A stretch of 64,000 nt of DNA from Tethya wilhelma (taxonomy: Eukaryota; Porifera; Demospongiae; Tethyida; Tethyidae). Of this stretch, positions 1 through 64,000 are shown in pieces; position 1 is the first letter of the stretch, and every line of letters starts with the position of its first letter. Under the pieces are notes generated by a model. It saw only the letters and a list, made by a program, of their open reading frames with translations. It did no database searches and was not told the DNA's origin. Location of the stretch: positions 3,090,223-3,154,222 of the forward strand of contig CAXIPT010000009.1 of the NCBI GenBank assembly GCA_964030475.1, in the 5' to 3' direction. The translations under genes and the position numbers were made by a program.

Positions 1-245
1 GGAGCCATTGTATTCGGTTTGACGCAGGTACAATAATATGCAGGTCTTTTGTGTGCACGTGAATCATATTATAGATGTGCATTAATTAGAGTAACATACA
101 AAATGGACTGATGCAAAGTCCATTGATCAATCCAGGACTTATAATTTTACAATTTAATTTTCCCCACCTACAGATCTTGGGTATTGTTCTAGCCTGCTTT
201 GTGGCCATCTACAAGCAGAAAGAAAACAGATACGAAGTTGTCTAG
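1..245 (+). CDS. tetraspanin-like protein, last two exons (5' part outside window)
   Basis: The window opens inside an exon (1-27) that ends at a GT donor. A second exon (174-245) follows a CAG acceptor and ends in TAG, and the two join in phase 0. The joined end reads GAIVFGLTQ then ILGIVLACFVAIYK and a short cytosolic tail ending in NRYEVV. One hydrophobic span closing with a short charged tail and a tyrosine-valine end resembles the fourth membrane span and tail of tetraspanins, which organise partner proteins in membranes. The large extracellular loop lies outside the window, so the family call rests only on the terminal span. Confidence 0.5.
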
Positions 246-658
246 CCATAATGAACAGACAGCATAGTGTAATATATTGAAGGCACTACGTGATGTATAA
301 GTATTCACAGTAAAAATGTAAAACTGTTTGTGTTATGCTCTTCACACACTAGCAACTGTTTGTGTTGTGGTAGTAGCTATATAGGTCCACATATATTGTT
401 ATGTAGTTGCTTGCATGTATTTTCTTTGATTTCTGTTTTGCTATCTTACTACACTCGTGTGTTTGTGTGTTGATCCTGTACTTACCACTTTGTTTTTTCA
501 TAAGGAGTTGGTTGTTTGCATTGATATAAATTATATGTAGCTGTGCTACACGACCTATATACCACTACAATGGATGATGGAACATGAACAAGTCATCTTA
601 TTCTAATTAGAGCACACCTATTCTGGTGCGCGTTTTTTAGAATTCAAAAACCACCAAG
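246..658. other. intergenic: no gene seen
   Basis: This stretch contains the 3' flank of the tetraspanin-like gene and the upstream region of the p24 gene. I saw no coding exon, structured RNA or clear repeat. Confidence 0.5.
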
Positions 659-2522
659 ATGAAGGGGAAGCTTGTGGGTCTGCTGTTCCTCCATTTACTG
701 TGTTCGTCTCTTGCTCGCGACTACACGTTCACCCTGAAGGTACTGAATGGGAAGTCAGACTGTTTCTACGACTACATCCACGAGGGGGCCTTCTTGGAAA
801 TTGAATACCAGGTACGTGCACTTGGGTACATATCAGCTTACTAATGCTTGTTGTAAGTACTGGTCTTGCATTTTGTAGTGTGATTTTGATCAATAGTAAA
901 GCTATATTAATCTCTCTTTTACTATATATACTAAATCAAGAGTGTGTGTGTGTGTGTGTTTCCAGGTCTTGTGTCAAAACTTGCAAGATCTACACAGTTC
1001 TCCCATAAGACTAACTCTTGTATAACTAGATTAGCTTGCTTCAATAATCAACCATGATGCACATCTCCTAGTACCTCAACAACAACCACATGTTGCTATA
1101 AAAGAACTTTATGTTAGTACATGTACATATGAATACTACAATCTTAAACTCTGCCTGACCTATTGTGCTGTTCATCTACATAGGTAATAGAAGGTGGGGA
1201 TCTCGATATCAACTTCATGGTGACTGGACCGAATGGAGTAGTGCTGGTGATGCAGCCAAGAAGCATGGACGGTCTTCATGCCATTGACATCAAGGAGACT
1301 GGGGAGTATGAGATATGCTTGGACAACACATTCAGCACTTTCACAGGTATGAGGTACAGGGTGGTTTCTCATAATGCATATCCAAGTATAGTCTTTATCT
1401 TGAGTGGAAGAGCATCAATATTTCTAGATCACTGATATTCAAATCACAAATAAGAGTCGTTATGTTGTTTATCTGGGGTAGGCTTGATGGGTTTTAAAGA
1501 TCTAGAAACTCTGGGCATAATTATTGCTTTGTTAGGTTGACTATAAAAGTACAGAACCAGATGTTAATTTTCACATCTCAGTAAGCATATACGAGTAGCT
1601 GTTTATGTTCATTGGCTTTTCAAACCATCACATATGTGGCTGTATCAGTGCATGTCTACACAAAGTAAAATTATTCACTATTTCAATCTGATCATTTTCC
1701 GTGCTACATATGTCCTCCATCCTTGCAGAGAAGATGGTCTTCTTTGATGTCATCATCGAGGATGACTCGGGAGAGACAGAGCCGCCGGCGGAGATCATTC
1801 CCTACGAGCTGAGTCAAGAGGCCACCGTGCTCAACATGAAAGTGAAAGAAATAAAGGTTGGTTATATTTAGAATAACAATTAATTCAACAACAATTATTC
1901 AATCCTTGATGTGTCTATAGAAGGGTATGACACAAGTGTGCCTTTGCTTAGCTTGAAAATTTTGTTAACTGTATTTTTTTGCTTAGACCTATATGTGCAT
2001 GCTATAAAAGATTTCCTTTTTTCTGGTGAGAATAAAGGTATTGCGATTCTCTGTTGCAATGCCATCTCTTATCTTCTTGTATACGTTTAAAATGGACCTA
2101 ACAGTACTCTGTATTGCTTTGAATTTCATCAATATAACCTCTTACTTTTTTGGAAATACTGTCTTCTCAATCTTTAAGATATTGGTAGGAAGTCAGATTA
2201 TTGTGTGCATGTAGCTCAGTTATACTCTACATTGGGAATTACAATGTCATTACGTGTTTGACTATACACGCAAAAACACACACACACACACACACAGACC
2301 AAGCTAGACAACATCTCCAAGAAGCTAAACAAAGTGGTCTCCAGTCAAAACTACTTCCAAGCTCGAGAATCCCGTCACAAGAAAACCATCGACAGTAACA
2401 TGAGTCGCGTCATGTGGTGGTCCCTACTGGAGTGTACCGTGATAGTGAGTGTGGGCGTGCTTCAAGTGTTCCTCATCCGAAGCCTGTTTAGGACAACTCG
2501 AAAGGACAGGATTAGGACCTAG
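659..2522 (+). CDS. p24/emp24 (TMED) family cargo receptor, four exons
   Basis: Exons 659-811, 1184-1346, 1729-1856 and 2298-2522 join in consistent phase to give 222 residues. p24 proteins cycle between ER and Golgi and help package cargo into COPI and COPII vesicles. The start at 659 gives a signal peptide (MKGKLVGLLFLHLLCSSLA). A GOLD domain follows, with a cysteine pair: SDCFYDY near residue 35 and YEICLDN near 95. Then come a coiled-coil stalk (TKLDNISKKLNKV) and one membrane span near the C-terminus (LLECTVIVSVGVLQVFLI) with a basic tail ending in DRIRT. Length and domain order match the family; the tail lacks a classical KKXX retrieval end. A gamma-type (TMED1/5-like) subfamily is likely but not proven. 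The last intron ends in a CA microsatellite just before the acceptor. Confidence 0.9.
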
Positions 2523-2948
2523 ATTTGTTGTTGTAGTAGGTACCATAAAAGTGAATACGTCGTATTTTGTCAATGGCTCAATGATAATCTATAATTATGA
2601 CTGTATTGTGTGTTTGTATCACAATGTCATTAAAGTTTATAAAGTTCATGCATGTCTAAGACTCGCTCAAAACATTCACACTGTACCTACACATGTTCAC
2701 TATTGTTTGTCAATAGTTAGTCATTATTTATATCCGTATATATCTTAGTATCCACCCTTTGACCCACCCTTGGCCCTGAAACTTTGACTTCATTCATGTA
2801 CAATCAGTCTATATATAGGAATAACAGATTGCATGAATTTAACACAGGTCATTCATGCAGTGCTATTTAGCAGTATAAATAGTACTTTTTATCACACTAG
2901 TAAGTTTTATATATTATATATTATACAATTTTTTTGGAGTCAATCGGA
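2523..2948. other. convergent intergenic region, no gene seen
   Basis: The p24 gene (plus) and the first glucosylceramidase (minus) end tail to tail here. I see only AT-rich sequence expected for two 3' UTRs. Confidence 0.5.
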
Positions 2949-4900
2949 CTAGTGATAAATAAAGGTCTGTATGGAGTGAGGGAGAGCTGTGACCTTGAGA
3001 GCTTGCATCTTTCCTCCATTGTCATCAAGGAGCTTGAAGGTGACAGAGTCATCTCCTCTGTTCATGACCACCACTACCACATCTTGAACAGGAGTGAGAA
3101 AGGCAACACACTCCAGAGACGACTTCACCACCAGGTTGTAGATCCTCACAGATCCACGAGGGACAAACTTACTGCATATAAGGGAAGTTAGCATTAAAGT
3201 AAATTTATAAGAGTGTTGAGTATGCATGCATGTCCACTGCCATAATATTATGTCCCAAAAACTGCACAGTCATCATAATATATCCTCGTTCTCAGGCTCT
3301 TTCCCAGTGAATAAATATTCAGGGAGAGAGCCTGGGAACGAGGCTAATTGTAACATACACAAGCTGTTATAGGCAAAAAATAGAGGTTGCATGTGGTCAT
3401 CTCATGCTGGGCAAGCACATGCCTGCGTTGCATGCATAGCATGCTTTTCATCATGCTTATGCAAACAGGATTGTTAAATCTATTTACAATGCTCAACAAT
3501 ACTAAGTCAACCTTCAGTGCATTATTGAGCCATATAGATCACAAGTCACTCACCTAATATGCCCAACATAGTAGTAGAACACTTGTGGATAGATAATCTG
3601 CTTATCTGTATCAGCAAGCATCATTCCGTCACTTCCACACTTGTCTGTTCCTTCACAGAGATCAGGACCAAGATGATTTGGTCCTCCTTGCATGTCCAGA
3701 ATGAGATTCCAATCGATAAAGCCAACTACCCAGTTGTTGATGTCGCCCATGATATCGTGAGCATAGTGCTCCCCTTTCTTCCAGACTGGGTTCGTTGGGT
3801 CTTTCTCTCGGACTTCGGTTGCTTCACTGGCTAGGATGGGGATGTGGGGAAACATGTTATGAGTTGTGTTGACGTTCTCAAACTGGTCTCCAGTGTACCA
3901 GTGAATGGCAGTGCCCCACACATACTGAGCAGCTTCAGAGTCAGAGTAGATGGTCTGTGCCCAATTGACCACATGGTCTTTGTTGTGATCGTAGATGAGG
4001 ATTTTCAAATCAGGATGGTCCTTCTTCAACCGTGGGCCGAGATGTTCTTTTATGAAATCTCTCTCAGCTGCAGCATCGTAACGCATCCCTTCATAAGTAG
4101 GGGGGCAATACTCAGGCTCATTTTGAACCGTAACCCCCCAAATGGGAATACCCTGTTCATTATAGGCTGAGATGAACTTTGAGAAGTAAAGAGCCCATGT
4201 TTCTTTATACTGGTCTTTCAATGTGCACGTACTACAATCGTGACAGTAAGGACTGTCGTTGTTCTTCATCCATTTTGGAGGACTCCACGGAGAGCTGAGA
4301 ATCTTTAAGTCATCACCTTTCCAATCACTGATAGTAGACATTGCTCGCTTGATGAACGGTATAATTCGGTCTTTGTCATGATCAATAGAAAAATTTGTGA
4401 GGTTTGCATCTCCACTGGTGCTGGCATAGTTGTAGTTCTCTAGTGAGAAATCACAAGATCCCATTGGGAGTCTTGCCATGTTGTATCGCAGTCCATCCTG
4501 GGAGAAGTACATGTTCAACACTTGAGTCTGTAGAGTGGGATTGAGCTTTGAAAAGACATACGAGGCAGCATCTGTGAATGCACCACCAAATCCAATGATA
4601 GTCTGGTAGGTTGTGGACCTATGTAAAGTGAGGGACCAATGCAAATTTATTATTAAAGATGCATAATGATGGACATAGTATCTCAAGAACTTACCTGTTA
4701 ATCTTGATATAAGTGTCTAAAGTGAAATCTTCCCCTAACTGAACATCATCTTGTTTGCTCATGCGATCTTTACTGTTTTGAGCTGTTCTGTACCATTCTA
4801 CTTGTGTACCGTTTTTCCCCACCAGTGAAACATTACTAGATCTTCCATTAGCTATGCCAATGAAGAATAGTAAAAGTAATAAAATGGATTTGCTCTCCAT
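2949..4900 (-). CDS. lysosomal-type glucosylceramidase (GH30), copy 1, three exons
   Basis: Minus-strand exons 4900-4695, 4618-3554 and 3171-2949 join in phase to give 497 residues, near the usual length of animal acid beta-glucosidases. These enzymes cleave glucose from glucosylceramide in the lysosome. The chosen start (MESKSILLLLLFFIGIANG) gives a clean signal peptide; upstream in-frame residues do not look coding. Family landmarks include GFGGAFTDAASY, MARLPMGSCDFS, the acid/base glutamate in VTVQNEP and the nucleophile glutamate in ILASEATE. The C-terminal exon carries the beta-sandwich segment (SKFVPRGSV to IQTFIYH). Several NxT/S sites fit a glycosylated lysosomal protein. A second copy lies at 15422-17204 on the other strand. 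The start is only 304 bases from the divergent Death-GPCR gene. Confidence 0.92.
3294..3343. repeat. short palindromic repeat, CCTCGTTC...GAACGAGG family, copy 1
   Basis: Inside the last intron of glucosylceramidase copy 1, a left arm reading CCTCGTTCTCAGGCTC is followed by an inverted arm, GAGCCTGGGAACGAGG. A short AT-rich centre containing AATATTC separates them. Related copies lie at 20731, 21474 and 23007, so this is a dispersed non-coding fold-back family. Confidence 0.8.
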
Positions 4901-5204
4901 CCCGTCAAATAGACGGTATAAACTGAATCGACCTTTATAGCCCTTACTGTGCTGTCGTAGTTTTGCGCATGCGTAGATCTTCCACTTCCATGTAAGGCAA
5001 CTAGATACGATGTGGTACGTATTACGTTGAAGAAGGGGTGGAACCTTGCCATTGCGGTCAAGTTCTCTGAGAAAACTGAAGACTAAAAAATTGAAGGCCA
5101 AAGCTAGAGAATTTCTACTAGACCCACCACCTTGACTAGTACGAAAGGCTGACCTCTGAGTGACCATTGAATTGTAAACTCTGCCGATAGTATCTGATCC
5201 AAAC
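4901..5204. promoter_or_regulatory. short divergent (probably bidirectional) promoter region
   Basis: Only 304 bases separate the start codons of glucosylceramidase copy 1 (minus) and the Death-domain GPCR gene (plus). Both 5' UTRs and promoters must lie here or overlap. No TATA box stands out. This rests on geometry only. Confidence 0.45.
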
Positions 5205-8200
5205 ATGGCATCTATTACTATGCCACGAAAGAAAAAACGTGTTGAAAATCTCAAAACTGAATTACTGAATAATGAGTGCGTGGCAGATAATGTTGTAGGT
5301 GTTCTGGATACTTTACCAACTCAAGCTGATTCGATAATTGCTGAAAAACCGTTTGTTACTCAAAACTATCATGTTGAACCACCGGCTTCAGAGTCAGATA
5401 CCATTGGACATGATGAATGCAGTGTGAAATCCCCTGTCAGTGATAGATATACATTTTCAGGTATGTTTATTTGTTAGATTAATTATTCGTCCACTGCTAA
5501 ACATTACCCTTAGATCATGAATAATAGTGATTCGGAAGTAGGGAGTTTATACTTAGTCTATTGAGCTACACCCATTTTTGCTCCACTATGACTGACAGGG
5601 TGAAAAATGGGTCTTGCAGAGGTCCTCTGCAACTATATCATTAAAGCTCATAATTGGCAGCAAGCCAAAACTAAGTGGGTGCTCAATGTAAACATTAATT
5701 ATACCATGTGCAGTCTCAGCAGTGGCTGTCCATAGAAGCCAGGTGCAGGTAACATCCTAGCGCATAAATTGACCGATCAGATTTTTAGTACGAGATTTTC
5801 TCTATTAATCAAAAGTAACTTCTGCTAGATAGGAGATACTTTATGACAAATTGTGCACGCTAATTATAACCTGCCTCAACCTATACAGTCGATCATGTCA
5901 ATTTGATATTAAGTGCATAAAAGAGGCCAGAATTTTATGTTTATGCATTAATGCATGCCTCCAGATATAACAATGAGTCATATTACTGTAGTGTTATTGT
6001 ATTGAATTTCACTCACGGAATTCCACTGTGACTAATGCCATGGTCATTATCCAATTGCAAATTTTGTGGTGATATTATAGTATCATAGCCATATTATACT
6101 GAGCTTATTAAAGGCGCTTTCCAGCAATGAAAATAGAAGTCAATTCAAAATCACATTATGTATATGGCAATAGGAAGCCACAAACAGATCACAAGTATGT
6201 GTGTGTACAAGTTGGCATGGACTATGGTAGTTTTGGACAAATGCCAGACAGCTTGGACTGCTCACATCAGCAGCAGATTGTAAGCGCTTCACATTCAAAG
6301 TCAGTCAGTAGTAATAGAAAAAGTTTGCATCACATAAGAAGTTTTGAGCATGAGAATGAGACTAAGATAGCACCAGCGTGCTGATAACTCCATTTGCAAG
6401 GGTCCTTAAACTCGAATACATTTTCTTCTTGAACTATCAGGCTTCTGTTTTGCCTCCCCTAGTCATGTGCCGACAATGTGGCATATAATGAGTGTATGCT
6501 AAGATAGCCAGTAGAAAGGAGGGGCTGGTATAATAGTATTAAATTTTTATAATAATTATTATTGGTTGTAAACAGATGCTGATCAAGTGTATTTGATCAA
6601 TAATTATTGTAACGTTAAGAGTTAAGACCATGTATGGCAGGTAGTTACTGTATTATACAGATCAATGTATTCACTATAGACTGCCACAGTACAACTTCCA
6701 TAATATAATATAATCAACAAAAAAATTGGTAATCATTGGTCTGCAGTTATTTCCTACAACAGATTTTAAATGTCACAGTTCATTGTCGACGTCCACGTCT
6801 CTGGTCATTGGTTTTGCAAAGCACATGATGTTATTACCATAATTATTAATTTTTTCTACATAATATTTTTATAGATCACCTCGTAATACAAAATTTGAAG
6901 GAAGTACGTAAAATTCTATTCCCTGCTCGATTGAAATGGTATGATATTGGTCTCGAGCTTAACATGGATCCAATTCTTCTAGATTCAATCAAAAGCAAAC
7001 ATTCTTCCAATGATCCTTCTGAGTTTCTAACAGAAATGCTTAAAGAGTACCTTAAAAGTTCCTATCCTAGACCGACTTGGGAATCATTGTCTTATGCCCT
7101 CCGGCAAGATACAGTCTGTCAAGGACAAATTGCAGAAGAAATAGAGAAAGTTCATCCTACACAAGGCTATCATGTGCCTGATAAGTCCATCACTCAGTTC
7201 TGGATTCCATCCACAAATGAGTCTTTCTTACACCCTTACCACACAATGAGTTCTCATTCGACTCATTCACAATCAGACTTGGATTCTAGTGGAAACTGTG
7301 CTAGTTCAAATGTACCTTCTAAAACAGATCCTCTGCACAGCAGTGAAAGTAACACCTCTGCATCGCAATTTGTGAAGCATAAAACATTCCAATGTTTATG
7401 TGGAAGGTGCAGCCTTAGCAAATACATGACATTGGGTTGTCCTGAAGAAGGAGCTGAAAGCAAGCAATATCCTTACCTTAACACGAAAGGTCTTAGCAAA
7501 CCTGCAATGGAAGATTTAGAGGCTAAACTGGATTCAGAAGTTGATAAAATGATTGAAAGTTTTGCAGATTTGTCTCACTCAATGATTGAATCATTAGAAA
7601 TGCAAGGAATAACACCAATTAAGCTAGCCAGGTGTGCTCTTAGTGTTGGAGCATATAAATCGCACAAAATTCTTAAGCCATTTTCTGAGAAAGATAGCAC
7701 TGCAATGGTCAAGGCACAGTCACTTGATGAAATATTTATTGTATTATTTCGTCACATGTCCTTCTTTAACTATGAATTGCTGCAATTTGTAATTGGAAAG
7801 TTGGGCACTGAAAGTGATCGTGACACGTTGGAGTCCTATACTACTGAATTTGAACTATTTTGCAAACGGAGTGTGTTCGAAGTGCCCCCGGACATTTACA
7901 TGAACGTTCATGGTTGTAAAATACCAGAGGATTGCAAACCATATGCTGTGAAATTAGAAGGAGACTGGAAGCTAACTGTTGGAGACGTGAAGATGGCTCA
8001 AAGAAAAATTGCTGCTCTACTTGATATTCAACCTTCCACTCTTTTACTCTGCAATGTTCATGAAGGCTGTGTGAAAATGGAGTTCTCTTTATTACAGGAA
8101 ATTTATGATGAAGTATTTCCACTTACTCCAGATCAAATTTCTGACCTCAAAGATATTGGTGTGACTGAGTGCATCACAGATTCAGAAGTGCAAATGGTGC

Positions 8201-11200
8201 GTATTTATTACTAAGCTTAGTTACAGATCATACAATACTATTTCATTGAACTATAATGATTATAATGATGCATGGATTCAGAATTGCATATTAGTATTAT
8301 CATTACATGTAGCCTATACAGAAGACACATCAGCTACCAGAATCCGATAGTGTCATTGTGGCAGATGATTCAGAAAAGTTACAATCTTCTCCAGATCAAC
8401 AATCTAACCAGTCTGAGACAGAAACATCAAGAAAAAATGGTTCAACTCGGTGGAACAAATGGGGATGCCATTACAAGGTATTATTATGTATAACTATGCG
8501 TGCATGGTTATCAACTTAATTATCATGCACGTCAATTGGGATGGTTTGCATGCATGTTGTTACAATGTACAGTAATGTTTTTCCATGCATATATCTTTCA
8601 GAAATATCACGTTATACTCACAATTATTGGCATAGTCCTTGCCTTGTTGTTGGTTTCTGTCATGGTGATTACTCTTCCACTTACTATTAGTATGATGAAT
8701 GAAGGTAATCAAAATAAATTTTAAATGTATTGTGATTATATAGACAGTAATTAAAAGTGTTGTCATTAAGTTAGTTCTGTTGCTTAAATAAAAAATTTTT
8801 GAACTGATTAAGAAGTTCACACGTCATGTGACAGAATTACAATTTGTATTGAATTTTGCTGATTTAGAGTCCAAATTCTGCCATAAAGACAATGATACTA
8901 ATGCATATGGCGAATATCTATGGAAAGAGACGGATGTACTTGGTTACTATTCTATACCATGTGAGTATGGAGGCACTGATGGGCTTGTAGATCCCAACGC
9001 AACCAGATCATGTAACAGTGAAGGAAATTGGAATGATGCAGTTTATAAAGAGTGCTTAACTCTGACAACATCTTTGTTGTGTACTCTCGCTGATTCTGAA
9101 GTATGTGTACAAATAGGATAATCATACAACATTAATATACAATGCATACAATGCATGTGTATCATTAGAACAGTGAAAATGTGCATGCATGTGTATTCAC
9201 TGTATTGTACGTATCTTAGCTATCACTAGATGAAGTATTGGAAAAACTCCTGACGGCTGTGGTACAAGCAACTGAGATTGACATGTCAGATGAAAACTTT
9301 ATGAAAATCATTTCTGTATATCAAAATTGCACAGCAAATGATGCAGTAAGGAATCATGCACTGACATGTATAGTATGCATTACTTAAGCATCACTGTATA
9401 CATAAGCAAGGATGGGCATGCATGTATGTCACATATTGTTTCTTATGCAGTGTACTCCTGGTTTTGATCAATTGTCGACACTTACTTTAGTGCTAGATTT
9501 ACTTCAAGAATGGACTGGCATTTCTCACTCAACAAGGTATAAAAGATTACAGCAGATGTGCACAATCATAATACACTATGGCAGTTTCACTCATTTATAC
9601 CAACACCTTTATGTGTACTGTCTTGTAGCATAGTGTACTATGCTGAAGAAATTCTTAGTAATTCTTTGAAAGATCTGGATATTCAGGACAATCAAGTTGT
9701 CACCTTTGTTCATGAAAATTTAATATTTACTGGACTGAAGGCAAGTCATTATGTTGAGTATATTATTTGATAAATCTCTGGACTCTTTCCTTTCACAAAC
9801 AACTGTACTGTATTCTTCATTTCTTGTTCCGTTATTCTCGACAATTCCATTCAGGCAAATTATTCTGAAACAGGTGTATCACTGATCAATCAACATGATC
9901 CACCAGGTATAAATGTCACTTGCATGCATACAATGGCCTATAATTACTGTATTATTCAGTTTGCTTGCATTTATCTTGTCACTTGGGCATATAATATTAA
10001 ATTAATAATAATATTATGTGTGTATGTATTATACTGTCTACATGAACCATGCAGATACTACAGTTGTTTTCAAAGACATCGTCGATTACCAACATCTTAC
10101 AAATACGACATTAAGAAGTTCGATAACACTAGTTCCTCAAATTTCAAATCAGTTATCAAGAAACAATATGTCCAATGATGAGCATACTATTATTCTGTTT
10201 GGAGTCTACAATTCAACTACTTTTTTCTCTCTTCGTAATGGCTCCTCACTTAACAATATGTTTACTAATGGCTTTGTTATTGAGCCTCCCCTACTCTCTG
10301 CCACCATTGCTGGCTATGATGAAGCAGTACATGGGAATGTGAATGTCACCATTCTATTCAACTTAAATGATGAGGTATTGCTAACTAAAACTTAATTGTG
10401 GTCTGTACACAGTATACATGACTTTAATACTACAATAATTATTGAATTTTAGAGTCTTGAAGAAGTTTATTGTATACTTTGGGATAGAAACACTACAGGT
10501 ATTATTCATATCTATACAAGGCATAATATTATTCAGCTTATTGAAAATTCCATGATTTTACATACTATTATTAGATGGGCAAGGAATGTGGAGCACAGCT
10601 GGTTGCATTACTACAGTTAGTCCCAATACATCCTCCCTAGTAACATGCAAGTGTAACCATTCTGGCACATTTGGGATTGCCGTTGTAAGTATTGAACCTT
10701 TTTTTAGTGTGATAAGTCCTTATTCCATATTATGTTTATAAACCTAGGGTCGAAGACTGCCTTCAGTCAATCAGTCAGTGATAAGTTCCGCAATAATAGC
10801 AGCCACATACATCTCCAGTGCAGTGTCTATTGTGGAACTTAGCTTAGCTGTAGTTACAATGATGCTTTTCAAGTAAGTATTTCATTCAGGCCTGGGGGTG
10901 CACAATCATGCATGTATTCTTATACCCTGTTCATTACATTCCTATAACTTGATTCTTGATTTTGTTCTATATGTAGAGCGAATAGACGTAAACTACCAAG
11001 CATAGTTCATGCACAACTCTTTATTGCTCTGATTGGAATGATATCGACGTTTGCTATTGGTATTGATAGAAGTGAAAATGAAATAGTCTGCACAATATTT
11101 TCTTGTCTGATTCAATACTTCACTTTGGCATCTGTTTCTTGGATGGGAGCGGAAGCCTTGCTTATGTTTAAGCTGTTTGTATTTGTAGTTGGAACGATTA

Positions 11201-11944
11201 GACGGACAACCCGTACTTTTATACTTGCAACATCATTATTTTGTTGGAGTAAGTATACATTGATTTATTTAGGATACACAGTATTAAAAAAAAATATTTT
11301 ACCATAGGTATGCCTGCAATTTTCATCACAGTTGGCCTCGTGACTCTTTCAACTGGAAATAACTATTTGATACTCATTGATACCAACTTTAAACAGTAAG
11401 TATATTAATTTTATCAGTTGATAACAGTACATTGTTAAGTGATCTTGTGATGATTCGATTTAAGAGCTCTGCTATTCTCTTTTCTGATAGATGCTTCATT
11501 GGAGATACCCGCATCCAGATAGGCTTGTTTTGGACACCAATTGCCACTATTATGATGTGCAACACAATTTGTTTTTTTATTACTTTGCGTACGCTAATAG
11601 CACATCTAAGAAAAAGACAAGAACTGAAACGAAACCACAATACCATTGCACTTGTGGTAGGAATAAAATTTACAATGGCTATACTTAGCTTGACTATTTT
11701 GTTTGGACTGTCATGGCTGTTTTTGACACTAAGTATAGACAATGGTTCTGTTATATTTCGGTGGTTCTTCATAAGTTCAAACACTCTTCAGTCTACACTA
11801 TTGTTCATATTGTTTTGTGCCAGTGGTGATAATCGCCAGCGATGGAAGAACTTGCTCAAACTAAAAAAGGACAATAGTTTATCAGCTGCCGCAACTAAAG
11901 TTTCAAGACTTAGCTATGAAAAGCACCAAGCCAACTCAGTTTGA
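5205..11944 (+). CDS. Death-domain/adhesion-GPCR fusion protein, 16 exons
   Basis: Exons: 5205-5460, 6875-8196, 8322-8477, 8602-8704, 8868-9100, 9220-9345, 9451-9536, 9629-9740, 9855-9906, 10055-10374, 10453-10498, 10575-10684, 10748-10872, 10977-11248, 11308-11395 and 11491-11944. They total 3861 bases and stay open in one phase (1286 residues). There is no signal peptide. Order: basic N-terminus; Death domain near residues 86-185 (LKWYDIGLELNMD, PRPTWESLSYAL); Ser-rich linker; a helical region (SFFNYELLQFVIGKLG, CKRSVFEVPP) of a kind I associate with sponge Death proteins; and an added membrane span (VILTIIGIVLALLLVSVMV). Then a hormone-receptor-like cysteine module (YYSIPCEYGG, SEGNWND), a GAIN-like region, a GPS motif (CILWDRNTT to CKCNH) and seven spans with the family motif SWMGAEALLMF. 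The added span would place Death in the cytosol and GAIN outside. One intron (9741-9854) appears to be GC-AG. Two adjacent genes remain possible, but phase agreement across every junction argues for one. Confidence 0.75.
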
Positions 11945-12465
11945 TTTCAGACAAGCTTACTTTTGGTTATGAACAAGTAGAACTTTGTACTAAGTCTTAT
12001 AATAAAGGTTTGTGCAATGATTGTTACAGTAATGCTGTGTTAATACTTTGGTTTTTTTGTATTTTTAATTTTGTATTAATGTGCTGATTCTTCTGTATTC
12101 AGTGTTTTACATAGGCTAAGTTGTTGTGGCCATGGATATTTGATAATTAACAATATATGTGTGCAACTGCGCATGTGCTAAAACGCACCACATCACATGG
12201 CTAGGTCTAGGGTCACCTTCATAATTATTATTAGCATTGCATGCATGTGCTATAATTAATAGTTGCATGGTACTTTCTTTCTTTGGCATTGAAAGTTGCA
12301 TATAGATATTATTATATTTTTTGGAAAAAGACGTATAAGTATACATGCGCATGTGCATTATTAATTAACCAAACAAACACCAAACAATCAGTATAAACTT
12401 TCCAACAGCTATAGTCAAATGAAGAAACACAACATAAAATACTATAAATGTTCATATAAGTACTG
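11945..12465. other. convergent intergenic region, no gene seen
   Basis: The Death-GPCR gene (plus) and the RING/TRAF-like gene (minus) meet tail to tail. The sequence is AT-rich with no exon-like stretch on either strand; it probably holds both 3' UTRs. Confidence 0.5.
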
Positions 12466-14277
12466 TTACTCTATAGAGCATTTGGTGACTCGAAACTTTA
12501 GGCGATTATTTCTTGTAAAACTTTCGCCAGGTTTGTTCCAAACCATTTCATTACTGATGTGGTTTGAGTACCAGGTTGTGTTAAATAGAGGACTCTTCCT
12601 TTCTAGATGGTTAGCTCCAACTTGATTTATAAGTGTGACAACTATCTCGCCTTTTTGAATACCCTTAAGTATGCATGTGAATTCACCTCTTGCTAAGAAT
12701 GCTTGTACTGAAATACTTAGTGGTTGAATGCTTACTGATAGGTATACCTTGTAACCGTGTAAGTGACTGTAAAATGGTGTAGAATACCATTTGTTATTAG
12801 CTTGTCCAGTACGTTCTACATACTTGTCAACTGTAAACTCAAAATATTTTAGCGGTTCCATTCCAATGTATGGTAAAATGCTCTTTTGTTTCACTCCCAT
12901 CTCTTTCACTTCTCTCTCCATATTGTGTTTGAGGGTTTCCCTTTCCCTAGATAGTTTAGCTTCAGCAGCTTTTATCTCCTCCTGCAGTTTCTCTTTTTCA
13001 TCTTTCACCAACTTCTCTAGTCTTTGCTTTAACTCATTGATCTCTCGATTTAGCGATTCTGACGTATCTTTGAGTGACTTGCTAAGCTTCTCGTCCAAAG
13101 CTCTCAAATCAGCTTTAACACCATTTGTGGCAGTTATACGATCTCTTTCAAGCTTTGTTCTTGCATCTGTTGTTTCTTTTCGAAGTGTCTTTACAGATTC
13201 CTTAAGTTCTTCTTTCATTTTTTCATCCCCAGTAGTCATATCTTTCTTGAGTGTCTTATGAGCGGTTTCAACTTCGCTTCTTAGTTTCACTTCCATTGCT
13301 TTGAGATCTACTTGTAACTTTTCACTTATAGTTTTAATTTCTTTTGTTAGCCTGTCATCTACTTGTTCAAGATCTGTTTTGGATTTATTTGAAGCAGTTT
13401 CATGCTCTTTTCTCAACTTTGCTTCAGTTGTTTTCAGGCTCTGCTCAAGTGCTGTAAGGCGTTGTTTTAAATCCTTATTCTCTCGCTTGAGATCTTTGAA
13501 CTGCTGTTCATTATTTATTTCAGCCTTTTTTTGTTTGGAAGCTATCATTTGCAAATGGGAAACAAGCTCTTTCGTTAAATGCCCGGGAACATCTTTGCGC
13601 GGTTTTGAAACTTGACAGCCAGCATAATGAAAGTCACATTTTATGACTGTTAAAGGACACTCATCCTTCACATGAGCATCGACATTTTGACGTTGTGGTT
13701 TTTTGCCACAATTTTTAGGACAATCAACAGGTTTGAATGCACAGACGGCCCAATGCTTGTTGACTATGTCGTGATAAGTTGTTTTGTGATGGATACAGAA
13801 TTCACAGCTAAATGGTCGTTGTTGACATTCCTCTACTTGATGCTTACGTATGTCATTGCGTTTAAATTGGACGTTACAGTAAACACAGCTTACTTCAGTG
13901 AAACCACAGCCATTCAGCTGTTGGTCTTGAGTAGGATTCTCGTTGAGATGCTTAGGATAATCGCCAAGTGAGCCTTTCCATGCGCATCCACTCTTTATGT
14001 GAAAGCATTGTACAGATAGACCGTTCAAAGCACGTTGCATTCCTTTGTTATGAAAGACAGTAAAGTTTTGTTCATTACAGGTTGAACAAGGTTTCTTTTC
14101 ATTGAGGACCCTATTGATGCACCTTTTGCAATAGTTGTATCCACAACAAGATGTTTGGTGCGGCTCTCGTAGTATATTCAAACAAATGGGACAGTTGGGT
14201 TGGAACTCTTTCTGAGGAAGCTCAACGAATTCACAATCATATCCATCAACTCTTTCTTTATCTTGCGACCTACTCAT
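12466..14277 (-). CDS. RING / TRAF zinc-finger / coiled-coil / MATH-like protein, intronless
   Basis: One uninterrupted 603-residue frame starts at the ATG at 14277-14275. Residues about 29-67 form a C3HC4 RING (CPICLNIL, CCGYNYCKRCI, KPCSTC), usually an E3 ubiquitin ligase module. About 90-220 hold TRAF-type zinc fingers (HIKSGCAWKG, CVYCNVQFKR, CPKNCGKK, CDFHYAGCQ). About 230-470 are a long, highly charged coiled coil with repeated A/L-D-E-K-L type heptads. The C-terminal ~130 residues (IGMEPLKYFEFTV to FRVTKCSIE) sit where TRAFs carry a MATH domain and have a beta-rich look, including WYSTPFYSHLHGYKVY. The order matches TRAF adaptors, which link receptors to NF-kB and JNK signalling, but the coiled coil is longer than in classical TRAFs. 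Lack of introns suggests an old retrocopy or lineage-specific intron loss. Confidence 0.85.
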   Translation of the reverse strand: MSRSQDKERVDGYDCEFVELPQKEFQPNCPICLNILREPHQTSCCGYNYCKRCINRVLNEKKPCSTCNEQNFTVFHNKGMQRALNGLSVQCFHIKSGCAWKGSLGDYPKHLNENPTQDQQLNGCGFTEVSCVYCNVQFKRNDIRKHQVEECQQRPFSCEFCIHHKTTYHDIVNKHWAVCAFKPVDCPKNCGKKPQRQNVDAHVKDECPLTVIKCDFHYAGCQVSKPRKDVPGHLTKELVSHLQMIASKQKKAEINNEQQFKDLKRENKDLKQRLTALEQSLKTTEAKLRKEHETASNKSKTDLEQVDDRLTKEIKTISEKLQVDLKAMEVKLRSEVETAHKTLKKDMTTGDEKMKEELKESVKTLRKETTDARTKLERDRITATNGVKADLRALDEKLSKSLKDTSESLNREINELKQRLEKLVKDEKEKLQEEIKAAEAKLSRERETLKHNMEREVKEMGVKQKSILPYIGMEPLKYFEFTVDKYVERTGQANNKWYSTPFYSHLHGYKVYLSVSIQPLSISVQAFLARGEFTCILKGIQKGEIVVTLINQVGANHLERKSPLFNTTWYSNHISNEMVWNKPGESFTRNNRLKFRVTKCSIE

Positions 14278-15421
14278 GATCTTCTCTCTTGTTTAACTCT
14301 CGATAACGATTTTCGCTGGTATAGCTGACAACAGACCCGAGCACTTTAATTTTATAGAGAGCTGCAGGGTGGAATCGGAATTGAACAGCTAGATGGACCG
14401 TGCACCCGTGTAACGCCACACCCACTAGGCTGTCCATCTATGGATAGAATCTTGAAATCCGGGCCATTCGATATGCCATCATCAAGTTCGAGTCTGGCAA
14501 ATTGAGTTGATCTTGGCAATTTCATTCCAATAATCCAGTCCCCCAGCCCGGCAGGGGATTTTACCAGGGAGAACACCAGGGGAAAAACTGCTAGGTCTGC
14601 AGCCAGTGTGGTGGAATGATCTGATTGGACGCAGAGAATTACATACTTTATGGACATAAGCAGCAGCAAGGGAATATAGCTATATATTTCACTATAATTA
14701 GATATATGTGTATAATACTTAGACTTAAGGTCTGAGTATTAATGCTTGTACTAACGCTATAATAGAATCTAGATGCCGATCACATTCTCGTGACGTCAAA
14801 CGTCACGCAAGCTATATAGCTAGCGCTATCAGTAGCGCTAAAGCTAGATGTACAACTGTACGCATGCGCAATTACCTTATGGCCATATTAGCGCGAATAA
14901 GAATAATTAATATCCTCTGCCACCTAGGTGAGCTCAAAGTGAGTCTGTACAGGAAAAATTGAATTTGACAGGGCTGTATAAAGTCCATTTTTCTTCCCTG
15001 GTGGAGAGGAGAGAGAGGCAGTGAGGTATGTGAGCTTGTAGGGTGTTTGTGTGTCTTGAATATCATGTTTAGTTTTTGACTGGGTGGGACTCAGTTTTCC
15101 TGTTTACCTGTTATGCATTTTGTGAGAGAATGTGGTTGTGAAAAGTGTATACATAGTATAAAAAGCCTTCTACAGACTTGATGAGCAGTTTTTTGCTTTT
15201 TCTCAACATACATTTTTTCGTTCATCTGTTGTCTTTCAAGCCGCCTGGTTGTTGTTCCCTGTGAGTGAGTGGCAATGGCAGAAAAATCCATTTTAGAGAG
15301 CTACTAAATTTGACCTTTGACCCTTTTGAGCAATAATCAGCCATTTTGAGACCAAATCCTCTCGGCTTTGAGATAGTATCATGAGTTTCTATGAGCCTAT
15401 GAATATCATTACTGTTTTAGT
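14278..15421. other. divergent intergenic region; no first exon found for glucosylceramidase copy 2
   Basis: Between the RING/TRAF-like gene and glucosylceramidase copy 2 I find no counterpart of the signal-peptide exon that copy 1 carries at 4900-4695. A short imperfect palindrome around GCTAGCGCTATCAGTAGCGC lies near 14819-14840. Both promoters presumably lie here. Confidence 0.5.
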
Positions 15422-17204
15422 GTGATCCCCGCCCACTCAAAAACCTCTAACCTTAATGAGGAAATTTTTGTTATTGTTCACAGGTCCACAACCTACCAGA
15501 CTATTATTGGATTTGGTGGTGCATTCACAGATGCTGCATCGTATGTCTTTTCAAAGCTCAATCCCACTCTACAGACTCAAGTGTTGAATATGTACTTCTC
15601 CCAGGACGGACTGCGATACAACATGGCCAGACTCCCAATGGGATCTTGTGACTTCTCAGAAAAGAACTACAACTATGCCAACACAAGCGGAGATACAAAC
15701 CTCACAAAATTTTCTATCGATCACGATAAAGACCGTATCATACCGTTCATCAAGCGATCAATTGCTACGATCAACGATTCAAAAGGTGACGATTTGTGGA
15801 TTATCAGCTCTCCATGGAGTCCTCCAAAATGGATAAAAAATAACGACAGTCCTTATTGTCCTTTTGGTTGTCTTGGTTGCACCGTGAAGGAGAAGTATAA
15901 AGAAACATGGGCTCTTTACTTCTCCAAGTTTGTTTCAGCCTATAACGAACAGGGTATCCCCATTTGGGGGGTTACAGTTCAGAATGAACCAGGGGCTTGT
16001 CCGTTAGATTATGAAGGTCTTCATTTTACGCCAAAAACTGAAAGGGATTTCATAAAAGAACATCTCGGTCCACGGTTGAAGAAGGACCATCCTGATTTGA
16101 AGATCCTCATCTACGATCACAACAAAGACCACGTGGTGAAATGGGCACAGACCATCTACTCTGACTCTGAAGCTGCTCAGTACGTGTGGGGCACTGCCAT
16201 TCACTGGTACACTGGAGACCAGTTTGAGAACGTAAACACAACCCATAACATGTTTCCCCACATCCCCATCCTAGCCACTGAAGCAACCGAAGTCCGAGAG
16301 AAGGACCCAACGAACCCAGTCTGGGAGAAAGGGGAGCACTATGCTCACGATATCATGGGTGACATCAACAACTGGGTAGTCGGCTTTATCGACTGGAATC
16401 TCATTCTGGACATGCTGGGTGGACCTGACCATGCTGGGCCTAGTGAATGCGAAGGAATTATCAAGTGTGGTAGCGATGGAATGATACTTGCTGATGCTGA
16501 CAAACAGATAATCTACCCACAAGTGTTTTATTACTATGTTGGTCACATCAGGTGAGCAGTGCTATAGCTGTGCATGCTGACTGTGGTTTCATTCATGTGG
16601 TAGACCAGTCTTTGTTCTTATGAAATTAAATCTTTACCATGTAACTTCATGCATGCACACTGGTGACCTGTCTATAGCTATAAATCAGACTACCATATAG
16701 TGGGAATGTTTTGCCGGGTTTAACTTTCACGTTTTTTGTGGATCACGATCCATCTGTGAAAATTTTTATCTGCAAAATTTTTCATTATGTATCATAATAT
16801 TATTATACATAATATGGGCTCGCACAGCTCATTCACAAAAGTTAAACTGCAAAAATGTTCTACTGGAAACATCCGTGAAAGTTTGACACCGCAAAGCTTT
16901 CCCACTATACAGTATGTTTTTTCATGTTTAGATATTTTTGTTTTCCTAGTTTCTATGATTAATTACTAATTATTATTGCAGTAAGTTTGTCCCTCGTGGA
17001 TCTGTGAGGATCTCCAACCTGGTGGTGAAGTCGTCCCTGGAGTGTGTTGCCTTTCTCACTCCTCTTCAAGATGTGGTAGTGGTGGTCATGAACAGAGGAG
17101 ATGACTCTGTCACCTTCAAGCTCCTTGATGACAATGGAGGCAAGATGCAAGCTCTCAAGGTCACAGCCCTCCCTCACTCCATACAGACTTTTATTTATAA
17201 GTAA
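15422..17204 (+). CDS. glucosylceramidase (GH30), copy 2, signal-peptide exon missing
   Basis: Exons 15484-16551 and 16982-17204 correspond to exons 2 and 3 of copy 1 and share its splice positions. No equivalent of exon 1 is visible upstream. The frame can be extended through the acceptor to an ATG at 15422 (MIPAHSKTSNLNEEIF), giving 450 residues without a signal peptide. Catalytic glutamates are kept in VTVQNEP and ILATEATE. The last exon is almost identical to copy 1, while stretches around the cysteine-rich loop (YCPFGCLGC versus YCHDCSTC) and after NEP differ much more. It could be a cytosolic or mis-sorted isoform, a gene using an undetected distant exon, or a young pseudogene; the intact frame favours function or very recent origin. 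It points away from copy 1. Confidence 0.8.
16695..16909. mobile_element. MITE-like element with TATAGTGGGAA termini in glucosylceramidase copy 2 intron
   Basis: The left end reads TATAGTGGGAATGTTTTGC and the right end gives TATAGTGGGAAAGCTTTGC when reverse-complemented. The interior is AT-rich with paired short repeats around AAAATTT. It has no coding capacity. Copy 1 of the enzyme lacks it in this intron, so it arrived after duplication or was lost there. Confidence 0.7.
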
Positions 17205-17460
17205 AATGATGAGTAGAGTATCAAATATGCTAACTTTCTGTCTTATAGATATTGATCAGCAGTCTTTATGAATTTGGATTGTGATTATATACCTTTATTG
17301 GGATGAAGTGTATATACAGTTAGAAAGTCAATGCTACAAAAATAATGTTAGCTAAAGATCAAGTTTGCAATTCACAAAAAAAATCAAGTGCACAAAAGAA
17401 TAATAGGTTAAATTATTATAAATGTTGAAAGGAAATGTCCAATTTAAGAGACAAATGTAG
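17205..17460. other. convergent spacer, no gene seen
   Basis: This short AT-rich tail-to-tail spacer lies between glucosylceramidase copy 2 (plus) and the deaminase-like gene (minus). No feature is visible. Confidence 0.5.
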
Positions 17461-18098
17461 TTAAACGAGCTCAAGAGGTGGGCACCAACTCATTATGTGT
17501 GAGGAGGTGCTCGTGTTGTGTATGTACTCCAACAGATGCTTTACAGTACTCTCTGCATCGATGAAACCTTGATTTTCTAGAGCAGTTGTGATGGGATCTT
17601 GGCAAGTCGTGCTTAAATTTCCACGAAACTCCTCCCAGTCCCAAACCTCCAACTTGAACCCTTCGTGCACCATTCTAGCCATGCACTTGAAAGATTCCAC
17701 AGTTTCGTTGAGTGTCGCACCCACGGTAACATTTGCAAAATAAATTGTTGGTTTATCTTCGGAATCCTTTCGCTCATATTGACTCATAATAAGCTTAGCG
17801 CACCTGGGACAAGGGGTATTGGTCATCCATATTTCGTCTGGCATGTTTGTAAGACGGTAATAATCGAAAAATATTTGAAGACCAAATTCTTGACTGCTGT
17901 CTGAGACAAGATTTAAACCATAGTAGGCGGCAATGTAGTGCTTGTTGGTGGGGAGTTCCAAGTCAAACACTTGGTACATGGCATCGATGATTTCTAGGAG
18001 GTCTCCCGACGTCATTGATCTCACTTGGTTGCCATCTGTTAGCGCTCCACTGTCAAAACAAACATTGTTGGAGTTACCTGGTTGAGAATTCTCTGTAG

Positions 18099-18144
<46 letters not shown>

Positions 18145-19081
18145 AGGTGATGCTTAAAACATAAAATGCATGATATTTTATGATGTTCTATGACCTTTTG
18201 TGACGTTTTTTTTGTTTCTAGTGCAATCTGGGTACAACGTCCAGATATTAGATCCAAGTATACGTATATTGTGCATTTGTCAACAAAAATCGTCACAAAA
18301 CGTCACGCATTTTATTTTCGGTAACAAAACAGTGCTTATATAGTTATTATAGTATTTGATTGTGTTTGATGAAACTAGCTTGAATAATTTACGTAAGTTA
18401 TTGTGTTTGTATGAAAAACTTCAATTTATGGAGGTGCATGCCATGATGCAGGTATACAGTGCTCTGCAAAACCAAATTACTATAATTCTAAGCCACAATG
18501 CATGGTTTGTTTTGCTTGCTGGTTGACATGCGTACCACAGATCGAGATAACGACTCATATATACCCATCCTAAAATTTATGTACCTGAAAGTACTTTGAG
18601 AAAATTTTTAGGGGGGACACATGGTAGATTGAACATAGGGTATGAGATAGTTTTACCTACAATCACTAATATAAGTCTAGCAATAATACTTCAATAATGA
18701 AAAGGGCTTACTTTTATTACTAGAAGTTGGTTCTTCGTCTACAGGAACTATGTCTCTTCCCATGAGTTTAGCGATCTCCAAAATGTGTAGTAATTCGGCC
18801 TTCTTTCGTTCTTCATCGGTGTACTCGTGGTACGGCTTGCTAACACTCTCATGCTCAGCATAGAGGCGCTCACGTCCCTCGGCGTATGCATTACCCTCCT
18901 GATTCACTGGATTTGGATTTGTGTCACTCTCAGATTGGACCTCTTGTTGCAGAGCCATCTCATAGAGGACCCTCAGTCGATCTGCTTCTTTCTTAAGCTC
19001 CTCTATTGGATAGCCACTTGTGGATGGGCTAAGAACCAGTATAAGAGCCCCCACAACACAGAGAAATTTTTGTCCCAACAT
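17461..19081 (-). CDS. secreted AID/APOBEC-like deaminase-fold protein without the HxE motif
   Basis: Exon 1 (19081-18712) and exon 2 (18035-17461) join in phase 1 across a GTAAGC donor and a CTAACAG acceptor, giving 314 residues. The start yields a signal peptide (FLCVVGALILVLSPSTSG), followed by a charged helical region. The C-terminal ~180 residues carry the zinc-binding PCxxC half of the cytidine deaminase fold (IWMTNTPCPRCAKLIM). The strand-helix pattern expected after it also follows: TIYFANVTVG, then SFKCMARMVHEGFKLEVWDW and EEF, as in AID/APOBEC proteins. The preceding helix, where the zinc-binding His and proton-shuttling Glu (HxE) should sit, reads GLQIFFDYYRL and has neither. Secreted relatives of AID/APOBEC are known in animals; here catalysis looks lost, so a binding role is possible. 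A minus-strand 5' UTR exon may lie at about 19376 upward (donor CTAG|GTAAGG). Confidence 0.65.
18095..18140. repeat. (GT)n microsatellite in the deaminase-like gene intron
   Basis: About 23 GT units run uninterrupted within the single coding intron. Confidence 0.9.
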
Positions 19082-20192
19082 TCCACCTGTGGAAAGTTAG
19101 CAGAACAAATGGTGAAATAATAATATCAAGAGACTATAGAGTGCATGTAGCTGTACATGAACTCGATCCATGATGCCATGCAGTGACTGATATAATTTAT
19201 ACAGCCTGCATGCTGGCAGTACTTTATTTTCAATTGCTGATTCATGTCACAGTGCATGCAAGCAAGCTAGCTACAATAGGCCTTTATATAGCAACTTTCC
19301 ACATGTGTACAAATTATGTCATACATGCATGCACATACATGCACACACTCAGATCTGATAAGCAGCAACCTTACCTAGAGCTGTTCTTACAGAAGCTGCT
19401 GTTAATTGACTCGTCTCCCTGCTCGTCTTTTAGTTGTGTCTGTCACTCCCTAGCAAATTCTTCTCTTTGCATGAGAGACTTGCCAATCATAGCTACTTAT
19501 ACCAAGTGTCTGGTGTCAAGGAAGCTTGCACCGCGGGGGCCAGCGCTGAATACGGCTTCCGGAGGTCACACAACCTTCGGAGCAAAACCACAAGCCATTC
19601 AAGAGCCCTCGTCTAGAGTGGTAGTCAATTGGATTAGAAAGCCACAAATTACTATAGCGTTACACACAACATAAACGAACATATTGCCGTGCACTGTATA
19701 CACCTGTTGAAGTACAATAGGTGAGGAAGGAAGACGCACAAAGTCATACATGTCTGTGACATTCAACTCCAGAGCTGCAGCCCATCACCAAGTGCTGGTG
19801 CAAGAACAAGGTCATGTATGCATACATATACATACACTGCATGCATGCACGATCAACCACGCAAGACTATCCTTATTAAGTTAAAAAGATCCTTAGGTAC
19901 TTTCACCCAACATTTTTGTGCTTATACATGACTTTGTGTGCACATAAACGTCAAATTTTTGCGTCAACAATTTGACAAAAAAGGTACAAAGCCACAAACT
20001 TGTAGACAAAGGGTAGAAAAGTAGATTTGAGACATTCATGCATGAAACTATAATGCACAGGCTTGAAAGTAACAAAGAAATTAACACAAAATCACAATCA
20101 TATCATTTTTATTTCTTCCCTGAGGTCAGAAAAACACTGAAGTATTAAAGAGCACATTTAATAATATTAGTATTTAGCTATATAATAATACT
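19082..20192. other. upstream region of the deaminase-like gene; no other gene seen
   Basis: An acceptor (TTTCCACAG) lies just before the deaminase-like start codon, so at least one 5' UTR exon is upstream on the minus strand. A donor at about 19376 is a candidate. The plus-strand frame at 19183-19674 has no family features and is probably chance. The rest is AT-rich with scattered GCATGCATG motifs. Confidence 0.45.
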
Positions 20193-23100
20193 CTAAGAGG
20201 AATCCAGTGCATCTCTGATCATGTGCACCAGTCTGCGGTGACCAATATCCTCTAGAACTTCAATGAGTACCTTCCACGTAGGAGGCTGCTTACCCTCACC
20301 ATTCAACCATCTTGTCACGATAAGTCTGTTACTCTCCTCAGCGTTTCCCCTGGTTTGAGCATCAATAGAGCTAACTATATCACCGTATGTATCGTCCAGC
20401 AAAATAGTTCCAAATTTTCGCCAGTCTGTACCGATTTTTCTCAGGATGTTGATGGATTTGTCAGAGTCATATTTCTTCTCTGGTAATTTCAGGCTTGTTA
20501 GCTGAGGTAGAGTGGGTGCAGCTTCAATTGACAGGCCTTGTTTAGTGGTGACACCTTTAAGGGTTTGAGGTTTAGCATCTGTAGATCAGGGGCAAAGCAA
20601 CAGAGGCATCATGCACAATGCACAGGCACACAGGCATCTCATCCACCCACACACACATATCCACACCCACACAATTACACACTCACTCTCTTTCAATTGC
20701 ACTCAATCGTAAAATTCAACAGGAACATGGCCTCGTTCCCAGGCTCTCCCCTTCAACGTTTCACTCACAGAAAGGAAGAGGAAAGCCCAGGAACAAGGCT
20801 ACATGAACAGTCACATTTCATGCTTGTGCTTGTGCACTTACCCTCATCTCTTATCTTCTTGGATGGAAGCAAATCATACACCATTTTCGTGTTACCAGTA
20901 GCAACTATAGCAATAGCAGCAACAATACCGAAAATCAGTAACCCAGTGATGACAACGGTAGTGCATGAACATTTTATGCTGTTAGATCCAGTACCTATAA
21001 CAAAAGGAGATGCAAGAACAGAACAGAAAATTATGATGTGGAAATAGCACATTTGCGGTTGAAAATAGCCGAAGAAATATGGGTTAGTTAGCTGAAACTC
21101 TTTCAACAGTATTTATCACCATGGAAACAAATGATCCAGGTCTATTGAAACTGGTCTCAAAAAGGGGGAGCTATACGTACATAAACTTTCATTTCTTCCT
21201 TTCCTTCCAAGGACTAAGGGGTTATGTATACAACACAAACATCTCTCGTGGTTCACTTGAAACAGAAAACAGAGTGGTTGTGACCATATCAATAGATGAG
21301 TGGAAGTTTGAAGCATGGATGTAATAATTAGCAAGAGGAAGTTAGAACTTGGTAGTAACAGTGAGCCAATGTAGTATATCATAATAGTAGAGTGGAGTAC
21401 GTGCATGCAAATGTGGTTGCTTGAGGTACACTACATGTGTAGGAAGAAAATGCACAAAGTGGGATATGGATAGCCTCGTTCCCAGGCTCCTCCTTCGCGA
21501 ATATTTTGAGCCTGGGAACGAGGATATTTCAGTAGTAAGTGGGGTTTTAGTGAAATTATCAGTGTACATAGGAAACGGCTAACAAGGCCATAGAGCATAC
21601 CCACATTGCTTGTCCTGTGGTTTGAAGCATGCATGCAGTTAGGAAATTGGCACACTGAAATCATGACTATACTTAGTCCTGATAACATAGATAATTTCCT
21701 ATTAAGTGTACTTGCATGTTGTACAATCAATTTCAATATTAACGGACACATGTGGATGAAAACATAAGCAGTGAGGTAATAACTCGCGTACATGTAACTA
21801 TGGAAGACATTTTGCCAAAAACAGTAAAATTGGCTTCAAAAAAACTTCCTGTCAGAGCTTAATTCTGCTGATAAGTAATGTCTTGTTTGCCCTCAGACAA
21901 AATCTTTCAACTGTGTCCTCATCCAAACACACCAAAATATGGAAGTGAGTTCAGAGAGTAAGAAAGTGCTCAGCATTTTCAGGAGCACACACACAGCAAT
22001 GATATAGCTTGAAAGGGAAATAAACTAACAAAAAGGGAACTTTACGATGCTGAGGTGGCCCTCTTTCGAAATACCTATCGACTTTTAACCCTCCTTCTCA
22101 TTTCCTGTCCAGTCAGACAGCGGATGGACTGGAAGTGATTGAAGTAGAGGTAGAGTGACGGTGCAGGTTGTTATGAACACTTAGATATGCAGGTGTGACC
22201 ACATGCATTTGTATAAACAAGAACATACAAACATTGTGTTTGAGTTGATGGCTGCATGCGTACACGTGGAGACGATCAACGTGTGCAACCCATACACACA
22301 TACACACATACAGTTTAGCAGTTAAAAACATACACAGAATCCCACATGGTGTTGTACACAGAGGCAAGAGTGGTACACTGGTTATAGGCTGACCAGTTTC
22401 CACCCAGGAGAGTTCACAAGATAGCTAACACAGAAATAAGTAGACTCAGTTCTGACAGATAATGAATGGGAAACTGGGTATGAATCTGCACATGTAACAT
22501 GTAAGCTTGTTTTTGTAATGCTGAACAGTATATCTCTATCAACTTTAAAAAGGCTTTTAAAGAAGGGGGGGGGGGAGATAGGAAGATATCTTACAAGTAT
22601 GTACATACTCCTATTAGACCTACTTGGTGTTGTATTTGAATCTTGGTGTTCAGAATGAGTTTGGTTGTTTGAAACCCTCCCAGGAGCTGCAGTTCCTCTT
22701 GATCTGAGCTCAGAATCTTTAGGTTGAGGATCATAAAGTGTTCTCCTTCCAAAACCTTGGCTGCTAGAGGAGGCAGTCCTTCCATCATGATCAGTGGTCT
22801 GAAAGGCAGTAGCAGCTGTGGAGTATACACACATACACGTACAAAATGTATCATCAATATAGCCTTGTAAACCAGAAGCAGTGGCAGCTGTACACACATA
22901 CATACACACACACACAATGTAGCATTGATGTAGTCTTGCAAACCAGCACCCTCCCTATGTGCTTCTCCACTCTTACGTAGCAATTAGCAAAGCAGGTAAG
23001 GCCTAGCCTCCTTCCCAGGCTCCTCCCTCATGAATATTACCTTCGGATTTGGATTTTCGAAGGAAACATTCGTGAAGAAGGAGCCTGGGAAGGAGGCTAG

Positions 23101-24810
23101 GGAAGGCCTAGTTTACAGACCATCACTGTTACATAATATGCTATGTTATTTGTGGCATACATAAGTATCATGTTCTTCCATTTTGGCCCAACAATGTTCA
23201 TTAGGAAGTTGAATAACTGTATTTACTCTCTATTGTAACAAAATACACCAACAGCCATTGTAATATTATGCAGTAACTTGAGAAATTGTGGTCGTAAAAG
23301 TTCAAAAGTTATGTGAATACATTGCAAAGCATCAATCAATCAATCATGTACCTAATGAATTCAAATGAAGTGAATGAAGACGACTCTCCTCTCTCTCAGC
23401 TGCAAACAAACACAAAAAAACAACACAATAATTTTTTGGTATTACAATTGTCAAAATATACTACCAATGTACGTACTGTATAGCTAGAAATTTTCGAGGA
23501 GTATAAATTTCACTGTTTCATTTTACCCGCGAAATTTTTGGGATCATTTTACAACATATGGGTGTGGCCACTCGATCCTCGAAAATAAAATCACGAAAAG
23601 TTTGGCCATCACCTTTCTGTGAAAAATTTATTCCTATATGGTATACATGTGGTGTACTGTATACCTTTGGTCTTTAATCGTTGGAATTCACTCTTGAGCT
23701 TCTCGGCCGTAGCTCCCATTCCCACTAGTCTGTTCCTGAGAGCTGACTCCAATCCTCCGATGGTTGGTATGCTCTTATGGTCATCATTAGGCCACTGGAC
23801 CCACTGAGAGAGAAGCTCCTGGAAATAGCTCTGAGGAGCACCGTGAAGAAGACTAAAGTTTCCACGTATGTTATGTAGCTCAGTGGGATTGAAACGCAGT
23901 GCTGTGCCTAGCTCATTCCACTTGGCAGCTACACCAGTGAGTATCTCCACAAGGTAGGGTACATCTCCTGTGGTCAATCTCGTATCACTTGTAACAGCTA
24001 TTGAAAGATAAAGTCTTGATTAAATTACTGAAAATCAACCTAGGCAAACAATCAATGCAAGTACAATATGGAGTTGGTTCCTTGCATGACTAAGTCATGT
24101 GTTTACTGACTACAATTTGTATTAAGTACAGCTGCAGAGATTTCACAGTCCTAACCTTGTGAGCTCATAGAAGCTGTTACCAGGGAGTGATGTGAGAGAG
24201 ACTGACCACCACCAGGTACCGGTGCTGGAGCAGGATTAGGTACCTCTGAATGTACGTACACATGTGCGAAAATTATGACATGCCCAATTAAACATACATG
24301 TACCTAGATATTAATCAAGTAAGGGAATATACTGAATTACATAATGAAGGGACACACCATGTTTACTTGCAACACTAGGATGTGTATGGTGTGCACTATT
24401 TAGAACTCACCAGGTGCCTCTATATAGCCCTCCAGTCTCCTGCCTAAATTTCCATAACCAATTTGCTTCACTACCTGGCCAATTGCCTTCCAACTTTTAT
24501 CCTGAGAGTTGGCTAACCAGTACTCTAAGAGCTGGTTCTTACATCTTTCAGCATCACGAGGGTTGTTCTGTTGTATTATGTCAAGGTTTCTGGATGGTAC
24601 TCCCAGTGATATGCCAAGACTGTGCCATTTGGTGACATCTATTAGCTCATTGGTGAGGTTGGTCAGATTTAGAGCTGGAAATGGTTTATGCATGGTTATG
24701 TTCACATGCACAATTCTTACGTGTCCAAAATTCAGTATCTTAGAGTAATTGTGTACATGGGTAATATAACAAGACGCACACCACATATAAGTACCTAAGG
24801 TGCGGGGCAT
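20193..24810 (-). CDS. Death-Death-transmembrane-Death protein, seven exons
   Basis: Minus-strand exons 24810-24795, 24674-24411, 24245-24156, 23997-23665, 22815-22624, 20994-20842 and 20578-20193 total 1434 bases and join without a stop (477 residues). The 16-base first exon encodes MPRTL. Death domain 1 lies near residues 6-93 (VTKWHSLGISLGVPSRNLD, SWKAIGQVVKQIGYG). A Pro-rich linker precedes Death domain 2, near 124-234 (AAKWNELGTALRFNPTEL). A Ser/Thr/Asn-rich linker precedes one membrane span (VVITGLLIFGIVAAIAIVA) and a third Death domain (TDWRKFGTILLDDTYGDI, PPTWKVLIEVLEDIG). Every junction is phase 1, so exons can be skipped or duplicated without frame loss. Death domains normally act in the cytosol by homotypic assembly; a single span with Death on both sides would put at least one outside the cytosol. 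Candidate alternative exons with similar starts lie at about 22870-22990. Confidence 0.75.
20731..20799. repeat. short palindromic repeat, CCTCGTTC family, copy 2 (decayed right arm)
   Basis: CCTCGTTCCCAGGCTCTCCC is followed about 40 bases later by an inverted, degraded arm (AGCCCAGGAACAAGGC). It lies in an intron of the Death-TM-Death gene. Confidence 0.65.
21474..21523. repeat. short palindromic repeat, CCTCGTTC family, copy 3
   Basis: CCTCGTTCCCAGGCTC and GAGCCTGGGAACGAGG flank a centre containing CGCGAATATTT. The pairing is perfect over 16 bases. Confidence 0.85.
23007..23096. repeat. short palindromic repeat, CCTCGTTC family, copy 4 (changed stem)
   Basis: The left arm reads CCTCCTTCCCAGGCTCCTCC and the right arm GGAGCCTGGGAAGGAGG. 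Relative to copies 1 and 3 the left arm has C in place of G at one position, and the right arm carries the matching G, so the stem stays paired. Confidence 0.8.
23484..23640. mobile_element. AT-rich MITE-like element with inverted ends
   Basis: The sequence from TAGCTAGAAATTTTCGAGG to CGAAAATAAAATCACG and TTCCTATATGG has short inverted blocks (ATTTTCGAGG / CCTCGAAAAT) and no coding capacity. It resembles the elements at 16695 and 44816 in composition. Boundaries are approximate. Confidence 0.45.
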
Positions 24811-25174
24811 CCTTTATTGACGAGAAACACAGAGGCAGGGACTCATAGACAACAAAGTCGAGCCACCCCACTTGGTGAGCGTTAAATAGAACACGGGAAT
24901 TTCCCTATCCCCTAGATTGCATTCCTGGATTCATACATGCAATTCTGCACCAGCCACAAAAAAAGCAACATCATTCATTGAATGTACATAGCTAAAAAAG
25001 AAACAAATTATATATATACATGTATACATCAGTGCATGTACTCTATAATAATTATTGTAATTGTAATTGTAATAGAACACGCCAACAGAAGGCGCAAAAA
25101 GACAAACAAACATTCACAAACACAAAACAAAAACATTAATTAAGAGCACAAAGAGGAGAGGAAACACAACTGAA

Positions 25175-26026
25175 CTAAGTATCTTCAAAAATATGCTTCC
25201 GAGTCTGAGACCGAGTACAATGAGCAACTGGCAACCACACCTTGCGATCCTTCAAAGCCAAATCAACCCCAGGAGGATCACCATCCATTCGAAACTCAAC
25301 TAGCGAGCATTCATTCATATTCAAAACAGTATCATCACTAGTAACAGAAGTTGGAGATTTAGCAGCACTTTCACAGAACTTAACTGGAGACCAGCAGACA
25401 TCACCGGTACCGGGAGAATGGTGGACGCAGAGACCAGGTGTTTCATTGTGTTCGAAGTAAAACACTTCATCATCAGGGTGGACAACAACATCATCAAGAG
25501 ACACAACTTTAGCTGGAAAACCATCAATCACAAGGTCCGAATCACACAAGGGCTCAGGAACTGAAGGAGTTTCACCAACAACATCCACAACTTCAGAGAT
25601 GGCTCGGGGAGACTCAACAACAGTCTGAGTCTCATGATCAGTTGCTTCATGGTGGGCAGCAGATGGAACATCACCATGACATGGATCAGTAGAAGGAACA
25701 GCAGATGGACCAGCTGGAGCACTAACCACAGTACTCTTGTTCTTACTGCCTCTTCTCCTACTCCTCTTCTTCTTTGGCTTGGCCTTGGTAGAGTCAGCTG
25801 ATACCACATGTGCAGAGACTTGGGTAGGCCAGAAAAAACTGACTGAAAATCCAGAAAGGGACTTCTTGACATCCCAGCATGCATTCCCTAGGTCAAGACC
25901 TGCTTTTTGCATTGAGTAAGCAGCAGGGAGGGGAAATCCAACGCTAACCAAACGAGAANCCGAAAATATCTCCAAACAAGTCTCAAATGGATAGCCCACA
26001 TCAAATAATAGTCCCTCTAGCAACAA
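25175..26026 (-). CDS. unrecognised ~283-residue open frame, basic and Ser/Asp-rich
   Basis: A single long open frame runs on the minus strand, with one ambiguous base at about 25959. I do not recognise the family. It has a hydrophobic, aromatic N-terminal part, a strongly basic cluster (KAKPKKKRSRRRGSKNKS) near residue 85, a low-complexity acidic middle (VVHPDDEVFYFEHNE) and a C-terminal part with CTRSQTRKHIF. No signal peptide or membrane span is clear. The n suggests an assembly joint nearby. A retroelement gag-like remnant is one possibility, but no zinc knuckle is visible. It lies upstream of, and on the same strand as, the Death-TM-Death gene. Confidence 0.35.
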   Translation of the reverse strand: MLLEGLLFDVGYPFETCLEIFSXSRLVSVGFPLPAAYSMQKAGLDLGNACWDVKKSLSGFSVSFFWPTQVSAHVVSADSTKAKPKKKRSRRRGSKNKSTVVSAPAGPSAVPSTDPCHGDVPSAAHHEATDHETQTVVESPRAISEVVDVVGETPSVPEPLCDSDLVIDGFPAKVVSLDDVVVHPDDEVFYFEHNETPGLCVHHSPGTGDVCWSPVKFCESAAKSPTSVTSDDTVLNMNECSLVEFRMDGDPPGVDLALKDRKVWLPVAHCTRSQTRKHIFEDT

Positions 26027-26089
26027 AGCTAGCTATACACATAGACTGACATGCAGCATACACAGTCCATTTACTTCTGTTAAGCCTCG

Positions 26090-26144
26090 CTAGCTAGACC
26101 CTCCGCGAACTTTTGCAAGCTAGCAGAATGGCTCTGGCTAGCGA
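26090..26144. repeat. short imperfect palindrome (GCTAGC-rich)
   Basis: CTCGCTAGCTAGACCCTCC is mirrored about 35 bases later by GGCTCTGGCTAGCGAG. It looks like another short fold-back repeat; no function is evident. Confidence 0.45.
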
Positions 26145-26498
26145 GACTATAAATGTGTTTGAGAACTTACAGCAACCAAGATGTTGACGATAATTAATAC
26201 AGCCTGGCTGAAACGCCGGATACATTCCATGCAAGAGGCCATCTTTAAGGTTCTTTAGTAGCTGTTGAAGAGAAGAAGGTAGTGTAATCTTTTACTGAGT
26301 GAAAGTTCTGTTCTGTCCAAAAAGAGGGAAGATCTTCTACTTTATTCTTGTGCACGAACCGTACGACTTCGTGTCATGTGACAATATTGATAGTTTCAAT
26401 TATGTCATTACTTATGTGCTATTTTTAGCTAATGATCGGCGCCTCCGCCTAAACCACACCTCCATAAATTTTGCGCGCACTACCCGCGTACGTAAACT

Positions 26499-27115
26499 AT
26501 GAACCCAGTGATGAAGATGGAGATTTTTCCCTTTTTCTTGATGTTCTTGCTTTCATGTAGCAAGCTGTCAGTTACAACTAAATGTCCCTGTGACAATGCT
26601 ACATTCTGTGGGCTACTTTCTCCAGACCTGAGACCAGTGCAAGAAGTGTTTGGATATGTGGAATTACAGGTATACTATTTTATGAGCTAGCAGTAACTTA
26701 TCATGTTCTTTCAGCTTTTGCAAAAATTTTTGGCCTGCATTTATCGAAAGTATACATTGCCTACGTGTATGGGTGAATCACTGCATTTATGCTATTACTT
26801 TCAGTGAGTCAGTCTTCTTATGACCATTAGAATTTACTGTGTCAAGTAACTAGTTGAACTGACCACCATTTCCAAGTCTGAAACTAACCTAACATACCAG
26901 TATTGCACGGTTTCAGTTTGGTTCTAAAATGCCAAATAAGTCTCACAGTTATGTCCATATTCATGACTGTTGTAGCATATTTTACATGGTTTTCTTTTCC
27001 CTTTTCTGTACAGGATAATTGGCATAACTATAACTGGACACACATGACTGCTTTGACTATGCTCACAAATCTCTCAACTGATCTTCTATGCTTTGCTCAC
27101 AACTACAATATTAAT
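26499..27115 (+). CDS. di-N-acetylchitobiase-like (GH18), 5' exons only
   Basis: Exon 26499-26669 encodes a signal peptide (FFLMFLLSCSKLSVTT) then KCPCDNATFCGLLSPDL, and joins in phase 0 to exon 27014-27115 (NWHNYNWTHMTALTML, DLLCFAHNYNIN). The leading CPC, the SYDWSQIT-like NYNWTHMT and the CYAH-like CFAH match the N-terminus of lysosomal di-N-acetylchitobiase, which trims chitobiose cores during glycoprotein breakdown. The catalytic DxDxE strand has not been reached at this point. A candidate third exon lies at 27495-27602, and nothing recognisable follows before the repeat-rich region, so the gene appears cut off. Confidence 0.65.
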
Positions 27116-27494
27116 GTGAGTCTTAACATACCATAGTACCAGTTGGCCATTACCTATGCATGGGATAAATGAGAATTCTCCCTTGTGTCCCCTAATGTTT
27201 TTAGTGTGTTTATCATTCAATGTACAAACCATTCGTTATTGTTTAGTGATGTCCGGCTTTACTATCCGTGCATGTGCATTATTGTTGACTTACATTTGTC
27301 AATAGCCATCTATATCTTCAATGTTAATTTTGACCATGCTTGAAAGTAGTGCTAGCTAGAATTAATGTAAAACCCAATAGAATGCTAACCATAATGGATC
27401 ATTCTTAGTAGCTTAATCAAAAAATTTTTTTCCTCATTCTTGGTAGGTATAAGTGTTATTTTGAGTACTACGGCATACCGGCCTCATTGCTGAA

Positions 27495-27602
27495 ATGAGT
27501 ATCAAGACTAGGAGATCAAGTTGGATTCAAGCCCAGCTTCAGCGAGTTAAATCCAACTTTGCCAATGGGATTTATACAGTAGAGGAGCTGCAAGCCAAAC
27601 TG
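27495..27602 (+). pseudogene. candidate further chitobiase exon with no active-site strand
   Basis: The stretch RSSWIQAQLQRVKSNFANGI aligns by eye with the RASWIAQKL...MDGI helix that precedes the catalytic DIDIE motif in chitobiases. Here the sequence continues YTVEELQAKL instead and meets a GTATTA donor. The phase link to the preceding exon is unproven. It may be an unrelated exon or a decayed remnant. Confidence 0.3.
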
Positions 27603-27767
27603 GTATTATACTCTTGCTGGTATTTAGTAGCTCGGTAAGCACACTTAACTTGTAGGTTTCTGGTTATGTTTGATCATTTTTTAGCAACTTTCTGTCTTTA
27701 CTATAGACCCATTGCACGTTCAAACATCATGTGATCTCAGATTAAAATTACAAATTACGGTGTCGCA
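27603..27767. other. spacer, no gene seen
   Basis: AT-rich sequence between the chitobiase-like fragment and the palindrome cluster; nothing recognisable. Confidence 0.5.
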
Positions 27768-28481
27768 GTGAATAATGTCCCCCCGTGAATTTTGTCCCCC
27801 CGGACATAATTCACTAGTGAATAATGTCCCCCCGGACATTATTCACTAGTGAATATTTTCCCCCTTAGTGAATAATGTCCCCCCCTCCTAAAGGGCTCTG
27901 GCATAGATAAAACAGTCTCAACACTCTTGCCAGCGTTTTTAGCCAGCAGCCACTGCAGCGCTGTGCACCATGCACCCTACTAAGAACGTGGCAATCTTAG
28001 CCCCTCCCGCTTATTGTGCAGCAACTATTAATTTTGTGAGCTAGCCCGCCGGGCTAACATTTTAAACTTTGAAGTTAACGTTTGGAGGGAGAGCAGGTAG
28101 TACTGAAGCTTATAGCCTACACACTATTACAATGTCATGCTGCAGGTAATTTGGACCTGGTCTGAGTTTCAGGCCTTCCTAGTTGCGTAGCTGACTAAGC
28201 TGAGCCTATAGAATGCGGCTAAGCTGCATGCGGTTTGTGTGGAAGAGTTTGGGAGGGGGGACAAAATTCACTAGTGAATTTTGTCCCCCCTTGAAAAATA
28301 CTGTTTTCTCACCATTGCCATTATTTGGCATCATTTGGAAGGGGGGACATTATTCACTGAGTGGGGACAATATTCACTAGTGAATAATGTCCGGGGGGAC
28401 AAAATTCACTAGTGAATAATGTCCGGGGGGACAAAATTCTCTAGTGAATAATGTCCGGGGGGGACAATATGAGGGGGGACA
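27768..28481. mobile_element. fold-back element built from repeated AGTGAATAATGTCCCCCC units
   Basis: The left end has about four tandem units mixing GTGAATAATGTCCCCCC with GTGAATTTTGTCCCCCC and CACTAGTGAAT palindromes. The right end has the inverted set (GGGGGGACAAAATTCACTAG and similar). A non-coding centre at about 27893-28255 separates the arms. Long internally repetitive inverted ends around a gene-free core fit a fold-back or MITE-type element. No transposase is visible. Confidence 0.75.
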
Positions 28482-29105
28482 TCCCACACTAGGACACCGG
28501 GAAAAAATTTTGAGTATACGGAAATAAGCCACGCCCGGCTGTTGGAGGACAGAAATGGACAGTAGTACCGTAGATTGGGAAATTTTCATAATTTTTAGTT
28601 CAAAAATTTTCATGACTGGTCACACTGCATTTACAAAAATTAAAACTGCAAAAATTTCAAATGCGAACTTTTGAACGTGACAACCTGTTATAAAATATTC
28701 GTATATACTGGTGTCATGTGAAATTGGTCACCCGGGGTACTAATGGCACGGTAAAATCTAAAATTCTAGTCTCCCCGTACCCATTTTACCGTTAATTCGT
28801 AAAAATGGTCACCCCTTTCATGACTTGGATGGAAAAGCAAATACACTCTTAGAAAGAGTAGGTAGACTGTAGTGATTCTTGGTACTCACTATATAGGCCT
28901 AGATCTATATCAATTTAGCTGCTTTTGTACTTGTACATCATAGCCAGCTGCCTCCTTAGTTTCAGCTGCACTGCATGCACACGATATGATGGGCGTAGTG
29001 CCTGAGTGCGCTCTTGCTTTTTATTTTCGGATCAACAATCTAATCACAGATCATGCTGACCCCATATGCATACAATGCATGGTGTTCAAGTTGTCATGTG
29101 ATTAT
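28482..29105. other. AT-rich spacer with degenerate inverted-repeat sequence
   Basis: Around 28555-28700, runs of AAATTTTCATAATTTTT and AAAAATTTCAAATGCG resemble the interiors of the other AT-rich MITE-like elements here. Around 28725-28820, CACGGTAAAAT and ATTTTACCGT face each other. No gene is seen. Confidence 0.4.
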
Positions 29106-30344
29106 CATACGTACGGTAGTACATATAGTAGGAATGGGCCGACTGCCCCATAGACACAATACAAAATGTTGGCCACTATAAAAATCTAGTCAAACAAAAT
29201 TAAACCTTCAAAGTTGATAAGAGGCTCTTACTGACAGATTAACAACTGCATGCAAGGCCTAAAACTCACAAAACTTTCCTCAGCACTCGTAGAGAGCGCT
29301 AGTGGGAAGCCACCATAGTGCCATTTTTTGTCCTAACGTACGTACTTACTTTTTTTTTCTACTTTCTGACTGACTTACTTGAAAAGGATTTCCGGAGAAC
29401 CAAAATGTGTTGAGCCAACTTTGACAGCACAAAGTAAGTTCTTTTCATGGGTACTACATTCCTAGACACTCGTTTTCATTATAAATAGGCCTAAACAAAA
29501 AGTAGAGAGCTTTGAAACTTAGTATATAAATTCATGTACTACAATGCAGCCATCTTTGCAATTAGAGTTCAAAGGTCATTACCCACGTGACATTTTATGC
29601 GCATGCGCATTAGCCTCCAGCATAATGTAGTGCATAGCTGCTACTCAAGCTTTTTGTAGGGACTAACCAGTCTCTAATAGTTTCCACACTGTAGTGTTGA
29701 CAAAAGTGAATGAACAAGTAGTAAAAATTTCAAAAAAATGAAAGTGTAGGAATGGGCATTTCGGTAAAAAGTATTGGAACAAGGCATGCACATGTCTCAA
29801 TTTTGGCACATGACTACTTCATTTTTATGCCAAACTTTTGGCTGGCAGTCCAGTTTAAGTTATCTGTCTATTATAATTTACTCGACTCCTTATAGCCTAC
29901 TGATTAGTAGGAATTTGCAATCATAAGCTACGTTACATACAAGTCATCAATTGCATTTATGGCTCTAAGGATCCATGTGAGGGACCAAGAATAAAATGAA
30001 GTAGTCATGTGCTGAAATTGAGACATGTGCATGCCTTTTCCCAATACTTTTTACCGAAATGCCCATTCCTACACTTTCATTTTTTTGAAATTTTTACTAC
30101 TTGTTAACATACATGTACAGAAACTGATTTATGAATGATAACAAAATACCTAGAAATTAAACAGTATAATAATATTATTGTAAAATTTAATCATAAACAG
30201 GCTAAAATTTATAAAAAGTTCTTAATAGTACTAGTGTTGACTTAATCTATTGCTGAGAACACAAATCAGTATGATGGTTATTATTACTATTGAATACACA
30301 CGACAATACGGCCCATTCCTACTATACGTACTACCGTACGTATG
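29106..30344. mobile_element. composite fold-back element A (outer ends CATACGTACGGTAGTAC)
   Basis: The outer inverted ends match at about 35 of 36 positions. Inside, a second fold-back begins AACAAGTAGTAAAAATTT near 29716 and is mirrored near 30104, with arms of more than 100 bases (GTGTAGGAATGGGCATTTCG on both). No protein-coding frame of note is present. Three relatives (B, C, D) follow in the next 5 kb. Confidence 0.8.
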
Positions 30345-30392
30345 ATATGTATATCATGTGTAGATAGCTACCTACCTTTCACATCTGCACCC

Positions 30393-31380
30393 GACTGTCC
30401 CATAGACACAATACAAAATATTTATTGCCATAAAAATCTAACAACACAAAGTAGAGGCTTCAAACTTGCTCAGAGGCTCTCCTTTATAGAAAACCAACTG
30501 CATGGAAGGCTTAAACTTTGCCGAAACTTTTCTGATCACTCGTAGAGAGAGCGCTTGCAAGAAGCCACACTAGTGCAATTTTGTTCTCCTAACTTACTTA
30601 CTTACTTACTTCCTTCCTTCTAACTGACTTACTTGAAAACGATTTCCATGGAGAGAACCAGAAAGTGTTGAGCCAACTTTGACACCACAAAGTAAGTTCT
30701 TTTCTTGGGTAGTACGTTCCTTTATACTCGTTTTCATCGTAAATAGGCCTGAACAAAAACTAGAAAGCTTTGAAACTTAGTGTATAAATTCATGTGCTAC
30801 AATGCAGCCATCTTTGTAGGTAGAGTTCAAAGGTCATTATCCACGTGGCATTATTATGCGCATGTGCACTAGCCTCTAGCATAATGAAGTACATGTAGCT
30901 GAGACTCAAGCTTTTTGTAGGGACTAACCAGTCTCTGATAGTCTCCACACTGTAGTGTTGAAAAAATTGAATGAACAAGTAGTAAAAATTTTGAAAAAAT
31001 AATTAGTGTAGGAATGGGCAGTGCGGTAAAAAGTATTGGAACAAGGTAGGGTCTATGTTTCGGTACATGACTACTTCATTTTTATGCCCAACTCTTAGCC
31101 AGCAGGTTATATACCTGTTTATTATAGTTTACTCCATTGCTTAGCCAAATAATTATTATAATTATAGTGAACCAATGCAATAATTATGATAAGCTATGGT
31201 ACTATTTTAGTGTACAGATTATTGCAATACGACACTGAAAAATCCATATAGAGGGTTAAAAAATAAAAATGAAGTAGTCATGTGCCGAAACTGAGACCCT
31301 ACCTTGTTCCAATACTTTTTACCGCACTGCCCATTCCTACACTAATTATTTTTTCAAAATTTTTACTACTTGTAGTTATA
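30393..31380. mobile_element. fold-back element B, same family as A
   Basis: It shares CCCATAGACACAATACAAAAT at the left and the inner fold-back at about 30975-31375, with arms containing GTGTAGGAATGGGCAGTGCG. The outer right terminal repeat seen in A is absent. A tetranucleotide run (ACTT)n lies near 30593. Confidence 0.75.
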
Positions 31381-31399
31381 TGTAAAGAGTTAAGTAAAA

Positions 31400-32665
31400 T
31401 ATAGAGTTAGACAGTACACATATAAATAATCTCCTTCTCAAGCTGAATGTTCTGTAGCGGATTAAGTCTTGCATCTCGAATAAAGTTGGCACAGAGAACT
31501 TGAGCAGAGTGATGAGACTTGGCATAAAGATGGCCAGTCAAAGTATTGACACCAAAAGAATTAAGTATAGACCAGAAATTGACTCTGAGAGAAGACATCA
31601 GATAAAAGGTTTGAAGTGGAGAGATGAACAGCTGAAAGAACAATGTTGCGGGAACGTCGTATAACTAGATTAACGATACTTGGCAGGCCACTGATCAGAT
31701 GAAGGATGATTGTATGACATCTGCTTGGTAAGCGCCTGATCTTGCGAAGTACATGCATTGTTGAAGCATACCTATATAGCCGACGGACCTCACTAAAAGC
31801 TATAGACCACAAAGATGCACCATACAAAGAGAGGCAGAAGCTCGAAAGTAGGCGGGTCTTGGTAAGAAGGTCACATCCAGAAAAGAGAGCAAGCATCGAA
31901 TTAGCTTTTCTACAAAAGTCACGCTTGATGGAGAGGACATCAGCATCATCAGAGAGATCTTAGTTCAGGCAATGACCAAGGTGGTTAACCTTGGTAAAAA
32001 AATTGAGCAATTGGCCAAACAGACTAAAACTGGAGGAAGATATGAGGCTGGAAACCAGGAATTACAACGGAGTTACTTAATACGAAGGAGTGTTGTTTAG
32101 CAAAAGATGAACAGATGTTTACAAGAAGGTTAAGAGTGGATAAAGAAGGTGCTATGAGGGCCATGTCATCAGCATAGCAAACAGCACCCACGTAATGGTG
32201 TTCCCAGTGACAACCAACACCTGACCTCTCAAGCTAGTTCGAGGAGCAAATCATCTAAATAGACGGTGAACAATATTGGTGAAAGAACACCTCCTTGACG
32301 AACACCACTAGAGACTGAGAACTGTTTAGAGTCAACTCTGTTCCAACTGTCTCGCAGTCTTCCAACTGTTGTTGTCCGACTCAGTGCTGGCATCAAGGAA
32401 ACACCCAAAGACAGGGCGTCTGATTGTGACAGTATACCTGGAGAGTACACACTTGAGAAGACCATGCAGTGCACATGTCAGCAGACACACCACTCTTAAA
32501 ACCAAACTGAAGAGGTGACGTCACAATAGAAGAATGGTAGACAAGAAGGATACTCCGTTCAAATACTTTGCTTAAAGTAGGGGCTAAAGCAATAGGGTGA
32601 TAGCTGTCTGAAGTTATGTGTAATCTTGCGTGCCAGACCCCCATTTTCCGTTGGGGGTCTGGCAC
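31400..32665 (-). pseudogene. decayed non-LTR retrotransposon (LINE) reverse transcriptase
   Basis: Minus-strand fragments in shifting frames keep reverse-transcriptase landmarks in order: YHPIALAPTLSKVFERSI, QFGFKSG, the GVRQGGVLSPILF block, a YADD-type catalytic box at about 32170-32185, and thumb-region sequence down to about 31400. Stops and at least two frameshifts break it. Endonuclease and 5' parts are missing, as usual for truncated LINE copies. The clade is not resolved. Confidence 0.75.
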
Positions 32666-32672
32666 GCGAGAC
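32624..32672. repeat. perfect 16-base hairpin, GCGTGCCAGACCCCCA
   Basis: The arms at 32628-32643 and 32652-32667 pair perfectly around an 8-base loop, and flanking bases extend the pairing imperfectly. It is a dispersed-palindrome candidate at the edge of the LINE fragment. Confidence 0.8.
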
Positions 32673-32962
32673 TAGGTTTTGTGCTACAATTGGCCGAAAG
32701 TATGATAGCTGCTCCTTCTTTTGACTCCGCCTCCACCATTGATCGGTTTGTAGCAGTGAAAGCTATATATGCTTACTGGCTCTTTTATATATAGGCCATG
32801 GACACCTAGACAGCTTCTGAGTAGTCTTAACCCTTGCTGTCACTTCAAAGAGGTAGCTACGTAGCTGAAACTCAGGTCGAGATCACGTCCTAGGTTGGGG
32901 GTTACCGATTTCACGAGGGGATTACCATGCATTTTCCTATGAAATTATAGTCATGGGGGGTG

Positions 32963-33117
32963 ACCAGAATCTGGAAAATTCTGAGTCCGGATTCTAAATG
33001 TTTAGAATCTAAACACCCTTTTTAGGATCTAAACAAATGGTTGTAGATATATGTGCATGTCATTTGCATATCTTAATTCGCTTAGATTCTAAACCAGACT
33101 GAGAATTTTCTGAATCT
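32963..33117. mobile_element. small MITE-like inverted repeat
   Basis: The left end GAAAATTCTGAGTCCGG with GATTCTAAA is mirrored by the right end TTTAGAATC equivalents and CTGAGAATTTTC. It is non-coding, with approximate ends. Confidence 0.55.
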
Positions 33118-33229
33118 TATTGAGAATGTGGTCCGGTCATATTTATGAAAATTAAATATCTGAAAATTTTATTTACAAAATATTTTGCACACAAAAACTT
33201 CCCAATCAATGATATTACAATCTCCGTAT

Positions 33230-34198
33230 CATACGTACGGTAGTACGTATAGTAGGAATGGGCCGACCGTCCCATTGACACAATACAAAATGTTCATGCT
33301 TATAAACTTTCAGGGAAACAAGGCTAAGCCTTCAAATGCATTTTATAGCCTCTCCCAGACAGTTTACTTACTGTATTAACCAAGAAAACTGGCAGAAAGT
33401 TTCTGGAGCACTCTGGAGAGAGAGCTGGCGAGAAGCCACAAGAGTGCAATTTTGTTCTCCTTCCTTCCTTCCTTCCTAACTGACTTACTTGAACGCGATT
33501 TCCAGACAAACTAAAGGCATTGAGCCAACTTTAACTATATAGTGAGACTTCATTTTATCTGTAGTACGTCCTTTTTGACTTGTTTGCTGGCGAAAAGGCA
33601 GCAAACAAAATCTAGGCAGCTTTGAAAATCTCGATATAAAATACTGTACTTTTTATTTAGCCACTTTAATGTAGGTAAAGGTCGTCAAGAGACCACGCGG
33701 TTTGCATGCATCTAATGCGCATGCGCATCAAATGTACACACTTCTGCCTTTGTAGAGACTGACTAGTCTCTGCTGTGTGATTGTCTCCATGCAATTGAGC
33801 ACCTTGGTGTTTAAAAAAGTGAATGAACAAGTATAGTAAAAATTTTATAAAAATTAGAAGTGTAGGAATGGGCAGTGCGATAAAAAGCAATGAAACAAGG
33901 TAAGTCTCTGAATTTCGGCACATGACTACTTCATTATTTGTGCCAACTCTTATACATTTCTGTGTACCTACATTCTACATACTCGTTACTTTATCCAAAT
34001 TAGTCAAGTGATTGCTTGCATTGACTCATGAGCCAAATGACCAACATTTATAAAGATGGAATTCAAATTAAACTTGCAATTGACTCATGAAAATGAAGTA
34101 GTCATGTGCCGAAATTCAGAGACTTACCTTGTTTCATTGCTTTTTACCGCACTGCCCATTCCTACACTTCTAATTTTTATAAAATTTTTACTATACTT
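33230..34198. mobile_element. fold-back element C, same family as A
   Basis: The outer left end CATACGTACGGTAGTAC is retained, and the inner fold-back at about 33825-34198 has arms containing GTAAGTCTCTGAATTTCGG and its mirror. A (TTCC)n run lies near 33461. It abuts element D directly. Confidence 0.75.
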
Positions 34199-35085
34199 GT
34201 AGTAGGAATGGGCTGACTGCCCCATTGACACAATACAAAATGTTCAAGCTTATAAATTTTCAGAGAAAGATAGCTAAGCCTTCAAACATGCTTAGAGGCC
34301 TCCCTTAGATAGGTTTCTAACTTTATCGACCAACAAAACTCACAAAAGCTTCCTTGAGCACCCTGGAGAGAGCGCTGTCGGGAAGCCACCGGGGCCTTTG
34401 TGACTTACTTGAACGCGATTTCCAGAGAAATGAAAGACATTGAGCCAACTCTGACTGTGCGACGTAACTTGAATTCATCCAAAGTACGTTCTTTGATACT
34501 CGTCTGCTGCCCAAAAGTAAGCAAACAAAATCTAGGCAGCTTTGACACTCTCAGGTACAAATTACTGTACTGTTATGTAGCCATTTTATGTAGGTAAAGG
34601 TCGTCAACAGACCACGTGGTTTGCATGCACTAGTGCGCATGCGCATTCAATATTTCTGCAAGCACTTGCTTTTTTTGTAGAGACTAACCAGTCTCCATGC
34701 AATAACACCTTAGTGTTGAAAAAAGTGAATGAACAAGTAGTAAAAATTTCATAAAAATAAGCAGTGTAGGAATGGGCAGTTCTGTAAAAAGCAAGGAAAC
34801 AAGGCAAGACTCTGAATTTCGGCTCATGACTACTTCATTTTTATTCCAAAGTTGCATTGCATGGTTTTACCTGTATGTCTGCTGGTACTTCATTCCAATA
34901 TTAATTAGTGAACTAATTGTGTGACTATTGACGTATAGTTAGCCTGCAACTTTTCACAGATTTTAATAATGAAAATGAAGTAGTCATGAGCCGAAATTCA
35001 GAGTCTTGCCTTAATAAGGGCACGTGGAGAATTAATTAATGACCTTTGAACTCTACCTACAGAGATGGCTGCATTGTAGTACATN
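34199..35085. mobile_element. fold-back element D, truncated and rearranged
   Basis: The element starts AGTAGGAATGGGCTGACTG. Its inner fold-back right arm stops near 35017, and the sequence then switches to an inverted outer-segment piece (ACCTTTGAACTCTACC, 35042-35057) that ends at the n at 35086. The break suggests rearrangement or an assembly joint. Confidence 0.6.
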
Positions 35086-35086
35086 G

Positions 35087-35804
35087 TACTCTATTCGCAA
35101 CACATGGTCTCCCAGAAATGCTTGTAACAGACAATGGAACTGTTTTCACAAGTGCGGAATTCAATGAATTTATGCAACGCAATGGTATCCGTCATGTTAC
35201 TTCTGCTCCCTACCATCCTTCGTCAAATGGCTTAGCGGAACGAGCTGTCCAAACATTCAAAGAACACATCAAACGATCAACTCAAGGCTCACTTCAAAGT
35301 CGAATTTCTCGTTTTCTGCTGACCTATCGCAACACTCCTCACACTACCACTGGTATTTCTCCTGCTGAGCTTTTGTTTGGCAGACGACCACGTACTCTAC
35401 TTGACCTCATGCTACCAGATTTATCAAACCGTGTTCAGGACAAGCAGAAAGTACAAAAGCTACACCGTGACAAACACTCTGCACCTCGCAACCTGGACAT
35501 TGGTGATTCAGTCTATGTACGAGTGTTGCCTGCTAATGACACTTGGGTCCCAGGAACTATTGCTAAAAAGCTTGGCCCAATGTCATTCTTGATTGATTTG
35601 GAAGATGGTACATCTGTTCGCCGTCATATTGACCACCTCCGCCGTCGCACAAACACTTCCTCAGACACTACATCAATCAATACACCCCCAGTGGATTGGG
35701 TTGACATGCCTTCAACAAGTTGTGTTCCACCTCCTTCCATTCCCAGTCCACCCGAACCTCGTCGATCCTCTCGTGTTTCACACCCTCCTGAACGATTTAT
35801 GTAA
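35087..35804 (+). CDS. Ty3/Gypsy-type integrase, C-terminal part (5' side lost at gap)
   Basis: The frame opens at the ambiguous base and encodes the second half of a retroelement integrase. VTDNGTVF and GLAERAV supply the second D and the E of the DDE triad with 35 residues between them. A GPY/F-like tail follows (DTWVPGTIAKKLGP, HIDHLRRR), then a Ser/Pro-rich end. Zinc finger, reverse transcriptase and protease lie in the missing part. A purine tract (AAAAGGGGAGGAG) follows directly before the LTR. The coding sequence is undamaged here, so the element is young. Confidence 0.85.
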
Positions 35805-35837
35805 CACCTTAATTGTTTTAATCTAAAAGGGGAGGAG

Positions 35838-36201
35838 TGTGATAATCCTTTGAACTCTTTAGTAACTCTTTAGAACTCTTTAGTAATATTTTAATTGTAT
35901 TGATGTTTACCTTCTCTCTTAGAGTACTTCCTGTTAATCACACTTTTAGAATTTCAAGATAGGTATGATTTTATAACTTGCTTTTGTGATGTGGTATATC
36001 TCTTTTTCACTTTGTGCTATAGAATGCTTAGCTTTATGTCTAGCTAGTGAATAGTTAATGTGTAGACAGGATGTGTGTGACTTTAGAATGTTCTAGATGT
36101 TCTCCCTTTTGTATTTAAGCAACTACTCTGTTCTTGTATTTTGTCTTGGTATTTGGATACTAAAAGAAGTTGTTAAAGCCCTTACCACTCACGATATCAC
36201 A
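35838..36201 (+). repeat. 3' LTR, 364 bp, TGTGATA...TATCACA
   Basis: It follows the polypurine tract and has perfect seven-base inverted termini. The next five bases, AACAT (36202-36206), serve as the target duplication. The first 101 bases are identical to the inverted LTR fragment at 57267-57167. A TATA-like GTATTTAAGC lies near 36110. Confidence 0.9.
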
Positions 36202-36627
36202 AACATCACAGTAGTTGGGATTATTTTGTACCTGGCCTTTTTTGGATGGGTGTATGAATCAAAATTACCTAGCTTTATTGAAATCTTTTTCCTAATGAAT
36301 CTTGCCTGTTTGACTTCAGCTACATCATACAAACTAAACTCATCAGCGAATCAAGCCAAAGTGACCAACAGTATAGTTGGTATGGCATTTCTATCCTTCA
36401 TTGCCATAGTGATGTACCATGTGTTTGAAAGAGTTGTGACCACTAGAAAAGGAGAGAAAATGAAGAAAAAGATTGTCTCAAAACTCAAAAGAAAATTCCG
36501 AGGCAGAGTACCACCTGGTTTCATCTACCGTATTGTACCTAAGAAGAAGACCACTAAGAGTGGGATAACACACACTTCTATACAGCTACGAGAATCGCTA
36601 CTGGTGAATGAGGGGAGAAAATTTTAA
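36202..36627 (+). pseudogene. 3' end of a beta-helix/multi-span membrane protein gene, separated from its 5' part
   Basis: Immediately after the LTR the frame reads VVGIILYLAFFGWVYESKLP and continues to the C-terminus (ITHTSIQLRESLLVNEGRKF). It is homologous to the last ~140 residues of the intact gene at 48889-52737. The rest of this copy lies at 57268-61371, where the same family is broken by the start of the same LTR after the same AACAT bases. It contains the last two membrane spans and a basic cytosolic tail. Confidence 0.85.
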
Positions 36628-37028
36628 AAGTATAACCATATTACTGATGTACTCACAATACACAGTTAAGTTTGTTTGGTAAACAGATCATCATACTATT
36701 AGTTAGTACTTACCCTCATTTAATTATAATTCCTTAAGCTTTCAGGCCTTTATTGTTCAGTTTGAAGAGTTTGATAATGGTTAAAAAACAGTATTAATAA
36801 TACCTTTGGGAATACATATATACGTGTCTAATTTCTGTGTGAAGATTAAATTTTATTGGGGTTTTTTTTTTAATAATTTGAAAAAAATTAAAGTTTGGGA
36901 CTATAGTTTACTCAAATTGCNAGCAATCCATTCTTTTCAGCTATGCTGCAGATTCCTGTGCACATCAACATGATCAATCGAGCTTGACATCCATGGTTTT
37001 TTCTAAGTAAAATGCCGTAGTCACAGGG
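36628..37028. other. spacer with an assembly joint at 36921; no gene seen
   Basis: AT-rich 3' flank, including T and A runs near 36860-36890, then an n at 36921. The sequence on the two sides need not be contiguous. Confidence 0.5.
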
Positions 37029-37421
37029 TTAATCGCGGGTCAAAGGTCGCGGGGCTTCTCGTTGCATAGTGGGATTCTTTAACAATTGCTTGAGTCTCTT
37101 GATGTACTTTTTCTTTCCTAAGAATTTATACTTGCAAGGGCCTCCCTGCACCAATGGTGAACGTCTCTTAGCACCAGTTACCTCACAGGTTATCTCACCA
37201 TCATGTTGCAAAAAGTGCCAGAATATCCTTGACATTTCTTTTGGCACATGGCCCACCGTTTGTCCTGGACTCGGATGATCTTTGGTGACTGCCACTGCAA
37301 ACTGGTCTTCTGGATTACCATGTTCTTGCTTAGTTTTTAATTGTATATGTACAGTAGGAGTCCATTTAGCCTTGTACACGTGGAACCCACGCACAGAACT
37401 TTCAATAACATCAGTGCTCAA
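37029..37421 (-). CDS. HIRAN-like domain open frame, ~130 residues
   Basis: One short frame contains RGFHVYKAKWTP, HGNPEDQFAVAV, VGHVPKEMSRIFWHFL and GEITCEVTG. This pattern (ligand-binding strand, NPxDxxAVAV, IGxVP) is shared with HIRAN domains and with stand-alone HIRAN-like frames common in invertebrate repeats. HIRAN domains bind single-stranded DNA ends in Rad5/HLTF helicases. It sits on the same strand just 3' of the pogo-type transposase. It could belong to that element or be an independent single-exon gene. Confidence 0.55.
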   Translation of the reverse strand: MSTDVIESSVRGFHVYKAKWTPTVHIQLKTKQEHGNPEDQFAVAVTKDHPSPGQTVGHVPKEMSRIFWHFLQHDGEITCEVTGAKRRSPLVQGGPCKYKFLGKKKYIKRLKQLLKNPTMQREAPRPLTRD

Positions 37422-37563
37422 AGGCAGCCATTTTGTGATTGAGACTGCATACTAGGCCTACACCCCATTGTAGTCACATGACAGCAAATAATTATTAGAC
37501 ACCAATGCTAATACAATAATAATGAGTTTCAGTACTGTTATGTAAAATAATTGAACACAAGTG

Positions 37564-39561
37564 CTAGTCTTCAAGGTCTGAACTGTTGGTTGTATTCGAC
37601 AGGTCTGAAAAATCCCCTGCACTGAGATCACATGAGGATTCATCAAAATTTGATACATCATCGTCACTACAATTCACTGCATCTTCCTCATTGTCAGCTT
37701 CATTGTCTGAATTATCACTACAATTCTGGAATGGATCTTCCTCATCATTCGTGTCTGAATCATCTGATTCACTACAACTTGCAAATGGATTGTTGGTTTG
37801 CTCAACATACCCCAAGTGCTCCTCTCCAAACACTTCTGACATCACTCTGTTGATTTCACTGTACGCTGAATCCTTTCTTTGATCATCACTAGCAATGATT
37901 CCAGCAACTTCAAACGACTTCGTAACAGTATTTGGCTTTCCCTCAACAAGATCATTGGCTGTTTTTATCCACTCCAACAACGTTGACTTTGAAGCTGGGG
38001 TAATCTTTGTTGTGACACCTTGTTTGGCCTCATCTACCATACATTGGCACCATGCACTGCTGTCGAAGGTACGACTTGAAAGGCTTGTTTATACTAATGT
38101 CAAGTGGCTGGAGTACTGAAGTACACCCCCCAGGAATGGTTAACAACTTTGTATTGCATTTAGCAAATTCATCCATGACTTCTTTCGTGAAGTGAGCAGA
38201 AAATGTGTCCAAAGAAAGCAACACAGGTTTATCAGACACATAAGGAGACCAAACCTTTCTAATCCATTCAACCATCACCTTCTCATCCATCCACGCTTTT
38301 TCTTGGGTGGTGCAAAGAACTCCATTGGGGATCTTCACATTTTTTAGGGGTCTCAATCGGTCTTCCCTTTAAAGATAACAAATGGTGGCAGTAGTTTTCC
38401 GGCAGCTGTACAGCACAGAACTGCAGTAATTCGATTTTTCTCAGAGGCTGTTGTGCGTACACGTATACTTTTCTTGCCTTTCTTGTCGACAACTTTGCTA
38501 GGAACTAAGTCCAAGAAAACTGGAGTTTCGTCCATCACTGGATGAAAGGATTGAATTTCCATATGTTTCCTGATGGTTGGATTAGCATGTATCGGCCATC
38601 TTTCCAAGGTGGGAAATCCGATATTTCTATGGAAACCCAAGTATACGCATGGATCTATTTGGAAACATGGCCGATACTGAGTTCAAGGATTGTTATGGAA
38701 ATATAAACTTTTCGTCCAGTGCATGTTGCAAACGTATTCCAGCGGGTAATCACTGTTCTCAGTGATTTGCTTAACCTCTTTGCGGAAATTATTAATTTTG
38801 TCTTCAAGGTCTTTCGGAAGTGTTTGACTTATATGGGTATGTGCTCTTAAAACGAAATTATTCCCATTCAAGAATTTTCTCACCCAGCCATCTGATGCTT
38901 TGAAGTTAGGGTTCACTTGTCGGATCAAAAAAAAAGCTTTCATTCTAATAACTTGGGTAGATACAGCAACACAGTCAACTTCTCGTTTCTCGAGTAACCA
39001 AGCTACAAGTTTTTCCTCTAACTCTTGAGGATAACTAATTTTTCTCTCTTGACCTTGTTTATTTTCACGTCGGTGAGGGTTTTTAATTCTGGACACCCGC
39101 TGCTTCATCCATCTACTAACATTCTTATGATGGACTCTAAAGTGGCGCGAGGCCGCACGGATCCCATGGAATCGAGCATATGTAGAAACCTCTTTCTTTT
39201 GTCCTGCAGAATACATCTTGCGAATAACTTTAGATCTTGGGACCTTTTCTAGCTCAGACTCACTGCTGGTACTTGAATAATCCACTAACTTTTTCTTCTT
39301 AGTAGCCTGAGGAGCTCGTACTTTTCGAGGTCGACCGACTGGGCGCTTCTTTACACCAATAGAAATCACAATTGGCTCTGACCTGTTTTGATCGCTGGGT
39401 GAATCGTCAGAAGCAAGACTTGAAGCTTTCCCAAAGTAATGCTTCAAAGGAAGCATGCCACAGTGACTTGCATTTCCACCGGCACTCACTAAGATGCTAC
39501 TGCTTGCTGGAACAACTTCAAACCTTGATATCAGGTATATCAATACATGTCTAAGTTGCAT
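37564..39561 (-). pseudogene. pogo/Tigger-type DDE transposase, frameshifted
   Basis: Read from 39561 down: an AT-hook (KKRPVGRPRK); a psq-type helix-turn-helix (IRAASRHFRVHHKNVSRWM); a CENP-B-type helix-turn-helix (ELEEKLVAWLLEKREV, DGWVRKFL); an interruption at about 38545-38682; then the DDE_1 catalytic region with MDETPVFLDL, LLSLDTFSAHF and GGCTSVLQPLD, and an acidic C-terminus rich in S-D-E-N. At least three frame changes break it (near 38680, 38355 and 38040). The short palindrome at 38589-38677 lies in the interruption. All acidic catalytic positions remain visible, so decay is recent. Confidence 0.8.
38589..38677. mobile_element. 89-bp palindromic insertion inside the transposase
   Basis: Ends GTATCGGCCATCTTTCCAA and TTGGAAACATGGCCGATAC are inverted repeats with one mismatch. 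It splits the catalytic domain of the pogo-type transposase. Its size and structure fit a very small MITE. Confidence 0.7.
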
Positions 39562-39799
39562 GCTGAATTTCAGTTCTTACCCTGTGTTCCAAATGTCATA
39601 CGCACACTTTAACCTGAGACATGTATGTTATACCAATGATCTGTAATTAAATAACTTTCAATTACATGCTGTCATGTGTGTCACTCCTGCTAGTCCCTAA
39701 GTTTGCTCCACAAGATCACTGCCTGGATCTTCACTGTCATGAGCCCTCTCTCGCGAACACATTCTCATCTCTGTCATGAACTATGGTGAGTTGCTCATG
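39562..39799. other. spacer, no gene seen
   Basis: Upstream flank of the transposase; no exon or repeat is recognised. Confidence 0.4.
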
Positions 39800-39822
39800 G
39801 CTTTATGGAGGGGTATTCGTGC

Positions 39823-40100
39823 CAGTATTGGCCGCGTTTGGGCGAGGCTGTAGGCGAGGCAGTAGGCGAGGCAAGAAAACTGGGACCAAAAATATTAGCA
39901 AACATGCCGAGGAAAAAGACGGGACAAAATCTGAACCCCCTTTGCGAGACAAAAGCCTGGGCTAATTCCGGAACCAGACAATTGGTGGGACAGATGCCCA
40001 GGCTAGATCTGGACCCGAGGCAATTGGCGGGACAGAAGTCGAGGCGAAATCTGGAACCGGTACAGGAAGCCGAGGCAAGGCAATAGTCGGGAACGAGGCT
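39823..40100. repeat. GC-rich imperfect tandem repeat (GAGGC / GGGACAGAA units)
   Basis: Units containing GTAGGCGAGGCAG, then GGGACAGATGCCCAGGC and GGGACAGAAGTCGAGGC, recur irregularly. Both strands stay open in several frames because of the repeat, so the frames are not taken as genes. The base composition contrasts sharply with the AT-rich surroundings. Confidence 0.65.
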
Positions 40101-40138
40101 AGGACCGAGGCCGCGCCAATAGGCGCGGCCTCGGTCCT
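40101..40138. repeat. perfect GC-rich hairpin, 17-bp stem, 4-base loop
   Basis: AGGACCGAGGCCGCGCC (40101-40117) pairs completely with GGCGCGGCCTCGGTCCT (40122-40138) around AATA. It ends the GC-rich tandem repeat. It could be a cruciform or transcript hairpin, or an element end. Confidence 0.85.
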
Positions 40139-40332
40139 CAGCAACAACTTGCATGCAGCTGTCGTTCTAAATAGTTGAGCGCCAGAAAAAAAAAAAAAGA
40201 ATCCCGTTATGCGCACGAAACCCACATGGCGGATTAACCCCTTTACTCCTGCATTTCAGTGACCCTCAATATAATCGTGAACACTAAACAAAAGAACCAT
40301 GAGGAGCATCTCTCAAACAAGAATCAGTTTTT

Positions 40333-41348
40333 TTAGGTAAGAGTGATAATTGTGTTTGTCACATTAGCTAAGGCTAGGGGTTGTTTCAGAGGAGCAACTG
40401 TGGGTGTTTTGTTGGTATTTATAGCAACTACAGAGTCATAGTGAACTCCATCAATATATCCAAGCTCAATGTGGCTGGGTACATCGTAGTTACTTGGGAC
40501 TGTGTCAGAAGGGACCAATGGGTACGACATGTCCTGCTTGAGTGGCTTTACTTCCTCCCAGGAGTAGTGTCCAGCAGGTGACTGACGGGCGACATAGACA
40601 GAAATTCTGTAGAGGGTTGCAGTTGCCAAGACCTCAATATGTGTACTCCATACACGTGGAATTCCAATCTTCTTGACATTGTCTTCAATAGTAGCTTCAT
40701 TTACTTCCATTAGGAATGGTGCAAACTTGGACTGGTTCAAGTTCTCAAAACGTTGTATGAGCATACGTACGAAGGAATGGTTCTCTTGTGTCCCACTCAA
40801 CTGATGAGATATACTCCTGAAGAGGCAGTTTCCATCTGGGAGAACTCTATGTAGTTGTCTTCCTGACATCTCTAGAAATGCTAGGAGTGAAGGAGGACTC
40901 TGTAATGAAGTAAAGGATGCAAATTCATATCTTTGGTATTGTACTGTTTACATGTACATCTATGTTACCTCTTTGCTTTCACATACATCCAGCACATTTC
41001 TGACTTCTGTCTTGTTTTGTGTACCTTGAATAAGAGTACAGGTTAAAATTATGTATACTACAGTAGGTTCACCCTTATGTATGTATAAGTCTACATTTGC
41101 CCAGCAATAAATGCTGCACATACCTGTTGGTATATCCCCAGTGCTCGTACCTTGACACTTTCTCTGGATACATGCCTTCTTTTGCCTCCCAGGCCCTCCA
41201 AACTTCTTCATGTCCTTACAAAAGTTGCATATTCCACAGTCTTTTGATAGACATCCTGAGCAGTTTCCACATCTGCCCTTCAGTTTCCTTCCTGTGTGTG
41301 TGTGTGTGTGCATGTGCGTGTGCGTGTGCATGTGCGTGTGTGTGTGTG

Positions 41349-41400
<52 letters not shown>

Positions 41401-41929
41401 TAACTAAGATTCTGACCTGCACCACTTGTAGAACTTTGTTGAGTGTTTGTCACAGGCTCATCAGGTTGTGTGTCAGTAGTGTTCTTTCCTTTGCTACTTG
41501 AGTCTGTATTACAAATTACAGGCATGCAAGTGATGACCATTGTGTGCGTACTACTTGTGCCATTATGCATTACCTGGATCTGCTGTATTGTTGTGTTCAC
41601 TTAGGTTTTTCAGGATTTCGTTCCTCTCATTGTAGTCTGCTCTCCTAATAGAAGTTGAAAGTATCCTGTTAGCTCATGTACATCTGCAAATTATTGCTAC
41701 TACTACATGTACCTTAAGTTTAGACCACTGCGTTTACGTCCTGGAGTTTTTGTTGTTTTCTTAAATCTCCACTGGTGATCTGGTTTCTTCGTGGCTGGGA
41801 TCTTTTCAGGTGTGGGAAATGTGGCGTTAGGAGACTTTTCTGCTTCAATTGCTGCTCGACACGATAGTATAGCATTGTATAGACAACTGTTGATATGATC
41901 AAGATAAGGAATGGCTGCATGCACTCTGT
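40333..41929 (-). CDS. CXXC zinc finger plus OTU cysteine protease exons, transposon-derived candidate
   Basis: Minus-strand exons join in phase: ~41929-41714, 41644-41574, 41503-41417, 41291-41124, 41024-40969 and 40899-40333. The 41291-41124 exon is a CXXC finger (CGNCSGCLSKDCGICNFC, GGPGRQKKACIQRKC), the type that binds unmethylated CpG. The last exon is an OTU domain with LPDGNCLFRSIS holding the catalytic Asp-Cys, STHIEVLATATLY, and a terminal HYDSVV carrying the His, so a deubiquitinase-type triad is present. The 41929-41714 exon has HINSCLYNAILSC and a basic stretch ending TPGRKRSG. Directly upstream on the same strand lie SWIM-type transposase fragments (42054-42810), so the block may be the C-terminal half of a large transposase gene, or a host gene captured by one. 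The intron at 41292 is a long CA repeat. Confidence 0.6.
41293..41399. repeat. (GT/CA)n microsatellite, ~107 bp, interrupted
   Basis: An almost pure GT tract with GCATGTGC interruptions abuts the acceptor of the CXXC exon, and it creates spurious long frames on both strands. A second tract lies at 41995-42040. Confidence 0.9.
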
Positions 41930-41991
41930 GGGTTAACTAGTTGCTGTAGCTCTAGTATGTGAGCATTAAAGGTTTTTAGCTTGAATGCTGG

Positions 41992-42040
<49 letters not shown>

Positions 42041-42053
42041 CAGACATGCACAT

Positions 42054-42810
42054 ATACCGTGCTGTGGAGGTATGATTGACTCAGCATATTCCAAAGGATC
42101 GAACTCTTCTAAAGACATGTCCTCACACGAAGACTGGCTATCATCCTGTTCAATAGCCTGTGTAGCAGTGGCTTGAGTCTCTGACTGAACAATGGAGTGC
42201 ACACGATGAATGTGTTTACAAATATGCCCGTTACTAAAATCATAGCAGGCTCTGTCACATGAATACATGTGTATGCACAAATGAGTGCATTCGAGTTTAG
42301 TACAGGTTGGTCCAGAGCAGTTTGTTGCACACTTGTCATTCACTTTTGGTTACTAAGTAACCTCCTGATTTGACACCAGACATACTGTCAACTTTCCATG
42401 TTCCATTACCATTTGCCTGAGTCAATGTGATTATGTGAGTATGCATGGCGTAGTATACACTTACTGCACACGTACATGTATGTATTATTATTAGTGAATA
42501 TTTGAGAAGTTATATGTACCTTGACTGCTGTGTTTGGGATGAGGAGTCCCTTTTCATGTCGCTGGATTTCTGACTGATGTTTAGGATTGGTCTGTAGCAT
42601 TTTAGTTTTGTACATGTACCCAAAGAATTGATCCCTTTCAATTCGGATAAGAGTGTCTAGAAGGTAGTCAACCCTCCTATTGAGCTTAAAAGAATTCAAC
42701 AAAAGTTTGTAGTTCCTGAGATATGAAGCTTTTAAGCCTTTTCGAGCACCGTAAGCTTCGAGGCCACATGTGCACTCATAAGGCCATACGGTTGAAATTT
42801 TGGAGGGCAA
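42054..42810 (-). pseudogene. SWIM-type (MULE-like) transposase remnant
   Basis: Downward from 42810 the frame reads ARKGLKASYLRNYKLLL and KLNRRVDYLLDTLIRIERDQ, which resembles the helical region before the SWIM finger in Mutator-like transposases of invertebrates. A second piece (about 42430-42345) has GTWKVDSMSG. After a one-base frame change come CTKLECTHLC, HMYSCDRAC and YDFSNGHICKHIHRVH, a SWIM zinc finger (CxC...CxH). The catalytic DDE part is not visible. The frame change and a disturbed CxC spacing indicate decay, unless undetected splicing rescues it. Confidence 0.55.
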
Positions 42811-43305
42811 GCATGACGGGCGAGCATGAGTGAGTCATATAGCGTAGATATTGGAGGGGGAGTATGCATGAGGGATGAGCCTGAGCAAATTATATTTTAA
42901 CATGGATAGCAGAGTATATAATATTATGGCCTGCATGGGATCCTTAGAAAGATAGCAATTAAGATTGTGTATACACTAATTACATGTAATTCTTACAGCA
43001 CATACAATCCCACTAAGTATACTTGGAATTTTACATGCATATTATGCACCAAGGGTTATGTACTTTCGTACCTTCATTTTAATGGTAGCGCATGCAGCAA
43101 TACATGTACATGCTATGCAAAAATGATTGTTTGGCAGATTCAATATCAGCAATCCTTAACACAACCACCAATTCACCAATATTTAATATGTGAGTTAAGT
43201 CACGTATATACGTAGAAGAACTAACAATGTATTAATGTAGAAATATTGGCAAGCATTTAATTCTATTCTATAGATTTGATTTGATATATCCATGAATTAA
43301 GTTAC
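42811..43305. other. spacer between the SWIM remnant and the TRAF-like gene
   Basis: AT-rich sequence. I looked here on the minus strand for a MATH domain or further TRAF exons and found none. Confidence 0.45.
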
Positions 43306-45398
43306 CTTGAATTTGAGCATGGTACACTTGTAACTGATCCATGTGTGTGGGAAGGTCCTTACGTAATGACTATAATATGGATGTGTGTGTATATATAAAA
43401 TGAGACTTGAATTCCTCATTGCATGAGCTATGAATATAGTCATACTTACATGTAACTATTATAATATGAAGCTATAAAGAATAAATTATAAGTAGAAATT
43501 TGAATCATAAAGCTAACTTGAAGAGTTTTACTCTACAGTATACCCATAGAGTGTACGTCTAGTGTGTACATGCATGACACCATAAGAAGTATCTCAAAAC
43601 CAAACAAAATGAAACCAAAACAACAATTAAAGCAAAATATACAGCTCCTAATGATAGGAATAATATGCATGTATAGATGCTATACTTACCACAAAAGAAC
43701 ATCCATAATTGGAGTATGGACAAGGCACTTCAGTCAATGGACAGTCACCTCCATCAACAGCAAGATGATTTTGAAGCTGGATTGTGTTTAAAGTAACTGT
43801 GTGTAATTACAGTTGACATGCAACCATATGCCCGTATAGATACTATTAAATGAGTAATAACAAATGCATGCAGAATATACATATATAATGCAAAGAAACG
43901 ATGTTCCCAAATGTGGGGCCAAAGAATGAACACAAAAAGGCTGTTTACTGCCAAAATTCACATGCAAAATGTACGTACCTCTGAGAGTTTAAACTCCTTC
44001 TTGGAATCACATTCTTTGGGGCACTTCCGCAATACATCTGGGCATTCTTTTTTCATGTGATCCTACAAACATGTTATTTTGTCCAATTTTTGTGAATGAT
44101 AATAATAATATGATTATTATTAATACACACACATGCATGCACACACATAGTTGGGTGATGCTCTCACTCTCAGATACATTAATTAAGAAAATTAATGCGT
44201 TAGCGTGCATTGCACTAAATAAGCTAGGAATGAATATGCAAATTTTAAATTTACGTGGCCATCATGTGCACCATGCAGTTATACACTGTACTATGCCCAC
44301 TAATAAACGCTAGATGTCAGCAAAAAAAAAAAAAACTACTAAGAGGCAGTAGGGAAAAGTACTTGTCAAGGCTTAGTACTATAATATTATTATGCTAGTT
44401 GAATTCCATTGAGTATAAAGAGCTACCAAACTTATATTCATGATGCATAGATCAACCCATGCATATAGGCTCTTGTGTACGGTAAATTTTATACTATAAA
44501 CTTATAGGTTGCTATAGGCATCAGCAAACAAACACACACACAAAAAATATTTTGGGACATAATTATATAGTATTACATACCAACATCAGCTGAGAAGGCA
44601 CTTCTTGATGACAGTAAGCACATTCTGTTGGTCTCATTGGGCACTCCACCTCTTGGTGGGCCTTGAATACGCTAGCTTGGATGGACTGGCCGCACTGTTT
44701 GCATTGAACCTCTCGATGTCCACACGACTTAATGTGAGCCTAGTATAATTATCCAAAATAGTGATGTTGAGCACTATTATAATATAGCTAAACATCATAA
44801 TAACAACTAATATACCGTATAGCCGGAAATATTGACGGGGATTTTACTTTGACGTTTTTTACGGTCAAAGTCCAAATCGTCAAATTTAAATCCGCCAATA
44901 TTTTGGGCGCCATATATGAATGTATTATGCGCACTCGCAAATCGTCAAATTTAAATTCGTCATTTTTATTTTACGTTCTGCGGAGCAAACCGTCAAATAC
45001 CGTATATATAATTTTATTAATTTTATTATGATACACATGTTTTACATTTACTTGTCAAAGAGATTCAAATTCATGATTAAATTACTTTCTCAAAGTGAAC
45101 TTACTTCTAGTTCATTCAAATACCCCACCCACTGACATCCTCCTGCAACATAATTGCAATACACCTCCAATCTTGATATGTCTCTAGCGACAGCACGGTC
45201 TGGAAATGTTTGGGTAATTTCTTCATTGTCTTCAGGACAGACTAGTCTTTGACTAGTACTCTGGAAATGAGGTACACATTCCTTGCAAAAACGATGGCCA
45301 CAATCTGCTTGGACTGGATTTCTTGCGGCACAGCGGCATATGGTACATTTATATAATTCTTGAAGAGGACGAACAAATTTGGCTTCATACCCAGGCAT
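43306..45398 (-). CDS. TRAF-like protein: RING and TRAF zinc fingers, C-terminus not found
   Basis: Minus-strand exons 45398-45105, 44739-44581, 44062-43979, 43776-43690 and 43369-43306 join in phase. The start at MPGYEAKFV follows an acceptor (TTTAATGTAG), implying a 5' UTR exon upstream. The RING reads YKCTICRCAARNPVQADCGH then RFCKECV, as in TRAF1/2-type adaptors. TRAF-type fingers follow (CNYVAGGCQWVGYLNELE, CGHREVQCKQCG, CAYCHQEVP, CPKECDSKKEF, CPYSNYGCSF), with exon ends at finger boundaries. The last visible exon (DLPTHMDQLQVYHAQIQ) looks like the start of the coiled coil and ends in phase 1. No MATH domain is visible downstream before the SWIM remnant. The gene is either truncated by that insertion or uses distant exons. 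Confidence 0.7.
44816..45004. mobile_element. AT-rich MITE-like element (TACCGTATA ends) in a TRAF-like intron
   Basis: The element runs from TACCGTATAGCCGGAAATA to CGTCAAATACCGTATATA and has internal repeats of CGTCAAATTTAAAT. Inverted TACCGTATA-type ends and no coding capacity fit a MITE. Confidence 0.6.
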
Positions 45399-45548
45399 TT
45401 CTACATTAAAGATAGAGTCTGATAAAACTATATATGAATCTGTCAAGTCAACATGAGTCTCTTTTGTACTTATCATTACGTAAAAATGAATAATAAGTTG
45501 TTCAATTTTCATCAAGTTATTAATAATAGCTCTCATGAACGACCCCAC

Positions 45549-45595
45549 CTCGTACCAAGGCCCCTCCCATCAAAAAGGAGAGGGCCTGGTAAACA
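45549..45595. repeat. short palindrome (CTCGTACCAAGGCCC...GGGCCTGGTA)
   Basis: ACCAAGGCCCCTCCC is mirrored by GAGAGGGCCTGGT with a short loop. It resembles the CCTCGTTC palindrome family in plan but not in sequence. Confidence 0.5.
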
Positions 45596-45605
45596 CTGTT
45601 TGTGC

Positions 45606-45751
45606 ACAGAGGAGGTACGACACGAGTGCACCTTTGCTGAGCTGGCAAGTGGGGTGCACGTGATCATCTCTTATTGGGAAGTATTGCAGTCACGTGATTG
45701 GAATGTAATTAACAGACTTGCCAAGGGCGCACTCGTGTCGTACCTCCTCTG
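45606..45751. mobile_element. 146-bp MITE with CAGAGGAGGTACGACACGAG ends
   Basis: The left arm CAGAGGAGGTACGACACGAG continues into GTGCACCTTTGC...GGCAAG, and the right arm is its mirror (CTTGCCAAGGGCGCAC then CTCGTGTCGTACCTCCTCTG). The arms extend more than 35 bases with few mismatches. It lies upstream of the TRAF-like start, possibly in its 5' UTR intron or promoter. Confidence 0.8.
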
Positions 45752-46393
45752 GTTCGTGCATGCATGCACTAAGATTTTTCTGTAATTTTCAGCATACTTT
45801 TCAGTATCATGTGAACCATCATATACAGAGCAGGTAAACAGTTTCCGTGCCACAAGTGCTAACCATTGCACTATCGTAAATCAAAGGTGAGTAACCGTCA
45901 AATTATATGTAATCTTCTGCTAGACAGAGAAGTTACCGGCATGGTTTGTTTATATTTTGTCCTCCACCCGCCACTACCTAAGGTCAATTCATCTAGTCAC
46001 AGTACAGTCTTGCAGGCCAGCCCATATTCACTTGGCCTAAGAAGTCTGTGATGCCATGTACTTGTCAGCAATAAAGTCAAAAGTCAGTACCACATACTAA
46101 ATCTGCTGACGGTGCAGAACAAACAACCTCTTTAAGTTTCCTTGGGAAAGGTCTGGCCCGAGACTAAAACCTAACATTGAATCAATGATATGCAACACCA
46201 TTTATACTCACTTGATCTGGTTGACATCGACCTTGATCTTCGGTGATCTTGCGGCTTTCTATCGATAATAGCTATTTAGCCGCAAACGTTTGTGATTCTA
46301 TTTATAAATAGGACATGACGTTATCAAGCAGTAGCGTATATTTGGATATCCAAGGGAAATTCCCGGTGAAACCGCAAACTGTCCTCAGGCACC
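45752..46393. other. divergent intergenic region, no gene seen
   Basis: Upstream regions of the TRAF-like gene (minus) and the small secreted peptide gene (plus). No exon-like sequence is recognised. Confidence 0.45.
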
Positions 46394-46494
46394 ATGACAA
46401 AGGCTATTTTCGTTCTCTTTCTCGTTGGAGTGATCCTCTTCCCTCTGATTTGTCAGTCAGTGGATGACCAAGAAGGTTAGTATACCAAGATACC

Positions 46495-46538
<44 letters not shown>

Positions 46539-46966
46539 ACCACTAGACCAAGAGATATGTCCTGGTTGTGCTGAATTCAAGACCGCTGATGCTGTTATTG
46601 ATGACCTCACAAACTCCATTGATTCTCTCAAACAAAGGGTGAGTAAAAAAAAAAAACTCTGAGTAAATTGTCTTAAGAACGTACTCCATAATGACTGGTA
46701 GCTCCCTATAGCTAGTCACTTCCATACTGATAGCTATGGCAAAACAATAAGTATTGCCTTCTTTGATTTTCCTGTTAGCCACTCCATAAGCTAGTCGATA
46801 AGTCTGTGTCCTCTGAGTATACGTAGGAGCAGTTGCCTAGATTTCGTGAAAGACCCAGAGTTCGCTAATGTCAAGTTTTTTTGTTTATTTTTCCCTTGTA
46901 CAGGTGGATAAACTGGGCAACTTTGATTCCAACACTGTGAAGAGGAGTGCTAAAGAGGCGGAGTGA
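46394..46966 (+). CDS. small secreted peptide, 78 residues, three exons
   Basis: Exons 46394-46475, 46547-46638 and 46904-46966 join in phase (237 bases with stop). The start gives a strong signal peptide (MTKAIFVLFLVGVILFPLIC). The mature part has an acidic start (VDDQEDQE), a CPGC motif, an amphipathic helix (DAVIDDLTNSIDSLKQRVDK) and an end with a Lys-Arg dibasic site (NTVKRSAKEAE). I do not recognise a family. It is too short to stand out without exon joining. Roles as a secreted ligand, a redox-active CxxC peptide or a processed peptide are all open. The first intron is a CA microsatellite (46497-46536). Confidence 0.65.
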
Positions 46967-47395
46967 ACTACAGCATGCAATATCAATGATCAGGCCAGTT
47001 TCATTTTTTCACTTTTATCGATTGCTGCATATCATTTAATCAGTCTTTGTATTAATTAATACCTTTGGACCATGGTGTACCATATATCTATTGTTTAGCA
47101 AGTAGAAGATTTATCTCATATTATTATGCCAAGAATATTATTTATCACGCCTGTCCTATAATCCTTGTATGTATGATTTGTATACTAAATGCCAATCCCT
47201 TTTGCAATACAATGTTTTATGATACTATGTACATACACACATAGATAAAATTAATGGTACAATACAACAGTGAATGTCTATAGCACATGTAATTGTTCTA
47301 TCTGTTGACAGCTAGTCATATTATAAGGATGTTGTGATGGATTGAAGAATGTTTTTAAGTCCTACAGTTGTGAGTACAGTAGTATAGTTTTACTG
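46967..47395. other. convergent spacer, no gene seen
   Basis: Probable 3' UTRs of the small peptide gene and of the truncated membrane-protein copy. Confidence 0.45.
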
Positions 47396-48620
47396 TTAAA
47401 ATTTGTTCTCCTCATTTGCCAGCAGTGATTCTCGTAGCTGTATAGAAGTGTGTGTTATCCCACTCTCAGTGGTCTTCTTCTTAGGTACAATACCGTACAT
47501 GAAACCATGTGGTCCGATGCCTCGGAATTTTCGTTTGAGTTTTGAGACAATCTTTTTCTTCATTTTCTCTCTTTTTCTAGTTGTCACAACTCTTTCAAAC
47601 ACATGATACATCACTATGGCAACAAAGGATAGAAATGCCATACCAACCATACTGTTGGTCACTTTGACTTGATTTGCTGATGAGTTTAGCTTGTAAGATG
47701 TAGCTGAAGTTAAACAAGCAAGATTCATTAGGAAAAAGATTTCGATAAAGTTAGGCAATTTTGACTCGTACACCCATCCAAAGACAGACAAGTATGAAAA
47801 TAGTCCGATAACCACGACGTTAATTGCTAGCAAATTAATGAAAGGGTCATTTGAAGTGTTTAATGAGAAAATAGCAAAGAGAATTCCACGAATTAGCAAG
47901 AGTAGTCCAGTCCAGTAGCGATGCTGCTCTCTATAGGGACCTGTGTAGGCATCAAAGAGTGGCTTTAGTTTGTGCACCCAAAAGATGATACGATTCATTC
48001 CATTGATTTTTTGTAGCCACTGGACAACCAGTAGCACTACTGTGTATGGGAGAGAGAGGAGGATTAGGACTAGTAGACCCATGATGAATAGGGGGATGTG
48101 TTTTCCAGTGAGGTAATCAATGTTTCCATCATACAGCCACACTCTCTTGCTAGAGTTGTTAGAATAGGTGAGCGTGCCCAATTGAAATATTGTGATAATG
48201 TTTCGAAGCAATTTTTCATACGATATAGTAAAAATAGAGTTGCTAAGACTTGCACAGTTATTGGTTCCACACAAATTTACAATGGTGAAATAGTGCCGAT
48301 TTGGCAGAATGAGGGTTATAACAATGAACCAAATGTAGAGAGGAAAGAGAAACTGTATGTAGCCAAACTTTAGTATAGCAATCAAGACCATTGTAGAAGC
48401 ATACCTCAATATATACCCGAGTCTAAATTAAGCGAGGCTATATGAACCGTGGCCAGCTTAGGAAAAAGTTACCGATTTCCAGAGGAAAGAAAATGGCATG
48501 GTTAGCTTGGAGAATGTTGGCGTAAAAGATTAAGTCATTTATTGTTCCTGTGGAGACTGTGAGATCTAGCAATGTGAGCTAGAGAGATAATGAGATTTTG
48601 TAATCAGGCTTTATAGTGAC
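47396..48620 (-). pseudogene. 5'-truncated copy of the beta-helix/multi-span membrane protein
   Basis: An open frame at 48409-47396 covers the C-terminal membrane region (FLFPLYIWFIVITLIL, GKHIPLFIMGLLVLILLSLP, KREKMKKKIVSKLKRKFRG, and the same ending LRESLLANEENKF). It is about 90% like the intact gene by eye. Upstream (about 48420-48620), homology continues with stops and small indels through the span after the Cys-rich region, then ends. The beta-helix half is missing. It probably arose by partial tandem duplication. Confidence 0.8.
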
Positions 48621-48888
48621 AAGCTTGAAGTTTTTTTCCCAAACTACTTATACCTTGATCAAGGGACAATTAAGCGTAACTGTAAAGTTTTCAAATCTAA
48701 TAGTATATAATGTTCACACAAATCAAAACCAGACAGAATAAGTAAAAAAAAGTATTATATAAGATGACAAATTTTTGTTGTTAATAACTATAATTAAAGT
48801 TTAATAGTAAATGATAATGATAAATTTAGACTTTGTGACAGTTTGAAGAATTCAGTCACATACATGTTAAATAAAAACTATACAATAG
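48621..48888. other. spacer, no gene seen
   Basis: AT-rich 3' flank of the intact membrane-protein gene. Confidence 0.4.
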
Positions 48889-51800
48889 CTATTTTAGACT
48901 ATTGTTCTCCTCATTTGCCAGGAGTGATTCCTGTAGCTGTACAGAACTGTGTGTTATCCCACTCTCAGTGTTGTTCTTAAGCATAAAATTATAATGGTAC
49001 ATGAAAGAAACAGGTGATACTTTGCCTCTGAACTTTTCTTTGAGTTTTGCGGCAATCTTTTTCTTCATTTCCTCTCCTTTTCTAGTCCTCACAACTCTTT
49101 CGAACACATGATATATCACTATGGCAACAAAGGATAGAATTGCCATACCAACCATACTGTTGGTCACTTTGGCTTGATTTGCTGATGAGTTTAATTCGTA
49201 AAATGTAGCTGAAGTCAAACAGGCAAGATTCATTAGGAAAAAGATTTCGATAAAGTTAGGCAATTTTGACTCGTACACCCATCCAAAAAAAGACAAATAT
49301 GAAAACAGTCCAATCACTACGATGTTAATTGCTAGCAAATTAATGAAAGGGTCATTTGAAGTGTTTAATGAGAAAATAACAAACAGAATTCCACGAATTA
49401 GCAAGAGTAGTCCTGTCCAGTAGCGATGTTGCTCTTTATAGGGACCTGTGTAGGCATCAAAGAGTGGCTTTAGTTTGTGCACCCAAAAGATGATACGGTT
49501 CGTTCTGTTAATTTTTTGTAGCCACTGGGCAACCAGTAACACTACTGTGTATGGAAGAGAGAGGAAGATTAGGACTAGTAGACCCATGATGAACAGAGGG
49601 ATGTGTTTTCCAGTGAGGTAGTCAATGTTTCCATCATACAACCACACTCTCTTACTAGAGTTGTCAGAGTAGGTGAGTGTGCCCGATTGAAATATTGTGA
49701 TTATGTTTCTAAGTAGTTTTGCATACGATAGTAAAAATAAAGTTGCTAAGACTTGCACTGTGTTAGTTCCACACAGCTTTGCAATGGTGAAATAGCGCCG
49801 ACTCAGCAGAATGAGAGTGAGAACTATGAACCAAATGTAGAGAGGAAAGAGAAACTGTAGCCAAACTTTAACATAGCCATCAAGATCATTGTAAAAACAT
49901 ACTTCAGTACCCAAGTCTAGATTAAGCCAGGCTATGAACCAGCTTAGGAAAGAGTTGTGGATTTCTGGGGGAAAGAAAATGGCCTGGTTAGCTCGGACAA
50001 TGTTAGCATAAAAGATTAGGCCATTTATTGTTCCTGTGGAGACTGTGAGATCTAGCAATGTAAGACCTATAATGAGTGCCACCCCTGCTATTATGAATAC
50101 TGGAACAATTAGAATTACCCATTTATTCGAACAGTTTTGAGTACATGAGGAAGACCCTAATAATTGGCTGTAATTAGTGAGGCATTGACCACAGAGAATG
50201 CCTGAGTGGTTTAAGGCACATTGTTTGTCAGGATGGTACAAGTCTAACAGTGGCACTCTTACACTGTTATAGCAATAGTTGAATGGACAATATTTTGATA
50301 CAATGATTCTAGGGTCGTCTTGAGTTGCATAGATCCACATATTTCCAGATCGTTTGATTTGAAATGTTGTCATGTTGCACTCAATGTTGTGTTTTTTAAG
50401 AAGACTGGGGTGACACACACATGTCCCACTTGATGCTTGGAATGAAAATCCGAGTGGACAGTAGCTTTTTATGGTGATTGAGATTGTAAATGACTTGATG
50501 TAAACATTTTGTTGTTTTGGGTTTGAAGGTTTGTAGTTCTCAACATTCAGACTTAAGTGTAAACTTGTGTTCAATTGAAATGAATAAATTGTATAGGTTA
50601 ATGTCGTACAGTGCTTATTGACAGTTTGTACATTTTGGGAAAGGCCTATTCTTGCTATATTATGTGTAGTCTTCAATAGTTCTGCATACACAACTGCTGG
50701 TACGATGCCATATGCTTGTCCCACAGCAATAGCTTGGAACTGAAATGTTTGTCCAGGAAACAGTTCAATTGTGTGTGAAAACTTTTTACAATCTGGGGTT
50801 GAATTGTTACAAATACACACTTGAAAAGGATTTGAAGATAAAATGGAATTGTTAAAGTTTCTGATTTTAGTTGCAAAAAAGGTAAGATTTTGACAATAAT
50901 TTCCAAAGTTAAGATATCCACCATAGAGCATGTCTCCAGCAACTGATGCAGTATTGTTTAAAAAAGTCAGTTTTGGACAACTAGAACCCATTGAGTCACT
51001 ATAGTCTCTGTGATACTCCAAGAATGGCTTAGTAATGAATCGATATACTTTCAGAGAACGGGTATAACTTGGATCATCAATGTATACAGCCCCTCCTTTT
51101 CGTGAGGCGTGATTTTTGAAAAATTCTATTGAGTTACTAGAACTCAATATTAACAATTGAGAGTCAGAATGAAGGCATAATGCACCACCATTTATGCCAT
51201 TATTCCTTACAAACTCAACAGTAGCATTGGGTCCTTTTATCTCAAATTTGGTAGCAATTGCAGTGATAGCCCCACCATAGGGTGAATTGGAAGTGTTGTT
51301 TTCAAATAGAACGTAAGCATTTTTCAAGATATGAACACTTGCTTGTACTGCAGCTAAAGTAGAATATCTAGCAATAAGTACTTTATTTTTCTTAACAATG
51401 TTGTTGATAAAATAAGTCTCACTTCCTTCTTCAAAGATGAGACTTGATCTCCATAGTACCAATCCTGAATTACTGTGAAGAGTGTTCTTTCCATGAAGAA
51501 ATATAGAAGAGGGATTCAATGTATAGATTGATGTATACTCTGTAACAATTTCCTCAAAGTATGTTTTAGTTGTGCCTAAAATTAAGAAACAATTTATTAA
51601 TTCTGTGTTTCTTAGAAGTGTTTCAGAACCATTTACACTTGAAATATATATCTTTCGGACTCTGTGATTTGATGGTGTCTCATCAATCAAACTGTTTGAG
51701 ATTGTCAGCTTAGTAGCATCAGAATTTGAATAAAATACAATGGAATGTCCTTTGGACCCTTTATGTCCACGGGACACAAGTTGATCTATTGCAATATTAT

Positions 51801-52737
51801 GTGAATTGTTATTGTGATTTGCTGTAACAAGATTAATTAAATTCTTATAAAACTGAACGTCTCTCATTGTGATGTTTAGCATTGGGTTGCGATTACCTAT
51901 GAATGTCATTATGTTCAATCCACTGGCTGCTTTATTTGGATAACCATGTACATGTATTTTTGGAACCAACAATCTTGTCACAGAGTAAGGTTCAAGTCCA
52001 TGATTAAAACTACACATTGTGATATTAATGTTTGTTGTTTTAGGGAGGCCCCTCCTAATTATACTGGTTCCATTGAAAAGTATAAAGCAGTTAATGTGAT
52101 TATGGTGAAAGATTGATTGAGACAACAGAAGCTCTCTCCCCACGTTTCTAACTAGCAATCCAATTCCTTTTGTGCCACTAAATGTAACATTGACAATTCT
52201 TACAAACATTGAGTCTGTGACAAAAACTGCGATTTTAGTATTTCTATCAAATGGTGTAGGACACGTACAATTCTTTAAGGATATGTTTGCAATTGTGAAA
52301 TTTGTAACATTGCTAAAGAACAAACCAGAACGACTCACACACTTAATTGAAGTGTACATGAGGTTAAGTGAATCATTTTCATACTCAAAACGGGATATCT
52401 CAAAGCTCGAGATTGTTTCAACAAAAATCTTTGTGTCACTTACAATCACACTTTCATCTCCAATGATATGTATACCTGGTGATAGAGCTACTGATATAGA
52501 GGCAGTGGAACTATTGAGGCTCTGGATGACTCTGCCTTTGACCAACTCACTGAGAGTGTAGCAGTGGCCATCCAAAGCTGTAGGACAAAGTGAAGCTGTC
52601 TTTTGTTCATTTGTGATTACATAGATCGTAGCGTTGCTGCTATCAGCAAGAGATCCAGTATCTCCCAACAGAAGTATTATCACAGCACAAACTATCACAG
52701 CAATTGTAGACATGACTTTCAATTTTAGGCATGCCAT
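48889..52737 (-). CDS. beta-helix (Pom-type repeat) receptor-like protein with ~8-9 membrane spans, intact copy
   Basis: This is one long uninterrupted frame. I start it at MACLKLKVMSTIAV (52737) because it gives a signal peptide matching the paralogue at 61371; upstream Mets up to 52878 are possible. That yields about 1282 residues. The first ~650 are a predicted right-handed beta-helix with many N-glycosylation sites and repeats of FxxN and GGA type (SPYGGAITA, NGGALCL, RKGGAVYIDD), as in polymorphic outer-membrane-protein repeats. A Cys-rich segment follows (CPLGFSF, CVCHPSLL, CALNHSGILCGQC). Then come about eight to nine hydrophobic spans (VILIVPVFIIAGVALIIGL; PLFIMGLLVLIFLSLPYTVV; IEIFFLMNLACLTSA) and a basic tail. 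The layout suggests a cell-surface receptor or scaffold; no known G-protein-receptor motif is seen. It is intronless and has a truncated and a broken copy nearby. Confidence 0.8.
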   Translation of the reverse strand: MACLKLKVMSTIAVIVCAVIILLLGDTGSLADSSNATIYVITNEQKTASLCPTALDGHCYTLSELVKGRVIQSLNSSTASISVALSPGIHIIGDESVIVSDTKIFVETISSFEISRFEYENDSLNLMYTSIKCVSRSGLFFSNVTNFTIANISLKNCTCPTPFDRNTKIAVFVTDSMFVRIVNVTFSGTKGIGLLVRNVGRELLLSQSIFHHNHINCFILFNGTSIIRRGLPKTTNINITMCSFNHGLEPYSVTRLLVPKIHVHGYPNKAASGLNIMTFIGNRNPMLNITMRDVQFYKNLINLVTANHNNNSHNIAIDQLVSRGHKGSKGHSIVFYSNSDATKLTISNSLIDETPSNHRVRKIYISSVNGSETLLRNTELINCFLILGTTKTYFEEIVTEYTSIYTLNPSSIFLHGKNTLHSNSGLVLWRSSLIFEEGSETYFINNIVKKNKVLIARYSTLAAVQASVHILKNAYVLFENNTSNSPYGGAITAIATKFEIKGPNATVEFVRNNGINGGALCLHSDSQLLILSSSNSIEFFKNHASRKGGAVYIDDPSYTRSLKVYRFITKPFLEYHRDYSDSMGSSCPKLTFLNNTASVAGDMLYGGYLNFGNYCQNLTFFATKIRNFNNSILSSNPFQVCICNNSTPDCKKFSHTIELFPGQTFQFQAIAVGQAYGIVPAVVYAELLKTTHNIARIGLSQNVQTVNKHCTTLTYTIYSFQLNTSLHLSLNVENYKPSNPKQQNVYIKSFTISITIKSYCPLGFSFQASSGTCVCHPSLLKKHNIECNMTTFQIKRSGNMWIYATQDDPRIIVSKYCPFNYCYNSVRVPLLDLYHPDKQCALNHSGILCGQCLTNYSQLLGSSSCTQNCSNKWVILIVPVFIIAGVALIIGLTLLDLTVSTGTINGLIFYANIVRANQAIFFPPEIHNSFLSWFIAWLNLDLGTEVCFYNDLDGYVKVWLQFLFPLYIWFIVLTLILLSRRYFTIAKLCGTNTVQVLATLFLLSYAKLLRNIITIFQSGTLTYSDNSSKRVWLYDGNIDYLTGKHIPLFIMGLLVLIFLSLPYTVVLLVAQWLQKINRTNRIIFWVHKLKPLFDAYTGPYKEQHRYWTGLLLLIRGILFVIFSLNTSNDPFINLLAINIVVIGLFSYLSFFGWVYESKLPNFIEIFFLMNLACLTSATFYELNSSANQAKVTNSMVGMAILSFVAIVIYHVFERVVRTRKGEEMKKKIAAKLKEKFRGKVSPVSFMYHYNFMLKNNTESGITHSSVQLQESLLANEENNSLK

Positions 52738-53024
52738 AATCAGGATTTTTCTTTTATCTTGAGATAACATCAAATGCATACTTTGGATCATTCTGAAATT
52801 CATGCAGCTGCACATTCCTTGAGAGTTTATAATGACAATTTTGAATATCCAAATATTAATCATTTTGATAACAAGCAATAAATATTCACACAGAAACTAT
52901 AGACACATTACTCCCAAAAGGTACTGTTTTTGCAATCGTTATACAATGTCATACAATGTACAAATTTAAATTTTCAAAACACAACATAACTTAACAATTT
53001 CAATCTGCAATGTAATAATAGGCT

Positions 53025-54266
53025 TTACCTTTTTGCTTTAGCTTTTGATTTTGTTTTACTATAACCTTGTGACTGTCTAGTGCTTGTTTTAGCAGTGGAT
53101 GTGGTGGTACTGGCGGATGGTTTTATGTGTGCTAGTACTCTGGGTGCATCGTGTGTGAGCTCATTGTTATTGGGTTGCTCCTCTTCAGTGTTCATGTGAT
53201 GACTCCAACCAATTGCTTCATTTTCAAAATCTTCCTCATCTGAGAGCTCTTCCCTACATGAAGCATATGCATCAGAATCAATACTATGTGTATGAAAGCA
53301 CCGAGGTTGTGGTGCGATCACATTCGGCTGACAGTTATCACTATCTCTGTGGGAAGATGATGATTTGGTCCGTTTTTGTCTAATTCTGAACAGATTGAAC
53401 TTCTTAAAAGATCCTTTTATGTTTGCCAAAGACAGTGGGTTGCTTGCTCCAGATGAAAATTGTCCATTGGCACTATTTGTATGAGAAGGTGGGTCAATGT
53501 AGTTTGGTTTGCCTGTATTCTGTCTATTGATTGACTGGCAGCGATGATGTAGCTGGGGTGTCAAGAAGGGAGCTGACTCAATTTGCCGTTCACTTGTCAA
53601 TGCTGGAGAAAAGTGTTTGAGACTCGCAGTTTCAACATCTACTGAATTGTTGTGGTTGCTGTTTAAGTGTTCTGTTGACTGGTTCTCGTGAGTGTGCAGC
53701 TGTTCAGTAGAGTTTCTTTCTTGATCTTGATAGTCAAATCTCATAGAAAAATATTCTTCATTTTGGGTGAGTGAATGCGAAGGTGAATATTGTCTATGAT
53801 CCACTTCAGAGCTATAGGTGTCGTCATCTGATGACTGTGTTTCATCATGCCACATTTGCAATTGGGGAACACTATATTCAGAAACTTTCATGTCAATTTT
53901 GTCTCTTTGATGCTCCAATTCATTTTTGAAAGACTCTTGTTTTCTCACAAGAGATTCGAGCTGCTTTTTGAAACTGTTCAACAGCCTTTTGCACTCTGAT
54001 TGTAATCTTGCTTGATACTCACGTCTCATTTCTTCAGTTTTGCATCTGTTTTTTGCCTTGAGACGTTCATACCTTTTCCTCCATTCTTCATCCTTTGCTA
54101 GCAATTCTGCCTTTCGTTCTTCATTCTTCACCCGCAATTCTTCTCTCCATTCAGCATCTCTCTGGTGTACCAATTCTTCAAGCTGCTCACTGTACTGCTT
54201 CTGATCGTGAAGTTTGTCCTTGCACTCTTGCAGTTCTTGCTTTAATGACTGAATTTGATCTTGCAT
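53025..54266 (-). CDS. coiled-coil Ser-rich protein, paralogue that lost its CARD exon
   Basis: The frame begins with heptad-rich sequence (MQDQIQSLKQELQECKDKL, DEEWRKRYERLKAKNR), continues into a Ser/Thr/Gln-rich middle and a conserved acidic motif (DAYASCREELSDEEDFENE, HMNTEEEQPNN), and ends in a basic tail. It is clearly homologous to the gene at 54952-57165 from SDNHH/DNHHKF onward. No intact CARD exon precedes it; recognisable scraps of one lie at 54560-54730. The ATG at 54266 is internal relative to the paralogue, so this is either a truncated expressed protein of 413 residues or an early pseudogene. Confidence 0.6.
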   Translation of the reverse strand: MQDQIQSLKQELQECKDKLHDQKQYSEQLEELVHQRDAEWREELRVKNEERKAELLAKDEEWRKRYERLKAKNRCKTEEMRREYQARLQSECKRLLNSFKKQLESLVRKQESFKNELEHQRDKIDMKVSEYSVPQLQMWHDETQSSDDDTYSSEVDHRQYSPSHSLTQNEEYFSMRFDYQDQERNSTEQLHTHENQSTEHLNSNHNNSVDVETASLKHFSPALTSERQIESAPFLTPQLHHRCQSINRQNTGKPNYIDPPSHTNSANGQFSSGASNPLSLANIKGSFKKFNLFRIRQKRTKSSSSHRDSDNCQPNVIAPQPRCFHTHSIDSDAYASCREELSDEEDFENEAIGWSHHMNTEEEQPNNNELTHDAPRVLAHIKPSASTTTSTAKTSTRQSQGYSKTKSKAKAKR

Positions 54267-54559
54267 TGCAAAGAATTTGTGATGATTGTCGGATCAACCC
54301 CACCCCCTTTTTTTGGCAGCTTGCAAATTAACAAACAGCAGATAATCTACCAACTCGTGGACTCTTTGCACTTACTTTGAGGGAGAATTTAGCTCAGGGA
54401 ATAAGCTTAGAATATATTAAGTCTAGAAATCGCACACACTTGCACAAAATAGCTATACCTATATATACGGTAGTCAGCTAACACAACTCGAAAATGGGTG
54501 GAGCTACAACACGTGACATGAAGGAGAAAAATATTCAGGCATGTTTTCTTAATAATATG

Positions 54560-54730
54560 CATGCATATAATGTTCTTTTCAGAATCTGTTCTCAGTGACT
54601 GACATGTATACAGAGCTTAATTTTCGAGCCTATTATAATAAAATTACTTTAATTGCAAATGTGTGTTAACAATAAATATGATTAATTTTTATACTAGAAG
54701 ATATTTTAGGATCGAGTCACACAATAGTTT
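54560..54730 (-). pseudogene. decayed CARD exon remnant
   Basis: Two blocks match the intact CARD exon in the same order. GTTCTTTTCAGAATCTGTTC at about 54571 corresponds to 57010 onward, and ACTAGAAGATATTTTAGG at about 54694 corresponds to ACTAGAAAACATTTTAGG near 57078. About 58 extra bases lie between them and no frame survives. The position fits the missing first exon of the 53025-54266 paralogue. Confidence 0.6.
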
Positions 54731-54951
54731 CCAACTTTAATTTGTAAAAAAATAGTGATTATATGCATGTACTATATAGAAGTATTCACACAAGCAAAAT
54801 GATTTTATAGAATCTGTACAATCTGTATTCCCAAAATTACTACCGTACAAAAAATCTTCAAACTGGACCAAAAGAAAAAAAAAGGTCGGGGGGTGGGTGG
54901 GTGGGGAATATCAAACGAGGGTGGTCTTAAGTCAACCCTATAATTATCAGT

Positions 54952-57165
54952 TTACTTTTTGCTAGACTTGAAAGGATTCGACACTGTCCATCGTGACTTG
55001 CTTTTATCTTTGTGAGCCATCGCTGTTGATACACTAACGACAGGTAGTGAGGATATTGATGGTGTTGTAGCCTCTGTCTTGTTCCTGCCACCAGACTGTG
55101 GGGTGTACTGATGTTGAATCGTACTCATCCTCACAGGAGAAGCAACATCTCGCTTTCCCTTTGGAGTCCCAGAGCTACTCTGTTTCTGAAGTTTCGTCCG
55201 AGAGGTAGCTGCAGTTTTACTTGGAGGTTTCCTAATTTGTGTCGAAGGTGATGTCTGCCTTCCAGTTGCAGCTGGAACATTTGCTTCTAGTTTGGTTTCA
55301 CTTTCTTGTGGCTGTCTATAATTTGGTTTAGTAGTGGATGTGGTACTTGGGGTTGGTTTCAAGTGTGCCGGTACTCGAAGTGTATTGTGTGTGAGCTCAT
55401 GGTTGTTGGGTTGCTCCTCTTCAGTGTTCATGTGATGATTCCAACCAACTGGTTCGTCTTCCTCTTCTGAGAGCTCTTCCCTACATGAAGCATAAGCATC
55501 AGAATTATAAGCATCTGAATCAACACTGGAGTCATAGTGTGGGTATGAGCGTCGAGGCTGTTGTGTGATCACATTGGGCTGATGACTATGACTATTTCTG
55601 TGGGAAGAGGCTGGTTCAGGTGTTTGCTTTGATCCAAATCCAAACTTGCTCTTGAAACTGCTAACAGATCTTGATATGCGTCTAGTGATTTTGCTACCGA
55701 ACCCAGAAGAGTTTTCTTTATGTTTATGGGAAGGTGGAGCTTGTGAGTAGTAATGTCTGCCACTATTCTGTCTATTATATGATGGACGGTGATGTGGTTG
55801 ACTGGATGGCATGAAAGTAGCTCCTGACGGTCGCTCGTTAGGTGAAAATTGTCTAAGACTCATTGTCTCACACTTGTCGACTGAACTATCATGATAATCA
55901 TTGCGGTATAAGTATTCTGTTGATTGATGGTGCCTGGGAGCATTAGCCTGCCAGTCATGATCAGGAGCTCTCCCCTGATAAGTGGGGAATTCTTCAGTTT
56001 GGCTGAGGGAATATGAGGAAGAGTCATATGCATCTCTATAGTCCACTTCCTGCTCGGGAGGTTCTGAGCCACAGGTTTCATTGTCAGACGACTGGGGTTC
56101 ACAAACTCGTGATGATCGTGATGGAGGAACATTTAATTCGGAAAATTTTTCTTCAATATCTCCTTTTTGGCGGTCCAATTCATTCTGAATTATTCTCTTA
56201 AGAGATTCAAGTCGTCTCGATTGCCTGCCCACTTCTGCTCGTAGCTGTGCCTGATGTTCTCGCTTCAGTTCTTCAATTTTTCTTCTGTGTTTGGTTTTGA
56301 GGCTGTCATACTTTTTCTTCCATTCTTCATCATTCGCATCCAACTCTGCTCTCCATTCTTGATCTCTCTCGTGAATAACTTCTTCAAGATGATCGCTGTA
56401 CTGCACCTGACCCTGGAGTTTGTCACTACACTCTTGGAGTGCTTGCTTCAATGATTTGACTTGGGCTTGCAATGCAAGAAACTCATGATGATTATCACTG
56501 TTTCTCTGCATGTATTCAAACACACACAGATGGCTATTGTAAAGCATTTGAAGCTTAAAGGATACCCCTATAATTATATGTAAATCTATGAATACATATT
56601 ACATGTTACTAACCGAAGGAGTTCTACAAAGACTAGGTCGTCTTTGTACAGTTCTTGTAGGTGGTTGAGATGTGGGTGTGCTGTTTGTAGGCCTTGCACT
56701 TTCCTGAGTCAGGGCAGGAGGAGGAGAGCCTTTAGAATTCTCTGCAAGCAAATTAATTAAATTATTGTAATGTACAATTACTGCCAATTCTGTAACCTTA
56801 TTTACATTCATGACTATAATATTCTTAATGCTTTAATAAGCTGTAACAATAATAATTATCCTTTACGCTATATGAACATACCAGCATATTTTCCCCAGAC
56901 AGCTTTAACAGATTCTATTATGTGCTCCTGGCCTGGAATTTCCGAGAGAATGTTGACAAATTTTTTCAAGAATCCTTTTCCCCTTTTCTTCATGCTCTCC
57001 AAGAGGATGATGTTCTTTTCAGAATCTGTTCTACCAACACGTAGAGCTTCTTCCATTTCGTGTTTCGTTATCAGTTTACTAGAAAACATTTTAGGAGTCA
57101 CATCAGGTGGAAGAGCCTCCACCAGTTCCCCATGGAGATCAGTGAGCACTAGACGCTCATCACTA
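54952..57165 (-). CDS. CARD-coiled-coil protein, N-terminus cut by assembly gap
   Basis: Minus-strand exons 57165-56882, 56741-56614 and about 56508-54952 join in phase. The first exon runs into the n at 57166, so the start is missing. It encodes a CARD/Death-fold domain: SDERLVLTDLHGELVEALPP, KLITKHEMEEAL, GFLKKFVNILSEIPGQEH and ESVKAVWGKYA. A Pro/Ser/Thr linker follows (PPPALTQESARPTNSTPTSQ), then a heptad coiled coil (KSLKQALQECSDKLQGQ; WKKKYDSLKTKHRRKIEELK) and a long Ser/Thr/Gln-rich, basic C-terminus with SCREELSEEEDEP. CARD followed by a coiled coil is the layout of CARD9/CARD11-type NF-kB scaffolds, although no SH3-GUK module is present. Orthology is not claimed. A paralogue without CARD lies downstream. 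Confidence 0.65.
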
Positions 57166-57166
57166 N

Positions 57167-57267
57167 ATTAACAGGAAGTACTCTAAGAGAGAAGGTAAAC
57201 ATCAATACAATTAAAATATTACTAAAGAGTTCTAAAGAGTTACTAAAGAGTTCAAAGGATTATCACA
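57167..57267 (-). repeat. LTR fragment, first 101 bp, truncated at assembly gap
   Basis: Its reverse complement starts TGTGATAATCCTTTGAACTC and is identical over 101 bases to the LTR at 35838. It is joined directly to coding sequence ending AACAT and stops at the n at 57166. It is therefore the 5' LTR of the retroelement whose 3' end is at 35087-36201. Confidence 0.9.
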
Positions 57268-60200
57268 ATGTTAATTGCTAGCAAATTAATGAAAGGGTCG
57301 TTTGAAGTGTTTAGGGAGAAAATGACAAACAGAATTCCACGAATTAGCAAGAGTAGTCCAGTCCAGTAGCGATGTTGCTCTTTGTAAGGACCTGTGTAAG
57401 CATCAAAGACTGGCTTTAGCTTGTGTACCCAAAAAATGATATGATTCTTTGTACTCATCTTTTGTAGCCACTGGACAACCAGTAGGACTACTGTGTATGG
57501 AAGAGAGAGGAGGATTAGGACTAGTAGACCCATGATGAACAGAGGGATGTGTTTTCCAGTGAGGTAGTCAATGTTTCCATCATATAGCCACACTCTCTTA
57601 CTAGAGTTGTCAGAATAGGTGAGCGTGCCCGATTGAAATATTATGATTATGTTTCGAAGTAATTTTGCATACGATAGTAAAAACAAAGTTGCTAAGACTT
57701 GCACTGTGTTGGTCCCACACAGCTTTGTGATAGTGAAATAATGTCGACTCAGCAGAATGAGACTCAGCACTATGAACCAAATGTAGAGAGGAAAGAGAAA
57801 CTGTAGCCAAACTTTAGCATAGCCATCAAGACCATTATAGAAGCATACTTCAATACCAAGGTCCAGATTAAGCCAGGCTATGAACCAGCTTAAGAAAGAG
57901 TTTTTGATTTCTGGTGGGAAAAAAATGGCACTGTTAGCTTGGACAATGTTGGCGTAAAAGATTAGGCCATTGATTGTTCCTGTGGAGACTGTGAGATCTA
58001 GCAATCTGAGAGAGATAATGAGTGCCACTCCTGCTATTATGAATACTGGAACAATTAGAATTATCCACTTGTTTGAACAGGTTTGAGTACATGAGGATGT
58101 CCCTAACAATTGGCTGTAATTAATGAGGCATTGACCACAAAGAATGCCTGAGTGGTTTAAAGCACATTGCAGGTCAGCATAATACAAATCCAGCAAGGGT
58201 ACTTCTACACTGTCATAGCAATAATTGAATGGACAATATTTTGATATGATGATTCTAGGATCATCTTGAGTTGAATAAATCCACATAATTCCAGATCGTT
58301 CAATTTGATATGTTATTGTATTGCACTCAATGTTGTGCTCACCAAGATTAGGGTGACACACACATGTTCCACTTAGTTCTTGGAATGAAAAGCCAAGGGG
58401 GCAATAGCTTCTTACATTAATTGTGATTATCAAGTTTCTAAGGTAATAATCTTCTATATGACGAAGGTTATTTAGTTTTTGTTTGGGATATTCATAGTTC
58501 TCAACTGTTAAACTTAGGCATAAACTTGTGTTTAATTGAAATGAATAAATGGTGTAGCTCAAGGTTGTACAATGCTTGTTTACAGTTTGTACATTTTGAG
58601 AAAAATCAGTTCTAGCTATAGATGTAGTATTCAGTAATTTTGCATAGACAACTGCTGGTACAATACCCTTTCTCAATCCGACAGCTACAGCTTGGAATTG
58701 AAATTTTTCTCCTGGAAACAGTTCAATATTGTGTCGAGTTGTGTTGCAATCTGGGGTTGAATTATTGCACTTACACACTTCGGTAGGATTTGAAGATAAG
58801 AATGAATGGTTAAAATTTATGATATCAGAGGGAAATATATCATTTTTGCAACGACTACCAAGATAACCACCATAAAGTATATCTCCTGCAACTGTTGCAT
58901 TGTTGTTTATGAAATTCAATTTAGGGCATGATGTGCCACTTAATTGCAAAAATTCTAATAATATAGTTTTATATATGCCTTGCATATAGCTTGGATCATC
59001 GACGTATATAGCCCCTCCTTTTATTGATGCATAGTTTTCAGAAAACTCTATTGTGTTACTAGAATCTAGTATTACTAGTTGTGAATCAGAATATAAACAT
59101 AATGCTCCACCATTTGCACCTTTATTTCTTACAAAGGCAAGAGTAGCATTTGGGCCTTTTACCTCAAATTTAGTAGCAGCTGCAGTGATAGCCCCACCAT
59201 AGGGCGAAGTAGAAGTGTTGTTTTCAAACAGAATGTAAGCATTTTTTGAAATATGAACACTTGCTTCTGCAATATTAAAGGTAGAAACTTTAGTAATCAT
59301 GTGTTCTCCAGCCATATTATTGATAAAGTAAGTTTTGCTTCCTTCTTCAAAAGTAAGATCTGATTTTTTTGATATCACTCCTGAATTACCGTAAAGTATG
59401 TTTTGTCCATGGAAAAATACAGAAGAGGGGCGTTGAAAGCGTTTGTCAACAAATGAATAGAACGAAGTTGAGTAAGCAACAATGTCTTCAAAGTGTGTCT
59501 GGGTTGTACTGGTTATTAAATAACACTGTGTTAATTCAACATGGCTAAAAAGTGCTCTTGTGCTTGCAATGTATATTATTCCAAATATTTTTGATCCTGT
59601 GGATTCATTTATTAAACTATTTGTCATTGTTAGAATCCCAAAGCGTGAATAGAATACTATTGATTTTCTGTTGGAGTGCCCATATCCATGGATTACTAGA
59701 TGATCAATAGCAACATTTATTCCATGGGAAATTTGATCGTGATTAACTATGACAAGATCACCCATAATATTCTTATCCAATAGCACATCTGTTATGGTGA
59801 TGTTTAGTGTTGATTTGTGTATACCTTTGAATATCTTAATGTTCAATCCACCTGCTACAATGGTTGGAGAACGACTCATACGTACTTTAGGTGTAAGTAA
59901 ATATTTAGCATCATATATATCTCCATACCCATTGCTAAAACTACACATTGTGATATTAATGTTTGTCAGTATGAAAGGAGTATACCTTGGTCTGGTTCCG
60001 TTGAAAAGTATGAAGCAATTCTTGTCATTGTGTTGAAAGTTTGATTGAGACAACAAAAGCTCTCTTCTCACATTTCTAAGTAGCAATCCAATTCCTTTTG
60101 TTCCACTAACTGTAACATTCACAATAGTTACAAACATTGAGTCTGTTACAAAAATTGTAATGTCATTAAATGGTGTAGGACATCCACAGTTCTTCAATGA

Positions 60201-61371
60201 TATGTTTGCAACTGTGAGGTTATTAACTTTGCTAAAGAACAAACCAAAAGGACCCACACACTCAATCAAAGTGTGCATGAGGTTTAACGAATCATTTGCA
60301 TACTCAAAACGGGATATCTCAAAGCTTGAAACAGCTTCAACAAAAATCTTTTTGCTATCAATACTCACATTTTCATTTCCAATGATATGTATCCCTGGTG
60401 ATAGAGCTATTGATACAGAGGCATTGAAACTTTTGAAGCTCTGGATGTCTCTACTCAGGTCAGTTAAGGAAGTTTTGCTAATTAAGGTGAAAAATTATGC
60501 AAGATTGTTATATCTTCCAAACTATATATTGCATTACCATGGCAACACTTATGGTTGTTGTTCTGACTAACCATAATCTGATGGTTTGGTTACCTAGGTC
60601 ATGTGACATGAATTTAATTAATAATTAGTGATTTATGGATAATTTGCTACGCTGAGCTGAATACTGTTGCTATGGTTACGATTCTTAATGTGTAGAAAAA
60701 TCTCATTATATTATACCTAAATTCACTTGGAAAATTGGTACCTGATGCAAACTTACGGAAAAACAAACAAAATAAGTGAAAAAATTGGCCGAAAATGGTG
60801 TGCTATAAATAGAAAATTTGCTTTATCTCTATAAGTATACATTGTGTACCAATTTTCCAAGTGAATTTGTGTACTACATAGTAAGATGATTTAGCTGAAA
60901 GAGTTTGGTTACCATAGCAACATTATTCAGCTCAGCGTAGCATGTCATAATGTTCAGAAACCATCTCATCAATTAGTATAATTATTCATTAAGTTCATGT
61001 CACATGACCCAGATGACTAAACTATCACATTAAGATTAGATGAAACAACAACCACAAGTGTTGTTATGGTAATATATTGTACAGTTCAGAGGATACAACA
61101 GCATGAATATTTTGCATAAAGTACCACTTTAATTAGTAAACATGCCTTAACTGGCCTGAGTATCTTTGACCAACTCACTGAGAGTGTAGCAATGCTCCAC
61201 AGGACAAAGTGATTCTGCCTGTTGTTTACTTGTAATCACATAGATTGTGTCGTTGCTGTTATTTGCATGTATTCCAGCAGTATTTCTTAACAGAAGTATC
61301 ACCACTGCACAAAGTATCACCATGATCATGAGTTTCTGGCTTATCATAATTGTATTATAGAATCCTTTCAT
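57268..61371 (-). pseudogene. beta-helix/multi-span membrane protein copy broken by two transposons
   Basis: The N-terminal exon piece (61371-61163) encodes a signal peptide (MIMVILCAVVILLLRNTAG) and CYTLSELVKD. A 707-bp MITE interrupts the frame at 61160-60454. Coding homology resumes (DIQSFKSFNASVSIALSPG) and runs open through the beta-helix (STSPYGGAITA, GANGGALCLYSD, IKGGAIYVDD), the Cys-rich region and most membrane spans to FINLLAINIV. There the LTR starts; its last codons IIL are LTR sequence. The missing C-terminus matches 36202-36627. Removing the MITE with one TA restores the frame exactly (VKD-RDIQSF). It is about 80% like the intact copy by eye. Confidence 0.85.
60454..61160. mobile_element. 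707-bp MITE, TA target site, nested inverted repeats
   Basis: Ends CTCAGGTCAGTTAAGG and CCTTAACTGGCCTGAG are flanked by TA on both sides (60452-60453, 61161-61162). Nested pairs continue inward: GCTACGCTGAGCTGAAT with ATTCAGCTCAGCGTAGC, and TTCACTTGGAAAATTGGTAC with its mirror near 60848. The whole element can fold on itself. The TA duplication is typical of Tc1/mariner-superfamily non-autonomous elements. No transposase is present. Confidence 0.9.
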
Positions 61372-61609
61372 CTCAAGATATCGATGTCAGTATTGCTGCT
61401 ATATAATATTAGTTCAGTTGCCTTAAACTCAAAATACCTTTTATAGCCTTATAGTATAATTATAGTCCCAAATTTAACTTTCAAACTTTCAATTTGTACA
61501 TACAGAAATGGACACAATTGTGATCCCAAAAGGTATACAGACTATTATAATATTATTGCATGTTTTGTAAACTTATATTAAGTTATGTTATACATGTCAC
61601 TAGACTTGG

Positions 61610-61700
61610 TATAAAATTAACGTTTCAACGATCGTGACTTGCTTCTATTGTTATAAGTTGTTTCTGTTTTTGTCTAATTCTGAACAGATTAAAATTTTCT
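61610..61700 (-). pseudogene. short remnant of the coiled-coil gene family
   Basis: CGATCGTGACTTGCTTCT and TTTTTGTCTAATTCTGAACA match pieces of the coiled-coil genes (near 54989 and 53384). It marks a third, almost erased unit of the alternating array. Confidence 0.5.
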
Positions 61701-62716
61701 ATATAATTGTAGTACAGAAAATTTTAGACTGATATGATGCAAGTATTACTTACAATCTCATACATATAGAATGACTAGCATCTATTAGGATAGTGTGATN
61801 ATTCTTGTGTATCAGGCTGAATTTTAAACTTTCTTTGGATATAGTGTAAATGTAGAAGGTAACATTGACAGCCCTTAATGGTGCTCTTTATATACCAAAG
61901 GTACATGCCTTGGGGAAAGTACCTGGGGAACTCCTGAGAAGTGTTATCTTGATCCATGTGGGGGAACAACCAGGGAGTGTTTTAAAGGAACAGTTACACT
62001 GATGTAAATCAAAACCCACTATGAATACACACTGTATGGGCTATGAATAAAATCAATGTATATAAAACTACATCCACCATACATGACATAATGTCACCTA
62101 CATTGACATTCATTGACAACCAAAGATGTAGGAGTGAACAATCATTGCATGTACACATCCTGATCGTACATGTGGCATTGTAGGTAGCTGCATGGTAACT
62201 TTGGGAACACGATATATATGTATATATATATAGGACATATTATGTCATTGCCACTAACCTATGCAATAGTGCTGTATGAGCCTATGAATAATATTAATCT
62301 GATGCAATATCTAGCTCATATTTAACATCATACTAGCCCACATTGGCAGAGCAGAGGAGATATCTTCCCAGTAGCTACCAGCTGAAGGCACACACTATAA
62401 TACTGAAATCTCAAGACAATAATTATCAACTGCAATTAAGAATACAACTCAAGAGGAAATTTAACCCTTGATCTGATTCTTATTTGTATGTGTGGCTTAA
62501 TTGGCTGAATTCTCATAAGAGTTCTCAAGCTAGGATAATTTTTTAAGTTTTGTACAAGCTAAGGTCTCTCTCTCTACTGTAATTTGCCTGTGCTATGCAG
62601 ATTGAACAGCTCCCTATACCTATATATGCACATCCAATATAAGATAGCTAGAATCAATAATAATTTGGCATGCATATATAGCAGCTATAGGAAGACTTTA
62701 CACATGCATGCAATTA
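61701..62716. other. intergenic, assembly joint at ~61800; no gene seen
   Basis: AT-rich sequence with a short (TA)n near 62215. No frame, exon or clear repeat family is recognised. Confidence 0.45.
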
Positions 62717-63069
62717 CAGTAGAACCTCGATTATCCGAACCTCGCTTATCCGAACTCTCAATTATCCGAACAGAGCTGGAAGACCAAATTTCGGTTAATT
62801 AGAACAAATCTGAACGGACTCCGCCCTCTTTTCGAGCTTGAGGTTTACGTAATCGTGCACGCGGTTGGCTATTATTCAAGTTTGATCGAAGAAAAATACA
62901 ATCTACTAGTGTTCTGAGATGCTAAAGAGCTAGTAAAACTATCGTGGCTACTGTTAGAGCGGTAAAAACAAGCGTATTTTATCGCTTCAGTTATCCGAAC
63001 AAATTCGGTTTTCCGAACGCTTGAAGTTAGGCTGTGCCCCGAGGTGTTCGGATAATCGAGGTTCTACTG
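62717..63069. mobile_element. 353-bp Tigger/pogo-type MITE
   Basis: Ends CAGTAGAACCTCGATTATCC and GGATAATCGAGGTTCTACTG are inverted and flanked by TA on both sides (62715-62716, 63070-63071). Subterminal ATCCGAAC repeats on both sides and the CAGTAGAACCTC end are characteristic of Tigger-like elements of the pogo group. No transposase is encoded; the decayed pogo-type gene at 37564-39561 is only a possible relative. Confidence 0.9.
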
Positions 63070-63442
63070 TACTGTGAATGTAGTGTGCTATTAAAGCATA
63101 ATTATTATGACATTGTGTGTAATCTATAATGGAGCCCCATCCTATAATTCTGCAATCATATACTTCAGCAATATAATTCAAATTTCAAAGATTGGAAATT
63201 GTACATAAAAAAATAATCTAAACAAGTAGGTGGGCATTATTTGGAACAGCACATGTACCGGCCATTGAAATATGTATACAGCACAACTGCAATACATTCA
63301 CATACACAACACCATGTATCTTAAATGTTTAACACACACACGACTTACAACACTGGACATGACAGTATATTGATTGCATCTTGTGACAATAAAGTAGCAT
63401 GTATATTTCGATTGTGAACGTGCACATACGTATTCAGTCAAT
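63070..63442. other. intergenic, no gene seen
   Basis: Probable 3' flank of the LC3-like exon; nothing recognisable. Confidence 0.4.
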
Positions 63443-63602
63443 TCAACCAAACATTTCTTGCGAGGCGTACACAATGTACAAGAAGCCGTCAGAGTCCTGG
63501 TCCGTACGATAGACTTCAGAAGGGTCATGGAAGCACTCACCATGGAGCGACGGTTTACGATGAGGTAGAATCGCCTGGGTGTCCAACAGCTGCAATCTAC
63601 GC
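63443..63602 (-). CDS. LC3/ATG8-like terminal exon with two compensating frameshifts
   Basis: After an ACACAG acceptor the minus strand reads RRLQLLDTQA, which matches the RRRLQLNANQA of animal LC3. It ends SEVYRTDQDSDGFLYIVYAS then QEMFG and a stop, matching the LC3 C-terminus. ATG8 proteins are ubiquitin-like and are lipidated on a C-terminal glycine for autophagosome growth; here the stop directly follows that glycine. Between these blocks the LC3-like sequence FYLIVNRRSMVSAS is present but in another frame (63571 to about 63521). One extra base enters that frame and one missing base leaves it, so the annotated frame stays open but reads ILPHRKPSLHGECFHDP there. Upstream exons are not identified. 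It could be a real recoded protein, a pseudogene or two sequencing errors. Confidence 0.65.
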
Positions 63603-63660
63603 CTGTGTTATGTGATAATTAATTAATAATGTGAGATGATTACAGGGGTGAATCAAACCT

Positions 63661-63746
63661 TTACTCGTGCATGTATTGTGATGATTTGTTCTCCAATAAT
63701 TGAATTCCATCATTGAAGATTTTATTCAAGTTATTCTTACACAAGG
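63661..63746 (-). CDS. possible small terminal exon of an unknown gene
   Basis: After a TTTTCGTACAG acceptor, 28 codons end in TAA: a helical-looking stretch with LNKIFNDGIQLLENK. There is no family recognition, and its position just upstream of the LC3-like exon on the same strand is hard to reconcile with one transcript. It may be chance. Confidence 0.22.
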
Positions 63747-64000
63747 CTGTACGAAAATAAACATAAATCACTAGGTTTTATTACACATAGCCATGCAGGT
63801 ACAGGATACTGCTTACACTAATTGCCAAAGGTCAACACGTGTCCGCCTAGCTTAGCTTCCTTGCCTTAGCTAAAATATGCAACTAATTCATACCCAGCAG
63901 GTATTTAGGTCAAAGGGGAGAGCATAATGCACAGATGACTTAGGGGGAACATGCCCTCCTTATATTATATTGCAGACTTGGTTATTCTCTACATTATATT
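63747..64000. other. window end, nothing recognised
   Basis: No exon, RNA gene or repeat is recognised. Confidence 0.4.

What the first reader, a model, noticed from the sequence alone, without database searches (positions are those of the whole stretch)
5205..11944. A Death domain fused to an adhesion-type GPCR through an extra membrane span
Sixteen exons stay in one open phase (3861 bases) from a signal-less N-terminus with a Death domain, through an added hydrophobic span, a hormone-receptor-like Cys module, GAIN/GPS and seven spans. The predicted topology is a cytosolic N-terminal Death domain, an extracellular GAIN region and eight spans in all. Death domains signal by homotypic assembly; adhesion GPCRs sense adhesion or mechanical cues. 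I know of no described receptor with this order.
Basis: partly seen in the sequence, partly recalled or inferred. Interest (0 to 1): 0.8.

Follow-up and report, generated by a model that had tools for sequence, protein, structure and literature searches.

The report
Death-domain adhesion GPCR with extra span
An animal gene, probably from a sponge, appears to join a cell-death/immune signalling domain to an adhesion-sensing seven-span receptor through an extra membrane span, and a second gene in the same genome seems to have made the same join on its own.

Summary

One gene rather than two: the exon-2 donor is conserved in 5 of 5 paralogs; the span exon lacks an upstream in-frame Met in the 4 paralogs where I found it; a second locus (C2) has the same order with 14 of 14 shared intron phases equal; in another genome, relatives of exon 2 (74%) and exon 16 (65%) share a longest-contig length, 636,290.

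In separate trees the cassette and 7TM of C2 each group away from the window's (p-AU 8.7e-40, 4e-4), so two joins are likely: a Death–span cassette shuffled onto receptors.

Inferred only: cytosolic Death end, ectodomain anchored at both ends, uncleaved GPS (Gly for Thr/Ser), clustering coupled to the 7TM. No transcript data. New variant of adhesion GPCR.

The parts
5205..5460 (+). Exon 1 (aa 1-85): charged start, no hydrophobic N-terminus
6875..8196 (+). Exon 2 (aa 86-526): Death domain (aa ~88-181, about 6880-7161), Cys-rich CxCGxC stretch, helical region, RRM/ferredoxin-like domain (aa ~439-518, about 7933-8172)
8322..8477 (+). Exon 3 (156 nt, phase 0/0): linker with basic end; the C2 paralog's exon 3 is also 156 nt, phase 0/0
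8602..8704 (+). Exon 4: the extra membrane span (aa 583-603, 8614-8676), leaves in phase 1
8868..9100 (+). Exon 5 (233 nt): HRM-like Cys module, below Pfam cut-off
9220..9345 (+). Exon 6: start of the presumed GAIN region (named by position before GPS; the Pfam GAIN model did not match)
9451..9536 (+). Exon 7: presumed GAIN region
9629..9740 (+). Exon 8: presumed GAIN region; GC-AG donor
9855..9906 (+). Exon 9: presumed GAIN region
10055..10374 (+). Exon 10: presumed GAIN region, rich in N-glycosylation sequons
10453..10498 (+). Exon 11: first part of GPS (GPS aa 928-972)
10575..10684 (+). Exon 12: rest of GPS, CKCNHSGTFGIAV, no Thr/Ser at the usual cleavage position
10748..10872 (+). Exon 13: first span of the 7TM bundle
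10977..11248 (+). Exon 14: 7TM bundle
11308..11395 (+). Exon 15: 7TM bundle
11491..11944 (+). Exon 16: last spans of the 7TM bundle and short tail, stop

Best explanation
One gene encodes an adhesion GPCR carrying a cytosolic N-terminal cassette: Death domain, RRM-like (perhaps TRADD-N-like) domain and its own membrane span. The span puts the HRM-like/GAIN/GPS region outside, tied to the membrane at both ends, ahead of the seven spans. Shown by sequence: open and conserved exon structure, predicted Death fold, GPS and 7tm_2, a second locus with the same order, and a shared contig length for relatives of both ends in another genome. Likely: the cassette is a shuffled unit (phase-1 intron after the span) joined to adhesion GPCRs at least twice. 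Inferred: ligand or mechanical load on the ectodomain clusters the receptor, so Death domains nucleate an assembly (caspase or NF-kB type) while the GAIN stalk engages the 7TM bundle. The window GPS lacks the cleavage nucleophile, so the receptor should act uncleaved. In the C2 paralog (HLT GPS) the cleaved N-terminal fragment would stay anchored by its span rather than be shed.
Against: No RNA. Foldseek found no Death match at E<=0.001; the case is probability, Z and intermediates. Weakest donor at exon 2. An in-frame intronic ATG upstream of exon 4 in the window could start a shorter, cassette-free receptor. C2's Death sequence is lost at an assembly N next to a CA repeat; only its last residues (GHGQIAEQIE) remain, and C2's HRM-position module matches no Pfam family at E<=1. 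The C2 exons were chosen by hand with the window as guide, so equal phases are not fully independent. The window 7TM sits on a long branch (1.2-1.3). C2's span has nearly equal charge on both sides (+2/+1). The RRM-like domain also resembles membrane-proximal ectodomain folds (SorCS2, IA-2, phogrin, ACE2 neck), which would fit an outside position. The Death-signalling step is by analogy only.
Confidence: 0.62

Rival explanations
1. Two neighbouring genes: a cytosolic Death/RRM-like protein ending just inside intron 2 (...QMVRIYY, TAA 8212-8214), and an ordinary adhesion GPCR whose signal peptide starts at an in-frame ATG in intron 3 (open frame from 8494) and runs into exon 4.
For: The window has such an ATG (MLLQCTVMFFHAYIFQ then exon 4); the exon-2 donor is weak; an ankyrin-Death frame (ankyrin named by eye) lies unfused next to an aGPCR elsewhere.
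Against: The donor position is GTAAGT in 5 of 5 paralogs; in the 4 paralogs where a span exon was found there is no in-frame Met before it, and in C2 a stop abuts it. Exon 3 scores well at both splice sites and matches C2's exon 3 in length and phase. C2's HRM-position exon is 67 nt from the exon before it, leaving little room for a promoter.
Confidence: 0.1
2. Both forms exist: the full fusion, a soluble Death protein by retention of intron 2 (531 aa), and possibly a cassette-free GPCR from an internal start.
For: Weak donor at 8197 and in-frame ATG in intron 3; skipping exon 3 keeps the frame (156 nt).
Against: No RNA; the intron-retention tail is not conserved between paralogs.
Confidence: 0.2
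3. A single old fusion, with the GPCR part or the cassette lost or swapped in the sister loci, instead of two separate joins.
For: Same join position (phase-1 intron before the HRM-position exon) in window and C2.
Against: Both parts of C2 have nearer relatives for which the other part was not found (C6 73%, C28 84%), and holding window and C2 together is rejected for both parts. This does not exclude gene conversion or repeated swapping; absence of the cassette near C28 rests, which scored 72 of 391 candidates, and absence of the GPCR after C6 on 7.9 kb of flank.
Confidence: 0.2
4. The cassette is only a membrane anchor or trafficking signal and the Death domain no longer signals.
For: The window Death is below Pfam's cut-off; Death relatives are many in this genome (150 scored places in each).
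Against: The Death helices are predicted with ten-residue mean pLDDT 75-92 over residues 1-90 of the model, and the Death region keeps 60-73% identity to the other four cassettes that have one.
Confidence: 0.25

Closest known systems
Adhesion GPCRs (class B2, GAIN/GPS + 7tm_2), HRM-bearing sponge members
   Same: GPS and 7tm_2 over Pfam cut-offs; HRM-like module before the GPS region, as reported for at least eight Amphimedon receptors (PMC4302439, abstract and passages)
   Different: Cytosolic N-terminal Death cassette and an eighth span instead of a signal peptide and free extracellular N-terminus; GPS cleavage residue missing
Sponge Death + TRADD-N expansion (357 Amphimedon proteins; PMC8195603, section 10 read, rest in passages)
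   Same: N-terminal Death-like domain plus RRM-like domain followed by a variable C-terminus; the unit is also a large family here (69 places outside the window gene)
   Different: The printed C-terminal partners are ankyrin, SH3-LRR, kinase, MATH, SH2, PDZ, caspase, PNPase, HD; the main text has no occurrence of 7TM or GPCR. TRADD-N identity of the RRM-like domain was not shown here
UNC5 netrin receptors and their complex with latrophilin and FLRT (PMC4838878, abstract and passages)
   Same: A Death-domain receptor working in one complex with an adhesion GPCR
   Different: In UNC5 the Death domain follows the span on the inside and the GPCR is a separate chain; here both are one chain in another order
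Death receptors (TNFR1/Fas; recalled)
   Same: Death domain one span away from an ectodomain
   Different: Here Death is N-terminal, the span is type II-like, and the ectodomain is that of an adhesion GPCR
GPCRs fused to kinases (GPCR-TKL/K, GPCR-TK) and GPCR-PIPK in choanoflagellates and sponges (PMC12716839, abstract and passages)
   Same: GPCR joined to a cytosolic signalling domain in early-branching lineages
   Different: The kinase domain is described as C-terminal to the 7TM; the word death does not occur in that text

Membership tests
Adhesion GPCR (class B2) | 7tm_2 bundle | tested here: met
   3.1e-23, 82.7 bits, cut-off 20.6
Adhesion GPCR (class B2) | GPS motif | tested here: met
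   GPS 3e-9, 37.7 bits, cut-off 22.5
Adhesion GPCR (class B2) | GAIN domain around the GPS | tested here: inconclusive
   No Pfam GAIN match at E<=1; the region was not folded
Adhesion GPCR (class B2) | Cleavage residue Thr/Ser at GPS +1 (recalled consensus HL|T/S) | tested here: not met
   CNH-S-G-T-F in the window; CDHLTNF in C2. PMC4302439 (passage) reports 12 sponge adhesion GPCRs without a GPS, so this alone does not expel it
Adhesion GPCR (class B2) | Signal peptide and extracellular N-terminus | tested here: not met
   By hydropathy only: first hydrophobic span at aa 583
Death domain family | Death fold (helical bundle) | tested here: met
Death domain family | Pfam Death above cut-off in this protein | tested here: not met
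   17.0 bits against 22.6; 4 of 10 members of alignment A1 match at E<=0.1, best 7.7e-7
HRM (hormone receptor) module | Pfam HRM above cut-off | tested here: not met
   Window 16.7 against 26.2; C28 module 13.9; C2 module no match at E<=1
TRADD-N (NCOA6 clade) | RRM-like beta-alpha-beta-beta-alpha-beta fold | tested here: met
TRADD-N (NCOA6 clade) | Sequence match to PF13820 | tested here: inconclusive
   No match in the whole genome, and no control genome rang either

The most novel reading that the evidence does not exclude
Sponges have a mobile Death + RRM-like + span cassette that is repeatedly spliced in front of receptor ectodomains. On adhesion GPCRs it made, at least twice, a two-ended receptor whose ectodomain is tied to the membrane at both ends, so that one stimulus drives G-protein signalling and Death-domain assembly together, and GPS cleavage cannot shed the N-terminal fragment.
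Probability: 0.5. Interest if true: 0.87.

Novelty: new variant of a known kind. Interest (0 to 1): 0.75.

Why it matters
It would be a receptor class in which the adhesion/mechanosensing machinery and the cell-death/inflammation machinery are one chain, in an early-branching animal. It predicts a cleaved N-terminal fragment that cannot leave the cell (C2) and an uncleaved loop-like ectodomain (window), both direct tests of the shedding and tethered-agonist models. It also suggests that Death signalling was wired to GPCRs by exon shuffling more than once; one vertebrate link of the two is a complex of separate chains (UNC5-FLRT-latrophilin, PMC4838878).

Tried and rejected
Rejected: chance adjacency as the whole story. 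Taking about 210 Death places, 52 GPS places to about 90 aGPCR loci (my guess from the 134 exon-wise 7tm_2 matches) and 124.6 Mb, I estimate 0.4-0.8 same-strand pairs within 10 kb in one order by chance, so adjacency alone proves nothing. One such pair exists: C1:16524470, a Death frame with ankyrin-like repeats (by eye) that ends in a stop before the GPS exon of an aGPCR. The case rests on exon conservation, not on nearness.

Rejected: the Death label as an over-reading. Pfam alone would not carry it, but fold and intermediates do.

Led nowhere: PDB sequence search with the Death piece (one chance hit at E 0.97); NCBIfam (no family for 4 of 4 proteins); PF13820 in the genome; a protein search with aa 86-1286, which found only a whale aGPCR (1 hit; 7993 candidates scored); a span exon in the C5_473 paralog, not found; no TRADD-N entry among the 50 rows shown for the RRM-like domain in each. 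Rfam, viral, phage and plasmid tools were not used.

Not in print, as far as searched: listings, and passages of PMC12716839, PMC4302439, PMC6208332, PMC12909245, PMC9897584 and PMC8195603 (of the last, section 10 in full). Two listings showed only part (15 of 26; 10 of 171). Supplements were not read, so an annotated copy may be listed there.

Full report
What is there. The window belongs to an unnamed 124.6 Mb genome (G000:C9:3090223-3154222). The model of 16 exons rebuilds exactly: 3861 nt, 1286 aa, no internal stop, 14 of 15 introns GT-AG and one GC-AG.

One gene or two. The only two-gene reading left needs a start codon in intron 3, because the HRM exon's frame (8792-9121) has no Met before it. 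Against it: (1) at the end of exon 2, five of five paralogs (C2, C6, three on C5) have GTAAGT at the same phase-0 place, the window GTGCGT; P0001 reads on as Val-Ser there, as GTNAGN would. (2) In the four paralogs where I found a span exon (C2, C6, C5_545, C5_516) there is no in-frame Met before it; in C2 a stop codon abuts it. In the fifth (C5_473) I found none. (3) Exon 3 has good sites on both sides (acceptor 6.7 bits, donor 7.0; top 2-3% of AG and GT in the window) although the exon-2 donor is weak (3.3 bits, top 13%); the matrix comes from the two modelled genes themselves. (4) The C2 locus has the same order, exon 3 of the same 156 nt and phase, and 14 of 14 shared intron phases equal; I chose those exons by hand with the window as guide, and C2 carries three further exons after its longer span exon. 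There the HRM-position exon is 67 nt from the exon before it. (5) In another genome a relative of exon 2 (P0001, 74% over 80% of the query) and of exon 16 (P0011, 65% over 69%) are each on 2 contigs of which the longest is 636,290 bases. Distances and strands there are not known.

The C2 gene. Pfam: 7tm_2 1.4e-28 and GPS 3e-11 above cut-off. Its Death domain is cut off at an assembly N in a CA repeat, with only the last residues left, so C2 supports the order from the Death end onward, not the whole Death domain. Its HRM-position exon has the window's length (233 nt) but matches no Pfam family at E<=1.

A shuffled cassette. The own-genome search lists 72 matches to aa 1-613 (72 of 391 candidates scored), of which 69 are outside the window gene. 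Only the window and C2 have a 7tm_2 match on the same strand within 12 kb (2 of 70 places given). The nearest cassettes on C6 and C5 show no match to the GPCR part at E<=1 in the fetched 6.5-7.9 kb downstream; C6 and two of three on C5 are followed by a span exon. What follows there looks Ig/FN3-like by eye; Pfam names only an FN3 piece in C6 at 1.6e-4, below its cut-off, and nothing in the C6 Ig-like and C5 frames tested. I did not model those genes. C2's cassette is 73% identical to C6's and 55% to the window's. C2's 7TM is 84% identical to C28's and 41% to the window's. Holding window and C2 together is rejected for the cassette (p-AU 8.65e-40, 12 rows) and for the 7TM (p-AU 4.0e-4, 13 rows, window on a long branch); the first 7TM tree gives the same split. 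So at least two joins, or one with repeated swapping, are needed. The join is at a phase-1 intron, the common class for extracellular exon shuffling (recalled). On C28 an SRCR domain lies upstream of a related HRM-like exon (2.7e-10), but a second GPS lies between that exon and the C28 7TM, so I do not claim they are one gene.

How it probably works. Seen in the sequence: no hydrophobic start; net charge +4 in the 25 residues before the span and -3 after (C2: +2 and +1); 4 glycosylation sequons in aa 1-582 and 13 in aa 602-990 (C2: 4 and 16). Inferred: Death end inside, HRM-GAIN outside, eight spans. The GPS reads CKCNHSGTF, with Gly where Thr or Ser is normally cut (consensus recalled), so the window receptor should stay uncleaved; C2 reads CDHLTNF and should cut, leaving a fragment that its own span holds in the membrane. 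Clustering of the ectodomain would bring Death domains together while tension on the GAIN stalk acts on the bundle. The downstream partners are unknown; a RING/TRAF-like frame (by eye) lies convergent about 0.5 kb away (12466-14292), which may be coincidence.

Known or not. The texts I saw in passages do not describe it: the choanoflagellate GPCR survey does not contain the word death, nor does the Amphimedon GPCR paper; the Death/TRADD-N survey does not contain GPCR or 7TM in its main text. Searches for adhesion GPCR with death domain gave 5 papers with sponge and 4 with fusion, none with this order in the listings or the passages I read; 7tm_2 with PF00531 and adhesion GPCR with TRADD-N gave none. 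Supplements and closed papers were not searched.

Verdict. An adhesion GPCR by its bundle and GPS, not a standard one: the signal-peptide and cleavage-residue tests are not met. A new architecture of a known kind, with good evidence for one gene, moderate evidence for separate joins, and only inference for signalling.

Noticed in passing
window 8197-8214: Retention of intron 2 would give a 531-aa soluble Death/RRM-like protein (...QMVRIYY); the donor there is the weakest GT donor of the two modelled genes.
   Followed up: partly
L048 (G000:C1:16520500-16530400), reverse strand 5089-7165: A Death frame with ankyrin-like repeats (by eye) ends in a stop just before a GPS exon and 7tm_2 pieces: a Death gene next to an adhesion GPCR without fusion.
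   Followed up: partly
L044 with L049, L041 with L050, L042: Sister Death cassettes with a span exon; downstream frames look Ig/FN3-like by eye, and further span and Tyr-rich tail frames lie beyond in C6 and C5_545, so these may also be two-ended receptors.
   Followed up: partly
L040 about 3690-4714: Between span and HRM-position exon the C2 paralog has an Ig-like piece (Ig_3 0.0014, below cut-off) and a stretch that looks SEA-like by eye.
   Followed up: partly
P0002, P0003, P0005: Relatives of the Death/RRM-like unit share a C-terminal domain (...IGVFYDSKQKQKA... or alike) that looks SEFIR/TIR-like by eye; the precomputed Pfam list has only Death for P0002 and nothing for the other two.
   Followed up: no
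window 12466-14292 (-) and 45090-45569 (-): RING/TRAF-like frames (by eye); the first lies about 0.5 kb from the receptor's 3' end, convergent.
   Followed up: no
window 3550-4716 (-) and 15395-16555 (+): Two closely similar glucosylceramidase-like frames (named by eye) on either side of the receptor and TRAF-like genes.
   Followed up: no
window 48889-52896 (-) and 57252-60494 (-): Two long related frames with a large ectodomain-like part and several hydrophobic stretches; not identified.
   Followed up: no
G000:C28:244711-250981: Two GPS matches and one listed 7tm_2 bundle in series on one strand, with SRCR and HRM-like exons upstream: tandem GAIN or a decayed neighbour.
   Followed up: no
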